This document shows, piece by piece, positions 1-64,000 of a stretch of DNA of 64,000 bases. Below the pieces are notes generated by a model, which saw nothing but the letters and a program-made list of their open reading frames with translations, ran no database searches and had not been told where the DNA came from. The position numbers were made by a program, and so were the translations under genes. Numbering within the stretch: position 1 is the stretch's first letter; each line of letters begins with the position of its first letter. This DNA comes from an uncultured Opitutaceae bacterium (GTDB lineage: Bacteria > Verrucomicrobiota > Verrucomicrobiia > Opitutales > Opitutaceae), in the NCBI GenBank assembly GCA_903862935.1, contig CAIOZY010000040.1, positions 62,001 through 126,000 on the forward strand, given 5' to 3'.

Positions 1-468
1 TGCCGGCGGCGGGCAGCCGGGCAGGTAGTAATCGACGTGGATGACCTCTTGGAGCGGCATGACATGCTCCAGAAGCTCCGGCACGATCCCCTTGAGCTTC
101 GGGATACGGCCGGTCGAGTCAGCGAGCTCAATGTAGGCCCTCTGCAGGACGTTCTCCGCGTTGCCTAGGCCAAGTTGGTTGCGCATCGCCGTGACGTTGC
201 CCGTGACCGCACAGTCGCCAAAGGCCACCACCGTCTTTGTCCGGCGGCGGATCTTGTGGGCCATCTCAACGTGCTCTTCGTTGCAGACGGCCCCTTCGAT
301 AAGCACCAGGTCTACTCCTTCCGGATACTCCTTGGCGTCCACGACGGGGCTGAAGACCAGCTCCACCTTGGGCGCGAGGTCGATGAGGAACTCGTCCAGG
401 TCCAGAAAGGACATGTGGCAGCCCGCACAGCCGCCCATCCATACCGTTGCAAGTCTTAGGGGATCCAT
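1..468 (-). CDS. hoxY: HoxY, small subunit of NAD-linked [NiFe] hydrogenase (partial, C-terminus off the window)
   Basis: This is the N-terminal 156 codons of a [NiFe] hydrogenase small subunit. The start ATG at 468 gives [20 protein letters not shown], with Cys14 and Cys17 as proximal [4Fe-4S] ligands. A third ligand region (GDCAVTG) and a fourth (PGCPPP) follow, and the last lies right at the window edge. HoxY carries electrons from the NiFe site in HoxH to the HoxFU diaphorase in the cytoplasm. The start overlaps the end of hoxU by 13 bases, as expected of a translationally coupled hoxEFUY(H) operon. hoxH should lie just beyond the left edge, on the same strand. There is no Tat signal, which agrees with a soluble enzyme. 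Confidence 0.9.
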
Positions 469-1172
469 TGTTTTTTCTCCCGGGCCGTGATGATGAATTC
501 GAGTTTCTCGCGGTCGTGCTCCATCTCGCCCACCGTGGCGCCGCGCTGGAATAGGGCCCCGGTCGGGCAGGCCATGACGCATTTGCCGCACGAGGTGCAG
601 CTGTCCGCCTCGCCCCAGGGCTGGATTAGGTCGGCGATGATCTGGGACCTGGCGCCGCGCCCTGCCGTGTTAAGCGTCCCGGCTCCTTCCACGTGCCAGC
701 ACACCCGCACGCACCGCGTGCACAGGATGCACCGGTTGTGGTCCATGCCGTACCGCGGGTGCGTGGTGTCCACGGCCCACTTCGGGAACAGGTAGTCGTA
801 TCTGACGTGGTCCATCCCGTGGTTGTACGCCAGGGTCTGCAGCTCGCAGTGGTTGTTCGACACGCAGACCGAGCAGACGTGATTGCGCTCGGCAAAGAGC
901 AGCTCGAGGTTGATCCGGCGGTACTTGCGGATCCGCTCCGTGTCGGTCCGCACGTTCATGCCTTCCACAACCTTGGTTGTGCAGGCGGGCAGCAGCTTCG
1001 GGATTCCGACCGCCTCCACAAGGCACAGGCGGCAGGCGCCTATGTCGTAGACGCCCTCCAGATGGCACAGGGTCGGGATCTTGATTCCAGCCTCGGTGGC
1101 CGCATCGAGGATCGTCGCGTCGTCCGCGGCGCTGACCTCGTTGCCGTCAATCGTGAGGGTTTTGGCGCACAT
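456..1172 (-). CDS. hoxU: HoxU, diaphorase iron-sulfur subunit of NAD-linked hydrogenase
   Basis: A 238-residue NuoG-like N-terminal module. A [2Fe-2S] plant-ferredoxin fold is seen with Cys36, Cys47, Cys50 and Cys64. A His/Cys [4Fe-4S] site follows (His98, Cys100, Cys103, Cys109), and then two classic [4Fe-4S] motifs, [11 protein letters not shown] and [12 protein letters not shown]. In the family this subunit wires the HoxY clusters to the FMN/NAD site of HoxF. It starts 14 bases after the hoxF stop and its end overlaps hoxY. Length and cluster set match HoxU of bidirectional NAD-reducing hydrogenases. A complex I NuoG fragment is excluded by the short length and the hydrogenase neighbours. 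Confidence 0.93.
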
Positions 1173-1186
1173 GATTGTTCCTGGTG

Positions 1187-2833
1187 TTAGGTGGCCCTGG
1201 ACCCCGCGGGGACGGCCGATTCTGTGCCGGGGCGTCCGAGCGTGTCGGGCTGGAGGCGTTCCGTGTATTCGCCGCGGAAAAACCGCAGCGTACTCATGAC
1301 CGGGTTAGGCGCAGTCTGTCCCAAGCCACATAGGCTCGTGTGCTTGACCATGTCGCACAGCTCCTCGAGTTTCGCCAGATCCTCGGCGGTCGCCTTCCGG
1401 GCGACGATCTTGCTCAGCAAATGGTGCATCTGTGCGGTTCCGGCCCGGCACGGGACGCATTTGCCGCACGACTCGTCCATGCAGAACTCCATGAAGAACC
1501 GGGCGACGTCGACCATGTCGGTCGCCTGGTCCATCACGATCATGCCTCCCGACCCCATGATGGAGCCGAGCTTGCTCAAGGACTCGTAGTCAACCGGCGT
1601 GTCGAGAGACCCTGCCGGTATGCAGCCGCCGGACGGTCCACCCGTCTGCACAGCCTTGATCGTGCCGCCATCGGGGGCTCCACCGCCCATGTCCTCGACG
1701 ATGTCGCGCAGTTTGGTCCCCATCGGTACTTCGATGAGCCCGGTGTTCTTGATCTTGCCCGCGAGGGCGAAGACCTTCGTCCCCTTGCTCTTCTCGGTCC
1801 CGATTCCCGCGAACCACTCGGCCCCGTTGCGAACGATCGCCGGGACGTTCGCAAAGGTTTCAACGTTGTTGATGAGCGTCGGGCAGTTCCACAGACCCTT
1901 CTCCGCCGGGAATGGGGGCCGCGGGCGCGGCGTTCCGCGCTTGCCCTCGACCGAGGCCATGAGAGCCGTCTCTTCGCCGCAGACAAACGCTCCGGCACCC
2001 AACCTTAGGTCGATAGTGAGATTGAACGGCGACTCGAAGACGCCACTGCCAAGCAGGCCGTACTGTTTTGCCTGTTTGATCGCGGTCTGAAGCCGGCTGA
2101 TGGCCAGGGGGTACTCGGCGCGGACGTAGATGTAACCCTGGTCGGCGCCAACGGCGTAGGCCGCGAGGGCCATCCCCTCGAGGACCGCGTGGGGGTCGCT
2201 CTCGAGGACACTCCGGTCCATGAATGCGCCCGGGTCGCCCTCGTCGGCGTTGCAGATTACGTACTTCTTGGTTCCGGTCGATTTGGCGACCGTTCCCCAT
2301 TTGAGGCCGGTCGGGAATCCCGCCCCGCCGCGGCCGCGCAGCCCGCTGCGGACGATCGTGTCGGTGACCTCCTTGGGCTCCATCTCCCGCAAGGCGTTGC
2401 GCAGGGCAAGATAGCCGTCCGCGGCGATGTAGCTGTCGATTCTCTCCGGGTCGACGATCCCGCTGTTGGCGAGCACGATCGACATCTGCCGGGTGAAGAA
2501 CGGGTGGTTAAGGTCACCCTGGGACACCTTGGCCTGGCCGCCCTTGAGCGCGGCAACGATGGCGGCGGCGTCCTCCGGCTTTACCCGCTCGTAAAGGATC
2601 TCCGCGGGGTCGGCCTGCACCAGGGGGCCCTGGCAGCACAGCTTCAGGCAGCCGACTCCCCGGACCTCGACCTCGTCCTTGAGCCCGGCGGCCGCCACGG
2701 CCTTCTCGAGCTCGTCCTTGAGCGACTGCGCGTTGGACGACATGCAGCCTGCGGCCATGCAGCACCGCAGAACGTACTTCTTGCGGGACGCCAGCTCGCG
2801 CTCCTTAATTTGGATCAGATCATTCAGAACCAT
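1187..2833 (-). CDS. hoxF: HoxF, NAD(H)- and FMN-binding diaphorase subunit
   Basis: This 548-residue NuoF-like protein has an N-terminal thioredoxin-like [2Fe-2S] domain (residues 20-110, Cys-rich around [11 protein letters not shown] and GVGCLKLCC). The FMN/NADH-binding domain follows, with glycine-rich [16 protein letters not shown] and [13 protein letters not shown]. Next come an SLBB domain and a C-terminal [4Fe-4S] site ([13 protein letters not shown] and a distal Cys in SLCGLGQ). It oxidises or reduces NAD(H) in exchange with the hydrogenase module. Its start overlaps the end of hoxE by 14 bases. The extra N-terminal [2Fe-2S] domain is usual for HoxF and for bifurcating HydB-type proteins, but the partners here are NiFe, not FeFe. 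Confidence 0.93.
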
Positions 2834-3356
2834 TTGTGAGCCATCCCTTTAATTGTTGAAGCGCTGACTCGGGAGTCTGCCGTGCGTTGATGGTGCCGTC
2901 GTAAACCGCCGCGGGTGCAAGTCCGCAGGCCCCGATGCATCGGGCGATCAGGAGGGAAACCGACTTGTCCGGCGTGGTCTCACCGGGCCGGATCTTCGCC
3001 TTGTCCTGGACGGCCGCGAGGACGCGGTCAGCACCCTTGACATAGCAGGCGGTGCCCATGCACACGACGCACGTGTGCTTCCCGTGGGGCTTGAGCGTGA
3101 AGAAGTGGTAGAAGGTGGCCACCCCGTACACGCGGCTGGGAGGCAACTTGAGCCGGTAGGCGACAAATAGGAGCAGGTCGTTGTCGAGAAAACCGAACAA
3201 CTCCTGAGCCTTATGGAGCACCTCGATCAGCGCGTCGGCCTTGTACTGGTGACGCTTCATGTGCGTCTCAAGAATCTTGAAACGCTTGTCTCCGCTCGCG
3301 TGCTCCATCACTGCGGCAACCCGCTTGGTCCTGTCCTTGGGAAGGGAGAGTGGCAT
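2820..3356 (-). CDS. hoxE: HoxE, NuoE-like [2Fe-2S] subunit
   Basis: This 178-residue NuoE/HoxE-type protein opens the hoxEFUY operon. It has a helical N-terminus and then a thioredoxin-fold [2Fe-2S] domain, with Cys pairs in [13 protein letters not shown] and CIGACGLAP. In cyanobacteria HoxE is thought to link the diaphorase to other redox partners such as ferredoxin. Its presence makes a five-subunit HoxEFUYH enzyme more likely than the four-subunit Ralstonia type. The start at 3356 follows an AT-rich 50-base stretch that carries the TTCTTGGTAAA element described separately. Confidence 0.92.
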
Positions 3357-3393
3357 CCTGCGTATGCTACCCTATCACCATTGCAGAAAAACC

Positions 3394-3409
3394 GCAGTTC
3401 TTGGTAAAC
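3394..3409. promoter_or_regulatory. Candidate shared regulatory element upstream of hoxE
   Basis: The sequence GCAGTTCTTGGTAAAC lies 38-53 bases upstream of the hoxE start. It matches 13 of 16 positions of the element between hdrC and hypA (15853-15868) and is related to the one upstream of the octaheme cytochrome (30435-30450). All sit in short AT-rich gaps of a GC-rich genome. No known regulator motif is recognised, and the assignment rests only on repetition. Confidence 0.3.
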
Positions 3410-3573
3410 GCTGATCATTTATTGGTTATTAGCCGACTCAATGTCTTCAATCAGTAACCCCCAAAAGACCGCAATTTCGAAGCCAGGCCGACTTCTTGAG
3501 GGCCGGATTTCACAGGGAAATTCAGCGAACGCCGCGCACGGCGTGATTCCTCACCCTCACGCCGGAGGCGATG

Positions 3574-3608
3574 CCGGCCGCCGAAGGCGCGAAGCCTCCG
3601 GCGGCCGG
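3574..3608. terminator. Long GC-rich hairpin downstream of hyaD
   Basis: Two 15-base arms (CCGGCCGCCGAAGGC and GCCTCCGGCGGCCGG) pair with one mismatch around a GCGAA loop. The hairpin begins 14 bases after the hyaD stop, between the hya operon and the hoxE promoter region. There is no T-run, so it is either a Rho-assisted or stabilising 3' end or a REP-like palindrome rather than a classic intrinsic terminator. No second copy was noticed in the window. Confidence 0.5.
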
Positions 3609-3622
3609 GGATTACGCCTTCC

Positions 3623-4144
3623 TCACGCTAGCTGTTCGGCAAGTTGCCGGACCGAACGCACGGTCTCCATGACAGAGGCCGCGACGGCGGGGGAGAGTTC
3701 CATGCACATGGGCTTTACCGTCTCGACGGCAATCGTGCACAGATGCACATCGGGCAACCGCCCCACGAGGGCGGCCGCGGCAAAGAGGTCCTTCAGTCCA
3801 AAGTCGTGGGCGCCCAAGCCTTGGGGCAGGTCCACCACCCGGTCGATTCTTCGGTGGCGCAGCGTGCCCGCGGGGGAGCCGTCGCGTGTTGCGTCAATGA
3901 GGATCACCGCCGCGGAGCCGGCGAACTCCCCGAGCAGATTCACGCCCCCCGTCCCTCCGTCGAGCAGCCGCACCCCCTTCAACGGGGTCTCGCGCTCGAG
4001 CTGCCGGAGCACGTGGACGCCAACGCCCTCATCCCCCATGAGGACGTTGCCGATCCCCAACACAAGCACCCTGGATCCCGCCTCATCAACCGGGGAAACC
4101 CGAGGTCCCCCGGCCGCGAGGGCGGAATCCAGCAGTTGGCTCAT
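3623..4144 (-). CDS. hyaD: Hydrogenase maturation endopeptidase for HyaB
   Basis: This 173-residue HyaD/HupD-type protease removes the C-terminal tail of the large subunit after nickel insertion. The diagnostic N-terminal stretch VLVLGIGNVLMGDEGVGV is present, with the nickel-sensing Glu in GDEGVG, and the conserved Asp (ILIDATRDG) follows. The chosen start, ATG at 4144, makes an ATGA overlap with the hyaC stop. A longer reading upstream would run into hyaC and was rejected. Position at the end of hyaABC implies HyaB as the substrate. Confidence 0.92.
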   Translation of the reverse strand: MSQLLDSALAAGGPRVSPVDEAGSRVLVLGIGNVLMGDEGVGVHVLRQLERETPLKGVRLLDGGTGGVNLLGEFAGSAAVILIDATRDGSPAGTLRHRRIDRVVDLPQGLGAHDFGLKDLFAAAALVGRLPDVHLCTIAVETVKPMCMELSPAVAASVMETVRSVRQLAEQLA

Positions 4145-4857
4145 TTGGCCGGAGGAACGCTCTGGCTGGCAACCGGGACCGCGGTCTCCCGCTTGTCCAT
4201 GAACTTCCAGCCGCTGATGATGCCCGACAGGCCACCGTGGCCGTCGACGTAGTCGGTGTAGAACACCATGTAGACGTGGACGACCGTGAACAGGATGAAC
4301 AGCCAATTCGCGGCGTAGTGGAATGAGCGCAGCGTCTGCTCGCTGCCGAAGAGCGGCATCACCCAGCTGAACAGTCCGGGCATCCAGCCGTGGCTCATCG
4401 CGGCATACAGCCCGAATCCGCTGATGACCTGGAATAGCGCCAGCAGGAACAGGACCGCGTACGTGAACGACGAAACCGCGTTGTGCCCCAGGGGCTCTAT
4501 GGTCTCATCGCTCACCTGGAAGATCTCGATCTTGGCGACGCGGACCGCCTCCTTCCACTCCTTGGGCGTCAGCAGGACAAAGCTCCGCCAGCGGGCGAAC
4601 TTGTTTCCGACGAACGCCCAGTAGATCCGGAACACCAAGGCGACCACGAATGTGTAGGCCGCCACGAAGTGGGTGAACCGGACGATGCCGAACCAGTAGC
4701 CAAACGAGGCCTCGGTCGCCGTCATGTATCCCGGGGGGTGGGCTATCAGGTAGCCAGTCACCCCCAGCACGACGATGCAGGCCGCATTGATCCAATGGGT
4801 GAGGCGCACGGGGAGCTCCCACACGTACACCCGTATGAAGTTGCGCGGCTGATTCAT
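4141..4857 (-). CDS. hyaC: Ni/Fe-hydrogenase cytochrome b subunit
   Basis: This 238-residue di-heme cytochrome b of the HyaC/HupC/PhsC type anchors the uptake hydrogenase and passes electrons to quinone. Four membrane segments can be read: around LTHWINAACIVVLGVTGYLI, RFTHFVAAYTFVVALVFRIY, YAVLFLLALFQVISGFGLYA and NWLFILFTVVHVYMVFY. Histidines that could be heme ligands lie in LTHW, FTHF, FHYAANW and VVHVY. The start at 4857 lies 14 bases beyond the hyaB stop, and the stop is coupled to hyaD. Confidence 0.93.
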   Translation of the reverse strand: MNQPRNFIRVYVWELPVRLTHWINAACIVVLGVTGYLIAHPPGYMTATEASFGYWFGIVRFTHFVAAYTFVVALVFRIYWAFVGNKFARWRSFVLLTPKEWKEAVRVAKIEIFQVSDETIEPLGHNAVSSFTYAVLFLLALFQVISGFGLYAAMSHGWMPGLFSWVMPLFGSEQTLRSFHYAANWLFILFTVVHVYMVFYTDYVDGHGGLSGIISGWKFMDKRETAVPVASQSVPPAK

Positions 4858-4871
4858 GGAGAACCTCCGGT

Positions 4872-6596
4872 TCAGTGCACCGCCAGATCGCTGCGCCCGA
4901 TTTCCTTGTCGTCCTCGTAAAGGTGGACGGCGCAGGACAGGCACGGGTCGAACGAGTGGATGGTGCGGATGATCTCGAGGGGCTGCTTGGGATCGTGGAC
5001 CGGAGTTCCGATCAGGGACGCCTCGTAGGCGGACCGTTGACCCTTGGCGTCGCGAGGCGACGCGTTCCAGGTCGACGGGACCACGAGCTGGTAGTTGTCG
5101 ATCTTGCGGTCCTTGATGACGATCCAGTGGGCCAAGGCCCCACGGGGGGCCTCGGACGTGCCGACGCCGCGGGCCTCAGCAGGCCAGGTCGCCGGATCCC
5201 AGTTGTCGGTTGCGGCGGTGCGGGTGTCGCCGTCCTTGATCAGCTTCATCAGGCTCCCGTAGAAGTCCAAGTTCCACTGGGCAGTCAGGCGTGCCTCGAT
5301 GCCGCGGGCGGCCGTCCGACCGAGGGTTGAGAACAGCGCCGAGGCGGGCGCCTTGAGGGCGTCGAGGGCCTCGACGACCGCGGACTTGATCTCGTCCTGG
5401 CCTGAGGCGAAGCCGACCAGCATGCGGGCGAGCGGGCCCACCTCCATCGCATGACCCTTCCAGCGCGGCGTCTTCAGCCAGCTGTACTTCTTGTCGACGT
5501 CCAGGTGCTCGTACGGGGGCTTCGGGCCGCTGTACTTGAGGCGGGTCTCGCCCTTCCACGGGTGCAGGCCCTGCCCCGCGGCGACCGAGTACTCGTACCA
5601 GGAGCTGTCGATGAACTCCTCGATCCCATCCTGGGTGTCGCGGGGATCCACCGGCAGCACTTCCGTCAAATTCCGGCCGAGGATCGCGCCCCGCTTGAAC
5701 TTGTAACTGTCGAGGTTGTTGAACCCGTTCGTCGGCAGGTCGCCGTAGCACAGATAGTTCTCAAGTCCTCCGCCAATACCGGCCCAGTCCAGGTAGTACG
5801 GGGCGACGGCCAGCAGGTCGGGGTAGTAGACCTGCTCGACGAAGTCCTTGGCGTCCTTGAGGAGCTTGCCGACCATCGCCAGGCGCTCGGCATTGATGGC
5901 GTTCTCCTCGTCGAGGTTGATCGCGCACGGCATGCCGCCCACTAGGTAATTCGGGTGCGGGTTCTTGCCGCCGAAGATCGTGTGGACCTTGATGATCTCC
6001 TTCTGCCACTCCAAGGCCTCCAGGTAGTGGGCCACCCCGATCAGGTTGATCTCGGGCGGCAGCTTGAAGGCCGGATGACCCCAGTAGGCGTTGGCGAAGA
6101 TGCCCAGCTGTCCGCTGCTGACGAAGGCCGTGAGGCGCTTTTGCAGGTCGGAGAAGTATCCCGGCGAGCTCTTCGGCCAGTGCGAGATGCTCTGGGCGAT
6201 CCGGGAGGTTTCCTTCGGGTCGGCCTTCAGGGCGCTCACGACATCCACCCAGTCCAGCGCGTGCAGATGATAGAAGTGGATCACGTGGTCCTGCACGTTC
6301 TGCGTGCAGTACATGATGTTCCGGATCATCTCCGCGGCCGGCGGAATCTTGATCTTGAGGGCGTCCTCGACCGCCCGGACCGAGGCGAGGGCGTGCACCG
6401 TGGTGCACACGCCGCAGACGCGCTCGGTGAATGCCCAGGCGTCGCGGGGGTCGCGGCCCTTGAGGATGATCTCAAGTCCGCGCACCATCGTGCCCGCGCT
6501 CCAGGCGTCGACAATCTTCCCATCCTTGACCTCCGCCTCGATGCGCAGGTGCCCTTCGATGCGGGTGACGGGATCAACAACAATTCGTTCGCTCAT
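4872..6596 (-). CDS. hyaB: Uptake [NiFe] hydrogenase large subunit (group 1d type)
   Basis: This 574-residue catalytic subunit holds the NiFe(CN)2CO centre. The N-terminal L1 motif is RVCGVCTTVHA (Cys61, Cys64) and the C-terminal L2 motif is DPCLSCAVH (Cys552, Cys555, His558). A 16-residue tail follows His558 and would be cut by HyaD. All four nickel-binding Cys are present and none is replaced by selenocysteine. It starts in an ATGA overlap with hyaA. The high similarity in style to E. coli HyaB and the HyaA partner place it among membrane-bound, periplasm-facing H2-oxidising enzymes. Confidence 0.96.
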   Translation of the reverse strand: MSERIVVDPVTRIEGHLRIEAEVKDGKIVDAWSAGTMVRGLEIILKGRDPRDAWAFTERVCGVCTTVHALASVRAVEDALKIKIPPAAEMIRNIMYCTQNVQDHVIHFYHLHALDWVDVVSALKADPKETSRIAQSISHWPKSSPGYFSDLQKRLTAFVSSGQLGIFANAYWGHPAFKLPPEINLIGVAHYLEALEWQKEIIKVHTIFGGKNPHPNYLVGGMPCAINLDEENAINAERLAMVGKLLKDAKDFVEQVYYPDLLAVAPYYLDWAGIGGGLENYLCYGDLPTNGFNNLDSYKFKRGAILGRNLTEVLPVDPRDTQDGIEEFIDSSWYEYSVAAGQGLHPWKGETRLKYSGPKPPYEHLDVDKKYSWLKTPRWKGHAMEVGPLARMLVGFASGQDEIKSAVVEALDALKAPASALFSTLGRTAARGIEARLTAQWNLDFYGSLMKLIKDGDTRTAATDNWDPATWPAEARGVGTSEAPRGALAHWIVIKDRKIDNYQLVVPSTWNASPRDAKGQRSAYEASLIGTPVHDPKQPLEIIRTIHSFDPCLSCAVHLYEDDKEIGRSDLAVH

Positions 6597-7750
6597 GACG
6601 CACCTCCCTTGTCAGCTTCTTGGTTAGATTTTTCGGCGGCCTCGGCGTTCTCGCCGGGCTGCTCGCCGATCTCGTGGCGCTTGCGCACATTCGTCATGGC
6701 GGCGTGGACCGCCAAGCCCGCGACGGTGATGCCGCCGAGGGTCATGCCGATCTGGTCGGCGGTGGACTCGATGCCGAAGCCGGGGAAGTTGGCGATCCGC
6801 TGGTAGAACGGACCGTTGTCCCAGAACTGCGCCTCGGAGCATCCGATGCAGGGGTGCCCGGACTGGATCGGGTAGCTCGTCCCGTTGTTCCAGCGGATCA
6901 CGCCGCACGAGTTGTACGTTGTGGGGCCGCGGCAGCCCACCTTGTACAGGCAGTAGCCCTTCTTCGCGTTCTCGTCGTCGAAGGACTCGACGAACAGGCC
7001 CGCGTCGTAGTTGGGCCGGCGGTAGCAGGTGTCGTGGACCCGGCGCGAGTAGAACGCCTTCGGGCGTCCAAGATGGTCGAGCTGCGGGATCCGGTCGAAA
7101 GCGAGCAGGTGGACCAGGACGCCGGCCATGACCTCGGCGATCGGGGGGCAGCCCTGCACGTTGACGATGGGCTTGTCCTTGATGATCGCGTTGATCGGGG
7201 TGGCGCGGGTGGGGTTCGGGTTTGCGGCCTGGACACAGCCGGCGCAGGCGCAGTTGCCCCAGGCGATGATCGCTTTGGCGCCCGCGGCGACCTCGTGCAC
7301 GGTATCGACCGCGGACTTGCCGCCCACGACGCAGTAGACGCCGTCGGCTCCCAGCGGGACCGAGCCCTCGACGAGCATCAGGTACTCGCCCTTGTACTTG
7401 GTGATGGTGTCCTGGAGGATCTCCTCGGCCTGGTGTCCGGCGGCCGCCTGCAGGGTCTCCGTGTAGTCGAGCGACACCTTGTCGAGCAGGATGTCAGCGA
7501 CAATCGGATGGGAGGAGCGGATGAAGGACTCGCTGCAGCAGGTGCACTCCTGGAAGTGCATCCACACCACCGGGATCCGGCGACGGGTCTCCAGGGCCTT
7601 GGCAATCTGCGACACGCCTGTGTTCCGGAGGCCGAGGTAGGCGCTCATCCAGGCACAGAACTTCATGAAGTCGCGGCGGCTGACACCGCGGGAGACCATC
7701 TGCTCATAGATGGTCGGTGCACGCTTACTGATATCTACAGGCGCAATCAT
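6593..7750 (-). CDS. hyaA: Uptake [NiFe] hydrogenase small subunit with six-Cys proximal cluster site
   Basis: This 385-residue precursor has a twin-arginine signal (SRRDFMKF, residues 24-31) for folded co-export with HyaB. The proximal cluster region reads ECTCCSE, with Cys69, Cys71 and Cys72. Cys167 and Cys172 (in GNCACAGCVQAA) and Cys201 complete the six-Cys set that in the family builds the O2-protective [4Fe-3S] cluster. A further Cys169 sits between them. The medial and distal cluster motifs around HDTCYRR and GHPCIGCSE are intact. A C-terminal hydrophobic anchor (about residues 335-355) and a charged tail follow. An AAGGAG sequence precedes the start, at 11 bases spacing. Confidence 0.96.
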   Translation of the reverse strand: MIAPVDISKRAPTIYEQMVSRGVSRRDFMKFCAWMSAYLGLRNTGVSQIAKALETRRRIPVVWMHFQECTCCSESFIRSSHPIVADILLDKVSLDYTETLQAAAGHQAEEILQDTITKYKGEYLMLVEGSVPLGADGVYCVVGGKSAVDTVHEVAAGAKAIIAWGNCACAGCVQAANPNPTRATPINAIIKDKPIVNVQGCPPIAEVMAGVLVHLLAFDRIPQLDHLGRPKAFYSRRVHDTCYRRPNYDAGLFVESFDDENAKKGYCLYKVGCRGPTTYNSCGVIRWNNGTSYPIQSGHPCIGCSEAQFWDNGPFYQRIANFPGFGIESTADQIGMTLGGITVAGLAVHAAMTNVRKRHEIGEQPGENAEAAEKSNQEADKGGAS

Positions 7751-7786
7751 GGCTAGGAATGCTCCTTAGTTTTGGGTTTGGGGATT

Positions 7787-7811
7787 AAAAAAAATGCCGA
7801 GGGGTAACGGC
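7787..7811 (-). promoter_or_regulatory. Small hairpin with T8 run in the hyaA leader
   Basis: Read on the minus strand, GCCG-TTACCCCT-CGGC is followed by A and eight T, 37-61 bases ahead of the hyaA start. The stem is only 4 bp, so termination would be weak. It could be a leaky attenuator, an mRNA 5' feature, or simply an AT-rich promoter patch. Confidence 0.25.
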
Positions 7812-7929
7812 GCGCTAATCGGGTACGGCCGCGAGATTAGCCGTTTTCGTCAGACCCGGGGCCGCATTTCTTGCGTTTCTATGATCGTTTTTTGTTGGCT
7901 CGAATCGATCTCGCGTTCCGGCGGACAGA

Positions 7930-8643
7930 ATGGGAAAATACCGGAGGTTCCCTCCTGACATGAAACTGCGCTTCTCGATTATCGATGAACGGAATCCACT
8001 TCGCACGCGCTCGATCCTAGACCTGTGCGACTACCTAACGGAGAAGATGCTCGTCCCCCGCTTCGCCGCGAGCCGGGCGGAGTGGGACCGGCGATTCATG
8101 GATTTCTTCACCTTCGACAACACCTGCGACCCGCTGCAGCCCACCGGAACGATCCAGTTCACGGTTCCGCCGCTGTTCGCCGGGTGCGCGAGCTCCCTCG
8201 AGCAGGCGATCGTCGAGAAGCTCGGAAAATTGGGGATCAAGACCGGCCCATTCACACCGGTCCCGTCCGAGAGCCCCGGGGGCGCGCTGGTCCTCAGGTT
8301 CTCCGTCCTGGAGAACCCGACCGCCCTGCTCCAGCCCCCGGAGGTGAACATGAACACGACCCGAGGACGGGTTGTCCTGCGAGACCTGCTCGGCTATCAG
8401 CCGGCAAACCTGAGGTACCGGTTTTCCGCTGACGACGTGCTGCGCCGAATCGCCCAGGCAACCGACGAGAGGATTGCCGAGTGCACGGCGAGCCCCGTCC
8501 GGGACGCCCAGGGAGGGGTCAAGCGCGCTCCCAGTGTGGCCAGCATGCGGGCGGTCCGCCGGTGCCTGGAGGAGCTGCGCTCGTTCGCCGAATGGGCCAA
8601 GGCCCAGGGATTCCAGCAGCTCGAGGCAAGCGCTGCCTACTGA
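7930..8643 (+). CDS. Unrecognised protein in the hydrogenase island, divergent from hyaA
   Basis: A 237-residue soluble protein that I do not recognise. It has no signal peptide, no membrane segment and no obvious cofactor motif. Only two Cys are visible outside the first 50 residues (NTCDPL, FAGCAS), plus one in CTASPV and one in RRCLEEL. The first Met is at 7930; a second Met (residue 11, at 7960) begins MKLRFSIIDE and is an equally good start. It is transcribed away from hyaA across a 179-base gap, and its end overlaps by 7 bases the end of the convergent hydrogenase protease gene. Location between two hydrogenase operons suggests a regulatory or assembly role, but nothing in the sequence proves this. 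Confidence 0.75.
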   Translation: MGKYRRFPPDMKLRFSIIDERNPLRTRSILDLCDYLTEKMLVPRFAASRAEWDRRFMDFFTFDNTCDPLQPTGTIQFTVPPLFAGCASSLEQAIVEKLGKLGIKTGPFTPVPSESPGGALVLRFSVLENPTALLQPPEVNMNTTRGRVVLRDLLGYQPANLRYRFSADDVLRRIAQATDERIAECTASPVRDAQGGVKRAPSVASMRAVRRCLEELRSFAEWAKAQGFQQLEASAAY

Positions 8644-9146
8644 GGCCCAAACACGGGGGCGGGCCGGGCCAGGAATTCCCTTGCGCGGGCAGCCACGCGG
8701 ACTGCGGCAGGCGCCACGGCCCCGGCAACGCCCGGGGTAAGGGAAGTCCCTAAGGTGAAAGGATCGGCGACCTCGATCGCGAAGACCGCGACCTCACGTG
8801 GCATCTTCAATCCCAAGAGGCCACCGAGCGCGAGGGCGTCCCCCACCCCGACAAAATGCGGCGTCCTCGGCCCCTTGGACTCCCGGACCTGGGCCGCCGA
8901 AAACTCATGAATCTGTCCCGGCGGGGCGTTCCCGGTCTGGACCGAGTCGACCAGGACGAGCCCCTCCCGGCCCTCCATCTCGTCGAGAAGCGCTAGCCCC
9001 ATCTCTGTGGTCGCCCTGACCTCCACCTCGGGCTCGTTAGAAAGGGTCTCCCGCACGGCGGCGGCCACCCGAAGCCCTACCGCGTCGTCGGTCAGGACGT
9101 CGTTTCCGAGCCCGAGGACGAGGATCCTGGGGACAGGCCCGGCCAT
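8637..9146 (-). CDS. Second hydrogenase maturation protease, probably for MvhA
   Basis: A 169-residue HybD/HycI-family endopeptidase with the opening RILVLGLGNDVLTDDAVGLRV. At the usual Glu position of GNxLxxDE the sequence is DDAVG, an acidic variant. A second acidic site lies in VLVDSVQTG. It is the last gene of hdrCBA-mvhDGA, 11 bases after the mvhA stop, so the MvhA C-terminal tail is the likely substrate. The start ATG at 9146 was preferred to a longer reading that would overlap mvhA. Confidence 0.9.
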   Translation of the reverse strand: MAGPVPRILVLGLGNDVLTDDAVGLRVAAAVRETLSNEPEVEVRATTEMGLALLDEMEGREGLVLVDSVQTGNAPPGQIHEFSAAQVRESKGPRTPHFVGVGDALALGGLLGLKMPREVAVFAIEVADPFTLGTSLTPGVAGAVAPAAVRVAARAREFLARPAPVFGPQ

Positions 9147-9157
9147 GGCGGGGTGGC

Positions 9158-10687
9158 CTACTCGCGGACGAGCTCGCGCAGGAGCCCGCCGCGCTGGTCG
9201 TGGATCCTGACCTTGAGCGGGGTGTGGCCCGGGAGCGAATGCGTCGCGCAGCCTAGGCAAGGATCGTAGGCCCGGAAGGCCATCTCCACCTTGTTGAGGA
9301 GCCCCTCCGTGACCCGGCCCTCGTGGATCAGGCCCTTTGCGGCCCGCTCCACGCTCATCGCGATCCGGGCGGCGTTGTGGCCGGTCGCCACGATCAGGTT
9401 GGCCATCGTGACCAGACCCCGCGCATCCGTCTGGTAGTGGTGAATCAGCGTCCCGCGGGGAGCCTCGACCGCCCCTGCGCCCTCGGAGGGCACTTCCGAC
9501 GGGATGCGGCGCACCTTCGGGTCTGTGATCTCCGGGTCGGCGACGAGTTCGACCATGCGCTCGGCCGCGTAGATCATCTCGATCACCCGGGCCCAGTGGG
9601 TGGCGAGCGTGTGGTGGACCGGGCGGCCGCCCAGGATCTTGAAGAACTCCTCCCGGGCCGCCTGGGCGTTCGGGGTGGCCATGGCGTCAGCCGCGTTGAT
9701 CCGGGCGAGCGGCCCCACCGCGTAGACAGGGGTGTCCGGCCCCTCGACAAAGCCGTTCCATCCGCGGCTTTTCAGGAATGTGAACTTCATGTAGCTCCAG
9801 GGTTCGACATGCTCGGCCAGGAACTCTCGGTAGCGCGCCACGGGGAACTTGCACACCTCGCGCCCGAGGCAGTCGACGACCCTAAGGTCCCCGTCGTAGA
9901 AATTGACCCGGTTTTCCGCGTCGACCATCCCCATGTAGCAGGTCTTGTGGGTGAACGCATCCGAGTGGATCATCTCCACGTACTCGGTGCTCCCGAGGAC
10001 GATCTTGCGGAAGATCTCCAAGGTCCACAGGGCGAAGTCCAGCCCATCGGCCGCCAGCTGGCGAAACTTCGGGAGCTCCTGCGGATCGAGCGCCTTGCTC
10101 ACACCCCCGGGTAGGCCCAGGACGGGATGGACCACCTTGCCCCCAAAGTACGCGATCAGCTCCCTCAGGCGCCGGCGGGTGTCGATCACCCGGCGGCCCG
10201 CCTCAAGGCCCACCTTGCCGATCACCCCCACGATGTTGCGCTCGGCCGGCGGGGCCTCCGGGCCCACGATGAAGTCCGGACCGCCCAGCACGTAGAAGTG
10301 CAGCGCGTGGTCCTCCAGCATGAAGGTGTGGTAGACCAGCCCCCGGATCTTGCGACCCGCACCGGTGGGCTCGACCCGGTAGAGATCGTCCAGGGCCTTC
10401 GTTGAGGCCATGTGGTGGGCCGTCGGGCAGACCCCGCAGATGCGGCTGGTGATCTGCGGCATGTCCTCGGCCGGGCGGCCCCGGCAGAACACCTCGAAGC
10501 CCCTCAGCTCGGGAACCTGCAGGTACGCGCGCTCCACCTCTCCCTTCGGGTCGAGGAAGATGTCGATCTTGCCGTGCCCCTCCAGCCGAGTGACCGGGTC
10601 AATGATCACGTGGCGCTTCGCGGCCTGGTAGGCTGCGTTGGCCCGGATGTTGCCGGGGTTGAAGGCCTTCGCGAGAACTTCGTCCAT
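9158..10687 (-). CDS. mvhA: Group 3c-type [NiFe] hydrogenase large subunit (MvhA-like)
   Basis: This 509-residue catalytic subunit has the L1 motif RICGVCPTAHH (Cys84, Cys87) and the L2 motif DPCLGCATH (Cys477, Cys480, His483). A 26-residue cleavable tail follows His483. The sequence is clearly different from HyaB and lacks the long inserts of group 1 enzymes, which suits a cytoplasmic enzyme. With MvhG and MvhD it would oxidise H2 and feed HdrA. It starts 12 bases after the mvhG stop. Confidence 0.93.
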   Translation of the reverse strand: MDEVLAKAFNPGNIRANAAYQAAKRHVIIDPVTRLEGHGKIDIFLDPKGEVERAYLQVPELRGFEVFCRGRPAEDMPQITSRICGVCPTAHHMASTKALDDLYRVEPTGAGRKIRGLVYHTFMLEDHALHFYVLGGPDFIVGPEAPPAERNIVGVIGKVGLEAGRRVIDTRRRLRELIAYFGGKVVHPVLGLPGGVSKALDPQELPKFRQLAADGLDFALWTLEIFRKIVLGSTEYVEMIHSDAFTHKTCYMGMVDAENRVNFYDGDLRVVDCLGREVCKFPVARYREFLAEHVEPWSYMKFTFLKSRGWNGFVEGPDTPVYAVGPLARINAADAMATPNAQAAREEFFKILGGRPVHHTLATHWARVIEMIYAAERMVELVADPEITDPKVRRIPSEVPSEGAGAVEAPRGTLIHHYQTDARGLVTMANLIVATGHNAARIAMSVERAAKGLIHEGRVTEGLLNKVEMAFRAYDPCLGCATHSLPGHTPLKVRIHDQRGGLLRELVRE

Positions 10688-10699
10688 GGGAAAGGGACC

Positions 10700-11674
10700 C
10701 TACCCTCCGTTGAGATCGACCCGGCGCCTCAGGATGCTCTTCGCCATGCCGTACCGATAGAAGGTGCCGACCGGATCGGGAATGCCCTCGAGCACTCGGT
10801 CGATGTCCGGCGCCTCCTTCGCCTCCAGGTTCGCACACAGGGACGATAGGATCTTGGCCCCCTGGTCGCGGACCCGAGAGGTCGGGCCAAAGCATCCCGT
10901 GCACGGCATGTTGCCGGCAGGGCACTGCGCCCCGCAGCCGCCCCGAGTTGCCGGTCCGAGGCAAACGACCCCCTGGGCGAGCAGGCACTTTTCGGGGTCG
11001 AGTAGCGCCTGGTGGGGCCGGCGGAACTGGGCGAAGGAAAGGTCGGCGGGCTTGCCCACCTTGCGCGGGCACTCCTCGCACAGGGCCGTGTCCGGGGCGA
11101 GTACCGAGCCCTTCGGGGGCGGCGCGTCACCCAGGAGGGCGGCCAGCGCCTTCTTGGTGATGAGCGGAGTCGGCGGGCACCCCGGGATGAAGTAGTCCAC
11201 GTCGACCACCTGGTCCAGGGAGCGCACGACGCGGCTCTGTTCCGGCAGGTGGGTCTTGCGGCCCTCCTCCTCGAAGGAGAGCTGCGGGCGGGTCCGCGGC
11301 CCATTCACAACCGAGGGCGCATCCTCGTAGTTGAACTTGAGGATCTCCTCCCGAGCGAACCCGTTGGCCAGGCTCGGGATCCCGCCCATGCAGGCGCAGG
11401 ACCCGTACGCCACGAGTACCCGGCTCTTGCGGCGAAGCAGGCGCGCCATCTGCTCCTGCTCGGTGCTCCGGATGGCGCCGTTGAGCAGCGTCGCGAAAAT
11501 GGCCCCGTCCTCCATGGCCTCCACGTCGGCGTACTTGAAGTCCATCGCCACGGGCCACAGGACGATATCGAGCTTCTCGACGACCCCGAGGATGTCCTCG
11601 GCGAGGTCCACGACCGTCTCCTCGCATCCCCCGCAGGAGGCGCACCAGTAGAAGGCAACCTTCGGCTTAGGCAT
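10700..11674 (-). CDS. mvhG: Group 3c-type hydrogenase small subunit (MvhG-like)
   Basis: A 324-residue small subunit with no Tat signal. Proximal cluster ligands start in FYWCASCGGCEET (Cys11, Cys14, Cys17). GSCACMGG and GCPPTP give the remaining ligands. The C-terminal half is cysteine-rich (CEECPRK, CLLAQGVVCLGP, GGCGAQCPAG, CTGCFGP), enough for two more [4Fe-4S] clusters, as in MvhG/FrhG. It carries electrons from MvhA to MvhD. The first 8 bases overlap the end of mvhD. Confidence 0.93.
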   Translation of the reverse strand: MPKPKVAFYWCASCGGCEETVVDLAEDILGVVEKLDIVLWPVAMDFKYADVEAMEDGAIFATLLNGAIRSTEQEQMARLLRRKSRVLVAYGSCACMGGIPSLANGFAREEILKFNYEDAPSVVNGPRTRPQLSFEEEGRKTHLPEQSRVVRSLDQVVDVDYFIPGCPPTPLITKKALAALLGDAPPPKGSVLAPDTALCEECPRKVGKPADLSFAQFRRPHQALLDPEKCLLAQGVVCLGPATRGGCGAQCPAGNMPCTGCFGPTSRVRDQGAKILSSLCANLEAKEAPDIDRVLEGIPDPVGTFYRYGMAKSILRRRVDLNGG

Positions 11675-12179
11675 GAACGGCCTCCCGTTCCGCGGTCAGC
11701 TCCGCGTCCCATCCCTTGGCCTTGCCCGGCAGGTTGAGTGGGCCCAGAGCCGAGAGCTGGGCGGACATCTCGTTGATGACGAGCTTCACCTTGTCTCCCT
11801 CGGCGGCCGAAATCCACTCCAGGCGAACGCGCTCGGGCTCGATCCCCATGTCGGAGAGCATCCGCCGCAGCAGCCGGAATCGCCGGAGCATCTTGTAGTT
11901 GCCCTCGACGTAATGGCAGTCGCCGGGATGGCAGCCGCCGATCAGAACGCCGTCGGCCCCCTTGCTCAGGGCGTCCAAGATGAACTGGGGGTCGACCCGC
12001 CCCGAGCACATCAGGCGGATCACGCGCACGTTCGGCGAGTACTTCAGGCGCGACACCCCGGCCAGGTCGGCCGCCGTGTAGGTGCACCAGTTGCAGAAGA
12101 ACGCCACGATCCGGGGCGTCCACTCGGCCGCGGGCGGCGTCCCAGTTCCGGCGGCTGCCGCCTTGTCAGTTGGGTTCAT
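11667..12179 (-). CDS. mvhD: MvhD-type [2Fe-2S] adapter between hydrogenase and HdrA
   Basis: A 170-residue MvhD-family protein. The hallmark FFCNWCTYTAADLAG lies near residue 30, and further Cys occur in LMCSGRVDP and GGCHPGDCHY, which together bind a [2Fe-2S] cluster. It is the electron bridge between MvhAG and HdrA in the methanogen complex. The start ATG at 12179 lies inside the last 14 bases of hdrA, a tight translational coupling. It is a separate gene here, not fused to HdrA. Confidence 0.93.
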   Translation of the reverse strand: MNPTDKAAAAGTGTPPAAEWTPRIVAFFCNWCTYTAADLAGVSRLKYSPNVRVIRLMCSGRVDPQFILDALSKGADGVLIGGCHPGDCHYVEGNYKMLRRFRLLRRMLSDMGIEPERVRLEWISAAEGDKVKLVINEMSAQLSALGPLNLPGKAKGWDAELTAEREAVHA

Positions 12180-14175
12180 CGGCCAGCACTCCTTGGATTT
12201 CGCCGAACACCTCCTCGTCATCGAACAGGTTCTGTATGATCGATCCCGACGGGCACGAGCCGACGCAGGTCCCGCATCCCTTGCACAGCGCCTCGTTGAT
12301 GACCGCCTTCTGCGTTGCGGAGTCGAAGGCGATGGCGGTGTAGGGGCACAGTGGGATGCACGACTTGCACCCGCTGCAGTCGGCCAGTATCCGCGCCGTG
12401 TTCGGCTCCTGGTCGATGTGGCCCCGGTCGATCAGGGCCATGGCCTCCGCGGCGGCCGCGCCCGCCTGGGCGACAGTGTCGGGGATGTCGCGCGGGCCCT
12501 GGCAGCAGCCCGCGATGAAGACCCCGTCGGTGTAGGTGTTGACGGGGGCGAGCTTGGGGTGGCGCTCCAGGAAGAATCCCTCGGTCCCGCAGCTCATGTT
12601 GAACATGCGGCGGACCGACTGCGCGTCGGAGTGCGGCTCCAGGCCCGTCGACAAGACGACCATGTCGACCGGGATCCGCCGGACGAAACCTGCCAGGGTG
12701 TCCTCAACACGGATCACGAGCTTGCCCTCCTCCTCGGGGGTCATCGCCCAGTCGGTCACCTCGCCCACGCGGCCGCGGATGAAGTGCACCCCCTCCTCGT
12801 TCAGCTTGTCGTAGAACTCCTCGTAGCCCTTCCCGGGCGCCCGGATGTCGATGTAGAAATTGTACACCTCGGCCCCGGAGTGCTCCTTGAGGAGATGGGC
12901 GAGCTTCATCGAGTACATGCAGCACACCCTCGAGCACCAGCGGTTGGTCTTTCGGTCGCGCGAGCCGACGCAGTGGATGATCGCGATGGCGTTCGGGTGC
13001 CTTCCATCGCGCAGGACAACCTCGCCGCTCGTGGGCCCGGAGGCGTTCACGAGCCTCTCGGCCTCGAGGGCCGTGTAGACGTTCGGATAGGTGCCGTAGC
13101 CGTACTGTGGAACCCGCTTCACGTCGAAGGGCTGGAAGCCCGTCGCGACGATGATCGTGCCGACCTTGATCTCCTTCAGCTCCTCCTTCTGGTTGAAGTC
13201 GATCGCCTTGCGCTCCGCACAGGCCTCGACGCAGGTCTTCTTGCACTTGTCCGTCAGGACCCCCCGCTTGAAGTTCAGGCAAACCTCCGGGTCGATCAGG
13301 ACCACCTGCGGGGTGGCTTGCGGGAACGGGATGTGGATCGGCTTCCTCTTTCCCAGACCCTCGTTGAACTCGTCGGGGAACATCGGCTTCTTGTAGACGC
13401 AGCTGTCGATGCACTCCTGGCAGCCGACGCACAGCTCCTCGATCACGTACCGGGGCTTGCGTCTGACCGTGACGGTGTAATTGCCGACATAGCCGTCGGT
13501 CTTAACCACCTCGGAGTAGCTCCACAGGGTGATGTTCGGGTGGGACCGCACGGCCGACATCTTGGGTGTCAGGATGCAGGCAGCGCAGTCCAGGGTCGGG
13601 AAGGTCTTGTCGAACTTCGCCATGTGGCCGCCGATCGACGGCTCCCGTTCGACCAGGTAGACCTTCTTCCCCGCCGAGGCCAGGGTGAGCGCCGCGTGGA
13701 TGCCGGCGATGCCACCGCCGACCACCAGAACGTCCGGGTGGATCGGCACCCGCTTCATCTCCAGGGGCTGATGGTGGGCCACGCGGCGTATCCCCGCTCG
13801 CGCGAGGGCCTTGGCCTTCTCGGTGGCGAGTCTGCGGTCCGTGTGCACCCAGGAGTCGTGCTCCCGGATGTTGACCATGTGGAAGCAGTAGGGGTTCAGC
13901 CCCCCGGCCTCGGTCGCGCTGCGGAACGTGTGCTCGTGCAAGAGCGGCGAGCACGAGGCGACGACGACATGGCTCAGACCCAGTTCGGCGATGTCGCGCT
14001 TGATCAGCTCCTGGCCCGGGTCGGAGCACAGGTACTTGTAGTCGCGGGAGACGGCGACGTTGGGCAGGGTCGCCGCGTAGGCCGCCACCGCCGGGCAGTC
14101 CACCATGCTCGCGATGTTGTGCCCGCAGTGGCAGACGTAGAAGCCGATGCGGACACCGTTGCGCGGCTCGGGCAT
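12166..14175 (-). CDS. hdrA: HdrA, FAD-containing electron-bifurcating subunit
   Basis: This 669-residue protein has an N-terminal region with CHCGHN, and then an FAD/NAD-type Rossmann motif VLVVGGGIAGIHAAL. Ferredoxin-type [4Fe-4S] sites read CVGCQECIDSC, CSGCKSCIPLCP and CKGCGTCVGSCP. In known complexes the FAD splits H2-derived electron pairs between ferredoxin and the HdrB disulfide site. The start ATG at 14175 is 5 bases after the hdrB stop. A longer in-frame reading upstream is hdrB shadow. Length and domain order match methanogen HdrA; no NADH-binding fusion (as in Flox-Hdr) is present. Confidence 0.95.
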   Translation of the reverse strand: MPEPRNGVRIGFYVCHCGHNIASMVDCPAVAAYAATLPNVAVSRDYKYLCSDPGQELIKRDIAELGLSHVVVASCSPLLHEHTFRSATEAGGLNPYCFHMVNIREHDSWVHTDRRLATEKAKALARAGIRRVAHHQPLEMKRVPIHPDVLVVGGGIAGIHAALTLASAGKKVYLVEREPSIGGHMAKFDKTFPTLDCAACILTPKMSAVRSHPNITLWSYSEVVKTDGYVGNYTVTVRRKPRYVIEELCVGCQECIDSCVYKKPMFPDEFNEGLGKRKPIHIPFPQATPQVVLIDPEVCLNFKRGVLTDKCKKTCVEACAERKAIDFNQKEELKEIKVGTIIVATGFQPFDVKRVPQYGYGTYPNVYTALEAERLVNASGPTSGEVVLRDGRHPNAIAIIHCVGSRDRKTNRWCSRVCCMYSMKLAHLLKEHSGAEVYNFYIDIRAPGKGYEEFYDKLNEEGVHFIRGRVGEVTDWAMTPEEEGKLVIRVEDTLAGFVRRIPVDMVVLSTGLEPHSDAQSVRRMFNMSCGTEGFFLERHPKLAPVNTYTDGVFIAGCCQGPRDIPDTVAQAGAAAAEAMALIDRGHIDQEPNTARILADCSGCKSCIPLCPYTAIAFDSATQKAVINEALCKGCGTCVGSCPSGSIIQNLFDDEEVFGEIQGVLADEPN

Positions 14176-14180
14176 GGTCT

Positions 14181-15077
14181 TCAGGCGGTCACAGCCTCTT
14201 TCGAGGCGGGGGTCGGCACTGGCTCCGGGCGCCAGTCGAGCCGAATTGCAGAGCGGTTCAGCCCCAGCTCCTTCTCGGGCAGGCCGAAGGCGAGCCCCAT
14301 CAGCTGGGTAAAGTAGACGGTCGGCACCCGCACCGGGCCGTACTGCGAGGCAACCTTCGCGTGGTAGGCGTCGAGGTTGAACTGGCACAGCGGGCACACC
14401 GTTGCCAGGCAGTCGGCACCGCGCTTGCGGGCCTCGTTGAGCAGGATGTAGACCATGCGCATCCCCGCCGCGGGAACGGTGCCGGTGAGGCTCCCTCCGC
14501 AGCACTTGGTCTTAAGCGGATAGCGTACGACGGTGGCCCCGAGGGCCTCCAGGAGCTTGTCCATCGCCGTCGGATTGTACTGGTCGTCGAAGGTCGCGTA
14601 CGGCCGGACGATCTGGCAGCCGTAGTACGGGGCGACCTTCAGGCCCTTTAGGGGGCGCACGACCTTCTGGCGGACCGCCTCCAGCCCGACGTCAGTGAGC
14701 AGCACGTCGAGCGGGTGCCTCACCGCCGTGTCCCCGTCGTACTTGAGCCCGATCGCGGCGAGCGCGTGGTCCATCGTCTTCTTGATCGCCGGGTAGTCGT
14801 GGAAGTAGTGCTTGGCCTTGTTGAGCACCAGGTAGCACGCGGCGCACGGGGCCATAAGCTGCTGCTGGCCGGTCTTCTCCGCCAGGGCCAGGTTCCGGGC
14901 AGCAAGCACGCAGGCCTTGACCTCGTCGACCGCCATGTAGGCGGTGGCTCCGCAGCAGTTCCAGTCGTCGAGCTCGACGAGCTCCACGCCCAGGTGCTTC
15001 ATGACGGGCAGCAGGGACTCCTCGTAGGCGCGGCCGAGGCCTTTGAGCGAGCAGCCGGGAAAGTAGGCGAGTTTCAT
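14181..15077 (-). CDS. hdrB: HdrB, CCG-domain disulfide reductase subunit
   Basis: A 298-residue HdrB with two complete cysteine-rich CCG domains. The first is Cys9-X31-Cys41-Cys42-X35-Cys78-X2-Cys81. The second starts at Cys in YYGCQIVRP and continues through KCCGGS to CPLC. In methanogens these domains hold two non-cubane [4Fe-4S] clusters that reduce the CoM-S-S-CoB disulfide. All ligands being present implies a functional disulfide-reducing site, but the substrate in this probable bacterium is unknown. The start overlaps the hdrC stop (ATGA at 15074-15077). Confidence 0.94.
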   Translation of the reverse strand: MKLAYFPGCSLKGLGRAYEESLLPVMKHLGVELVELDDWNCCGATAYMAVDEVKACVLAARNLALAEKTGQQQLMAPCAACYLVLNKAKHYFHDYPAIKKTMDHALAAIGLKYDGDTAVRHPLDVLLTDVGLEAVRQKVVRPLKGLKVAPYYGCQIVRPYATFDDQYNPTAMDKLLEALGATVVRYPLKTKCCGGSLTGTVPAAGMRMVYILLNEARKRGADCLATVCPLCQFNLDAYHAKVASQYGPVRVPTVYFTQLMGLAFGLPEKELGLNRSAIRLDWRPEPVPTPASKEAVTA

Positions 15078-15757
15078 GGGTGCTTTCCGTTTCCGGCGTC
15101 GATCGCGGCGAGCATCCGGTCGACGTCTCCCTTGTGGCGGATCCTCTCTGTCCAAAGCGTGAACCTGCCCGTGCGCATCAGATCCAGGCCGAGCCTCCAG
15201 TTACCCAGGGCACCCAGCCAGTCGGTCTTCAAGAAAAGCCGGATCACGAGCACCAGCTCGGTGATCCGCCCGTGCTTTCGGACCATCTCGGAAAACTCCC
15301 GGGCGAGGACCGGAATCGGGAAACGCCGGACGTAGACCCCCTCCCGCAGCGCCCGCTGCTTGAGCTCGTACATGATGTCGGTGATGCGGATCTCCTGCGG
15401 GCACTCCACGGTGCAGGCGTAGCAGGAGGCGCACAGCCAGATCGTGTGGCTGCGCAGGACCTCGTTCTTGAAGTCGGCCCGCGCCAGCGCCATCACCTGG
15501 CGCGGCGTGTAGTCCATGTAGATGCTCAGCGGGCACACTCCCGAGCAGGTGCCGCACTGGATGCATCCCTCGAGCTTCTCGCATCCGGGGACCTTCATCA
15601 GGTCCCGCCCGAAGCCGGGAACCCGGTCCGACTCCAGCTTGATCGTCCGCTTGATCTCCATCGCCGGATCGCCCCGGAGGACGGGCTTGGGGTTAGCTTT
15701 CGCTCCTGCGGGCCTGGGGTTGGTCCGCTCGGCAGCGGTTGCGGGAGGAGCAGTCAT
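15074..15757 (-). CDS. hdrC: HdrC, iron-sulfur subunit linking HdrA and HdrB
   Basis: A 227-residue protein with two [4Fe-4S] motifs, CIQCGTCSGVCP and CASCYACTVECP, and a C-terminal helical region. It is soluble: there is no cytochrome b (HdrE) partner, so this is the cytosolic HdrABC form. It is the first gene of the seven-gene operon hdrCBA-mvhDGA-protease. A second possible start (Met33, at 15661, reading MEIKRTIKLE) would remove a proline- and alanine-rich leader; neither start has a clear ribosome-binding site. Confidence 0.92.
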   Translation of the reverse strand: MTAPPATAAERTNPRPAGAKANPKPVLRGDPAMEIKRTIKLESDRVPGFGRDLMKVPGCEKLEGCIQCGTCSGVCPLSIYMDYTPRQVMALARADFKNEVLRSHTIWLCASCYACTVECPQEIRITDIMYELKQRALREGVYVRRFPIPVLAREFSEMVRKHGRITELVLVIRLFLKTDWLGALGNWRLGLDLMRTGRFTLWTERIRHKGDVDRMLAAIDAGNGKHP

Positions 15758-15852
15758 CGGTAACCGACCTGACTTGGGGTGAACCTACCTCGCAGATACC
15801 ATCTTAGACCTTCGGAGGTGCCTCCGAAAACGCATATTGTGGCAATCATTGC

Positions 15853-15868
15853 GCGTTTCTTGGTAAAT
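15853..15868. promoter_or_regulatory. Candidate shared regulatory element between hdrC and hypA
   Basis: The plus strand reads TTGCGCGTTTCTTGGTAAAT from 15849 to 15868, in the 170-base gap between the divergent hdrC and hypA. Its first 16 bases differ by one base from the element at 30435-30450 upstream of the octaheme cytochrome. Its last 16 bases resemble the hoxE element. It is a possible operator common to hydrogenase and cytochrome genes. Confidence 0.35.
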
Positions 15869-15927
15869 CGGTTCCGCGTGCTGGACCCAACCGGAGCTCC
15901 GGATTTAGTTGGGGCAACCCCTTTGAG

Positions 15928-16272
15928 ATGCACGAAATCGGAATCATGTCCTCGGCGATGGACAGTGTCCTGGCCCAGGCCCGCGCAAACAGCGCAAGCC
16001 GCGTCCACCGGATCGTACTGCGGATAGGCACCCTCTCCGGCGTCGACCCCGACGCCCTGCGGTTCGCCTTCGACGTCGTCGCCCAAGGGACGCCCGCGGA
16101 GGGGGCCTCCCTGGAGATCGAGACGGTCCAGGCCCGGGCGCGGTGCCCCGACTGCGACCTTGAGTTCGGGGTGGCCTCGGGCTTCATCTTCACCTGCCCG
16201 AAGTGCGAACGCCTGTGCAGCGAGCTGCGCCAGGGCCGCGAGCTGGAGCTCGCGCGGATCGAGATTTCCTAA
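15928..16272 (+). CDS. hypA: HypA, nickel insertion metallochaperone
   Basis: A 114-residue HypA with the N-terminal MHEIGIMSS (His2 is the nickel ligand in the family) and a zinc-binding pair CPDC and CPKC. Together with HypB it delivers nickel to hydrogenase large-subunit precursors. It is first in hypABFCD and is transcribed divergently from hdrC. Twenty bases separate it from hypB. Confidence 0.95.
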   Translation: MHEIGIMSSAMDSVLAQARANSASRVHRIVLRIGTLSGVDPDALRFAFDVVAQGTPAEGASLEIETVQARARCPDCDLEFGVASGFIFTCPKCERLCSELRQGRELELARIEIS

Positions 16273-16292
16273 AGACCCAACCACCCACTCCT

Positions 16293-17039
16293 ATGCCCCC
16301 GGAAACTGACGCCGAAGAGTCCCCCTCGTTTCAGATCAGGCCGATGAGCCCCCCTCCCGCCGCGCAGGATCCGAAGGGTTCGCTGCGCTCGCTCGAGCTC
16401 AAGGCGTCGCTGCTGGACAAAAACGACCGCTTGGCGGAGCGAAACCGCCGGTACTTCAGGAGCCGGGGGCTGCTGGCCCTGAACCTGGTCTCCTCACCCG
16501 GCGCGGGTAAGACGACGCTGCTGGAGCGCACGCTCGACGAGTTTGGCCTTCAGGTCCGGTGCGCGGTGCTGGTCGGGGACCTGGAGACCGACAACGACGC
16601 CCGCCGGCTCCACCGGCCCCACGCGCCGGTGGCGCAGATCACCACAGGCGAGGCCTGTCACCTTGAGGCGGACATGGTCGCCCGGGGCGTCGAGGCGATC
16701 GACCTCGCGGGGGTCAAGGTCCTCTTCATTGAAAATGTCGGCAATCTGGTCTGCCCGGCATCCTTCGACCTGGGCGAAGAGGTCCGGGTCGTGCTGCTTT
16801 CGTGCACCGAGGGCGAGGACAAGCCGCTCAAGTATCCGCCTATCTTCAAATCGGCCCACGTCGTCCTCCTGACCAAGGTCGACGCCGCGGCTGTCCTGGG
16901 CTTCGACGTCGAGGTGGCCTCGAGGAATATCCAGCGAATCGCCCCGCAGGCGCGCCTGATCCGGCTTTCGGCCCGCAGCGGCGAGGGCATGAGCGAGTGG
17001 TACGAACTTATTCGCTCCCTAGGTCCCAAGGCAATCTAG
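16293..17039 (+). CDS. hypB: HypB, nickel-delivery GTPase
   Basis: A 248-residue SIMIBI-class GTPase. The P-loop is SSPGAGKTT (about residues 67-75), and downstream GDLETDNDARRL and NVGNLVCP are typical HypB signatures. The N-terminus is proline-rich and has no histidine-rich nickel-storage stretch. The ATG at 16293 was chosen because the longer reading would overlap hypA. It ends 2 bases before hypF. Confidence 0.95.
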   Translation: MPPETDAEESPSFQIRPMSPPPAAQDPKGSLRSLELKASLLDKNDRLAERNRRYFRSRGLLALNLVSSPGAGKTTLLERTLDEFGLQVRCAVLVGDLETDNDARRLHRPHAPVAQITTGEACHLEADMVARGVEAIDLAGVKVLFIENVGNLVCPASFDLGEEVRVVLLSCTEGEDKPLKYPPIFKSAHVVLLTKVDAAAVLGFDVEVASRNIQRIAPQARLIRLSARSGEGMSEWYELIRSLGPKAI

Positions 17040-17041
17040 CG

Positions 17042-19411
17042 ATGGCGGCCTCCCCCGGATCCCCGAAGCGCGATGCCGACCAGGCCGACGTGCTGGTCCG
17101 GGTCCGCGGGATCGTGCAGGGGGTGGGCTTCCGTCCTTTCGTCCACCGCGTGGCCTCGCGCATGCGGCTCCGGGGGTGGGTTCGAAACGACACCCAGGGG
17201 GTTCTGATCCGGGCCTCGGGCGAGGAAGAAGCCGTCCAGGCACTCGTCCGCTCGCTCGAGTCCGAGGCTCCGCCGGCCGCGCGGGTCCTATCCGTGGAGC
17301 GGGCAGACTTCGGGTCCCCGGTGCCGGACTCGATGGCGGCCTATGGGATGCCGGCCGGTCCCGCCGGGGACGGGTTCTCCATCTTGCCGAGCGAATCGGG
17401 AGGCATGGTGGTTGAGGCGGCCGCCCCTCCCGACCTGGCGCTGTGCACGGACTGCCGCCGTGAGCTTCTGGACCCGGCCGATCGGCGGTTCCGCTACCCG
17501 TTCATCAACTGCACCCAGTGCGGCCCCCGCTACTCCATCCTTGAACGGCTCCCCTACGACCGGCCCCGGACGACGATGCGGGCATTCCGCATGTGCCCGG
17601 CCTGCCAGACCGAGTACGACGACCCGGCCAGCCGGCGCTTCCACGCCCAGCCCAACGCGTGCCCGGTTTGCGGCCCGCAGGCCTTCCTGGTCGACGAGGC
17701 CGGGCAGGAGTCCGCGGGCGAGGAGGGACTCGAGCGCACCGCGGCGCTGCTCTCGGCTGGCGGCATCATCGCCGTCAAGGGTATCGGCGGCTACCACCTG
17801 ATCGCCGACGCCGGGAGCGAGGGGGCCGTCGCCGAGCTGCGCCGTCGCAAGCACCGCGAGGAAAAACCCCTGGCGGTCATGTTTCCCTCGATGGAGGCGA
17901 TCCGAGAGGCGGCCGAGGTTTCCCCGGAGGCCGAGGCTCTCCTCCTGTCACCCGCGGCCCCGATCGTCCTTCTGAGGCGCAAGCCGAAGGCGAGGCTCGC
18001 GCTCGGCATTGCCCCGGACAACCCCTGGGTCGGGGCGCTGCTCCCGTACGCGCCGCTTCAGGTCCTGCTTCTGGAGGCTTTTGGAAAGCCAGTCGTGGCA
18101 ACCAGCGCCAACCTCTCCGACGAACCGCTGTGCACGGACAACCACGAGGCTCAGCGCCGGCTCTCGGGCATCGCCGACGCGTTCTACGAGCACAACCGCC
18201 GGATCGCCCATCCGGTCGACGACTCGGTCGTGCGTCTGTGCGCAGACGGCCCGATCCGGCTTCGCCGGGCCCGCGGATATGCACCAATTCCCCTGATGCT
18301 GCCCGGCCGGGTCGGTGGATGCCTGCTGTGCGTGGGGGCCCAGATGAAGTCGACCCTCTCCGTCGCCGCGGGCGACCGGGTTGTCGTCAGCCCCCACATC
18401 GGCGACTTGGACGGCCCGTCGACCCGGACGGTCTTCCAGCGGACAGCGGACGTTCTGGGAGCGCTCCAAGGGTCGGACTTCACCGCGGTTGCCTGCGACC
18501 GGCACCCGGACTATGCCTCCACGCGGTATGCCGAGGCGACCGGGCTTCCCCGGGTTGCAATCCAGCACCACCTGGCGCACGTCCTGTCGTGCCTGCTGGA
18601 GAACAGGCACCCGGCCGACGGCGTCCTGGGGGTGTCCTGGGACGGGACGGGCTACGGCGAGGACGGCACGGTGTGGGGAGGCGAGTTCCTGCTGCTCAGG
18701 CAGAACACGGCCCTGCGCTTCGCCCGGGTCCGGCCCTTCCGCCTTGCGGGCGGCGAGGCCGCGATCCGCGACGGGCGGCGCTCGGCCCTCGGGCTCGTGC
18801 ACGCCGCCGCCCCGGGGCTCTTCGACGCAGCCGCGACGGCTCTCAGGGTGTCTCCGGCTGACGCCGCGACTCTCAGGACCATGCTCGCCCGCGGGCTCAA
18901 CTCTCCGGTGACCTCAAGCGCAGGCCGGCTCTTCGACGCGGTGGGGGCCCTCCTTGGACTGGGCGGGCGCAACCAGTTCGAGGGGCAGACCCCGCTTGCG
19001 GTCGAGGCCGCGGCCGTCCGGGACACGGGCGGATCCCGGATCCTGCCGCTGCCGCTGCGCGCCGTGCCCAAGGGAGGCAGTGCCGTCTGGGAGCTCGACT
19101 GGGAGCCCCTGCTCGACGAGCTCCTCGGATCCAAGACCCGGGTGACTGAGGCCCCGGCCCTTGCGGCCGGCTTCCACCGCGGGCTGGCCCGCGCGATTGC
19201 AGCCGTCGCCCGGGAGGCGGGGGTCGGCACGGTGGCCCTGACCGGCGGCTGCTTCCAGAACGCCCTCCTTTCGGACCTGGCGAGCTCGGCCCTGCGCAAG
19301 GACGGGTTCACCGTGCTGGCCCACAGGGAGCTGCCCCCCAACGACGGAGGAATCTCCGCTGGCCAGGCGCTCGGGGCGCTGTTAAGCCTCTCCTGCGTCC
19401 AAATGCCCTGA
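17042..19411 (+). CDS. hypF: HypF, carbamoyltransferase for NiFe cyanide ligand synthesis
   Basis: A 789-residue protein with the full HypF domain order. An N-terminal acylphosphatase domain (RGIVQGVGFRPFVHR) is followed by two zinc fingers (CTDCRREL/CTQCGPRY and CPACQTEY/CPVCGPQ). Next come the YrdC/Sua5 domain and a Kae1-like domain with the HHLAHVLSC metal site. It transfers the carbamoyl group from carbamoyl phosphate to the C-terminal Cys of HypE. ATG at 17042 is right after the hypB stop. Confidence 0.96.
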   Translation: MAASPGSPKRDADQADVLVRVRGIVQGVGFRPFVHRVASRMRLRGWVRNDTQGVLIRASGEEEAVQALVRSLESEAPPAARVLSVERADFGSPVPDSMAAYGMPAGPAGDGFSILPSESGGMVVEAAAPPDLALCTDCRRELLDPADRRFRYPFINCTQCGPRYSILERLPYDRPRTTMRAFRMCPACQTEYDDPASRRFHAQPNACPVCGPQAFLVDEAGQESAGEEGLERTAALLSAGGIIAVKGIGGYHLIADAGSEGAVAELRRRKHREEKPLAVMFPSMEAIREAAEVSPEAEALLLSPAAPIVLLRRKPKARLALGIAPDNPWVGALLPYAPLQVLLLEAFGKPVVATSANLSDEPLCTDNHEAQRRLSGIADAFYEHNRRIAHPVDDSVVRLCADGPIRLRRARGYAPIPLMLPGRVGGCLLCVGAQMKSTLSVAAGDRVVVSPHIGDLDGPSTRTVFQRTADVLGALQGSDFTAVACDRHPDYASTRYAEATGLPRVAIQHHLAHVLSCLLENRHPADGVLGVSWDGTGYGEDGTVWGGEFLLLRQNTALRFARVRPFRLAGGEAAIRDGRRSALGLVHAAAPGLFDAAATALRVSPADAATLRTMLARGLNSPVTSSAGRLFDAVGALLGLGGRNQFEGQTPLAVEAAAVRDTGGSRILPLPLRAVPKGGSAVWELDWEPLLDELLGSKTRVTEAPALAAGFHRGLARAIAAVAREAGVGTVALTGGCFQNALLSDLASSALRKDGFTVLAHRELPPNDGGISAGQALGALLSLSCVQMP

Positions 19412-19451
19412 TCGGCAGTTGGAACTCAATAAACCACTCCCCCTTTCTCCC

Positions 19452-19721
19452 ATGTGCCTCGCCGTTCCCGGAAAAGTCCTTGATATCCAGGGAGATGACC
19501 CCCTGCTTCGCAGCGGCCGCGTCAGCTTCGCCGGCGTCGTAAAGAATGTGAGTCTCACCTGTGTGCCCGAGGCCAAGGTGGGCGACTACGTGCTGGTCCA
19601 CGTCGGCCTGGCGATCAGCGTCGTCGACGAAAAGGAGGCCGAGGAGACCTTCCGCTACCTGAAGGAGATGGGCGACCTGGACGGGCTGGAGTCGGCTCCG
19701 GCCTCCCCCACCCCGCCATGA
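19452..19721 (+). CDS. hypC: HypC, Fe(CN)2CO scaffold chaperone
   Basis: An 89-residue HypC beginning MCLAVPGKV, where Cys2 is the essential iron ligand. The ATG at 19452 is fixed by this motif; an earlier in-frame Met would bury Cys2. The stop overlaps the hypD start (ATGA, 19718-19721), matching the HypC-HypD complex that assembles the Fe(CN)2CO unit. Only one hypC copy is seen for three hydrogenases. Confidence 0.95.
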
Positions 19722-20821
19722 AGTTTGTCGACGAGTACCGCGACGCGGCGCTGGTCCGCAGCCTGACGGAGGCGATCGCCCGGGCCACGACCCGGCCCTG
19801 GACCGTGATGGAGATCTGCGGTGGGCAGACCCACGCGATCGTGAAGTTCGGCCTGGACGAGCTCCTGCCAAAGGGGGTCACCCTCGTCCACGGACCCGGA
19901 TGCCCGGTGTGCGTGACCCCGGCCGAGCTGATCGACCAGGCCGTGGAGCTTGCGCTTAACCACAAGGCGATCCTGTGCTCCTTCGGGGATATGCTTCGGG
20001 TACCGGGCAGCGGGATTGACCTGCTGACCGCGAAGGCCCGCGGCGGGGACGTGAGGATTGTCTACTCGCCGCTGGACGCCGTGGCGCTCGCCCGCGACAA
20101 CCCGAGCCGCGAGGTCGTCTTCTTCGCCGTGGGATTCGAGACGACCGCCCCTGCGAACGCGATGGCGGTCCTGCGCGCAAGGCGCGAGGGGCTGAGAAAT
20201 TTCTCGGAGCTGGTCTCCCACGTCCTCGTCCCGCCCGCCATGCGGGCGATTCTCGGGGCTCCGGACAACCAGGTGCAGGGTTTCCTCGCGGCGGGCCACG
20301 TGTGCGTCGTCATGGGCACCACCGAATACGGCCCGATCGCCCGCGAGTTTAGGGTGCCGATCGTCGTCACCGGCTTCGAGCCGGTCGACATCATGGAGGG
20401 GCTCCTGCGCTGCATCCGCCAGCTCGAGGCGGGCAAGTGCGAGGTCGAGAACGCCTACGCCCGCGCCGTGCGCGCCGAGGGCAACACGCCGGCGCAGGCC
20501 ATCGTCCGGGAGGTCTTCGAGGTCGTCGACCGCAACTGGCGGGGCTTGGGGCCGATCCCCGGGAGCGGCTGGGGCCTGCGGGCTGATCTGGCGTCCTACG
20601 ACGCCCCGCGCAAGTTCGGGCTCAAGCCCGCCGAGATGGGCCCGGCCGGCGAGTGCATCAGCGGCGAAATCATGAGGGGGGTTAAGAAGCCCCACCACTG
20701 CCCGGCCTTCGGCACCCGCTGCACCCCGGAGCACCCGATTGGGGCCCCGATGGTCTCCAGCGAGGGCGCCTGCGCCGCCTACTACCGGTATCGCCACCAC
20801 GCGGGCGCCGCCGCGACCTGA
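19718..20821 (+). CDS. hypD: HypD, iron-sulfur protein of NiFe cofactor assembly
   Basis: A 367-residue HypD with the conserved motifs [23 protein letters not shown] and [10 protein letters not shown], and a C-terminal Cys-rich stretch ([12 protein letters not shown]). It holds the iron on which CN and CO ligands are assembled, with HypC and HypE as partners. It is the last gene of hypABFCD. Confidence 0.96.
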
Positions 20822-20904
20822 CAGCGGCCTCGCGCCCCGCGCGCCTTTGCCCCGCCAGCCGGTTGACACCGAAAGCCGGAGGCGGAAAAGTCCTCCCACA
20901 ACGC

Positions 20905-22050
20905 ATGTCTTCGATCCAGACCAGCGCCGCCGAGCTCCGGGACCTGCTCGTCTCCTGGGCAGAGATCAATTCCGGAAGCAGCAACAGCGAGGGTCTCTCG
21001 CGCATGTGCTCGGCCCTCAGGACTGAGTTCGGGCGCCTGCCCGGCGCCGCCGCGGAGGTTGTGCCCCTCGGGCCCGGACTTCCGCAGGCCCTCCGGGTCA
21101 GGGCCCGGCCGGAGGCTCCGCTCCATGTTCTTTTGTGTGGGCACTTCGACACGGTCTACGGCCCGGAGGACCCATTCCAGCGCTGCCGTTTCCCGGATCC
21201 GCATACCCTGAACGGGCCCGGGGTCGCCGACATGAAGGGCGGCCTCGTCGTGATGCTCGCGGCGCTCCGGGCCTTCGAGGCCTCGGAGCAGTCGTGCAGG
21301 CTGGGATGGGAGGTCCTGCTCACCCCCGACGAGGAAATCGGCTCGGCAGGGAGCGCGCCCCTGTTCGCTGAGGCGGCTCGCAGGCACCGCCTGGCGCTTG
21401 TCTTCGAGCCGGCCCGCGCAAACGGCGACCTGGTCCGCGGTCGGATGGGCACTGGAATCTTCACCGCCACCGCCCGCGGCCGCGCCGCTCACGCCGGCCG
21501 CGACCCGAAGGCCGGCCGCAACGCAATTCTCGCCCTCGCCGAATTCCTCCCCCTGACCGAGGGGATCAAGGGCGACCTGATGATCAACGTCGGCTCGATC
21601 CGCGGCGGCGGGGCGGTGAACATCGTCCCTGACTTCGCCCAGGCCGAGATCAACGTCCGGGTTACCCGCCGCGAGGACCAGGACTCGGTCCTCGAGCGCC
21701 TGCGCGAGCGGGCGGCCCCGATCAACGCCCGGGAGGGCTTCAGCCTCCAGATCGAGGGCCGCTTCAACCGGCCCCCGAAGGAGATCACCCCGGTCGAGGA
21801 GCGGCTGTTCGAGGCTTGGCGGGACTGCGGCAGGGAGGCCGGCGCCCATTTCTCCTGGCAAGACGTCGCCGGGGGCTCGGACGGTAACCTTCTGGCCGCA
21901 GCGGGGCTCCCCTGCTTGGACGGCCTGGGCGTGGTGGGCGACCACCTGCACAGCCCCCGGGAGGTGATCCGGGTTTCAAGCTTAGCTGAGCGGGCCCAGG
22001 TTGCCGCGCTGTTCCTGTCGCGGCTTGAGCGCGGGGATATCCCCCTCTGA
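20905..22050 (+). CDS. M20-family metallopeptidase (ArgE/DapE/carboxypeptidase G2-like)
   Basis: A 381-residue zinc-dependent amidohydrolase. GHFDTVYGPEDPF gives the first metal His and Asp, DMKGGLVVML the bridging Asp, and PDEEIGSAGS the catalytic Glu-Glu. A dimerisation domain follows (ARGRAAHAGRDPKAG). Carboxypeptidase G2-like or acetylornithine deacetylase-like activity is likely; the substrate cannot be named. It is 83 bases after hypD and convergent with hypE, so it interrupts the hyp set. An in-frame TTG at 20863 would add 14 residues and seems less likely than this ATG. Confidence 0.88.
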   Translation: MSSIQTSAAELRDLLVSWAEINSGSSNSEGLSRMCSALRTEFGRLPGAAAEVVPLGPGLPQALRVRARPEAPLHVLLCGHFDTVYGPEDPFQRCRFPDPHTLNGPGVADMKGGLVVMLAALRAFEASEQSCRLGWEVLLTPDEEIGSAGSAPLFAEAARRHRLALVFEPARANGDLVRGRMGTGIFTATARGRAAHAGRDPKAGRNAILALAEFLPLTEGIKGDLMINVGSIRGGGAVNIVPDFAQAEINVRVTRREDQDSVLERLRERAAPINAREGFSLQIEGRFNRPPKEITPVEERLFEAWRDCGREAGAHFSWQDVAGGSDGNLLAAAGLPCLDGLGVVGDHLHSPREVIRVSSLAERAQVAALFLSRLERGDIPL

Positions 22051-22072
22051 CTCCGGCCTCCCGGACCTGCCC

Positions 22073-23128
22073 TCAGCAGATCCTCGGGAGCTGCTCGCCG
22101 CTCAGGCGGTCGAGGATTCGCTCGGCTCCGATCACGCTGCGCAGGGTGACCCGGCCCGAGGGCGCGGCCCTTACGTGGCCGATCAGGGCCGGCGGTCCGC
22201 CAGGGGCTGTCCGGGAAAGAATCTCCAGGGCGGAGGCGGCCTGGGCCTGGGGAAGGATGCAGACGAATCGCCCCTCGTTCGCGACGTAGGCAGGCTCGAG
22301 CCCTAGGATCTCGCAGGCCCCCCGGACCAGCTCGGTCACCGGGATCGCGGTCTCGTCGATCGCGAAGAGCAGGCGGCTCGACTCGGCCAGCTCCACAAGC
22401 GCTGTCGCGAGCCCCCCGCGGGTCAGGTCCCGCATGCAGTGAACCTCGAGGCCCGCCGCCAAAAGCGCCTGGACCGGGGCCACGAGGGGCGCGCAGTCGC
22501 TCTCAATCGGGCTCTCGAAGGCGAGCCCCTCGCGGGTCGCCATGATGGCCATTCCGTGGCGGCCGATGTCGCCGCTCAGGACCACCGCGTCGCCCGGTCG
22601 GATGCTCGCGGGGCCGACCTTGAGCCCGTGCTCGATCAGCCCCACGCCGGCGGTGGTGACATAGAGCCCATCGCCCTTCCCACGCTCGACGACCTTCGTG
22701 TCGCCGGTGACGATCCCTACCCCGGCGGCGGCCGCAGCCTCAGCCATCGACGCGACGACCCGCTCCAGGGTCGCAATCGCGAGGCCCTCCTCGAGGACAA
22801 ACCCGGCGCTCAGCCACAGGGGCCGGGCCCCACACATCAGCAGGTCGTTGACGGTTCCGTTGACCGCTATCTTGCCGATGTCACCCCCCGGAAAGAAGAG
22901 CGGGCTCACCACGTGGGAATCGGTCGTGAAGGCCAAGCGGGCCCCGCCCGCGCTCACCACGGCCCCGTCGTGCTGGGCCTCTAGCTCCGGCCGCGAGAAG
23001 GCGGGCCTGAAGACCCGGTCGATCAGGTCCTGGGTCAGCTTGCCGCCGCCGCCGTGGCCGATCGTGATCTCGGTCCGGTGCGGCAGGGGCACGGGGCACT
23101 GCACGGCTATGGTCTGAGGCTGCGCCAT
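22073..23128 (-). CDS. hypE: HypE, thiocarbamate dehydratase of NiFe cofactor assembly
   Basis: A 351-residue PurM-like protein with the N-terminal [16 protein letters not shown] and the flexible C-terminal end PRIC, whose Cys receives the carbamoyl group from HypF and is dehydrated to cyanide. It is on the opposite strand to hypABFCD. Its first 22 bases overlap the end of ccsA, so it is the last gene of a cytochrome c biogenesis operon. The ATG at 23128 is chosen on homology; the reading further upstream is ccsA shadow. Confidence 0.95.
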
Positions 23129-24873
23129 TTGTCCTGAGGCACGGCGGAAAGCGCGATCAGGGCGAGCTGGCTCGCGACAAAGGCGATCAGCCCGTAGAAG
23201 GCAGCGTTGGTGAAGCCGTAACTGTGCAGCCCGACACCGAGCATGTTGGTGCCGAACCAGCTCCAGCTGGTGACAATGTTGCCGAAGACGGCCAGGGCCA
23301 TGAGCCCGCGCTGCTTCACGATCCCCGCCCAGCGGCAGTGCAGGATGACGGCGTTCCACAGGACGATGATCAGGGCGCCGTTTTCCTTCGGGTCCCATCC
23401 CCAGAAACGACCCCAGGACTGGTCGGCCCAGATGCCCCCGAGGACCGTCCCAATGAAGCTGAAAAACGTGGCAAAGCACACGATCCCGTAAACCATCCGG
23501 GTGAGGGCGTCCGCGGTTGCGCGGTCGAGCGAGCGCGTGAGCACCCCCCTCAGGATGTAGATGATCGCCAGGAACCCCGCGAGGAAGGTCGAGGCATAGC
23601 CGGCCGTGACGGTGACGACGTGCGTCGAAAGCCAGAAATTCGAGTCGAGGACGGCACGCATCATCTCCATCGTGTCGCCGCTGAGCGACAGGTGGTGGGC
23701 AATCACCAGGGTGCCGAATCCGATGAGAGAGCCGGCGGCGCTCGCGACCGCGTTGCGGTGGATCTGCTCCAGGACGAGGCAGAGCGCGACCGAGCCCCAG
23801 CCGATGAACAGCGCCGAGGAGTACAGATTCGTGACCGGCGGCCGCCCCTCAAGCCACATCCGGGAAAGGATGCCCGCGGTCGCCAGGGCAAAGGCGACCC
23901 CCATCACGTAGAAGGCCGAGCGCCCGAGGGAGTCGGGCCACTTGAGCCAGGAGGCTGCGGCCAGGAGGAAGGCGGCGACGTACAGGACCAGGCTCGTGTA
24001 GAAGGGCTCCGCGCGGTTGAAAAGATCCTCCAGCGCGCATCGGCGCATGGCGGGATTGAAGCGTTCGGTAAGCTCGTCCCCGAGGGCGCGGACAACCGGG
24101 TTGAAGGCCTCGGGCTGAAAGCCCCTCCAGGCCTTGCCGAGGGCGGCGTACGCCCGGACCTGGGGGTCCACCTCGGCCGGGGAGGAGGCGGCCAGCAGCG
24201 CGCGCCCCGCGTTTCGCCATTCATCGGTCCGGCCCCCCGCGCGGGAGGGTGGGATCAGGCGAAGCGGACTGAAGGTGTCCATCGCCTCGAAGCCGGGCCG
24301 GGCTGCCTTGAGCGCGGCGGCGTCCTTGAGGGTGGCAAAGAGGTCGGCCCCGTCCGGCGCTTGGGCGCTGAACTTCAGGCGCTGGTAGTACTCGACGTGA
24401 TCGCGCAGCTCGATCACCGCCCTCTGGAACGCGCTGCGGACGGGGGCCTCGACCGCCGAGGCGAGCTCGGCCTGGTGATCCAGGTCTTGGAGCCCCGCCT
24501 GGAGCTGGCTGAAGGAGAATCTCACCTGACCGGAGGCGGCCGTCAGGCTGAAGAGCGAAAGGACGTCCGCGTTGTCGATCCGGAAGCACGGGTATCCATC
24601 GGAGACCTCGGGCCGGTAAAAGACGTCCAGGAGCCATTCCTCGGGCGAGACCGAGGTCTTGCCGTCGGCGGCGACCAGCCTCTGGCGGCCCTGGATCATG
24701 AGGAGCCCCGTGCGGGCGATCGTGTCCAGGGGTTTGATCCGGCCGTCGGCGAGGACGGGCAGGCGGCCGAATGCCGCCAAGTCGAAAGCGCCTCTGTTTC
24801 TCTGGGGAAGGAACGTCGCAGCGACGCAGGCGAGCGCCAAAACGAGGACCGCAAGGGGAAGGTATTTTTTCAT
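23107..24873 (-). CDS. ccsA: CcsA, cytochrome c synthetase subunit with large N-terminal domain (System II)
   Basis: A 588-residue CcsA/ResC-family heme handling protein. After a first membrane segment (residues 3-20) there is an extracytoplasmic domain of roughly 260 residues opening with [19 protein letters not shown]. The polytopic CcsA core follows, with the tryptophan-rich heme-binding WWD motif ([17 protein letters not shown]). It ligates heme to CXXCH sites outside the membrane together with CcsB. The long N-terminal domain is, as I recall, common in the Planctomycetes/Verrucomicrobia/Bacteroidetes branches. The start overlaps the ccsB stop (ATGA), and the end overlaps hypE. Confidence 0.92.
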
Positions 24874-26045
24874 GACATCACGGCCTCCGGCTCGGTTTTC
24901 CGCCTGGAGAAGAACCCGAACAGGTGCATGCTGAACTCGATCACGAGCCCGACGGCGATCATGGCGCAAGACAGGTACGGGATCTGCCAGCTGGGATTGC
25001 GCACGACCTGCAGGACCGACGTCCGGTCGTTGTTGTCGTACCCGGCCTGATAGAAGGCCCGGCCCCCATACCGCAGCGGGTTGTTCATGTAGATACGCAC
25101 CTCGCGGTCGGCCTGGCCGTCGTCGCTCTTGAGGTGGATCGTGCTGGCAAAATCCTTGGGAATGTCTGTCCCGGGGTACACGTCATGGGTGAACTTCTTG
25201 AGCGTGACCGCGAACGGCAGGTAGTCGCGCTTCGGGCGCAAGACCAGGCTCCACGAACGCCCCTGGAAGGACAGCACCTGCGGCTCGACCAGCATCGTCG
25301 AGACCAGGTATGTGCCGAGCGAGCCCTCGGGGCCCACGAGCTCGATATAGGCGGTCGGCCAGTTGTTCTCGTTGTCCTTGTAAGTCACCGGAAGCGGCTG
25401 GACCACCATCCCGGTCCCGTCGCCGGCGGTCGCGACGGCCGGGGGCGGGTTGGACAACTGGCTGCGCATGCGCATCGAGGCGTTCGGATAGTAGGCGACC
25501 GTGCGGACGGCGAAGGGCATCTTCGGGTGCTGGATGGGCTCGGGCTGGTCGAGCCGCTCGAAGGGGATCGAGACCACCTCGTCAAAGCCGGGGTTGGCGG
25601 TGTTGGTTACGGCCAGCTCGGTCTCGCGGAAGCTCTCCGTGTACCGGCGGGTCTGCCCCACATCGATCCGCATCTGGTTGTCCTGCTGCATCATTCCGGA
25701 GAGGCCCTCGCCGATGAGCAGGAGGATGAGTCCCGCGTGGGTAAGCCAGATGCCGCATTTCCTCCAGCCGAAGCGGAACCGGTAGAAGTGCGCCGCCATC
25801 AGGTTGATGAGCAGGACCCATCCCAGCAGGTAGCCCGCGGGGAATATCGGGACGGACACATTCGTTCCGCTGATCCGCGCGTACACAAAGAACGAGCGGA
25901 AGTACTTCTCCTGGACGCCCCAGACCCCGAGATGCACCTGGTCGAGGGTGGCCGCGAAGACCAGCAGGATCGACAGGACCAGCAGCACCACGGTCAACCG
26001 CAGGGAGGTGAACAGAGCGACGATGCGGCTCCAGGCTGATTTCAT
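24870..26045 (-). CDS. ccsB: CcsB/ResB-like cytochrome c biogenesis protein (System II)
   Basis: A 391-residue ResB-type membrane protein. Membrane segments near the N-terminus (LTVVLLVLSILLVFAATL, about 85-105 and 115-135) are followed by a large extracytoplasmic domain. A final transmembrane helix (IPYLSCAMIAVGLVIEFSMHLF) lies near the C-terminus. It forms the System II synthetase with CcsA, needed for all the multiheme cytochromes nearby. The start ATG at 26045 is 8 bases after the lipoprotein gene. Confidence 0.9.
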   Translation of the reverse strand: MKSAWSRIVALFTSLRLTVVLLVLSILLVFAATLDQVHLGVWGVQEKYFRSFFVYARISGTNVSVPIFPAGYLLGWVLLINLMAAHFYRFRFGWRKCGIWLTHAGLILLLIGEGLSGMMQQDNQMRIDVGQTRRYTESFRETELAVTNTANPGFDEVVSIPFERLDQPEPIQHPKMPFAVRTVAYYPNASMRMRSQLSNPPPAVATAGDGTGMVVQPLPVTYKDNENNWPTAYIELVGPEGSLGTYLVSTMLVEPQVLSFQGRSWSLVLRPKRDYLPFAVTLKKFTHDVYPGTDIPKDFASTIHLKSDDGQADREVRIYMNNPLRYGGRAFYQAGYDNNDRTSVLQVVRNPSWQIPYLSCAMIAVGLVIEFSMHLFGFFSRRKTEPEAVMS

Positions 26046-26053
26046 AGGGGAAT

Positions 26054-27181
26054 TCACGGGGCCTTGACGGTCTTCAGGAAAGTGAGGAATGCGGGCTTGG
26101 CGCGCTCGACCGCGTCCGGGGGGCCGGTGAGCTTGAAGAACCAGGTGACCCCCTGCCACGGGAGCAGCCCGGCCATGATCCGAGCCGAGGACCCCGCCTC
26201 GTCGACAACGGTGAAATGCAGCCCGTTGGTGTCGATGGCCGCAACGTGCCCGCCTAGGTCGGCCTGAGAAATCTCGGGCAGCCCTACTTGGCCCCGCCAG
26301 CGGTTGACGTTGGCGAGAACTCCGCCCACGTCGCCCGGGAAGACCGTGATCGCCACCTCGGCGCCTCCGACCGAGTAGCTGGCCTTGCGCATCGAGCTGG
26401 CGGGCTTGGCCGCCCAGTCCCCCGGCGCCTGCCAGCGAAGGGTCGGCACCTCCGCTGTCTGGACCGGCATCGAATCCATGCCCGAGGGGCTCCCCGCGGC
26501 GGCCGGAACCCCGGGGTGCCCAGGCGGAAGGTCATTTGTACCCCCCTGTGCGGAGCCCGGCAGAGACGAGGGGGCGGAGCTTTCCGGAGCCTTCTGGGGC
26601 AGTCGAAACGAGGCGAGGAAATCCGCAAAGGCCTTCTTCTGGGTTCCCACGAGGTCGGCCGGGCCCATCATCTTGATGAACCATACCTGTCCTCCATCGC
26701 GAAGCCACGCGCCAAGGATGCGCTGGGATGCCTTGCCCCCCGCGGAGGGCCCGGCGAGATCAACGACCGCGAACCGGCCCGCGGTCAGGTCCAGGCTCTG
26801 CACGGAGTCGGCTAGGGCCCGCTCATCGATCGGCTGGAGCTGCAGCTGATTGCGCCAGCGGTTGACGTTTGCCAGATCATCGCCGCCGCTTCCCGGAAAA
26901 CTGACGACTGAGACGTCGGCGCTAGTGCCGCCCGCGCCAGACACCCGGAAGCTGCCCAGACGCATGCCTGAGGCCGCCTGAGTTTCCCATCCGGCCGGGG
27001 CTTCCCAGCGGGGCCCCGCCTGGGGCTCTGCCGCGGGTCCGGAGGCAGCAGGTGCGGACTCCGCCTCCTTGGGAATCCGGTAACTCGTTACATCACGGTC
27101 CTTGCAGCCGGCCAGGCCGGCTGCAAACGAGGTTACGACAAGGAGGAGGATCTGGCTTCGGATCGGTTTAGGCTCGGGCAT
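26054..27181 (-). CDS. Lipoprotein with two homologous halves, function unknown
   Basis: A 375-residue protein with a signal peptide and lipobox (AAGLAGC, Cys near residue 26). Two related domains of about 120 residues follow (around 58-200 and 245-375). Each begins with a W-x-A-P-x-x-W motif, contains LANVNRWR (in both copies), and ends with a WF(I/F)K motif followed by GP and a phenylalanine-rich helix. A proline/serine-rich linker joins them. I do not recognise the family. It is 8 bases upstream of ccsB and follows the porin-like gene, so it may help cytochrome maturation or be a periplasmic partner of the electron conduit. Confidence 0.85.
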   Translation of the reverse strand: MPEPKPIRSQILLLVVTSFAAGLAGCKDRDVTSYRIPKEAESAPAASGPAAEPQAGPRWEAPAGWETQAASGMRLGSFRVSGAGGTSADVSVVSFPGSGGDDLANVNRWRNQLQLQPIDERALADSVQSLDLTAGRFAVVDLAGPSAGGKASQRILGAWLRDGGQVWFIKMMGPADLVGTQKKAFADFLASFRLPQKAPESSAPSSLPGSAQGGTNDLPPGHPGVPAAAGSPSGMDSMPVQTAEVPTLRWQAPGDWAAKPASSMRKASYSVGGAEVAITVFPGDVGGVLANVNRWRGQVGLPEISQADLGGHVAAIDTNGLHFTVVDEAGSSARIMAGLLPWQGVTWFFKLTGPPDAVERAKPAFLTFLKTVKAP

Positions 27182-27272
27182 ACTGCAAATGAGTGGCCCC
27201 GAACTTGCACCGAACTTCGGCGCAGATCAAATCCGCACTGCAGTTATCTTCAGCTCAGGGTACGCGCCCTGC

Positions 27273-29489
27273 TCAGAGCGCATACTGGATGGAGAAGTAG
27301 AACAGCGGGCCGCGGTAGTTGGTGAAGCCGCCCGTTGTGTCGCTCTTGCTGTTGAAGTAGCCCACCTTCCCCTCGCCCACGAGGTGGTCGTTGAACTTGT
27401 GCTTCACGCCGATGTTGACGTTGTTGATCTCGTAACTTGCGCCGTAGGGGATGCCCCCGAGCGAGATCTGCGGGTTGTAGTTGTTCGCCCGCTGCCACAT
27501 GCCCTGAAGCTGCATGTCGGTGTTATGTGTGAGAACAAAGCCGACAAGGCCGCTACAGGTGACGCTGTTGTTGTCCGCGTTCTGGAACGGAACGGGGATG
27601 TTGGACGTGGTCGAAACCACGACGTCCGGGTACGACGTCTGGATGTAGTCGTAGATCATGTTCAGGTTGCCCTGAAGGTACAGCTCCTTGGTCGGCGCCC
27701 AGTCGATCGACTCGCTGATCATGTTGATCCTCGACTTGCCGGAGGTGATCTCGTTGCCGGAGCCTCCCGTAATCGCAACGTCGCCCAAAACGGACATGTC
27801 GCCGTACTGGGGTTGAAAGCGGGTCGTGAACGAAAGCTCCGGGGTCGGCTTGACGACGAGGGTCAGGTTCACCCCCGTGAAGTTGTAGCCCGTCGCGTAG
27901 TAGGCTCCGTAGCTGGCCGCCCCGACGACATCGTTCGAGCCGATGAACTTGTTCTGGTGCTCCTTGCGGAAGACCTCGGCCCGGAACGTGAAGAAGGACG
28001 AGGCGTTCCAGTTGGCGCCGACCTTGGCGTTCACATAGTCCTGATTCGCATCCTGGAAGAAGATGGCCGAGCTCAGGCTGGGAAGGGCCGTCGTGACCAC
28101 CCCGGTGCCCGTGGTCGTGACCGCGGCGTAGGGGTTAACCCAGTGCTGGCTGCCGTGGTTGATCCGCTTGTCGAACGAGGCATAGATCGAGAGCTTGTTA
28201 ATGCCCGTGTACTGCAGCGAAACCTCGGGGGTCGCGACGTGGTCGACCAGGTGCGAGTAGGTCAGGTCGGTCGCCGTGTTCGTGTTCGCGGCGTTGATGA
28301 CGGTCTGTCCGGACGCCAGGCTCGTCACGATGAAGCTGCCCCCGTCCGAGATGACGTTGTACTCGTCGCGGAAGCCGAGATCCATCTTGAAGTAGCTTAC
28401 GGGCTCGAACTTCAGGAAGACGTTGCCGACGTAGTCATCGACGCGCGCGTTGGTGTAGATGTTGCCGGCGGTGACGGTCTGGAAGATCGCCTTCGCGGTT
28501 GTGTTGTACGCGGGCGTTATCCACTGGCCGCCGTCCTCGGCGGATACCCGGGAGTAGTTCAGCCCGATCTCGAGTGAAAGGTTCTCCATGATGGGGGCCA
28601 CGATCTTGTCGGTCACCCGGAAGGTCTTCGAGGTCACCGTCTCCAGATCGTCGACGACCGCGACGGTCGGATCGGCGATCACGCCCAGGGCATTTCCATT
28701 CGGGTAGCGGACATAGGCCCTGCCGTCGGTGTTGCCGACCCACTCGAAGGTGACCTTGAGGTCCTCCTTGACCTTTCCAACCGTGGCCTGGGCACCGGCC
28801 TCAAGTGTGCGGTGACGCTCGGACACTGTCATGACATTGGGCTGGATGAACGGCGTGTTGGCGGGGGCAGCCGTGCCAACGAGAGCTCCCGCCGTGACCA
28901 CCGCTGCGGGGTTGACGATCGCCCCCCACTCGGAGGAGTCCTTCGTCCCGGTGCGGACGTCCTGGTGAAAGCTGACCGTGAAGACCGGCATGTTCGGCCG
29001 GGCGAACTTCGCGTCGAAAAAGAAGGAGCCGCGGTCGATGTGAAGCGCCTCGGGCCCCATCGTCTGGAACAGGCCAGTGAGCGGGAAAAAGCCGCCCACG
29101 CCGTCGTAGAAGGTCCGGAAGCGCTTGTAGCCGACGTCCACGGATCCGACACCGTCCTTGGAGAGGTTCAGGTCGAACAGGTAATCCTCGGCCCCGACGA
29201 GGGCGTGGCCGTTCATCTTGATCGCAACGCCGTTGGACCCGTCCTTGGAGTAGAAGAAGTCCTCGACGCCCCCGGAACCGGAGGTGCTGAAGCCGTTGCG
29301 GGGAGCAAAGGCGGCCTTGTCCCCGTGTATGGCGGGGGCATAGCCCGAGAACTTGATGTAGCTGTCAAAGGTCGGGAAGGCGTCGGGATTTTTGTCCGAG
29401 TCGGCGGCCCAGAGGCCCGGAAGGGCGAGGACCGCGCCGACACAGGCCAGGCCGGCGCCGCGGAAGAGAGTGCGAAGAGTCGTTTGCAT
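27273..29489 (-). CDS. MtrB/PioB-like outer-membrane beta-barrel
   Basis: A 738-residue outer-membrane protein. It has a signal peptide (residues 1-28, cut near LWAADS) and then alternating polar/hydrophobic strands throughout, ending with LFYFSIQYAL, a typical barrel end. YDGVGGFFP and repeated strand-turn patterns recall MtrB/PioB proteins, which sheath an MtrA/DmsE-type cytochrome. Length (about 700) fits. The N-terminal CXXC of proteobacterial MtrB is not seen. It is 22 bases after the octaheme cytochrome gene and has AAGGAA in front of its start. Another large barrel family is possible, but the cytochrome pairing favours a porin-cytochrome conduit. Confidence 0.75.
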   Translation of the reverse strand: MQTTLRTLFRGAGLACVGAVLALPGLWAADSDKNPDAFPTFDSYIKFSGYAPAIHGDKAAFAPRNGFSTSGSGGVEDFFYSKDGSNGVAIKMNGHALVGAEDYLFDLNLSKDGVGSVDVGYKRFRTFYDGVGGFFPLTGLFQTMGPEALHIDRGSFFFDAKFARPNMPVFTVSFHQDVRTGTKDSSEWGAIVNPAAVVTAGALVGTAAPANTPFIQPNVMTVSERHRTLEAGAQATVGKVKEDLKVTFEWVGNTDGRAYVRYPNGNALGVIADPTVAVVDDLETVTSKTFRVTDKIVAPIMENLSLEIGLNYSRVSAEDGGQWITPAYNTTAKAIFQTVTAGNIYTNARVDDYVGNVFLKFEPVSYFKMDLGFRDEYNVISDGGSFIVTSLASGQTVINAANTNTATDLTYSHLVDHVATPEVSLQYTGINKLSIYASFDKRINHGSQHWVNPYAAVTTTGTGVVTTALPSLSSAIFFQDANQDYVNAKVGANWNASSFFTFRAEVFRKEHQNKFIGSNDVVGAASYGAYYATGYNFTGVNLTLVVKPTPELSFTTRFQPQYGDMSVLGDVAITGGSGNEITSGKSRINMISESIDWAPTKELYLQGNLNMIYDYIQTSYPDVVVSTTSNIPVPFQNADNNSVTCSGLVGFVLTHNTDMQLQGMWQRANNYNPQISLGGIPYGASYEINNVNIGVKHKFNDHLVGEGKVGYFNSKSDTTGGFTNYRGPLFYFSIQYAL

Positions 29490-29511
29490 GGCAGTTCCTT
29501 CGGTAAGTAGG

Positions 29512-30312
29512 TTAGGGCCTCAGGGAGGCGTTGACGTTAGATCCGTGGACTCCCTCGTGGCAGGCAGCTGACCAGCAGGTGCCCTCCGAGAGGCGGGAGC
29601 CCACCGCGTTGCCGTGGGCGCCACCGCTGCGGTAGCCGCCGATGTTGACCCCGGCACCCATCGTGGAGAGATGGCACCTCAGGCACAGGTTGGCGTCGCG
29701 GGCGAGAAGCATCTTGTCATTGACCGTGCCGTGCGGGTTGTGGCAGGCCGTGCAGCCTTCCTCGCGGATCGCGCCGTGCTCATAGACATACGGGCCGGCC
29801 TGCTGGGTGTGGCACTTCAGGCAGGTCTCGGTCGAGTTTGCCAGGGAAGCGCCGCCTCCGCGGACCGCCTCGCCCTGGTGCACGTCATGGCAGTCGACGC
29901 AGGTCACCTTGCCGGACATCACCGGGTGGGTGTGGGGCAGGCTGAACTGACCGCGCTTGTCCAAGTGGCACTGGAAGCACGTCTCAGGCGACTTGCGCGG
30001 GTTGATGATCGAGCCGGCGCCGCCGCCCGCTTCAACGTGGGCGCTGCCCGGGCCGTGGCACGCCTCGCAGCTGGTGTCGCCGACCTTGGGATCGGAGAAC
30101 GCAAACTTGCTGTGCGTGGCTCCCGCGAAGTGATCGACGGTGTCGCTGTGGCACTGGGCGCACGTCTTTGAGCCGACGTACTGGGCGCCGGCGATTTTCG
30201 GGGGTGCGACGACCGTGCGGTCGACGGTAATGCAGGACACTAGCAGGAAGCCCCAAGCGGCAAGGCCGCCGAGCATCACTGTGGTTTTGGACCAGCGCAT
30301 TTTGAGGCTCAT
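29512..30312 (-). CDS. Octaheme DmsE/MtrA-like c-type cytochrome lipoprotein
   Basis: A 266-residue multiheme cytochrome. The signal peptide ends in a lipobox (LLVSC, Cys27). Seven CXXCH motifs start at residues 51, 82, 112, 138, 164, 187 and 210. An eighth site is CX4CH (Cys246, Cys251, His252). The ending HEGVHGSN resembles the C-terminus of DmsE/MtrA-family cytochromes. Such proteins sit inside an MtrB-type barrel and carry electrons across the outer membrane; those in Shewanella have ten hemes. It is directly upstream of the barrel gene. Direction of electron flow (export, or import as in PioA) cannot be told from sequence. Confidence 0.88.
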   Translation of the reverse strand: MSLKMRWSKTTVMLGGLAAWGFLLVSCITVDRTVVAPPKIAGAQYVGSKTCAQCHSDTVDHFAGATHSKFAFSDPKVGDTSCEACHGPGSAHVEAGGGAGSIINPRKSPETCFQCHLDKRGQFSLPHTHPVMSGKVTCVDCHDVHQGEAVRGGGASLANSTETCLKCHTQQAGPYVYEHGAIREEGCTACHNPHGTVNDKMLLARDANLCLRCHLSTMGAGVNIGGYRSGGAHGNAVGSRLSEGTCWSAACHEGVHGSNVNASLRP

Positions 30313-30434
30313 GGTTCGATTGGTGTAGGAAATTTGTGGAACGTTGGGTTGGTTTAGGTCAGCTCAGGCTTTTTTCTGGCGCGCGTACTATCCTAAAACT
30401 GGGGCAAGGGCGGCTACGCAGCCTTTGTCATGAC

Positions 30435-30450
30435 TTGCGCGTTTATTGGT
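30435..30450. promoter_or_regulatory. Candidate shared regulatory element upstream of the octaheme cytochrome
   Basis: TTGCGCGTTTATTGGT lies in the 170-base gap between the hemN stop and the cytochrome start, 123-138 bases upstream of the latter. It is identical at 15 of 16 positions to the element between hdrC and hypA. The rest of the gap is AT-rich and holds no gene. Confidence 0.35.
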
Positions 30451-30482
30451 TTGCCGTTGTCTATCAGCAAAACCATTGACGC

Positions 30483-31889
30483 CTATAATGTTTGCGAATG
30501 CCGGGTTTCCCCGGGGCTGAATGTCGCATCGAAGCGCATCGCCACCACTCGCAGGAGCGGCCCGCCCCGCGGCGTCACCGTCAGCCCTGAGGCGGTCCTG
30601 ACCACGATCCCGTCGGCCTCAAGGTCGTCCAGGCTTGCGATCTCGGGGGCGTAGGCATGTGCGACGTCGACTCCGATCTGCCGGGAAACGGCTGCGTAGT
30701 CGAGCTGCCGATCGCACATGATCTTCATGATCAGCGTCCTGCGGCGGCGATCCTCGTCGGAGAGGACCAGGCCCCTCTCGATCGGCAGCCGCCCGGCAGC
30801 AAGCGCCCTCCGCCACTCGGGCAGGCCCTTGAAGTTCTGCCGGTAGGTCGTGGGGGTAGACGAGATCGAGGTCACGCCGAACCCGTAAAGGGAGGCCCCG
30901 GCCTCCGTGCTGTAGCCCTGGAAATTGCGGTGGAGGGTCCCGTTGCGCTGGGCGATTGCGAGTTCGTCGTCGGGCCGGGCGAAGTGGTCCAGCCCGATGT
31001 CGACATAGCCCGCCGCCGTGAGCAGCCGATGGGCCACAGCGAACATGGCGAGCTTCTCCTCGGGCGTGCACAGCTGGCTTCGGGACTCGAAGATGCGCTG
31101 GGCCGGCCTGATCCACGGGACGTGGGCGTAGCTGAAAACCGACAGGCGGTCGGGCGAGAGAGTCAGAACCTCGTCGATCGTCCGGGCAAAGGACTCGGCC
31201 GTCTGCAGCGGCAATCCGTAGATCAGGTCGACGCTCACCGACTGGAAACCGGCATCGCGGAGCCAGGAGACGGCCTGGATATTGAGTTCCTGGGGCTGCC
31301 AGCGGTGGATCGCCTTCTGCACCTCCGGGTTCGTGTCTTGGACGCCGATCGAGGCGCGGTTGGCGCCGATCACCCGGAGGGCCTGCACATGCTCCGCGGT
31401 GAGCCTGCGGGGGTCTATCTCGACCCCGAACTCACACTCCGGATGGACGGAAAAGTGCTCGTGGATCAGAAGCCCCAGCCGCGCCAGCTCGTCGGGCGGC
31501 AGGAAGGTCGGCGTGCCCCCCCCGAAATGTAGCTGGCGGACCTGGCGTGCGCTAGCGATCCGGGAGGCCGTCAGCCCTATCTCGCGAGCCAGGTCGTCAA
31601 CGTACTCGGAAGCCGCCTCGCGGCGGCGCGTCACCACCGTGTTGCACCCGCAGTACCAGCATTGCGTCTCGCAGAACGGGAGATGGAAGTACAGGGAGAG
31701 CGGGCCGCAGCCCGGGCGGTTGTCGTCCAGGATCGCGTCCTCGAGCTCCCGGGCCTCACCGGGAAACGTGAACTTCGTCGCCGGGGGGTAGGACGTGTAG
31801 CGGGGGCCCGCGATCGAGTATTTGCGGATGATCCCAAGATCGAGCGCGAGCTCGATACCGGAGGAGGAGTTTTCGTGGGGCAGGATCAT
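30483..31889 (-). CDS. hemN: HemN, oxygen-independent coproporphyrinogen III dehydrogenase
   Basis: A 468-residue radical SAM enzyme. The cluster motif is CETQCWYCGC (Cys73, Cys77, Cys80, with the extra Cys82 typical of true HemN). It is preceded by RKYSIAGPRYTSYPPA, the HemN-specific N-terminus, and followed by LHFGGGTPTFL. It makes protoporphyrinogen IX precursors without O2, so it supports heme supply for the flanking multiheme cytochromes under anoxia. The ATG at 31889 is set by the N-terminal motif. It sits between two multiheme cytochrome genes on the same strand. Confidence 0.95.
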   Translation of the reverse strand: MILPHENSSSGIELALDLGIIRKYSIAGPRYTSYPPATKFTFPGEARELEDAILDDNRPGCGPLSLYFHLPFCETQCWYCGCNTVVTRRREAASEYVDDLAREIGLTASRIASARQVRQLHFGGGTPTFLPPDELARLGLLIHEHFSVHPECEFGVEIDPRRLTAEHVQALRVIGANRASIGVQDTNPEVQKAIHRWQPQELNIQAVSWLRDAGFQSVSVDLIYGLPLQTAESFARTIDEVLTLSPDRLSVFSYAHVPWIRPAQRIFESRSQLCTPEEKLAMFAVAHRLLTAAGYVDIGLDHFARPDDELAIAQRNGTLHRNFQGYSTEAGASLYGFGVTSISSTPTTYRQNFKGLPEWRRALAAGRLPIERGLVLSDEDRRRRTLIMKIMCDRQLDYAAVSRQIGVDVAHAYAPEIASLDDLEADGIVVRTASGLTVTPRGGPLLRVVAMRFDATFSPGETRHSQTL

Positions 31890-31999
31890 GCGGGCAGAGT
31901 GTTCGGGCACTATCACCCGTATCGGGCGGCCTCGCTGCGCGCCGCTTGGCCAAACCTGCGCAGATCTTGCGGGGGCCCTGGGGCCCCCTCCCCGGCGGG

Positions 32000-33502
32000 C
32001 TAGTTGTCCTGGTTCTTGCCGTTGTGGCAGCCCGTGCACAGCATCCCGTCGGGCACGTCGCCGGCGGGGTGCTTGAAGGGGAATCCCTCGGGGGCCACCC
32101 TCGATAGATCGGCCCCGGCACCCTGCGCAAGGATCGTGTGGCAGGTGACGCACTCGGTCGAAAGCCCCTTGGTGCGGTCCCCGACCAGGTTGTGCTTGCC
32201 GTCGTGGCAGCGGAAACAGCCGTCGGAGTCGAGGTGCCCGATGTTGTTCGGGTACTTGCTCCAGTCGGCCTTCATCTCCGGGAAGAAGTTGACCCGGTAG
32301 ATCCGCTGGGCGGCGACAATGGTGGCGTCCAAGCCGGGCTTGCCCGCATAGCGCTGCCTCAGCCCCTTGTCGATCGCAGCCGTGGCCGCCTCCTCGTTTG
32401 CGTAGGTCTTGGTGAGCAGATCGACGACGGCGCGCTTCACGCCGGGGAGCGTCCGGTCGATCCGGTTGAGGTAGAGGGCCTCGTCCACGGAGTCGTTGGG
32501 AGAGGAGTAGTTGTGGGCCGGCCGGTTGTGGCAGTCCATGCAGTCCATCTGCCGGACGGCCTTCGGGTCGGGCTCGCCCTTGAAGTCGTCCGTGCGGAAG
32601 ACCTTCACCGAGCCGTCGGGCGAGGTCACCTTGATCCACGGGATCGTCTGGCGGCGCAGGTCGGCCGCGTAGTACTCGACCTTGTTTGAGACGAGCATGT
32701 GCCAGTGGATTCCGCCCACGGGCCCGTGGGCGGCGCTGCCGCCACCGACGTGGACCAGCAGCCGGACCGTGTAGGGGGTGTTTTCCTCGTCGGCCAGGAA
32801 CCGGTGGTGGGTGACCTCGATGCTGCCGGAGTACTTCTCGGGCCAGTGGCAACGCTCGCAGGTGTCCCGTGCCGGGCGCAGGTTCTGCACCGGGGTCGGA
32901 ATCGGCTGCTCATACTTGTGGAAGAGGACCGAGTAGACCTGGTACAGGCCGCTGACCTTGGCCTTGACGTACCAGGCGGCCCCCGAGCCGATATGGCACT
33001 CCACGCAGGCCACCCGGGCATGGGCGCCGGCCTGGTAGGTGGTGAACTCGGGCTGCATGACCTTGTGGCAGACCTCGCCGCAGAACTCCACCGACTCGGT
33101 GTAGTGGAAGGTTTGGTAGCTGCCGACCGAGGTGAGCAGCAGGAAGGCCACGGTGCCGACGCTGAACCAGATCAGCAGCCAGCGGTCGTGCGGCCGGGCG
33201 AGGTCGATCGCGAGCCGGGGCGCGGGGCCGTCCGGGGTCCGGGTCCGGAGCCGGTGCTGCTGCCAGGCCCCTCCGAGGACCAGGGCGATGCCAAGAATGA
33301 GGAAAGCCGGCGCCACCAGATAGCACAGGATGCCCAGATAGGGGTTGCGCTCGCCCTTGCCGGCCAGGTCGAGCGTGAGCAGGAACAGGAACGCGAAGAG
33401 GCTGCCGGCCGTGATGATCGCGCCGGCCAAGCTGATCCAGTTTTGCCAGACGGACTGCCGGGCGGGAGCTCCGGGCGCGGCGGGAGGGGTAAGGTCGCTC
33501 AT
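32000..33502 (-). CDS. Heptaheme NapC/NirT-family inner-membrane cytochrome (ImcH-like)
   Basis: A 500-residue protein with three N-terminal membrane segments (about residues 22-48, 55-80 and 109-128). Seven heme sites follow: CGEVCH (a CX3CH site, residues 141-146), then CXXCH at 166, 215, 321, 429, 451 and 489. The first part (ESVEFCGEVCHKVMQPEFTTY, and VACVECHIG) has the NapC/NirT fold. Size, three membrane segments and seven hemes match the Geobacter ImcH type, which oxidises quinol and feeds periplasmic cytochromes. ATG at 33502 is preferred to an in-frame GTG 36 bases upstream. Confidence 0.85.
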   Translation of the reverse strand: MSDLTPPAAPGAPARQSVWQNWISLAGAIITAGSLFAFLFLLTLDLAGKGERNPYLGILCYLVAPAFLILGIALVLGGAWQQHRLRTRTPDGPAPRLAIDLARPHDRWLLIWFSVGTVAFLLLTSVGSYQTFHYTESVEFCGEVCHKVMQPEFTTYQAGAHARVACVECHIGSGAAWYVKAKVSGLYQVYSVLFHKYEQPIPTPVQNLRPARDTCERCHWPEKYSGSIEVTHHRFLADEENTPYTVRLLVHVGGGSAAHGPVGGIHWHMLVSNKVEYYAADLRRQTIPWIKVTSPDGSVKVFRTDDFKGEPDPKAVRQMDCMDCHNRPAHNYSSPNDSVDEALYLNRIDRTLPGVKRAVVDLLTKTYANEEAATAAIDKGLRQRYAGKPGLDATIVAAQRIYRVNFFPEMKADWSKYPNNIGHLDSDGCFRCHDGKHNLVGDRTKGLSTECVTCHTILAQGAGADLSRVAPEGFPFKHPAGDVPDGMLCTGCHNGKNQDN

Positions 33503-33560
33503 AGAGAAGAATCTAGATTGGCCTGTCTCTAAGCCCACTCAAAAACAACGCGAGCCGGAA

Positions 33561-33583
33561 TTGCGCATCAGTTGCGCCTGCGC
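33561..33583. repeat. Tandem TTGCGC repeats upstream of the heptaheme cytochrome
   Basis: TTGCGC occurs twice with a 5-base spacer (33561 and 33572), followed by CTGCGC, about 60-80 bases before the cytochrome start. The TTGCGC core is shared with the elements at 15849 and 30435. It could be part of the same control system or chance in a GC-rich gap. The 187-base gap holds no gene. Confidence 0.25.
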
Positions 33584-33689
33584 CCTTTCATAACGGGTGT
33601 GCATACCCGCTATAACCTGCGGCCCGTTCCCGCTGGCCAGGCGGAGCCCTCCGGGGCTCGTCCAGGACGGGCCTTGGGCCAACTGGGCG

Positions 33690-34678
33690 CTAGACCTTCC
33701 AGCTCTGGAGGATCCTCTGGTAGTTCGCGCGCTCGAGAGCCGCCGGATCCGGGCAGCGCTTCAGGTTGAGCGCTCCGCGCATCTCCTCGACACTCTCATA
33801 GTTGTGGTCGGCCATCCAGCGCTGCAATCCGGCCAGCAAGGTGGAGACGTATCCCGGTCCGTTCTTCAGCAGGACCGAGACCAACTGGACCGCATGGGCA
33901 CCCGCTAGGATCGTCTTCACGGTGTCCTCGGCGGTGTGAACCCCTCCGGTCGCCCCCAAGGATCCCTTCATGTGAGGGGACAGGATCGCCAGCCAGCGCA
34001 GGCGCAGCAGCAGTTCCGAGGAGTCCGACAGCTTGAGCTGCGGCTCGACCTCCATCTCCTCCAGGTTGAAGTCCGGCTGGTAAAACCGGTTGAAGACGAC
34101 GACTCCCGAGGCGCCCGCGTGCTCGAGGGCCAGGCAGTACTGGGGAAGCGCCGTGTGGAAGGCGGAGATCTTGACGGCGACCGGGATTTTGACCGAGGTC
34201 GCCACGCGCCGCACGGTCTCCAGGACGTCGGCCTCAGCCTCGTCCGCCGACAGCTCCGGATCGGTCACCAGCTGGTAGAGGTTCAGCTCGATCGCGTCCG
34301 CACCGGCCGCCTCGAATTTTCGGGCGTACGCGGTCCAGCCGCCGGGCCGCACCCCGTTCAGCGAGGCGATGACCGGGATCGTGAGCGAACCCTTGAGCCG
34401 CTCGATCTGCTTGAGGTACTGGTCGGGCGCGAGCTGGTATTCCTCGAAGCGGGGAAAATACGAAGAGGCCTCCGCGTTGCTGTCCGCGGCGGTCTCGACG
34501 TGGTGCACGAGGGCCTTCTGCTCGTAGTCGATCTGCTCCTCGAAGAGCGAGCGCATGACGATCGCGGCGGCGCCCGCGTCCTGAAGGGCGCAGGCGGCGT
34601 CGACCCGGTCGCTGAAGGGGGAAGCCCCCACGACGATCGGGTTTCGCAGATTCAGTCCGAGGTATCGGGTTGCAAGGT

Positions 34679-34682
<4 letters not shown>
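33690..34682 (-). CDS. Dihydroorotate dehydrogenase-like flavoprotein next to nifJ
   Basis: A 330-residue TIM-barrel protein of the PyrD-like group (NPIVVGASPFSD, SLNGVRPGGW, ELNLYQL, VKISAF, TGGVHTAEDTVK). It would bind FMN. True pyrimidine synthesis is not certain, because relatives of this type sit beside nifJ in several bacteria. It overlaps nifJ by an ATGA (34679-34682), so the two are made together. A pyruvate- or ferredoxin-related redox role is an inference from context only. Confidence 0.85.
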
Positions 34683-38287
<3,605 letters not shown>

Positions 38288-38488
38288 GGAGGAAGTGGCT
38301 TGAATGCCGCCGGAGCTGTGTAGTCTCCGATGGCTTGCGCCAGCTTACCAAGGGGTGCCCCGCGGTGCTGCGCAGAAATTGTCATTCCCGGGGCGCGAAT
38401 TGCCGATCTAATACACGTCAAGATCTGCGCAGGAATCCCCAAACAATGCACTGCGCTTGGGGGAGTCCGGTGCTAGGCTGTCCCCGAA

Positions 38489-40252
38489 ATGTTGAACAAC
38501 CTGATCATTGGCATGGCCGGTTCGGGAGGCGATGGCATCGTCTCCGCGGGGGAGTCGCTCATCGGCGCCTCGGCCCGGGAAGGCTACTATGCGATCCTGA
38601 CCAAGAGCTTCGGATCCCAGATCCGCGGAGGCGAGTCGTCCTGCCGCCTCCGGGTCTCGAACGATCCGGTCCTGAACCCCGGAGGGGCCCTGACGGCCGC
38701 GATCGTGCTCAACTGGGAGGACTTCCTGCGCTTCGGCGGTGAGCTGCCCGTCACCGAGAAGACCGTGGTCATCTACGAGCTGAAGACGGGCGTCGCCCCC
38801 GACGCAATCCCGCTGGGCGGCATCAAGCCCGCGATCGTTCGGGCCGTCCCGATGGAGGAGATGGCGGTCAAGGCCGCAGGGACCCTCCAGGCAAAAAACA
38901 ACGTCGTCCTGGGCCTGGTCGCCGGCTGGTTCGGACTGGCCCGCCAGAGCATCCTCGAAGGAATCCGCAAAAAGTTTGGCAAAAAGGGCGAGGCCGTCCT
39001 TGCGGGCAACGAGCGGGCCTACGCCTTGGGGCTTGAGTACGCGGACAATAACCCCATCGGGCCCGAGTGGCGCCTAGCCCCGCCCAAAGCCGGCGGCGCG
39101 CGGATCCTGACCGACGGCAACACCCAATGCGGCGCCGCCGCGCTGTTTGCCGGGTGCAAGTTCTTCGGAGGCTACCCCATCACCCCCGCAACCGAGATCA
39201 TGGAGTATCTGCAGCGGGAGATCTGGAAGCACGGGGGCTCGATCCTGCAGGCCGAGGACGAGATCGCCGGCATAGGTGCGGCCGTGGGGGCCTCATTCGC
39301 GGGGCGCAAGTCCATGACGGCGACCTCCGGCCCCGGTCTCTCCCTCAAGTGCGAGCTGCTGGGTCTGGCGAGCGTTGCAGAGCTGCCGCTGGTGTGCGTG
39401 AACGTCCAGCGCGGCGGCCCCTCGACCGGGCTGCCGACCAAGCGCGAGCAGGCGGATCTTTTTGCGGCCGCCTTCTCGGCGCACGGGGACACCGTGCGGC
39501 CTGTGCTTGCTCCGATCGGGGTCGAAGACGCCTTCGCCGTGACGGTCGAGGCCTTCAACATAGCTGAGCAGTACCAGACGCCGGTCGTGGTTCTGACCGA
39601 CCAGGAGATCGCCCAGCGCAAGGAGATCATCGCGCCGGTCGACACCTCCAAGCTCCGCCTGATCGAGCGCCTGCGGCCCTCCGAGGAGGACCTGAAGGAC
39701 TACAGCCGCTTCCGCTTCACCGAGTCAGGGGTAAGCCCGATCAGCCACCCCGGCATGAAAGGCGGCAACTACCTCGCCGCCGGGATCGAGCACGACGTCT
39801 ACGGGGCACCGACCTCTAGCGGGGAAATGCACACCCGCATGAACGACAAGCGCCTGAACAAGCTCAACCCGCTGAAGCAGCGCAGGGACCTCTTCGTCGT
39901 GACGGGCGACCCGGAGGCCGAGCTGGGCGTCATCAGCTGGGGCAGTGTGGCCGGGGTCGCCCTCGAGGCGGTCAACGCCGCCCGCGCCGAGGGGATCCGC
40001 GTGAAGCTGCTCGTCCCGAAGCTCCTCTACCCGGTCGCAGAGGAAATCTACAGCGACTTCTTCCGCACGCTCAAGCGCTGCGTCGTCGTCGAGCAGTCCC
40101 ACCAGGGACAGCTCCACCGCGTCATCCGTATGTGGGTGAACGTCCCACCGGACTTCACGGCCCTCGCCAAGAGCGGAGCAAACCCGATCGCGCCGGAGGA
40201 GGTCCTCGAGCGCCTCCGCGCGATGAACCTCAACCCTTCGACCGCCTCCTGA
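38489..40252 (+). CDS. korA: 2-oxoacid:ferredoxin oxidoreductase, fused gamma-alpha subunit (KorA)
   Basis: A 587-residue fusion. Residues 1-190 are the gamma domain (IGMAGSGGDGIVSAGE, SFGSQIRGGESS). The rest is the alpha domain (GCKFFGGYPITPATEIMEYL, TSGPGLSLKCELLGLA). With KorB it catalyses 2-oxoglutarate or related 2-oxoacid oxidation coupled to ferredoxin, or the reverse carboxylation. Four bases separate it from korB. No ribosome-binding site is obvious. Confidence 0.93.
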   Translation: MLNNLIIGMAGSGGDGIVSAGESLIGASAREGYYAILTKSFGSQIRGGESSCRLRVSNDPVLNPGGALTAAIVLNWEDFLRFGGELPVTEKTVVIYELKTGVAPDAIPLGGIKPAIVRAVPMEEMAVKAAGTLQAKNNVVLGLVAGWFGLARQSILEGIRKKFGKKGEAVLAGNERAYALGLEYADNNPIGPEWRLAPPKAGGARILTDGNTQCGAAALFAGCKFFGGYPITPATEIMEYLQREIWKHGGSILQAEDEIAGIGAAVGASFAGRKSMTATSGPGLSLKCELLGLASVAELPLVCVNVQRGGPSTGLPTKREQADLFAAAFSAHGDTVRPVLAPIGVEDAFAVTVEAFNIAEQYQTPVVVLTDQEIAQRKEIIAPVDTSKLRLIERLRPSEEDLKDYSRFRFTESGVSPISHPGMKGGNYLAAGIEHDVYGAPTSSGEMHTRMNDKRLNKLNPLKQRRDLFVVTGDPEAELGVISWGSVAGVALEAVNAARAEGIRVKLLVPKLLYPVAEEIYSDFFRTLKRCVVVEQSHQGQLHRVIRMWVNVPPDFTALAKSGANPIAPEEVLERLRAMNLNPSTAS

Positions 40253-40256
40253 TCCC

Positions 40257-41120
40257 ATGAGCTCCGCCTGCGACTGCCCCCCCACCCCCGAAACCTACCA
40301 GGCCCGGGACTTCAAGAGCGACCTGAAGCCCATCTGGTGCCCCGGCTGCGGCGACTACGGGGTCGTGACCGCGATCTACCGGGCCCTGGCCGCGATCAAG
40401 CGGCCCCCCCACGAGATCGCCTTCATCTCCGGGATCGGCTGCTCGAGCCGCATCCCCGGCTACACGACGGCCTACGGCTTCAACACCGTCCACGGGCGGG
40501 CCCTTCCGATCGCCCAGGGGATCAAGATGGCGAACCCCGACCTGCTGGTCCTCGCGGCCGGCGGCGACGGCGACGGATTCTCGATCGGCGGCGGCCACGT
40601 GCCCCACGCGATCCGCCGCAACCTGAACATCACCTATATCGTGATGGACAACCAGATCTACGGCCTGACGAAGGGGCAGCTCTCGCCCACGACCCCGCGC
40701 GGCACGAAGACTTCGTCGTCGGCCTACGGGAGCATGGAGAACCCGATGAACCCGCTCCTGTTCGTGCTCGCTTGCGGGGCGGGTTTCGTCGCCCAGGGGG
40801 TGCCCGCGGACATGGACGGCCTGGCCAAGATGATCGAGGCGGCGATCCGCTACCCCGGCTTTGCCTTCGTCAACATCCAGTCGCCCTGCGTCACCTTCGG
40901 AAGCGCCGACACGCAGATGAAGGTCCAGAAAGCCTCGATGAAAAAGCTCGAGGCCGAGGGGCACGACACATCGAACCGGCTGCGGGCGATGGAGCTTGCG
41001 CAGGACTACGGGAAGACCCTGTACACGGGGATATTCTACCGCAACCCCGAGCCCCCGCCGACCTACGATAGCCTGATCCAGAAGCTCCAAGCGGACATGG
41101 CCCCCAAGGCCACCGCCTAA
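40257..41120 (+). CDS. korB: 2-oxoacid:ferredoxin oxidoreductase beta subunit (KorB)
   Basis: A 287-residue TPP-binding beta subunit. WCPGCGDYGVV and GIGCSSRIPGY give cluster Cys, and GGDGDGFSIGGGH and NQIYGLTKGQLSPT form the TPP-Mg site. The HGRALPIAQGIK segment is usual for the 2-oxoglutarate-type enzymes. There is no separate delta ferredoxin subunit nearby. Paired with korA upstream. Confidence 0.93.
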   Translation: MSSACDCPPTPETYQARDFKSDLKPIWCPGCGDYGVVTAIYRALAAIKRPPHEIAFISGIGCSSRIPGYTTAYGFNTVHGRALPIAQGIKMANPDLLVLAAGGDGDGFSIGGGHVPHAIRRNLNITYIVMDNQIYGLTKGQLSPTTPRGTKTSSSAYGSMENPMNPLLFVLACGAGFVAQGVPADMDGLAKMIEAAIRYPGFAFVNIQSPCVTFGSADTQMKVQKASMKKLEAEGHDTSNRLRAMELAQDYGKTLYTGIFYRNPEPPPTYDSLIQKLQADMAPKATA

Positions 41121-41198
41121 GAGACGGACGGGGTCGACCCGGGAACCCACACTAATCCCTTGCCGCGCCAGCGTTAGGCGGTTTGACCTAGGTTCCCG

Positions 41199-42095
41199 AT
41201 GATCCAGTTCGGAATCGATCTGGGCGGCACGAAGATCGAGGGGGTGGCCGTCGACTCGGGAGCGCCCGACAGGGCGCTCTGCCGGATCCGGATCCCGACT
41301 GAGGTCGACTGCGGCTACGATCACGTGATCGGCCGGATCGCCAGGCTTGTCATTGAGATGGAGAGGGCCACGGGCCTCCCGCGCCCGGCCCGAATCGGCT
41401 TCGGCACCCCGGGCTCGACGGATCCGGCGACGGGGCTGCTGAAGAATTCGAACAGCACCTGCCTGAGCGGCCGCCCGCTCCGCGACGACCTCTCGAGGGC
41501 CCTTAACGTGGAGGCAAAACTCGCCAACGACGCCAACTGCCTCGCCCTGGCCGAGGCGGTCCTCGGCTCGGCCAAGGGGCGCCCCGTCGTCGTCGGGCTC
41601 ATCATCGGAACGGGCGTCGGAGGGGGAATCGTCGTAGGCGGACGGGGTCTCGACGGCCTGCACGGGATCGCCGGGGAGTGGGGGCACAACCCGATCCGCG
41701 GGGAGGAAGCCCCCTGCTACTGCGGGCGCATGGGCTGCGTCGAGACGGTGATCTCGGGGCCGGCCCTGGAGCGGTACTACCGGGAGCGCGCGGGGACGGA
41801 CGCCCGGCTCCCGCAGATCGTCGAACGCGCCAGGTCGGGGGAACCGGACGCGATCGCGACCCTGGAGCGGCTTGTGTCGAAGTTCGGCGAGGCGATCGCG
41901 GCGGTGATCAATATCGTCGACCCGGACGCGATCGTGATCGGCGGGGGCGTGGGCAACGTCGAGGCCCTCTATGGCGCGGGGACGCGCGAGGCGATCCGCC
42001 GCCATCTGTTCAACCCGGTGCTGCGGACCGAACTTCTCAAGCCCAAGCTCGGGGACAGCGCCGGCGTTTTCGGGGCCGCCATGCTGGTCCGCTAG
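41199..42095 (+). CDS. ROK-family sugar kinase
   Basis: A 298-residue ROK kinase. GIDLGGTKIEGVAVD is the phosphate loop, LANDANC holds the catalytic Asp, and GEWGHNP and CYCGRMGCVE form the ROK zinc site. Glucokinase or fructokinase activity is likely. It is 78 bases after korB and converges with the GntR gene (13 bases between the stops). GGGAACC at 41141 and GGTTCCC at 41191 are an inverted pair just before the start. Confidence 0.92.
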   Translation: MIQFGIDLGGTKIEGVAVDSGAPDRALCRIRIPTEVDCGYDHVIGRIARLVIEMERATGLPRPARIGFGTPGSTDPATGLLKNSNSTCLSGRPLRDDLSRALNVEAKLANDANCLALAEAVLGSAKGRPVVVGLIIGTGVGGGIVVGGRGLDGLHGIAGEWGHNPIRGEEAPCYCGRMGCVETVISGPALERYYRERAGTDARLPQIVERARSGEPDAIATLERLVSKFGEAIAAVINIVDPDAIVIGGGVGNVEALYGAGTREAIRRHLFNPVLRTELLKPKLGDSAGVFGAAMLVR

Positions 42096-42108
42096 CGATA
42101 CCGAGCGC

Positions 42109-42810
42109 TCAGGTGAAGTTGGCGGCCTTCAGGGCCGCGAAAATCCGCTCCCCGCCCCCGCGGATGTGCTGCATCATCACGTCGCGGGCTGTCTCCGCAT
42201 CGTGCCGGGCGATCGCCTCGGCGATCGCGCGGTGTTTGGCCGAGGGGTTGCGCGGGTCGCGCTGACGGCCGACCTTCATGTAGGTGGGGCGCTGGTAGAG
42301 GTCCAGGGCGGACATCACGATGTTCTCGAGCATCGGGTTGCGGGCAGCCCGGACAACGCACAGATGGAAGCGGGCGTTCGAGCGGCAGTAGTCGACGAAC
42401 CCGCGGTCGTCTTCGGGGTCGTAGGGAAGTAAAGCGCAGGCCCGCAGCTCAGCGACATCCTCGGCCGTGGCGCGCTCGGCGGCGAGCGCGGCGGCCTGGG
42501 GCTCGACCATGGTCCGCAGCTCGATCAGGTTGCGGAATCCTTCGAGGGTGATGGGGGCGGCCCGGTAGCCCGCGTGTGGCTGAAAGGAGACCAGCTCCTC
42601 GTGGCTGAGGCGGTTAAGCGCCTCGCGCAGCGGGGTTCGGGACACGCCGAGCTCGGTGCAAAGCCTTTTCTCGACGAGGCGCTCGCCGGGCCGCAGGTCG
42701 CAGGAAAGGATGCGCTGCTTGAGGACCGCGTACACGTGGTCCGGCAGCGCGGATGGGCGCGTGGTGTGCGGGGTGATCTCGATGAGAGAGGGTCGTGCAA
42801 CCTGGGGCAT
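42109..42810 (-). CDS. GntR-family (FCD/FadR-type) transcriptional regulator
   Basis: A 233-residue regulator. The N-terminal winged helix reads DHVYAVLKQRILSCDLRPGE and ELGVSRTPLREALNRL. An all-helical FCD ligand-binding domain follows (RNLIELRTMVE; SNARFHLCVVRAARNPML, where Asp/His metal ligands lie in relatives). It faces the antiporter/peptidase operon and probably represses it through the palindrome at 42883-42900. ATG at 42810 gives the standard N-terminus; an earlier Met would overlap the palindrome. Confidence 0.93.
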   Translation of the reverse strand: MPQVARPSLIEITPHTTRPSALPDHVYAVLKQRILSCDLRPGERLVEKRLCTELGVSRTPLREALNRLSHEELVSFQPHAGYRAAPITLEGFRNLIELRTMVEPQAAALAAERATAEDVAELRACALLPYDPEDDRGFVDYCRSNARFHLCVVRAARNPMLENIVMSALDLYQRPTYMKVGRQRDPRNPSAKHRAIAEAIARHDAETARDVMMQHIRGGGERIFAALKAANFT

Positions 42811-42882
42811 TCGGGGGAGTGCGAGCCTACGGGTGTGACGGGGGCCGGGGGCTCTGGGCAAGAGACTAGATGAAAAATGAGC

Positions 42883-42900
42883 TTGTATACAAGTATACAA
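42883..42900. promoter_or_regulatory. Palindromic GntR/FCD operator
   Basis: TTGTATACAAGTATACAA is a perfect 8-base inverted repeat around AA. It matches the TTGTATACAA-type operators bound by FCD-subfamily GntR proteins. It lies between the divergent GntR gene (72 bases from its start) and the antiporter gene (41 bases before its start), so one protein could control both directions. Confidence 0.8.
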
Positions 42901-42941
42901 TCACACTCAATGGCAGTCCTACCTCTCCCCAAGACAGCCCC

Positions 42942-44375
42942 ATGGAGTCCGGCCTCATCACCCCATCGGCAGACCTGAAGCGTGCGCCGTCGCTTGCGCA
43001 CTCCGTTCTGGCCGTTGTCGGAACCGCCCTTTTGATCTGCGTCGGCTTTGCCATTTTCAAGGTGCGGGTCGAGGTGCTCCTGATCGCGGCAACGGCGCTT
43101 CTGGGCTGTCTCGCCAAGGGGCTGGGGGTCCCGTGGAAGGAGATGCAGGCGGGAATGCTCAAGAGCATCCACAAGGGGATGCCCGCCCTGCTGATCGTCA
43201 TGGTCGTCGGGGCCCTGGTCGGCAGCTGGCTCGCCTCGGGCACGATCCCGATGATCACCTACTACGGGCTGGGGCTCATCTCCCCGCGCATGTTCCTGGT
43301 GACGGCCTCGCTTGCGGCGGGCATCGTCTCGCTGCTCACAGGCACCGGCTACGGAACGATCGGAACCGTGGGCGTGGCCTTCATGGGGATAGCCCACGGC
43401 CTGGGCATCGCCCCGGGGCCCGCGGCGGGAGCCCTGGTCGCGGGGGCCTACCTCGGGGACAAGATCTCGCCCTTCGCAGGCAACGCCAACTTTGCCGTCG
43501 GGGTCGTCCACGCCAACATCTACGACCACATCCGGCACTGCCTGTGGACCACGGTGCCCGCGTTCGCCCTGGGCCTGGCCGTGTACGCGTTCGCCGGGGG
43601 TTACGCGGCAGGCGGCTCGGGCTCGTCCCTCGCCGACGCGGAGGCCCTGAGGCAGGTGTTGGCACGGAGCTTCGTCTTCAGCCCCTGGCTCCTGCTGCCG
43701 GTCGCAATCACCCTGTGGCTCTCGGCGGGAAGCCGTCCGGTGCTGCCCGGGATGCTGCTGTCGACCGCGGTGGCAACTGCGCTCGCGGTCCTCGTGCAGC
43801 ACGTGCCGCTCGTCTCCGCCCTGAACATCCTGATCACCGGTCCCGAGGCGCACACGGGAAGCGCGCTCGTCGACAAGCTCCTCGGGCAGGGCGGCATAGA
43901 CAAGATGATGCACGTGACGCTGATCGCGATCTGCGCATTTGCCTTCAGCGGGCTGCTGCAGAAGGCGGGGCTTCTCGAGCCCCTTGTGGCGCGCCTGTCC
44001 CGGTTCACAACGACGCCCGGCCGGCTCGTGGGGGCGACCGTCTCGAGCTGCCTGGTGGTGGAATTCATGACGGGTGCGGCCTACGTAACGATCCTGCTGC
44101 CCGCCGAGCTGCTCGCCCCGTCCTACCGCAGGCTCGGCCTGGCGGGGAAAAACCTCACGCGCGCGATCGGCGACAGCGGAATCGTGGGCGTCCCCCTGAT
44201 CCCCTGGAGCATTGCCGGGGCGTTCATGAGCGGCGCCCTTGGCGTGCCCGTCTCGGCCTACGCGCCTTGGGCGGTGTTCTGCTACGCCGGAATCCTTTTC
44301 ACCCTGGCCGCGGGCTTCACTGGCCTGACGATGGCGCCCCTCAAGAACGACGATGAGACCCAACCGGGGAGCTGA
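42942..44375 (+). CDS. NhaC-family Na+/H+ antiporter-like membrane protein
   Basis: A 477-residue polytopic protein with about 10-12 membrane segments. Family landmarks include LTGTGYGTIGTVGVAFMG, GAYLGDKISPFAGNANFAVG and SRFTTTPGRLVGAT. NhaC members exchange Na+ for H+ or for organic acids (malate/lactate). The genes that follow suggest it may export ions or carry an organic acid tied to peptide use. ATG at 42942 lies beyond the operator; an in-frame ATG at 42870 would place the operator inside the gene. Three bases separate it from the next gene. Confidence 0.87.
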   Translation: MESGLITPSADLKRAPSLAHSVLAVVGTALLICVGFAIFKVRVEVLLIAATALLGCLAKGLGVPWKEMQAGMLKSIHKGMPALLIVMVVGALVGSWLASGTIPMITYYGLGLISPRMFLVTASLAAGIVSLLTGTGYGTIGTVGVAFMGIAHGLGIAPGPAAGALVAGAYLGDKISPFAGNANFAVGVVHANIYDHIRHCLWTTVPAFALGLAVYAFAGGYAAGGSGSSLADAEALRQVLARSFVFSPWLLLPVAITLWLSAGSRPVLPGMLLSTAVATALAVLVQHVPLVSALNILITGPEAHTGSALVDKLLGQGGIDKMMHVTLIAICAFAFSGLLQKAGLLEPLVARLSRFTTTPGRLVGATVSSCLVVEFMTGAAYVTILLPAELLAPSYRRLGLAGKNLTRAIGDSGIVGVPLIPWSIAGAFMSGALGVPVSAYAPWAVFCYAGILFTLAAGFTGLTMAPLKNDDETQPGS

Positions 44376-44378
44376 CCG

Positions 44379-45335
44379 ATGACTACGCTTGCGATCCACG
44401 GAGGGGCCGGGGCCCTGCCCCGCAGCGAGATGACACCCGAGCGGGCGGCGGGATTCCACGCGGCCCTGCGAGCGGCCCTCGGCGCAGGCCATGCCGTGCT
44501 GGCGCGCGGGGGGTCGAGTCTCGACGCCGTCGAGTCGGCAGTCGCCTCGATGGAGGACTGCCCGTTGTTCAACGCCGGGCGCGGGTCTTCCTTCACCCGA
44601 GAGGGGAAGATCGAGATGGAGGCTTCGATCATGGACGGGGCCGCGAGGAGGGCCGGCTCGGCCCTCCTTCTGCGCCACGTGCGCAATCCCGTGAGGCTCG
44701 CCCGGCGCATCATGGAGAAGACCCCGCACATCTCGCTTGGCGGGGAGGCTGCGGAGCGGTTTGCCGCGGCGCAGGGGCTCGCCCTGGAGTCCGAGGACTA
44801 CTTTTACACACAGCACCGCTGGGAGGCGATGGTCCGGCTCCGCGCCACCGGCAGGACCGCGCTGTCCGAGGACATCGTCGTCCCGGCAAACCCGTCCGGC
44901 CCGGATGCCGCGGGCACGGTGGGCGCCGTGGCACTCGACGCCTCGGGGCACCTCGCGGCGGCGACTTCGTCCGGCGGCACGACGAACAAGTTTGCGGGCC
45001 GCGTGGGCCAGGCGGGAATTGTGGGCTCGGGCACCTATGCGCTCGACTCGACCTGCGCTGTCTCCTGCACCGGACAGGGAGAGGCCTTCATGCTGATCAC
45101 CGCAGCCAGCGACCTCGCGGCGCTGGTCGAGCACTGCGGCATGGCTCTGCCAGAGGCCGCCGACTCGGTGATTCACAAGCGTCTCCCCGGCAAAGGCGGC
45201 CTGATAGCGGTCGACCGGCAGGGCCGCTTCGCCCTGCCCTACAACACCGAGGGCATGTACCGCGGCTGGATCGACGCCGCGGGAAACCTCTCCACGGCGA
45301 TCTACGACGCCGTTCAACCCGGGCCCACACCATGA
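44379..45335 (+). CDS. Isoaspartyl peptidase / plant-type L-asparaginase
   Basis: A 318-residue Ntn-hydrolase precursor. LAIHGGAGALPR and NAGRGSSFTREG are family motifs. Self-cleavage should occur before Thr180 in AAGTVGAVALD, the nucleophile, and TSSGGTTNKFAGRVGQAGIVGSGTYA follows. Relatives cut beta-aspartyl dipeptides and asparagine. No signal peptide is seen, so it acts in the cytoplasm. It overlaps the next gene by an ATGA. Confidence 0.93.
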   Translation: MTTLAIHGGAGALPRSEMTPERAAGFHAALRAALGAGHAVLARGGSSLDAVESAVASMEDCPLFNAGRGSSFTREGKIEMEASIMDGAARRAGSALLLRHVRNPVRLARRIMEKTPHISLGGEAAERFAAAQGLALESEDYFYTQHRWEAMVRLRATGRTALSEDIVVPANPSGPDAAGTVGAVALDASGHLAAATSSGGTTNKFAGRVGQAGIVGSGTYALDSTCAVSCTGQGEAFMLITAASDLAALVEHCGMALPEAADSVIHKRLPGKGGLIAVDRQGRFALPYNTEGMYRGWIDAAGNLSTAIYDAVQPGPTP

Positions 45336-46225
45336 CACGCACATTAAGAGGCATCCTCGGCATCCTCGCTTTGGCACTCCTGCTCGCGCCCGCGCGGAGT
45401 TTCGCAGCGGAGGCGCACGAGCACTTCGACTTCGTCCATTCTGGCAAGCACATCAAAGTCTGGTTCTACGAGGCGCAGGGCGCGACCCCTCAGGCGCCGG
45501 TGGTCATCGTGATGCACGGCGTGGGGCGAAACGGGGATGACTACCTCTCCGACTGGATCCCGCTTGCGAAGGAGCACCGCTTCCTGCTTGTCGTGCCCGA
45601 GTTCTCCAAGGAGGAATTTCCTGGCGAGCAGGCCTACAACTACGGCAACACGGTCGACAACGCGGGCCGCCCCGTGCCCCGAGAGCAGTGGAGTTTCAGC
45701 GCGATCGAGCCCGTCTTCGACGCGGTGAAGTCCCGCACGGGCAACCGGAGCGAGCGCTACCGGCTCTACGGGCACTCGGCCGGCGCCCAGTTCGTGCACC
45801 GGTTCGTGTGCTTCGTTCCTGGCGCGCGGGTCGAGCGGGTGGTGGCTGCAAACGCGGGCGCCTACCTACTGCCCGACTGGGACAGCGGGTTCCCCTACGG
45901 GCTGAAGGGCAGCGCGGTGACGGAGGCCGACATCAGGAAGGCCTTCTCGCTCCCGTTCACGGTTCTGCTGGGCACCGCGGACACAGACCCCAACTCCCGG
46001 GCGCTGCCGAGGACGCCGGAGGCGGAGGCGCAAGGGCGCTACCGTTTGGCGCGGGGGAAAAACTACTACGCCCACGCCCAGGCCGCGGCAAAGAGGCTCG
46101 GCGTGCCGCTTGCCTGGCACTTGGCCTTCGCCCCGGGCATTGCCCACAGCGACCGCGGCATGGCTCCCTTCGCCGCAAAAATTCTATTCCCGATTCCCAT
46201 CAACACTGAACTGACCAAACCATGA
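45332..46225 (+). CDS. Secreted alpha/beta hydrolase
   Basis: A 297-residue protein with a signal peptide (residues 1-25, ending SFAAEA). The alpha/beta-hydrolase fold shows VVIVMHGVGRNGDDY (oxyanion region), the nucleophile elbow GHSAGAQ, and a late His in PGIAHSDRG. It resembles polyhydroxybutyrate-depolymerase/feruloyl-esterase-type hydrolases. The substrate is unknown. It sits between the isoaspartyl peptidase and a TonB receptor with 4-base overlaps at both ends, so it is probably part of the same uptake pathway. Confidence 0.87.
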   Translation: MTRTLRGILGILALALLLAPARSFAAEAHEHFDFVHSGKHIKVWFYEAQGATPQAPVVIVMHGVGRNGDDYLSDWIPLAKEHRFLLVVPEFSKEEFPGEQAYNYGNTVDNAGRPVPREQWSFSAIEPVFDAVKSRTGNRSERYRLYGHSAGAQFVHRFVCFVPGARVERVVAANAGAYLLPDWDSGFPYGLKGSAVTEADIRKAFSLPFTVLLGTADTDPNSRALPRTPEAEAQGRYRLARGKNYYAHAQAAAKRLGVPLAWHLAFAPGIAHSDRGMAPFAAKILFPIPINTELTKP

Positions 46226-49200
46226 ACCTACCCCGAATCCACATTCCACGGACCGCGGCCGCTGCGCTGCTGGTCCTCGGCCTCGTTCCAGCGACAGGCC
46301 TCGCGCAGAAGGCTCCGGCTCCCGCCGACGAGCAGGTCATCAAGCTCGAGGCTTTCTCCGTCACGGGCTCCAACATCAAGCGCCTTGAAATGGAGAAGGT
46401 GCTGCCCGTCACGGTGTTCGACAACGCGACCATCGACGTGCGCGACGCCTCGGAGGCGGCCGACCTATTGACCGCGCTGCCCGAGGTCACGGGCCTGCCC
46501 GGCAACGAGACCGCGTTTTCCGGCGCCGCCTCGCGCGGTGACAACGCGACGGTGTCGATGCGCGGACTGCCGTCGGCCAACACGCTGATCCTGCTCGACG
46601 GCCGCCGCGTCGCACCACACCCGATCACCCAGTCTGAGGCGGGCACGCCCACGCTATCGGTCAACGTCAACCAGTTGCCCAACCGGGGCATTGACCACAT
46701 CGATGTGCTGCGCGACGGGGCGTCCTCCATCTATGGCACCGATGCGGTGGCGGGCGTAATCAACTACCAGATGAAGAAAAATTTCCGCGGCACTGAACTC
46801 TCGCTGCACTACGGCGAGAACGTCTACCACGATGGCGCCGAGTACCGGGCGACCCTGACCCACGGCATGGACTTTGCGCAGGGCAAGGGCCGCATGATGG
46901 TGGTTGCCGACTACTACGACCGCGGAGCGGTGTTTTCCCGCAACAGGGATTTCTCGGCCAACCCGGACAACTCCTACCGGGCTCCCGCCCCGTGGAACAC
47001 TCCGACCGACACGACCTTCAATCTGATGTCCACGTCGAGCTCCTATGGCGCCTACATTGTGGGCACCCCGACGGCCACCGACCAGTACGGATCGACCAGC
47101 ACCTTCTCGGGGGCGCGCCCCTCGGGGGTGCCGACCACCTTCACGTCGGCCACGGGCACGTTCTACCTCGTGCCGCTCGCCGCGGGCGGGGTCGGCTTCG
47201 CAACGGCTGCTCCGGCGCGCACGGCAACGGGGCCCGGGCACGACTACTACTGGAACAACAGCGCCTACCGCGTCATCCAGCCCGAGAGCAAGCGCACCAA
47301 CCTGTTTCTCAACAGCGAGTATGACATCAAGCCCCGCATCACCGCGTTCACCGATCTGAGCATGTACCAGTCGCACTCGACGACCTACCGCGAGCCGGAC
47401 GCCTACTCGCAGAGCACCGACGGCTACATGATCGTCCCGGCGACCAATCCCTACAATCCCTTCGGCACACGCTTCTGGGACCCGAACGGGGCACCCAACG
47501 CCGACGGCACCGCCCGCCTGAAGGGTACGCCCTCCGCGGTCTCGATCACCAACAAGCGCTTCATCGACTTCGCCGACCGCACGGACCGGGTCACCGACTC
47601 GGTGTACCGCGGGGTCGCCGGGCTGCGCGGCAAAATTTTCGATTCGTGGTCCTGGGAGGGAGCCCTGCTCTACTCGGCCGCCCGCGGACTCGAATACGAG
47701 GCCAACTGCACCCGGCGGAGTCTCCTCGCGGCCGCGATTAACCAGACCGATCCCACCAAGGCCTTCAACCCCTTCGGCCAGAGTTTTGCGGTGCAGAACG
47801 GCTCCCTGGTCGTGACCGGGCCCTACCAGAACTCGCAGAGCGTCATTTCCTCCTTCTCGGCCCCCTTCATCCGAAGCGGAATCACCAAGCTCGGAAGCGG
47901 CGACTTCCACGCAAGCGGCGACGTCCTTCCCCTGTGGGGCGGCAACTCGATCGGCGGCGCCTTAGGCGGAGAGTTCCGCTACGAGGCGTACGATGACTAC
48001 CGTCCGCCCTACGCGGGGCTCAACCCCCCGGGCTCCGGCTTGGATCCGACTGGCGACGACTTTGTCAGCTTCTCGCCCAACTCCGACACGCACGGCAACC
48101 GGCACGTGTCGGCGCTCTACGCCGAGGCCGTCCTGCCACTGGCGGGAAACAAGTTCCGCCTGCCGCTCGTCGAGTCGCTGGAGGTCACCGCCTCCGCCCG
48201 CTACGAGAACTACACCGACTTCGGCTCCACAACGAAGCCGAAGATCGGCGTTGACTGGAAGCCGCTGTCCTGGGTCATGGTCCGCGCCTCCGACAACGAG
48301 GGCTTCCGCGCCCCCAATCTCGCCCAGCTGTTCACGGGCACGCTGGTTCGCACGCTGCTCAGCAGCACCGACACCTACCGCAGCATCGTTACGGGCCTTC
48401 CGACGGACGGCCCCTCCAACCGCCGCAGCGTGGCGCAGGGCAACCCGAACCTCCAGCCCGAGACCTCGAAAGGCAAGTCAGTCGGCGTCGTCGTCGACGT
48501 GCCCCACATCAAGGGCCTCTCGGTCTCCGTGGACTACTGGGAGATCGCCCGGCAGAACGTGATCGTGGCCGGCGGCGGAATCGCGGCCGACACCGCCGCC
48601 CTGCTCGCTGCAACCCAGTCCGCGGTTTCCTCCGGCCAAAGCGTAGGCAGCATTGACCTAGGCTCCGGAACGGCCAACTACAAGGGCGACCCCTCGGTTG
48701 CTCGCCTGCCCGTCACCGCCGCGGACATCGCGGCCTTCGCCGCCTACAACGCCACGCAGGCCCCGGGCAACCAGCGGGCGGTCGTCGGCGCCATCAATTA
48801 TGTGAGCAGCAGTTACTACAACGAGTCCCGGCAGTTCGTAAACGGCTTCGATTTCGACCTAAACTACCGCGCCCCGAAGTTCTCGCTCGGCCAGTTCACC
48901 TTCGACACAAACTGGACATACTTGAACGACTTCCACGCCTACACGACCAACGGGGCGTCGCGGACCGACTACCGCGAGAGCAACGCCTCCACGGTCGGCG
49001 GCGCGACACCGGCCTGGCGCGGTTCCACCACGCTCACCTGGATCCGCACCATGCCGAACCATGACCAGCTGGGCGCGGGCCTGGGGTTCTACTACGTTGG
49101 CCGCTACACCGACACGGGGGCCACGACGACCTTGGCGACGTGGAACTCGCTCGGCAACCCGACTTACATCCAACCCGTCTTCACCGCCGGGGCCTATTCC

Positions 49201-49428
49201 TACCGCTACGTCGTCCACGACACGAAGACCTACAACCTGTTCGTCAGCTACCGCCTCGGAGCCAAGTCGGTCTGGCTGCGCGACACCCAGTTCCGCGTCG
49301 GCGTCGACAACGTCCTAAATGTCGAGCCCCCTCTTGTCTCCGGAAGCTCGCAAGGATATGAGACGAGCCTTTACAACAAGATGGCCCTGGGCCGCATTTA
49401 CTCGGTTGAGGTAAAAAAGACCTTCTAA
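46222..49428 (+). CDS. TonB-dependent outer-membrane receptor
   Basis: A 1068-residue receptor. The signal peptide ends near LAQKAPAPA, and a TonB-box/plug start is at EAFSVTGSNIKR. The plug runs to about residue 180 (RDGASSIYGTDAVAGVINY). The 22-strand barrel ends in VEVKKTF with the terminal Phe. It has the style of Opitutaceae receptors, which lack an N-terminal carboxypeptidase-like repeat. It would import a molecule degraded by the neighbouring peptidases and hydrolase. The start overlaps the hydrolase stop. Confidence 0.94.
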   Translation: MNLPRIHIPRTAAAALLVLGLVPATGLAQKAPAPADEQVIKLEAFSVTGSNIKRLEMEKVLPVTVFDNATIDVRDASEAADLLTALPEVTGLPGNETAFSGAASRGDNATVSMRGLPSANTLILLDGRRVAPHPITQSEAGTPTLSVNVNQLPNRGIDHIDVLRDGASSIYGTDAVAGVINYQMKKNFRGTELSLHYGENVYHDGAEYRATLTHGMDFAQGKGRMMVVADYYDRGAVFSRNRDFSANPDNSYRAPAPWNTPTDTTFNLMSTSSSYGAYIVGTPTATDQYGSTSTFSGARPSGVPTTFTSATGTFYLVPLAAGGVGFATAAPARTATGPGHDYYWNNSAYRVIQPESKRTNLFLNSEYDIKPRITAFTDLSMYQSHSTTYREPDAYSQSTDGYMIVPATNPYNPFGTRFWDPNGAPNADGTARLKGTPSAVSITNKRFIDFADRTDRVTDSVYRGVAGLRGKIFDSWSWEGALLYSAARGLEYEANCTRRSLLAAAINQTDPTKAFNPFGQSFAVQNGSLVVTGPYQNSQSVISSFSAPFIRSGITKLGSGDFHASGDVLPLWGGNSIGGALGGEFRYEAYDDYRPPYAGLNPPGSGLDPTGDDFVSFSPNSDTHGNRHVSALYAEAVLPLAGNKFRLPLVESLEVTASARYENYTDFGSTTKPKIGVDWKPLSWVMVRASDNEGFRAPNLAQLFTGTLVRTLLSSTDTYRSIVTGLPTDGPSNRRSVAQGNPNLQPETSKGKSVGVVVDVPHIKGLSVSVDYWEIARQNVIVAGGGIAADTAALLAATQSAVSSGQSVGSIDLGSGTANYKGDPSVARLPVTAADIAAFAAYNATQAPGNQRAVVGAINYVSSSYYNESRQFVNGFDFDLNYRAPKFSLGQFTFDTNWTYLNDFHAYTTNGASRTDYRESNASTVGGATPAWRGSTTLTWIRTMPNHDQLGAGLGFYYVGRYTDTGATTTLATWNSLGNPTYIQPVFTAGAYSYRYVVHDTKTYNLFVSYRLGAKSVWLRDTQFRVGVDNVLNVEPPLVSGSSQGYETSLYNKMALGRIYSVEVKKTF

Positions 49429-49452
49429 CCGAAATCGGCCCGACTCACGCCG

Positions 49453-49475
49453 GCCCTTTCTTCACGAGGAAGGGC
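49453..49475. terminator. Hairpin after the TonB receptor gene
   Basis: GCCCTTTC and GGAAGGGC pair over 8 bp (one G-T wobble) around the loop TTCACGA, 25 bases after the receptor stop and 61 before the gamma-glutamyltransferase start. There is no T-run, so it may only reduce downstream expression or stabilise the mRNA end. Confidence 0.4.
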
Positions 49476-49535
49476 GGGCAGCGCCACCGGGGGTTTCGCC
49501 AGGCGGTCTCCTGGCAGGTTGCCCGAAAACCGAAT

Positions 49536-51224
49536 ATGTCGACACGCACGTCCATCCTCCTGTTGGCGGCCGGCATGGGACTGGCCTGCCGCGCCTCCGT
49601 CCCGGTTCCGCCCGTCTCGGCGGCGCACGGGATCGTCGTTGCCGCCCATCCCGAGGCCGCGGCGATCGGGGCCGGCGTGCTCAGGAGCGGAGGCAACGCG
49701 ATCGACGCCGCGGTAGCCGTCTCGCTCGCCGTAGGCGTCGCCGAGCCCTACGGCTCCGGCCTCGGGGGGAAGCTGATGCTGCTCTACCGGGAGGCGGCAA
49801 CCGGCCGCACCTACGCCGTCGAGGCCATGGACGCCTGCGGCTCGGCCCTGGACGTGGCGACCGCGCGGCGCCTATCACCCGACGCCCACAGCTACGGCTA
49901 CCGCTCGGTTTGCGTGCCCGGCCTAGCGGCCGGCCTGTGGGCCGCCCACCAAAGATGGGGGGCCAAGCCGTGGGCCCAGGATGTCGCGCCCGCGATCGCC
50001 CTAGCCCGGAACGGGTTCGAGGTCCTGCCGAAGACGAGGGACTTCTTCGACGAGCAGTGGAGCAAGCTGAGGCGCGGCGACCCCGAAATCGCGCGGCTGT
50101 ACTTGGTCGCGGGCGAACTGCCGGCCGTCGGGATCCGCCTCAGAAACGAGGATCTTGCGAAGACGATGGAACTGCTGGCCGAGCGCGGGCGAGACGGGTT
50201 CTACCGGGGACCGGTGGCCGAGAGAATCGCCGAAGCGTCGCGGCGCGGCGGCGGCGCCATCACGCTCGCGGATCTAGCCGGATATCAGGCGCGCATCGTC
50301 GATCCGGTGGCCGCGGATTTCCGCGGCTATAGGATCGTGAGCGCGCCGCCCCCGGCCCGGGGGGCCTCGCTGTTCATGCCCGTCCTGAGGGCCATCGAAG
50401 GAGACGCCTGGGGCAGCGGGCCGCTGCGCACCGCGGCCAGCCTGGACCGCATCGGGCGCCTGTGGTGCGCGGTGGCTCGGCGGGAGCGACCGCTGATCGG
50501 CGACTCGCCCGACGCCCGGGCGCATTTCGAGCAGCTCATGTCGCCGGAGTCGATCCGGGCAATCCGTTCCGAGGCCGAGTCCGGCGGCGCCCCGCGGTCT
50601 GCCAGGGTGTTGGAGGAAGGGCCCTGTTACCAGAGCCCGATGGCCGCGACGACCCAGTGGATCATCGTGGACGGGGCGGGCAACATCGCCTGCGCCACCC
50701 AGTCGCTGAGCATGCACTTCGGGGCGGGCGTCGTCCCGCCGGGAACCGGGGTCGTCCTGAACGACTCGATGAGCAACTTCGACTACTCCGATCCCTCGAG
50801 CTCCAACTTCGTTGCCCCCGGGCGCCGTCCGCACAGCACGATTTCGCCGACAATCGTGGAGCGCGGCGGCCGTCCGCTCTTCGCAATCGGAGTCCCCGGA
50901 GCGGCCCGCATCCCCACGGCCATGCTCCAGGCCCTGATCGACCGGCTGGCGCTCGACCGCCCGCTTGCCGAGGCAATCGGCGACACGCGGTTTCACATCG
51001 TCGATCCGGAGCGTCCGGGGGACGGGCGGCTGTTCGAGGCGGAGCAGTCCCTGCCCGCCGAGGTTGCGGCGGGCCTTCGCGCGCGGGGGTGGAAGGTCGC
51101 CCTGCCTGAGGAGGCAGGCCGCGGCCGGCACTTCGGGGGCATCAACGCGATCGAATTCAACGCCGACGGCTCGCTCACCGGCTACGCGGACCCGCGGCGG
51201 ACCAATGCCGCCGCCGGCTACTAA
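49536..51224 (+). CDS. ggt: Gamma-glutamyltransferase-family Ntn hydrolase
   Basis: A 562-residue proenzyme with an export signal; a Cys at residue 18 (GLACRAS) might be an imperfect lipobox. Family features are GGNAIDAAVAVSLAVGVAEPYGSGLGG and the self-cleavage site before Thr372 in AATTQWIIVDGAGN. VVLNDSMSNF and GVPGAARI follow. It would cleave gamma-glutamyl peptides such as glutathione outside the cytoplasm. In E. coli the site reads TTHYS; TTQWI here may change the substrate range. It follows the TonB receptor by 107 bases. Confidence 0.88.
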   Translation: MSTRTSILLLAAGMGLACRASVPVPPVSAAHGIVVAAHPEAAAIGAGVLRSGGNAIDAAVAVSLAVGVAEPYGSGLGGKLMLLYREAATGRTYAVEAMDACGSALDVATARRLSPDAHSYGYRSVCVPGLAAGLWAAHQRWGAKPWAQDVAPAIALARNGFEVLPKTRDFFDEQWSKLRRGDPEIARLYLVAGELPAVGIRLRNEDLAKTMELLAERGRDGFYRGPVAERIAEASRRGGGAITLADLAGYQARIVDPVAADFRGYRIVSAPPPARGASLFMPVLRAIEGDAWGSGPLRTAASLDRIGRLWCAVARRERPLIGDSPDARAHFEQLMSPESIRAIRSEAESGGAPRSARVLEEGPCYQSPMAATTQWIIVDGAGNIACATQSLSMHFGAGVVPPGTGVVLNDSMSNFDYSDPSSSNFVAPGRRPHSTISPTIVERGGRPLFAIGVPGAARIPTAMLQALIDRLALDRPLAEAIGDTRFHIVDPERPGDGRLFEAEQSLPAEVAAGLRARGWKVALPEEAGRGRHFGGINAIEFNADGSLTGYADPRRTNAAAGY

Positions 51225-51257
51225 ACCGGGTGCCTACTCCCTCGAACGCCCTTATCC

Positions 51258-53192
51258 ATGAATGATGCCGGTCAGAATCCGCAGCCTGCGCCCGCGCGCA
51301 TTCCTCCCCTGCTCTGGGTCTCGCTGGCCCTGATCCTCCTCGGAGACCTCGGGGCCTGGTATTTTCAGACCGATGGCGGAAGGATCGACGTCGTTGGGAT
51401 CAAGCTGCCCACGGAGAACGGCCAGTGGATCACCGCCGACCTGTACCGGCCGCAGGGGGCGACCGAGAAGCACCCCGTCCCGATGGTTGTCCTGTGCCCC
51501 GGATTCGAGCGGAGCAAGGAGTCACTGGACAGCTACTCAATCGAGCTCGCCCGGAGGGATGTCGCCGTCCTCACGATTGATCCGTACAACCAGGGGGCCT
51601 CCAGCTCGACGCATCAGAAGCGCTCGGCCTCGGTCGAGGGCTACGGCGTCATCCCCGCGGTTGAGTACGTTTACGACACCCCCAATCTGAACTACGTCGA
51701 CCGGACGAGGATTGGGGCCGCTGGGTACTCTGCAGGAGGGAACGCCGTGATCCAGGCGGCCTCCGTGTTCGGGGGAAGGCCGGTCCAGGCCCGCCGTGCC
51801 AGGGCCTCAGAGTCGAAGAGGCCTACCGCAGCAGGGGCGGAAGTTCCTCCGGTCCGCCCCCCCAGCAAGCTCGCCGCCGTATTTGTCGGCGGCTACGTGC
51901 TGAGCTTAACCCCCGAGGTTCTGGCCTCGGTGAATTCGAGCGTCGGCATGGATTACGCAGAGCACGACGAGGGCGCCTACCGGAACGTGAACGGCACCGC
52001 GGACATGCGCCTGGCCCCCGAGGCGCTGCGGCTGGTGAATTCCGGCCTGGATAGGGACAAGCAGGTCTCGGAGGTCCAGATCGGAAGGGCGTACGGCGAC
52101 CCCGCTAAGAGGACCCTGCGGATCGTCTACAACACAAGGGCCAATATCCATCCCTTCCTGCCCTACGACCCCCGCTCGGTCGCCCACCTCATAGACTTCT
52201 TCTCCACCACGTTCGGGCTCACCCCGTCGATTCCATTCTCCAATCAGACCTGGTTCTTCAAGGAGCTGGCCACCCTGGTTGCGCTGGTCGGCTCGCTCCT
52301 GTTTCTGCTTCCCTTCACCTCCCTGCTGCTTCGTGTCCCCGCGTTCAGCGGGCTCGCTAACCCAGTCCCCCCGCCGTTGCCCAAGCCCAGTTCGGGCGGG
52401 AAATGGGTGTTCTGGGCCGTTTTCGCCCTGTCCGCCGCCTTGGCCTGCTGGTTATTCGTTCCGATGATCCGCGCAACGGCTGCCCTGTTCCCGGCCGCGA
52501 GCGCCTCCCAGCAGACCTGGTGGTTTCCGCAGAGGATGAACAATGCCGTGCTCCTGTGGGCTGTTGCCAATGGCGCGATCGGCATCGGGATCTTCTTCCT
52601 CAACTACATCCTCTTCGGGAAAAAGAGCGGAACCTCGCCCGACATGTGGGGCATCCGGACAACGGCGGGAGAGCTGGCGAGAACCCTGGGGCTGGCCCTC
52701 GCTGTGTTCGGGGCCTACTACGCGCTCGTCTTCGCCTCCTACGGGATCTTTCACACCGACTTCAGATTCCTCTTCATCTCGGCGGCAGCCTCCTTTCCTG
52801 TCCGCATGCTACTCGTCGCCCTGGAGTACCTGCCGCTGTTCTTTGTCTTCTATTTGGCTAATTCGATCCGGGTCAACTCCGCCAGCCGCTTTGAGGGCCA
52901 GAGCGAATGGGCGAGCATGCTGATCATGGGCCTGGGCAATTCGGTCGGGTTGATGGCAATCCTCGCGATCCAGTACGGCAACCTGGGCTTTTCGACGACG
53001 GTCTTCTGGACCAACGAATGGATCTACATGGATCTGCTCTTTGGGGTGATTCCGATGATGTTCATCCTGCCCTACTTCAACCGCTTTTTCTTCAGGATGA
53101 CGGGCCGGGTCTATCTGGGGCCGATGGTCACCTGCCTAGTCTTCATCATGATGATGCTGACAAGCAACGTCTGCTATATCCCGCTCCGCTAG
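51258..53192 (+). CDS. Membrane-anchored alpha/beta hydrolase with polytopic C-terminal half
   Basis: A 644-residue two-part protein. After one membrane segment (residues 16-36), residues 55-330 form an alpha/beta hydrolase (VVLCPGFERSKES, LTIDPYNQGASS, nucleophile in GAAGYSAGGNA). The C-terminal half (about 350-640) has seven or eight hydrophobic helices. I do not recognise this membrane module. The gene follows the gamma-glutamyltransferase by 33 bases and could belong to its operon. Hydrolysis of a lipid or membrane-associated ester is possible but unproven. Confidence 0.82.
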   Translation: MNDAGQNPQPAPARIPPLLWVSLALILLGDLGAWYFQTDGGRIDVVGIKLPTENGQWITADLYRPQGATEKHPVPMVVLCPGFERSKESLDSYSIELARRDVAVLTIDPYNQGASSSTHQKRSASVEGYGVIPAVEYVYDTPNLNYVDRTRIGAAGYSAGGNAVIQAASVFGGRPVQARRARASESKRPTAAGAEVPPVRPPSKLAAVFVGGYVLSLTPEVLASVNSSVGMDYAEHDEGAYRNVNGTADMRLAPEALRLVNSGLDRDKQVSEVQIGRAYGDPAKRTLRIVYNTRANIHPFLPYDPRSVAHLIDFFSTTFGLTPSIPFSNQTWFFKELATLVALVGSLLFLLPFTSLLLRVPAFSGLANPVPPPLPKPSSGGKWVFWAVFALSAALACWLFVPMIRATAALFPAASASQQTWWFPQRMNNAVLLWAVANGAIGIGIFFLNYILFGKKSGTSPDMWGIRTTAGELARTLGLALAVFGAYYALVFASYGIFHTDFRFLFISAAASFPVRMLLVALEYLPLFFVFYLANSIRVNSASRFEGQSEWASMLIMGLGNSVGLMAILAIQYGNLGFSTTVFWTNEWIYMDLLFGVIPMMFILPYFNRFFFRMTGRVYLGPMVTCLVFIMMMLTSNVCYIPLR

Positions 53193-53236
53193 CACAGACG
53201 GAGTGCGCCCTTCGGCCGGATCGTCAACCCGCCGCG

Positions 53237-53818
53237 TTACTTCTTGGGCGCCGCCTTTGCCGCCGCCTCGAACTCGGCGATCCGCTTCTGCGCCTCAGCC
53301 AGCTTGGCGTAGACCGTCGCAATGTAGTCCCCCGCTCCGTTGAGCTGCCTTGCAAGCTGTGAGGATTCGTTCGTCACCCGGTTCAGGTCGTCCTGCATCA
53401 ACCGAAAGCGCGCGTCGAATTGGTCGACCTGGCTCTGCAGAAAGGTGATTCTCGTCCTGGCCTGATCGACATCGGTCTTCAGGCTCCTATTGACGGCGGC
53501 GGCCTCGTCCAGCCTGGCGCCGAAGGACGAAATCTTGTCCTGCGCCTTGGCAAGCTGGACTCTAAGGCCGGCCGCCTCGTCCTGGGCTTTCCTCAGCCGA
53601 AACTGCACCATATCCACGTCCGCTGCGGCCCGGTCCAGCTGGGTCTGCTCTGCAGCGACCTTCTTGTTGGCTTCTACCAGGCTGGTCTGGAGCTTGGCCG
53701 ACCCGGAGTACAGATCGAGCGCCAGTGCTGCCAGGGCCAGGATAACGGCAACGCACAGATAGAGCGGCCATTTCGGCGCGCGGGGCTGATCGGGATTGGG
53801 ACGGGCTGTTTCACTCAT
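53237..53818 (-). CDS. Membrane-anchored coiled-coil protein
   Basis: A 193-residue protein. It has a short cytoplasmic N-terminus, one membrane helix (about residues 17-37) and then a long heptad-rich coiled coil (40-180) with many Gln, Ala, Asp and Lys, ending in an alanine/lysine tail. It has a good ribosome-binding site (GGAGAG). No enzyme motif is visible. A scaffold or cell-envelope role is plausible but not shown. It is convergent with the hydrolase gene. Confidence 0.8.
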   Translation of the reverse strand: MSETARPNPDQPRAPKWPLYLCVAVILALAALALDLYSGSAKLQTSLVEANKKVAAEQTQLDRAAADVDMVQFRLRKAQDEAAGLRVQLAKAQDKISSFGARLDEAAAVNRSLKTDVDQARTRITFLQSQVDQFDARFRLMQDDLNRVTNESSQLARQLNGAGDYIATVYAKLAEAQKRIAEFEAAAKAAPKK

Positions 53819-54160
53819 AGGATCTCTCTCCGAGTTGGCTCGGGGCGGTGCGTAGGCCACCATACACGGATCGTGTCTGTGCGTCGAGCCCACGCTCGAA
53901 TGACGGCTCGCGGGTCGATGCGGACCGGCAAACTCGCGTTGGAGCGGAGATGCTCAACCGTAGCGGAGATTATTGAGATCGTCAGGCCACGAGCTCCCAG
54001 TCGGTGAGGATGCAGCACGGGGATGTGAGCAGGGTGTGGGCCCTGGCATCATACCTGTAGGTCCTTGGCATAGATCTTCGGTGGCCAGCAAGGGGCGGAG
54101 GCCCCCCTCTCGCAATATTGCCCCCCCGCTGTCCAAGAGACCCAGCCGGTAGGCGACGGT
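53819..54160. other. 342-base gap without a gene
   Basis: I see no supported gene here. It contains the promoter side of the coiled-coil gene and, near 54090-54130, a short GGGGC/GCCCC hairpin and runs of C that may end transcription. Short open frames present are low quality and lack ribosome-binding sites. Confidence 0.6.
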
Positions 54161-54694
54161 TCAGGGACGCGCACGCGCCCTTTGATCTTCCCCACTCTCG
54201 ACTAGGGTCACGATCCTGGGCAGCGTCGCTCCCTCAGCCAAGACCTCGAGCGTTATCCGGTCGCCGGGCTTTCGGTTGATCAGCGCCTTATTTAGGTCAC
54301 TGCCGCCGTCGAAGCTCGCGACAAACTCCTGCACCGGTCTTCCATCTATCTTTTCAATCGTCGTCAGGACGCCGAGGCCCGCCTGATCCGCCGGAGAATC
54401 GGGCAGGATCTTGTCGATGGTCACCTTTTCAACCATGCCGGTCTCACGATCCCATTTAACGCGGACACTGAACCCAAAGCTGCCGAGCGGCACCGCCTTC
54501 ACGGTGATCTGCTTCAGCAGCGCGGGATCACCAGCGTCGGAGTGGTCGGCCAATGGCAAGTCCGCTCCCCGAAGGATGGTTCCGGTACCAAGGGCGAAAA
54601 ACGCCAGGGATAGTGCTGTAGGTCTCACAGGGATGGGGCAAAAATCCAGGACCCGCTCCGGTCGGACCTTCGGAGTGGCGAACCCGGGAGTCAA
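54161..54694 (-). CDS. Exported PDZ-domain protein
   Basis: A protein of up to 177 residues with one PDZ domain (about 85-150: VTIDKILPDSPADQAGL and KIDGRPVQEF). Before it is a hydrophobic segment that looks like a signal peptide (TALSLAFFALGTG). The start is uncertain: the longest reading uses TTG at 54694, but a GTG at 54628 puts the signal peptide at the N-terminus and is attractive. PDZ domains of this sort bind C-terminal peptides; no protease domain is attached. Confidence 0.75.
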   Translation of the reverse strand: MTPGFATPKVRPERVLDFCPIPVRPTALSLAFFALGTGTILRGADLPLADHSDAGDPALLKQITVKAVPLGSFGFSVRVKWDRETGMVEKVTIDKILPDSPADQAGLGVLTTIEKIDGRPVQEFVASFDGGSDLNKALINRKPGDRITLEVLAEGATLPRIVTLVESGEDQRARARP

Positions 54695-54905
54695 CGACTA
54701 GGTCGGGGGGGCCAGAGAATCAACCGGGAGATCTGATCTGGGAGACGCGGAGCCGTCGCCCCTTTCGTGGGGTTGTTTCCACCGTGGCTGATTGACTTGC
54801 CGCAGCGGGCCCCGGTATATGTTTGAATCTCATTTCAATCGAATGCGCGAAGACCGTGCCACCCGGGGGGCCATCGGACATCCGGTTGATTGACATTCTT
54901 TTGCC

Positions 54906-55328
54906 ATGATGTCCGCCGGTGCCACGAGCCCTGCCCTTCTTGTTGTTGAAGACGATTTGTATGTGCGCGAAAGGACCGCCGATCGGCCTAACCTGACCGG
55001 GGCTGATGTGCGGACCGCAACCAGCGGACGGGAAGCGTTGCGGCTGCTCGAAGACCATCCGGTAGGCCCGGTCGTCGCCGATATATCGATTCCAGACGGC
55101 GACGGGAACCGGCTGATAGCCCAGATGCGCCCTTCGCCGAACCTGCGGCAGATGGCGGTGGTCATCATGTCGGCCCATGCCGAAAGCGAGAGCACCGGCG
55201 CCAGGTTGCAGGCCGGCGCCGACAACTTTGTGGTCAAGCCACTCGATTCCGCACGGCTTCTGGTAACTGCGGGAAGATATCTACATCCACCACCTCGCAA
55301 CATTCCCGCCCGGCAAGCGCGTGTCTGA
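54906..55328 (+). CDS. Stand-alone response-regulator receiver protein
   Basis: A 140-residue receiver domain without output domain. The acidic pair is in VVEDD, the phosphorylated Asp59 in VVADISIPDGDGN, Ser89 in VIMSAHAE, and Lys111 in VVKPLD. It is 36 bases upstream of a sensor kinase and is probably its partner. The C-terminal 20 residues are Pro/Arg-rich. Output must come from another protein. Confidence 0.88.
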   Translation: MMSAGATSPALLVVEDDLYVRERTADRPNLTGADVRTATSGREALRLLEDHPVGPVVADISIPDGDGNRLIAQMRPSPNLRQMAVVIMSAHAESESTGARLQAGADNFVVKPLDSARLLVTAGRYLHPPPRNIPARQARV

Positions 55329-55364
55329 GGGCACGGTATCCCCCTAACGCCGCACCAGTTTTCC

Positions 55365-57791
55365 ATGATGATCGGACAGCCCAGAGATGATCCGGCCGGC
55401 ACGCGGCTTAGCCTATTGTGGTGGATCCTGCTGCTCTCGGCCCTCGCCGCCTTAGCGGACTGGTTTGCGCCTCCCATCTTCTTCCACCACTCCCTCGTGC
55501 TTGGGGTGGTTTTTTATTGGATAGGTCTGCGCCGATTTGGTCGCATTCCCGCGTTGCCGGTCCTGATTGTGAGCACAGCAGTTCTGACGCTCAAATGGGG
55601 CCAACCCTATTCAGCCTTGCTTGTCACGCTGGAGGGGTTGTGGGTCGGTTGGCTTTGGGGCAGAGGGCGTAATCCCCTGCTTGTCTGTTTACTTTATTGG
55701 GCGGTGCTTGGGACGCCCGCTTCGTGGTTTCTCTACACCCATGTTTACCTGATACCGCATCCCGCGTTTGAGCAGGCCCTCGGAGTGCAGGTGGTTAACG
55801 GACTCATTGCCGCCTGGCTCGCCCTGGTGATTAACGGCCTGGTCCCCGGAGTGGGTTCCAGGTCTGCGCCTGGAGAGCTCGATAGCTTCCGCGCCTTCCT
55901 GATCAAACGCTATGTCGCCTTTGGCACCATCCCCCTGCTGGCCGCCGGGTTGCTGGCAGCCCGGCTTTATGAGGAGGATGCCGTGGAAGAGGCAAACAAC
56001 AGGCTTTCGACCAGCGCCCAGCTTATAGCGGCGGAGGTGAATCAGTACGTGGCGAACGGCCTCTTTGTCGTAAACGACCTCGCCCTCCGCACATCGGCGC
56101 CGACGGCATTTGGCTCCACCGAGCAGCTCGAGGCTGACTTGGTATCGGCTCAGGCCTCTTCCACGTTTTTCGTGACGATGCTCGCCGCTGACCCTCGCGG
56201 CATCATCGTTGCCGCCGCGCCCCGCCCGACGCCCGATGGCCGCCCGCTGGCTATTCGAGCTGATCCGGTAGCAGACCGCGAATATTTCGCGGTTCCGATC
56301 AAGACCAACAAGCCCTACGTGTCAGACGCGTTCCTGGGGCGCAGCTTCGGTAACGACGTGCTGGTCGCTATCAGTTCCCCGGTCACCGCCCGCGGGGGGG
56401 AGCGCCTGGGAATCATTGAAGGCTCAATGCGGGTCAGTGACCTTGAGGCGATCCTCCGCAGGAATCTGCCGAACGCGTCATGGCGGATGCTGCTGACGGA
56501 CCGGCAAATGAGGGTAATCAGCGCGGTGGGCGCAGATTCTCCGCCACTTAGCACATTGGTAGGCACCCCCTTGGGGAGGCTGATCCACACGGCAGCCGGA
56601 AAGCCCTCGAGATTCAGCGCTGAGGTCGGCAAAGAACGGTCCAGTTTTCTGTCCGTCAGCGTGCCGGTGCCGGGATTGGGATGGACGTTCACCTTGCAAA
56701 GAAGTTGGGGCGATGTGATTGGCCCGATCATCGGCGTCTACGGAGTGGTCCTGGGGGTTGCACTGGCTGCGGTGTTGGTTGCGGTCCTATTCACCACCTG
56801 GTCAATTCACGACTTTCTCAGCGCCTGGAATACCCTGATCGCATTCGCCCAGAATCCGATCAGCGGCGATGCGGACTTAGAACGCACATCCCGGCTCGAC
56901 CTGCCGCGGGAATTCCACGAACTGTTCCACAACCTTTCGGCCATGGCAAAGCGGCTCGCATCCGCTCAGAGCCAGCGCGAGCAGCTGCTCCACGAACTGG
57001 AAGACCGGGTCCAATCACGTACCCTTGAGTTGCAAAAAGCCCTGGTGGCAGCGCAAGCGGCGGACCGCGCCAAGTCCGCCTTTCTCGCCACCATGAGCCA
57101 CGAGTTGCGCACGCCGCTCACCGCCATCATCACCGGGACCAGCCTGCTGAAGATGGCCCACACGGGAAAGTCGGCTCTGGAGATGCGCACCTTGTCGACC
57201 CTCGAAAAGTCCGGGCAGGTGCTCATCTCCGTCATTTCGGACGTGCTGGATTACTCCAAGCTGGAGGCCGAGGGCGTGACCATCCAGCACGGACCTTTCC
57301 GACCGGCGGAGTTGCTCTCGGATGTCGCGACAATCTTGACTCCGGTCGCCAGCCAAGCCGGCCTCACCTTGAGCTGTGACGTCAGGCACGCACCCGATCT
57401 GGAGTGGAGCGGCGACAGGGCGCGCCTCCGGCAAGTCCTCATCAATCTGGCAGGCAACGCCGTAAAGTTCACGGCGGAGGGCTTCGTGAAGATCTCCTCT
57501 TCAGTCGCCGAGGCGACACCCACTGCACCGCGTCGGCTCTGCTTCGTAGTGCAGGATTCAGGGCGGGGAATTCCAGAGGAAAAACTGGCGGCAATCTTCG
57601 AACCCTTTGTGCAGCTGGAATCCGAGAGGGTGAAGTCCCAAGCCGGGACAGGCCTAGGTCTGACCATCAGCCGCAAGCTGGTCCAGATGATGGGAGGGGG
57701 CCTCACCGTTGCCAGCCGCCTCGACGAGGGTGCGACATTCGCATTTTGGATTCCAGAGAACGGAAACACGGGGCCAGTCTCGCCGATCTGA
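55365..57791 (+). CDS. Sensor histidine kinase with membrane and Cache-like sensor domains
   Basis: An 808-residue kinase. Residues 18-180 contain several membrane helices (MASE1-like in appearance). A second membrane segment near 190-205 is followed by an extracytoplasmic sensor region (about 215-440) of Cache style (ADPRGIIVAAAP, DREYFAVPIKTNKPYVSDAF). A further helix (450-475) and a coiled linker lead to HisKA (His579 in TMSHELRTPLTAI). The ATPase boxes are NLAGNAVKF, DSGRGIPEE and GTGLGLTISRKL. The signal sensed is unknown. GC content seems lower than in the hydrogenase island. Confidence 0.9.
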   Translation: MMIGQPRDDPAGTRLSLLWWILLLSALAALADWFAPPIFFHHSLVLGVVFYWIGLRRFGRIPALPVLIVSTAVLTLKWGQPYSALLVTLEGLWVGWLWGRGRNPLLVCLLYWAVLGTPASWFLYTHVYLIPHPAFEQALGVQVVNGLIAAWLALVINGLVPGVGSRSAPGELDSFRAFLIKRYVAFGTIPLLAAGLLAARLYEEDAVEEANNRLSTSAQLIAAEVNQYVANGLFVVNDLALRTSAPTAFGSTEQLEADLVSAQASSTFFVTMLAADPRGIIVAAAPRPTPDGRPLAIRADPVADREYFAVPIKTNKPYVSDAFLGRSFGNDVLVAISSPVTARGGERLGIIEGSMRVSDLEAILRRNLPNASWRMLLTDRQMRVISAVGADSPPLSTLVGTPLGRLIHTAAGKPSRFSAEVGKERSSFLSVSVPVPGLGWTFTLQRSWGDVIGPIIGVYGVVLGVALAAVLVAVLFTTWSIHDFLSAWNTLIAFAQNPISGDADLERTSRLDLPREFHELFHNLSAMAKRLASAQSQREQLLHELEDRVQSRTLELQKALVAAQAADRAKSAFLATMSHELRTPLTAIITGTSLLKMAHTGKSALEMRTLSTLEKSGQVLISVISDVLDYSKLEAEGVTIQHGPFRPAELLSDVATILTPVASQAGLTLSCDVRHAPDLEWSGDRARLRQVLINLAGNAVKFTAEGFVKISSSVAEATPTAPRRLCFVVQDSGRGIPEEKLAAIFEPFVQLESERVKSQAGTGLGLTISRKLVQMMGGGLTVASRLDEGATFAFWIPENGNTGPVSPI

Positions 57792-58144
57792 GGTGGGTGT
57801 GGCCGGCGAGTCTCTCGCATCGGGCCGCCACGGGGCGATTGGAGAGGAACGGGGCAAAACCCATCCCTGGCCAGTCCAAGAACTCGGCCGATAATGGCAA
57901 AGGCCTGGTCCTCGCTTGGTGCGCCGTGTCCCCTTCCCTGTCTGCGCCAAGGCAACGCACAGCATTAGTGTCAGAGTGAGAAAAATGTTCTATCTCCGGG
58001 AATGTGCAGCCATCAGGAACACGGACATTACCCCCTCCCCCAGAAAGAATCTTACGGCCTGTTCTAACCCCTATGCCCCCTCAGCGCCTTAACCCTAATC
58101 GGGTGTGTTGTCCTATCTCCGCAAGGGCGTACCAAGGGAGGACG
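57792..58144. other. 353-base gap without a gene
   Basis: Between the sensor kinase stop and the integrase start I see no supported gene. The right half is pyrimidine-rich and holds GGGAGG, the integrase ribosome-binding site, at its end. An in-frame ATG at 58004 could extend the integrase but has no ribosome-binding site. Confidence 0.6.
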
Positions 58145-59551
58145 ATGCACATGCGAGTTTTTAAGCAAAAGGGGAGCCGCGTCTATCGGGCGCGGTATCG
58201 GCTCAACAACGGGCCAAGAATCTACGATGTGCCCCTCCACACCCATATAAAGGAGGTAGCTGAGGCTAAGGCTCGTCTCATGGTTGAGGAGCAGGAGAAG
58301 GAGCTTCTCGGCCTTCTCCAGCCGAGAAAGCTTCGGGAGGCAGCCGAGCAACCGATCTCGGGGCACTTGACCGCTTTCGTGGCCCAACAAAAAGAGCTCA
58401 ATAGATCTGAAGATCATGTTCGTCACACTTACGAGCGTGTAACGGCGCTGTGTGCGGCTTGCCGGTGGCAACGGCTTCGCGATGTTAGTGCCGAGCGCTT
58501 CCTTAAGTGGAGGTCACAGCAGACTGCGCTCTCGGCCCATACGCTTAACGATTATCTCGGTCATACTGCGGCGCTCTTTAACTGGCTGGTTCGAAACGAA
58601 CGTTTCACGCACAACCCATTGAAGTCGGTGATGAAGCTGCCGACCGAGGGCGCGCAGACTTTCAAGCGGCGGGCGCTGTCCCGCGATGAGTTTGGGCGAT
58701 TGATGGAAAACGGTGGAAAACGTCGGCTGGTGTATTTCGTCGCGGCCTGCACGGGGCTGCGCCGAGGGGAGTTAAAGCAGCTTCGCTGGGGCGATCTCGA
58801 CCTAGACTCCCCTACCCCCTCCTTGCGGCTCCGACCAGAGACAACCAAGAACAAGAAGGGAGGAACCATCCCGCTAGTGCCCGCTCTTGCGGATTTGCTG
58901 CGGGCTGAACGAGTCAAGCTGGCTGATACAGCCGGACAGGTATTTCCGCGCGGTCTGCCAAGTGTTGGCACGCTTGCGAACGATTTGAAGGCGTGTGGCA
59001 TTCCGTTTGAGGATGAACGCGGCTATCGCATGGATTTCCACGCACTGCGGCACACGTTCGCGAGCCTTCTGGCCGAGGCAGACGTTTCCGATTTGGTCAG
59101 GAGAAAGCTGGCCCGGCACGCGTCGTTGAAAATGACAGACCGCTACACAGATGAGAAAAGCATACCCCTAGCTAACGGGATTGCGAAACTCGCCGCCACC
59201 TTACCTTCCTCAATAGCTTCCCTAAATTCTGGGAATTCGTGTCCAAAGGAGGGAAACACTGTCCCGGATCAACCGGAGAAGAGCACCGAGGGCGGTGGTG
59301 GCAACGTGTTAGCTTGTAGCACGTTGTCCATTGCTGTCCACGTATTGGATACGCAAGTACAGAGTGCCCGAGGGGGGCATCGAACCCCCAAGGCCTTTCG
59401 GCCGGCAGATTTTGAGTCTGCTGCGTCTGCCAATTCCGCCACCCGGGCGCTGTGGAAAGAAACCGTCATGGGATCGCGCAATTGCGGAGGCAAGCCGGGA
59501 ATTGTCCCCTTCCCGTGGTGTAGGGTTGCACCGGCCCGTCTCCACCGGTAG
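58145..59551 (+). CDS. Tyrosine recombinase/integrase of an integrated element
   Basis: A 468-residue phage-type integrase. An N-terminal Arm/SAM-like region (1-170) is followed by the catalytic domain with Arg206, the HALRHTF box (His299, Arg302), His325 and the nucleophile Tyr334 in TDRYTDE. GGGAGG ahead of the ATG at 58145 decides the start. The conserved fold ends near residue 355. The remaining roughly 110 residues are low complexity, and residues about 407-435 are read from the antisense of tRNA-Leu. This suggests that the original stop was lost or that host DNA supplies the end. Confidence 0.88.
   Translation: MHMRVFKQKGSRVYRARYRLNNGPRIYDVPLHTHIKEVAEAKARLMVEEQEKELLGLLQPRKLREAAEQPISGHLTAFVAQQKELNRSEDHVRHTYERVTALCAACRWQRLRDVSAERFLKWRSQQTALSAHTLNDYLGHTAALFNWLVRNERFTHNPLKSVMKLPTEGAQTFKRRALSRDEFGRLMENGGKRRLVYFVAACTGLRRGELKQLRWGDLDLDSPTPSLRLRPETTKNKKGGTIPLVPALADLLRAERVKLADTAGQVFPRGLPSVGTLANDLKACGIPFEDERGYRMDFHALRHTFASLLAEADVSDLVRRKLARHASLKMTDRYTDEKSIPLANGIAKLAATLPSSIASLNSGNSCPKEGNTVPDQPEKSTEGGGGNVLACSTLSIAVHVLDTQVQSARGGHRTPKAFRPADFESAASANSATRALWKETVMGSRNCGGKPGIVPFPWCRVAPARLHR
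59365..59448 (-). tRNA. tRNA-Leu (anticodon CAA)
   Basis: On the minus strand the acceptor arms GCCCGGG (59448-59442) and CTCGGGC (59372-59366) pair with one G-T. The anticodon loop CTCAAAA gives CAA at 59414-59412, flanked by the GCAGA/TCTGC stem. A class II variable arm (GCCGGCCGAAAGGCC region) and a T arm with TTCGA follow. Discriminator A is at 59365; CCA is not encoded. The 3' end faces the integrase gene, as in tRNA attachment sites. Confidence 0.95.
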
Positions 59552-59566
59552 TTCCGGCGTCGTCCC

Positions 59567-60322
59567 ATGCCCGACTTCCGCGTCCACTGCACGCCGGCCA
59601 CGGCCGAGCCCGCCGAAATCTCCCTATCCCCCGAGGAGTCCCACCACCTCGTGTCGGTCAACCGAGCCCGCTCCGGCGACACGGTCACCGCCTTCGATGG
59701 CCGCGGGGCCGAATGGATCTGCACCCTGGTGGAGGCGGACCGCAAGGCGGCCCGGCTCAAGGTTCGCTTCAACCAGCGGGCGAAGCCCCTCGCCTACGAG
59801 ATCACGCTCGGCCAGGCGCTGCCCAAGGGGGGCGGGATGGACGCGATCGTGCGCAAGGCAACCGAGCTCGGCGCGGCCCGGATCGTGCCCCTGGAGAGCG
59901 AGCGCACCCAAGTGCACCTGGACGGCGACCGCACCGAGCGAAAGATCGAGAAGTGGCAGGTGGCCGCGCTCGAGGCGGCCAAGCAGTGTGGGAACCCCTG
60001 GCTCCCCCAGATAGCCCCGGTCCAGGCGGCCTCCGCCTTCCTCGAATCGGCCCGTGGGTTTGACTTGAAGCTGATCGCCAGCCTCCAGCCCGGAGCCCAG
60101 TCGCTCAAGGCCGTGCTGGCGGCCTACCGGACGGCGAAGGGCCGGCCCCCCAAGACGGTCCTGTGGGTCGTTGGACCCGAGGGCGACTTCACGCCGGCCG
60201 AGCTTTCGCTGTCGCGCAGCTGCGGGTTCGAGCCGGTGACCCTGGGGCCGCTCGTCCTGCGGTGCGAGACGGCGGCCGTGTACGCGATCAGCGTCCTAGC
60301 CTACGAACTGCAAAACGGCTGA
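59567..60322 (+). CDS. rsmE: RsmE, 16S rRNA m3U1498 methyltransferase
   Basis: A 251-residue SPOUT methyltransferase. An N-terminal PUA-like region (SPEESHHLVSVNRARSGD) is followed by the knotted domain (GGGMDAIVRKATELGAARIVPL). The C-terminal SAM knot is WVVGPEGDFTPAEL and LGPLVLRCETAAVYAI. It methylates U1498 of 16S rRNA. The start is 15 bases beyond the integrase stop. Its end is convergent with fabH, 12 bases away. Confidence 0.94.
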   Translation: MPDFRVHCTPATAEPAEISLSPEESHHLVSVNRARSGDTVTAFDGRGAEWICTLVEADRKAARLKVRFNQRAKPLAYEITLGQALPKGGGMDAIVRKATELGAARIVPLESERTQVHLDGDRTERKIEKWQVAALEAAKQCGNPWLPQIAPVQAASAFLESARGFDLKLIASLQPGAQSLKAVLAAYRTAKGRPPKTVLWVVGPEGDFTPAELSLSRSCGFEPVTLGPLVLRCETAAVYAISVLAYELQNG

Positions 60323-60334
60323 GGCCTCAGGGGC

Positions 60335-61336
60335 CTACCAGACCAGGAGCCCGCCCGCGTAGGTGAGCCCCGCGCCGACGCTGGAGACGACGATCTTGTC
60401 CCCGGGGACGAAAATCCCCTCCTCCGCCGCCCAGCCCAGGGCCATGGAGACGGACGCCGCGCTCGTGTTGCCGTACTGACCGATCGTCACGATGAACTTC
60501 TCGTAGGGGATCCCCACCCGCTTGCTGACCGCCCGCAGGATCCGCTCGTTGGCCTGGTGCGGAACCACCCAGGCGACGTCCTCGGGCTTGAGGTTCTCGC
60601 GGGCCAGTGTGTCGTCGATCTGCTTGGAAAACCCGATGATGGCGTGCTTGAAGACGGCCGGGCCGTTCATCTGCAGGTAGAAGTGGTCCAGGTCCTGGCC
60701 ATCCAAATCGGGGACCAGTTTGACGGCCCCGCCTCCCTGGCGCTGGATCGCTTCGTACTGGTCGGCGTTGCCCGACAGCCCGATGCGGTGCAGGCGGTGC
60801 CCCCCGTCCTCCGGAGTCAGGACCGCAGCGCCGGCGCCGTCCCCGAACAGGAAGGCCGTGTCGTGGTCCTGGGGATTGGTGATGCGGGACAGAAGCTCGG
60901 CTGTCACGACCAGCAGGTTCCGGGCTGTGCCGCTTCGGATGAAGGTTCGGCCAACCTCCAGGGCATAAAGCCAGCCCGAACACGCCGCGTTAAGGTCAAA
61001 GGCCAGGACATGCGGCATGCCCAGCAGCCTGGCTAAGGCGCTCGCCATCGATGGCACCGGCTGGTCCGGAATGAGGGTCGCCATGATGATTCCGTCGATC
61101 TGGGCTACATCGATGCCCGCCTGCTCGAGGGCGCCGCGGGCGGCGACGGCCGCGAGCGCCGTGGCGTTCTCATCCTCGCTCGCGTGGCGCCTCTCCCGGA
61201 CTCCGGTCAGCCGGACGATCTCGTCTTCAGTCCGGCCGGGGAAGGCCTTCAAGATCTCGCTGTTGGCGCAGATGCGCGCCGGGACGGCAAAGCCCACGCC
61301 AGCGATGCGGACGGTATCAGCGGTGACGGGCGGCAT
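60335..61336 (-). CDS. fabH: 3-oxoacyl-ACP synthase III (FabH-type)
   Basis: A 333-residue condensing enzyme with the triad Cys119 (LNAACSGW), His260 (VPHQANERI) and Asn290 (GQYGNTSAAS). ELLSRI and FLFGDGAGAAVL are typical. It starts fatty acid synthesis from acyl-CoA and malonyl-ACP. ATG at 61336 is 5 bases after the stop of the lipoyl protein gene, a tight pair that may point to branched or other special primers. Confidence 0.94.
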   Translation of the reverse strand: MPPVTADTVRIAGVGFAVPARICANSEILKAFPGRTEDEIVRLTGVRERRHASEDENATALAAVAARGALEQAGIDVAQIDGIIMATLIPDQPVPSMASALARLLGMPHVLAFDLNAACSGWLYALEVGRTFIRSGTARNLLVVTAELLSRITNPQDHDTAFLFGDGAGAAVLTPEDGGHRLHRIGLSGNADQYEAIQRQGGGAVKLVPDLDGQDLDHFYLQMNGPAVFKHAIIGFSKQIDDTLARENLKPEDVAWVVPHQANERILRAVSKRVGIPYEKFIVTIGQYGNTSAASVSMALGWAAEEGIFVPGDKIVVSSVGAGLTYAGGLLVW

Positions 61337-61341
61337 CGGGT

Positions 61342-61818
61342 TCAGCTCGGGGACGTCTTGCGGGCCGCGATATAGCGGGCGACATCGTCCCCGGAGACGC
61401 GGTTGCCCGGGCCGGTTGCTTTGATGTCGGCGATCTTGGCCGGGTCCAGCCCGGCTTCCTGGGCAAGCTTCGTGGCCCTGGGGGTCCAGACCGGCGGGGC
61501 GGCCTGCGCCGGCGCGGAGGCGGGGGCGGCCGAGGGCCCGCCCTTGGACTCCAGGTGCCTCAGGGATTGGTCGCCCGTCTCGATCCGCAAGAAGGCTCCG
61601 CCCGAGGGCTTCACGTCGCCCGCCTTCGCGAAGACCTCGCGGACGACCCCGTCGCACGGGGACTCGAACTCGAAGACTGACTTGTCGCTTTCCAACTCCG
61701 CGATCTTCTGACTGCGGGTAACCCGGTCGCCCGGGCCTACCCTGAGGCTGATTACCGTGAGCTCGTTAACGGTCGCGCCCATAGAGGGCATCGGGACGTC
61801 GATCAGAAAGGTTTCCAT
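61342..61818 (-). CDS. Stand-alone lipoyl/E3-binding domain protein
   Basis: A 158-residue protein. Residues 1-80 are a biotinyl/lipoyl domain with the attachment Lys46 in ELESDKSVFEF. A Pro/Ala linker leads to an E3-binding (PSBD) domain (about 115-155, TPRATKLAQEAGLDP and GPGNRVSGDDVARYI). It is E2-like but the acyltransferase domain is missing, so it would act as a swinging arm or E3-binding protein for a 2-oxoacid dehydrogenase. It sits between ymdB and fabH on the same strand. Confidence 0.88.
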   Translation of the reverse strand: METFLIDVPMPSMGATVNELTVISLRVGPGDRVTRSQKIAELESDKSVFEFESPCDGVVREVFAKAGDVKPSGGAFLRIETGDQSLRHLESKGGPSAAPASAPAQAAPPVWTPRATKLAQEAGLDPAKIADIKATGPGNRVSGDDVARYIAARKTSPS

Positions 61819-61861
61819 CTGGGATCCGGGGTTGGGACAGTGCACAGGGATCGGGATTCGG

Positions 61862-62671
61862 TCAAGTGGCCGTTGCCAGCCGCGGGCCCGGCGCCCTGAC
61901 TGTGAGAAGCTCGATTTTCTCGGCCCGGGCCATGGACGCCCCGATCTCTATGAGGGCGCCTGAAATCCTGACGTCCTCGGTTGCGACCTCGAATCGGCGG
62001 GGCATCCCGTCCATGAACTTGGCGATGACCGGCTCGACCTGCCGGCCGAGGACGCTCGCGTAGGGCCCGGTCATGCCCACGTCGCACAGGAACGCCGTCC
62101 CCTTGGGCAGCACAGTCGCGTCTGCCGTGGGCACGTGGGTGTGCGTACCGAGGACCGCGGTCACCCGGCCGTCCAGATGCCAGCCCATGGCCTGCTTCTC
62201 GGAAGTCGCCTCGGCGTGGATCTCCACGATGATCGCATCGGCCTGGCCCTTGAGCCGTTCAATCATCCGGTCCGCGCACAGAAACGGGCATTCCGCCTTG
62301 AGGTTCATGTACTGCCTGCCCAGGACGGTGAAGACCGCGACCCGGAAGCCCCGAGACTGGATCACCACGTGGTCCCAACCCGGGCAGCTTGCCGGGAGGT
62401 TAGCCGGGCGGCATACCCGGTCGATCTGCCCGATCTCCGACTCGAAGCCGCGCTGGTCCCACACGTGGTCGCCTAGGGTGATTGCGTCTATTCCGCAGTC
62501 CAGGAGCGACTTGGCTATGACCCCGGTGATACCGGCTCCCGCGGCCGAGTTCTCGGCGTTGGCGATCACAAAGTCCAGCGCCAGGTCCCCCCTGAGCCTC
62601 GGCAGCTGCGAGGCCACGATCTCTCGGCCCGGCCGGCCAACCACGTCCCCGATGAAGAGCAGTTTGAGCAT
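61862..62671 (-). CDS. ymdB: YmdB-family metallophosphoesterase
   Basis: A 269-residue calcineurin-like phosphoesterase of the YmdB/TIGR00282 group. Metal ligands lie in FIGDVVGRPGR, NAENSAAG, LGDHVWDQ and GTHTHVPTAD. In Bacillus the homologue hydrolyses 2',3'-cyclic nucleotides. It is first in a probable ymdB-lipoyl protein-fabH run and diverges from ilvB. Confidence 0.92.
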   Translation of the reverse strand: MLKLLFIGDVVGRPGREIVASQLPRLRGDLALDFVIANAENSAAGAGITGVIAKSLLDCGIDAITLGDHVWDQRGFESEIGQIDRVCRPANLPASCPGWDHVVIQSRGFRVAVFTVLGRQYMNLKAECPFLCADRMIERLKGQADAIIVEIHAEATSEKQAMGWHLDGRVTAVLGTHTHVPTADATVLPKGTAFLCDVGMTGPYASVLGRQVEPVIAKFMDGMPRRFEVATEDVRISGALIEIGASMARAEKIELLTVRAPGPRLATAT

Positions 62672-62709
62672 GGCTTTAGGGGAAGTTTGACCCGCGGGCC
62701 GCGGCGGAC

Positions 62710-62743
62710 GCCAGCCTTTATGCTGGCCTTACAGCTTGCCAGC
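62710..62743. promoter_or_regulatory. Alternative hairpins upstream of ilvB
   Basis: GCCAGC (62710), GCTGGC (62722) and GCCAGC (62738) lie in a row. The middle arm can pair with either neighbour, so two hairpins exclude each other. They are about 45-78 bases before the ilvB start, followed by a run of six T at 62773. This geometry could support attenuation, but no leader peptide was found. Confidence 0.3.
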
Positions 62744-62787
62744 GCCTCAACCGCATCTATCTAATCGCAGGCTTTTTTCCTCCCGCT

Positions 62788-64000
62788 ATGAAAACCAAAG
62801 CCTCCCGTGCGAAGACCGCAAAGGCCGACACCGGCCCCGAAATGAAGGGCGCCGAGGCCGTCGTCGAGTGCCTCATTCGCGAGGGGGTCGACGTCATCTT
62901 CGCGTACCCCGGCGGCGCATCCCTCGAGCTGCACCAGGCCCTGGCCAAGACCGAGAGGATCCGCACGATCCTGCCCCGCCACGAACAGGGCGGCGCCTTC
63001 GCGGCGGGCGGCTACGCCCGGGCGACGGGCAAGGTGGGCGTGTGCATGGCGACCTCGGGCCCCGGGGCGACGAACCTGGTGTCGGGGATCGCGGACGCGT
63101 ACATGGACTCGATCCCGCTGGTTGCGATCACCGGGCAGGTGTACTCGAAGTTCATCGGGAAGATGGCCTTCCAGGAGACCGACTTCTTCGGGATGACGCT
63201 GCCGGTCGTGAAGCACTCCTACCTGGTGATGGACGTGCGGGACTTGCCGCGGATCTTCCGCGAGGCCTTCCAGCTGGCCCGCTCAGGCCGGCCAGGCCCG
63301 GTCGTGATCGACCTGCCCAAGGACGTCCAGCAGACGAAATTCACCCCCGTCTTCCCGGCCGCAACAAACTTCCGCAGCCCCTACGTGAGCATCGAGCACC
63401 GAGCGAGCGACGCCCAGCTCGAGGAGGTCATCGCCCTGGTGGCCGAGGCGAAGAAGCCCATGATCTACGCCGGGGGCGGCATTCTCTCTTCCGAGGCCCA
63501 CCGCGAGCTCAAGGCCTTCGCGGAGGCGGCGAACATCCCAGTCGCCACGACCCTGATGGGGGTCGGCGGCTTCCCGGAGTCGCATCCCCTGTCGATGCGC
63601 TGGTTCGGCATGCACGGCAGCGCCTACGGCAACTGGGCCGTGGACGAGTGCGATCTGCTGATCGGCCTGGGCGTGCGCTTCGACGACCGGATCACGGGCG
63701 ACACGCACAAGTTCGCCGCGCGTGCCAAGATCGTGCACGTCGACATCGACGCCTCCGAGCACCACAAGAACAAGCGGGTCAACTTTCCGATCCTAAGCGA
63801 CGTGCGTTACGCGCTGGGGCGGCTCAACGAGCTGCTCGCGGCCCGCAAGTTCAAGCCGCCGGTGACAAAGCCCTGGCACGACCAGCTAGACGCGTGGAAG
63901 CGCGACTATCCGTTTCGCTTCGACGACAGCCGCTACATCCAGCCCCAGGAGGCGGTGAAGCAGCTCTACGAGCTCACCAAGGGCGATGCGATCATCGTCA
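62788..64000 (+). CDS. ilvB: Acetolactate synthase large subunit (partial, C-terminus off the window)
   Basis: The first 404 codons of a TPP-dependent acetolactate synthase. After an alanine/lysine-rich N-terminus comes the TPP Pyr domain ([20 protein letters not shown], with Glu in [15 protein letters not shown]), [16 protein letters not shown] and then the central FAD-binding domain ([12 protein letters not shown]). It makes acetolactate or acetohydroxybutyrate for branched-chain amino acids. The reading frame is open to the window edge. Confidence 0.94.

Follow-up and report, generated by a model that had tools for sequence, protein, structure and literature searches.

The operon and its surroundings

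The DNA analyzed here is a stretch of 64,000 nucleotides from the genome of an uncultured Opitutaceae bacterium (the window; positions are counted from its first letter). Between 8637 and 15757 the minus strand carries hdrC-hdrB-hdrA-mvhD-mvhG-mvhA and a gene for a maturation protease. All six subunits and the protease named in the initial annotation were found, and since neighboring genes overlap or lie about 12 bases apart or less, its description of a tight operon is borne out. The genes are as follows.

15074 to 15757, minus strand: hdrC, predicted relay from HdrA to HdrB; TIGR03290, 82 bits against a cut-off of 160; two four-cysteine cluster motifs
14181 to 15077, minus strand: hdrB; two PF02754 stretches (two CCG domains); 5odc_B, E = 1.2e-43; 10 of 10 ligand cysteines; start codon inferred from the alignment to 5odc_B
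12166 to 14175, minus strand: hdrA, predicted FAD bifurcation subunit; NF040770, 827 bits (cut-off 1100), profile positions 1-643 of 777; 8rvu_a, E = 6.3e-206
11667 to 12221, minus strand: mvhD, predicted [2Fe-2S] linker; PF02662, E = 9e-56; aligns with HdrA2 profile positions 645-774
10700 to 11674, minus strand: mvhG, hydrogenase small subunit; NF045875, E = 2.3e-57, 194 of 450 bits
9158 to 10687, minus strand: mvhA, [NiFe] hydrogenase large subunit with a C-terminal extension; NF041785, E = 4.2e-107, 358 of 800 bits
8637 to 9146, minus strand: hydrogenase maturation protease; TIGR00072, 95 bits against a cut-off of 47; start codon inferred

This operon sits inside a hydrogenase island, with the following genes around it.

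15928 to 20821, plus strand: hypA, hypB, hypF, hypC, hypD (open reading frames named by eye)
22073 to 23479, minus strand: hypE-like (PF00586 and PF02769; name inferred)
4872 to 7750, minus strand: group 1 type [NiFe] hydrogenase; large subunit 4872-6596 (NF007550, E = 1.1e-209, 698 of 1101 bits), small subunit 6593-7750 by eye
3623 to 4944, minus strand: cytochrome b561-type subunit (4141-4944) and maturation protease (3623-4306); PF01292, PF01750, TIGR00072
1 to 3356, minus strand: hoxE, hoxF, hoxU and hoxY, cut by the window edge; HoxF by PF01512 (E = 3.1e-49) and PF10589, the others by eye
60466 to 61905 of the contig (G000:C40), just left of the window: hoxH-like large subunit, 37% identical to MvhA
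34679 to 38287, minus strand: pyruvate:ferredoxin oxidoreductase (PFOR); PF01855 (E = 2.2e-76), PF01558, PF10371

The PFOR is a possible ferredoxin partner of the complex. Inspection by eye of the operon surroundings revealed no flx genes. A 237-residue open reading frame at 7930-8643 has no family match and no match in the PDB at E = 0.001 or better; its AlphaFold model has a mean pLDDT of 80.5.

Cluster ligands and relationship to known enzymes

The proteins match solved structures far above chance, and the metal ligands of HdrB and MvhA are complete. All ten cluster cysteines of HdrB are present, the two PF02754 stretches confirming the two CCG domains previously assigned, and MvhA retains its metal ligands C84, C87, C477 and C480. 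The MvhA sequences RICGVCPTAHH (L1) and AYDPCLGCATH (L2) conform to the motifs ICGxCxxxH and AYDPCxxCATH of group 3c [NiFe] hydrogenases, as given in PMC6085437, and mvhA is accompanied in the genome by mvhG, mvhD and hdrABC, as expected for this group. The dinucleotide motif of HdrA reads GGGIAG, and the protein has four four-cysteine motifs, of which one is unusually spaced; both findings agree with the FAD site and [4Fe-4S] motifs initially reported. This FAD subunit with cluster motifs, together with HdrC and an HdrB with two full non-cubane sites, corresponds to an electron-bifurcating HdrABC. The MvhD domain has five cysteines; these and the MvhG cysteines were listed from sequence alone. 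With the gene set complete, the suggested bifurcation of electrons from H2 is plausible.

The term methanogen-type used in the initial annotation proves too narrow. HdrA matches the HdrA2 profile best, with 827 bits, the other two HdrA models giving 608 and 547, and is HdrA2-like with the fused MvhD part absent. The methanogen equivalog cut-offs are all missed, VhuA scoring 358 of 800, HdrA 608 of 1400, HdrB 184 of 345 and HdrC 82 of 160 bits, although the HdrA models appear to be longer than the split HdrA of the window. By pairwise score MvhA is slightly nearer to subunit 7t2r_D of NiFe-HydABCSL than to 5odc_F (E = 9.5e-100), and HdrB scores 194 bits with SdhE (methylmenaquinol:fumarate reductase) against 184 with the HdrB model, both below cut-off. 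ComA, a marker of CoM synthesis, is also missing (see below). Compared with HdrABC-MvhADG of hydrogenotrophic methanogens (5odc, 8rvu), the six subunits, the HdrB and MvhA ligands and the FAD subunit motifs are alike, but the window genome has no ComA, its HdrA is HdrA2-like, and residues next to the HdrB clusters are different. All the genes stand in one operon here, while in methanogens they often do not (PMC6085437).

Related MvhADG-HdrABC operons are widespread in bacteria. We call a relative type I where the neighborhood of mvhA showed an HdrB but nothing EtfD-like. L040, L081 and L053, which duplicate the contigs of L028, L031 and L032, were dropped; L058, labeled type I from an HdrB2 match only, was kept outside the common set. 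All six genes occur in the same order in 48 of 53 resolved type I relatives. Such sets have moreover been described before (PMC6085437, PMC8092238, PMC8542988 and PMC2702500), and the operon is no rarity: a group 3c or Mvh hydrogenase linked with Hdr is reported in Sumerlaeota (PMC8092238), where CoM synthesis is missing just as in the window genome, in Cloacimonadota (PMC8542988) and in Desulfobacterium (PMC2702500). The present operon differs from these bacterial sets in belonging to a member of the Opitutaceae with a complete dsr cluster, in which AprA was not found. It is a further member of an enzyme kind already known in bacteria, and the presumed bifurcating H2:ferredoxin/disulfide complex is spread over many bacterial groups.

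The bacterial HdrBs form a consistent set. Leaving aside three fragments (L067, L080 and L090), 50 of 50 alignable type I HdrBs, that of the window included, retain the two bridging cysteines, which are Cys81 and Cys234 in 5odc. The residues beside the clusters are nearly uniform among these 50, and many differ from those of three archaeal HdrBs: in 5odc numbering, H150 is Y in all 50, H154 is Q in 47, K157 is R in all 50, R201 is T in 48 (in an alignment gapped near 195-201) and H259 is Y in 49.

In a further 18 relatives, which we term type II, hdrA-mvhDGA is joined not directly to hdrCB but to etfBA and to genes for a membrane protein resembling EtfD and a protein resembling TfrB; 5 of the 18 have a distinct hdrB in addition. 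EtfD (Etf:menaquinone oxidoreductase) is a relative of HdrBC. According to PMC13083937, substrate displaces the bridging cysteines of Hdr, and EtfD, having no such cysteines, acts as an electron wire; EtfD is absent from the window operon. The last motif of the type II proteins has no second cysteine (CPKD in 18 of 18 EtfD-like and CPYE in 18 of 18 TfrB-like sequences), which makes the contrast with type I HdrB informative.

Could the operon be archaeal contamination, or part of a misassembled contig? Beyond the methanogen-like gene names we found nothing in favor of this. The operon core recurs in two genomes of the same genus and three of the same family, bacterial-type hydrogenases adjoin it, and in trees MvhA and HdrA fall in mostly verrucomicrobial clades, in keeping with the proposed verrucomicrobial host and against the archaeal placement that had been named as a refutation. 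We regard contamination as extremely improbable, and an archaeal origin of the operon is rejected on the gene content of the relatives and the placement of MvhA and HdrA. The assembly contains no 16S rRNA gene by which the host could be named.

The electron acceptor

The initial annotation had called the physiological disulfide unknown. This holds in general, but the present genome offers an obvious candidate in a two-cysteine DsrC, encoded together with DsrAB and DsrMKJOP. The genes dsrA, dsrB, dsrC, dsrM, dsrK, dsrJ, dsrO and dsrP lie in one cluster, on a different contig from the operon. DsrC ends in GACKLAGLPKPTGCI, with both redox cysteines present (Cys-X10-Cys); a two-cysteine DsrC is what a DsrC-linked HdrABC calls for. 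The tetranucleotide correlation between the dsr stretch and the contig of the window is 0.97-0.98, equal to that among chunks of the window's contig; since relatives of the same genus also reach 0.94-0.95, the test rules out only far contamination.

Other genome searches bear on the acceptor. ComA (PF02679) is absent, with control matches in M. jannaschii and B. subtilis, so that CoM is unlikely, as had been anticipated. AprA was not found in the genome, making sulfate unlikely as the source, although no control genome passes the AprA cut-off either. A PF02754 search for a second HdrB or HdrD gave one other protein, GlcF-like, on contig 36; this search is not exhaustive, having missed a DsrK-like protein of contig 10. 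The GlcF-like gene is flanked by GlcD- and GlcE-like genes (named by eye).

The operon probably encodes a soluble H2:ferredoxin/disulfide oxidoreductase of the MvhADG-HdrABC type, with DsrC as the likeliest disulfide in the host. In such a complex H2 would be oxidized at the NiFe site of MvhA, and electrons would pass through MvhG and the [2Fe-2S] cluster of MvhD to the FAD of HdrA. There one electron would go to ferredoxin and one by way of HdrC to HdrB, at whose two non-cubane clusters the disulfide would be cut. Were the disulfide DsrC, in its disulfide or trisulfide form, electrons from H2 would serve sulfite reduction while reduced ferredoxin was made. The gene set and order, the ligands in HdrB and MvhA, the dsr cluster and the two DsrC cysteines are read directly from the DNA; that the subunits form a complex, its direction and stoichiometry, the reduction of ferredoxin and the step to DsrC are what we infer. 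DsrMKJOP can itself reduce DsrC using menaquinol, so HdrB is not required for that reaction. FlxABCD-HdrABC of sulfate reducers also has DsrC as its proposed partner, but the complex of the window would take its electrons from H2 through MvhADG. A 2023 paper listed among the references of PMC10553843 reportedly describes, to judge by its title, direct interaction between DsrC and FlxABCD-HdrABC in Desulfovibrio. Taken alone, the DsrC part of the explanation falls a little short of an even chance in our estimation, yet DsrC is the best candidate disulfide in this genome.

DsrC as general acceptor of type I operons is rejected. Of 48 other type I genomes searched, 3 encode a two-cysteine DsrC, and the records of these three carry the name Acidobacteria or Terriglobia; a one-cysteine homologue occurs in 4, and 41 have none. 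Among 57 relatives there are six operon carriers, and only the host genome has the two-cysteine protein (none of the other five). DsrA was found in 2 of 288 genomes sampled across the phylum, by a search that gives no match in any control genome, and MvhA as well only in the host. The operon and two-cysteine DsrC are thus not kept together across genomes, and what we propose for the host cannot be extended to type I complexes in most bacteria. Since the host has both the complex and a two-cysteine DsrC, and relatives have the complex without DsrC, the question of the oxidant can be tested.

It is quite conceivable, if not what we would expect, that the chemistry is the same and HdrB acts on a different disulfide of wider occurrence, that of a small thiol or of a housekeeping protein, in the host as elsewhere, the presence of DsrC being coincidental. 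The DsrC counts above favor this, as does the near uniformity of the residues beside the HdrB clusters in 50 bacteria, unlike three archaeal proteins. No recurrent accessory or acceptor gene was recognized beside type I operons by a longest-frame method, itself weak: among the 437 flanking open reading frames two clusters recurred in at least 4 loci, the first HypE-like, the second made up of minus-strand frames. Against it, assemblies are incomplete and the absence of DsrC is correspondingly soft, and no thiol of this kind is known to us from the bacteria concerned. We think it unlikely that the complex runs mainly in reverse in a fermenting cell, with ferredoxin reduced by PFOR and a thiol confurcated to H2. 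The PFOR lies in the window, and of other ferredoxin outlets RnfC matched in the genome only below cut-off and CdhC (CODH/ACS) is absent, with a working control; but the adjoining hydrogenases of group 1 and Hox type suggest that H2 is also taken up, and direction is not readable from sequence. That HdrB is a mere wire, the high-potential electrons passing to a quinone or Etf partner, appears improbable. Type II operons do couple MvhADG-HdrA to the Etf, EtfD-like and TfrB-like proteins, and the SdhE score of HdrB is as high as its HdrB score, yet HdrB retains both bridging cysteines and no Etf-type gene was found near type I operons. HdrB is likely to be a true reductase of a disulfide, or persulfide.

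Proposed exchange between type I and type II operons

The type I and type II labels are distributed differently on the trees of the subunits. On the MvhA and MvhG trees the label changes at least 7 times, and on the HdrA tree once, counting without 11 loci of unresolved architecture. The MvhA tree comprises relatives of the window protein and one HoxH; frames below 400 (HdrA), 250 (MvhG) and 110 residues (MvhD) were excluded, and the rows differ between trees. The many changes on MvhA and MvhG against one on HdrA indicate that HdrA moves with the outlet, while the hydrogenase is swapped.

We suggest, tentatively, that HdrA serves as a bifurcation cartridge that can be exchanged, probably together with MvhD, and that fits the high-potential outlet. 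Verrucomicrobiota and their neighbors may plug one [NiFe] hydrogenase, MvhAG, either into HdrA-HdrBC (disulfide or DsrC outlet), or into a sister form of HdrA that comes with EtfBA, EtfD-like and TfrB-like proteins, forming an H2-oxidizing complex in which menaquinone reduction would pay for that of ferredoxin. The literature searched gave no account of an Mvh-HdrA-Etf-EtfD operon, which is no proof of absence. The exchange points to a second outlet, through Etf and menaquinone, by which H2 could become a low-potential electron source in non-methanogenic bacteria. Two of the HdrA frames, those of L071 and L108, are longer than 1,100 residues and sit on long branches.

The hdr-mvh operon and its bacterial relatives

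The Opitutaceae genome that hosts the window (G000) measures 3.35 Mb at 95.55% completeness and belongs to the same genus as the relative G002 and to the same family as G021. The initial annotation had described a complete six-subunit Hdr-Mvh set with its own protease, and this is sound. The operon and its neighbors are:

8637-15757, minus strand: hdrC, hdrB, hdrA, mvhD, mvhG, mvhA and the gene of a hydrogenase maturation protease
Left of the operon: a group 1 type hydrogenase with cytochrome b
Left of the operon: HoxEFUY, with a HoxH-like subunit just beyond the window edge
Right of the operon: hyp genes (named by eye)
19 kb further right of the operon: pyruvate:ferredoxin oxidoreductase

The operon genes overlap or are separated by no more than about a dozen bases. 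The cluster cysteines are complete in HdrB (ten) and MvhA (four), and cluster motifs are present in HdrA and HdrC. HdrA aligned over nearly its full length with the solved HdrA 8rvu_a (E 6.3e-206); HdrB matched 5odc_B (E 1.2e-43) and MvhA matched 5odc_F (E 9.5e-100), all from complexes of hydrogenotrophic methanogens. MvhA is slightly closer to 7t2r_D (E 1.2e-112), the large subunit of NiFe-HydABCSL, itself a bifurcating enzyme. It also has the L1 and L2 motifs by which PMC6085437 delineates bifurcating group 3c enzymes. The best profile for HdrA is HdrA2, and MvhD matches the C-terminal part of the same profile, so that together they look like a split form of HdrA2.

MvhA was found at 69% identity or more in 6 of the 57 relatives examined, and at 49% or more in 8 of the 288 genomes of a phylum sample, G000 being counted in both; the remaining phylum-sample matches, at 42% or less, were taken for HoxH-like proteins. 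When one genome per species was scanned, 357 matched the pattern, and 318 of these encode a relative at E 1e-3 or better, a set that may contain other group 3 hydrogenases. Among the best 80 of the 318, all at 64% identity or more, 37 record titles name Verrucomicrobiota and 13 'bacterium' alone; others include Elusimicrobia, Acidobacteria, Sumerlaeota, Armatimonadota and Ignavibacteria. Comparable Mvh-Hdr sets have been described in other phyla (PMC8092238 remarks on absent CoM synthesis), and the bacterial share of Mvh-encoding complete genomes is put at 26% in PMC6085437. The earlier reading of the operon was right in part. Its gene content stands, and the operon is a typical bacterial member of an already known kind. 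The surprise lies less in its existence than in an exchangeable outlet and a concrete, testable acceptor in the G000 strain.

Several neighboring genes were also observed. A 237-residue protein (7930-8643, plus strand) belongs to no Pfam or NCBIfam family; homologues lie near the same protease in loci L034, L094 and L066 (62, 61 and 39% identity), and its model (mean pLDDT 80.5) has no convincing PDB match. Left of the window, locus L025 encodes consecutively a multihaem cytochrome, a ferredoxin-type protein and an NrfD-type membrane protein (10150-13094). Lying close to the Hox genes, they may form a respiratory module linked to quinone. Also in L025, CbiMQO-like cobalt/nickel transporter genes (13634-15940, named by eye) adjoin the hoxH-like gene.

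One hydrogenase, two proposed outlets

Two kinds of locus were distinguished. Type I, as in the window, has HdrB and no EtfD-like gene found near mvhA; its order hdrC-hdrB-hdrA-mvhD-mvhG-mvhA is conserved in 48 of 53 loci. Type II loci combine hdrA and mvhDGA with genes for EtfB, EtfA, a TfrB-like protein and an EtfD-like membrane protein, the last of 669 residues in L028. The same hydrogenase would have two outlets, hdrCB or Etf/EtfD-like/TfrB-like. The 18 distinct type II loci are:

L028 (50-8617), L038, L039, L043, L044, L045, L047, L048, L049
L054, L062, L068, L073, L076, L084, L088, L089, L095

Neither the EtfD-like nor the TfrB-like protein of any of the 18 has the second cysteine in its final CCG motif. 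hdrB2 is also present in 5 of the 18, several further type II loci ending too early to judge; hdrB was not found in the stretch covered for five loci ordered mvhDGA-TfrB-etfBA-EtfD-hdrA.

The type labels were fixed before any tree was built. On quick maximum-likelihood trees (without bootstraps, root and direction not being inferred) the minimum number of label changes was 7 for MvhA, 7 for MvhG, 2 for MvhD and 1 for HdrA. A common set of 71 rows again gave 7 for MvhA and 1 for HdrA, where ten label shuffles each gave 15 to 18 and 14 to 18. Removal of a Bacteroidota/Ignavibacteria group left 6 (MvhA), 5 (MvhG) and 1 (HdrA). Forcing type II into a single clade on the MvhA tree, a constraint chosen after that tree was seen, was rejected (p-AU 3e-59). 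The many changes on MvhA and MvhG against one on HdrA indicate that HdrA goes with the outlet and that the hydrogenase is exchanged. Placing the break between MvhD and MvhG is tentative, because of the short length of MvhD and because no more than 63 of its 72 rows were labeled. The hdrA frames of L071 and L108 (1128 and 1145 residues) have long branches, and are apparently fused or double.

HdrB and its candidate acceptor

All 50 type I HdrBs (the window counted in) and all 6 HdrB2s that were long enough to align, three fragments being omitted, have the same ten cluster ligands, both bridging cysteines among them. In EtfD, described as a wire in PMC13083937, other residues replace the bridging cysteines. 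Many ligand-adjacent residues are nearly uniform in the bacterial HdrBs, unlike three archaeal HdrBs. We read these patterns as chemistry that is probably conserved in bacterial HdrB, with a substrate that differs.

ComA was not found in G000. A family search gave one DsrC, ending in Cys-X10-Cys-Ile, within this cluster:

G000 contig 10, 35289-45288 (L114, 5289-15288): dsrAB-dsrC-dsrMKJOP

DsrB, DsrM, DsrK, DsrJ, DsrO and DsrP each score above cut-off; DsrA (328 bits, cut-off 393) and a CoA-disulfide-reductase-like protein in the cluster fall below theirs. Since AprA was not found in G000, the substrate of the cluster is likely to be sulfite rather than sulfate. The tetranucleotide correlation between the dsr stretch and the window contig is as high as that among chunks of the contig itself, although same-genus relatives also reach 0.94-0.95. 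For HdrB in the G000 strain, this makes DsrC the leading substrate candidate.

DsrC as the general acceptor of type I operons is contradicted by its scarcity among carriers: in 48 other type I genomes a two-cysteine DsrC occurs in 3, a one-cysteine homologue in 4 and none in 41. Among the 57 relatives only G000 and G027 have DsrC, and G027 is without an MvhA of the window kind. DsrA occurs in 2 of the 288 phylum-sample genomes, and only G000 has both DsrA and MvhA.

Frames with repeated DsrC-like domains were seen in the genomes of L112 (L123, L125) and L071 (L124, L126). These are without paired C-terminal cysteines, and both genomes also encode a two-cysteine DsrC.
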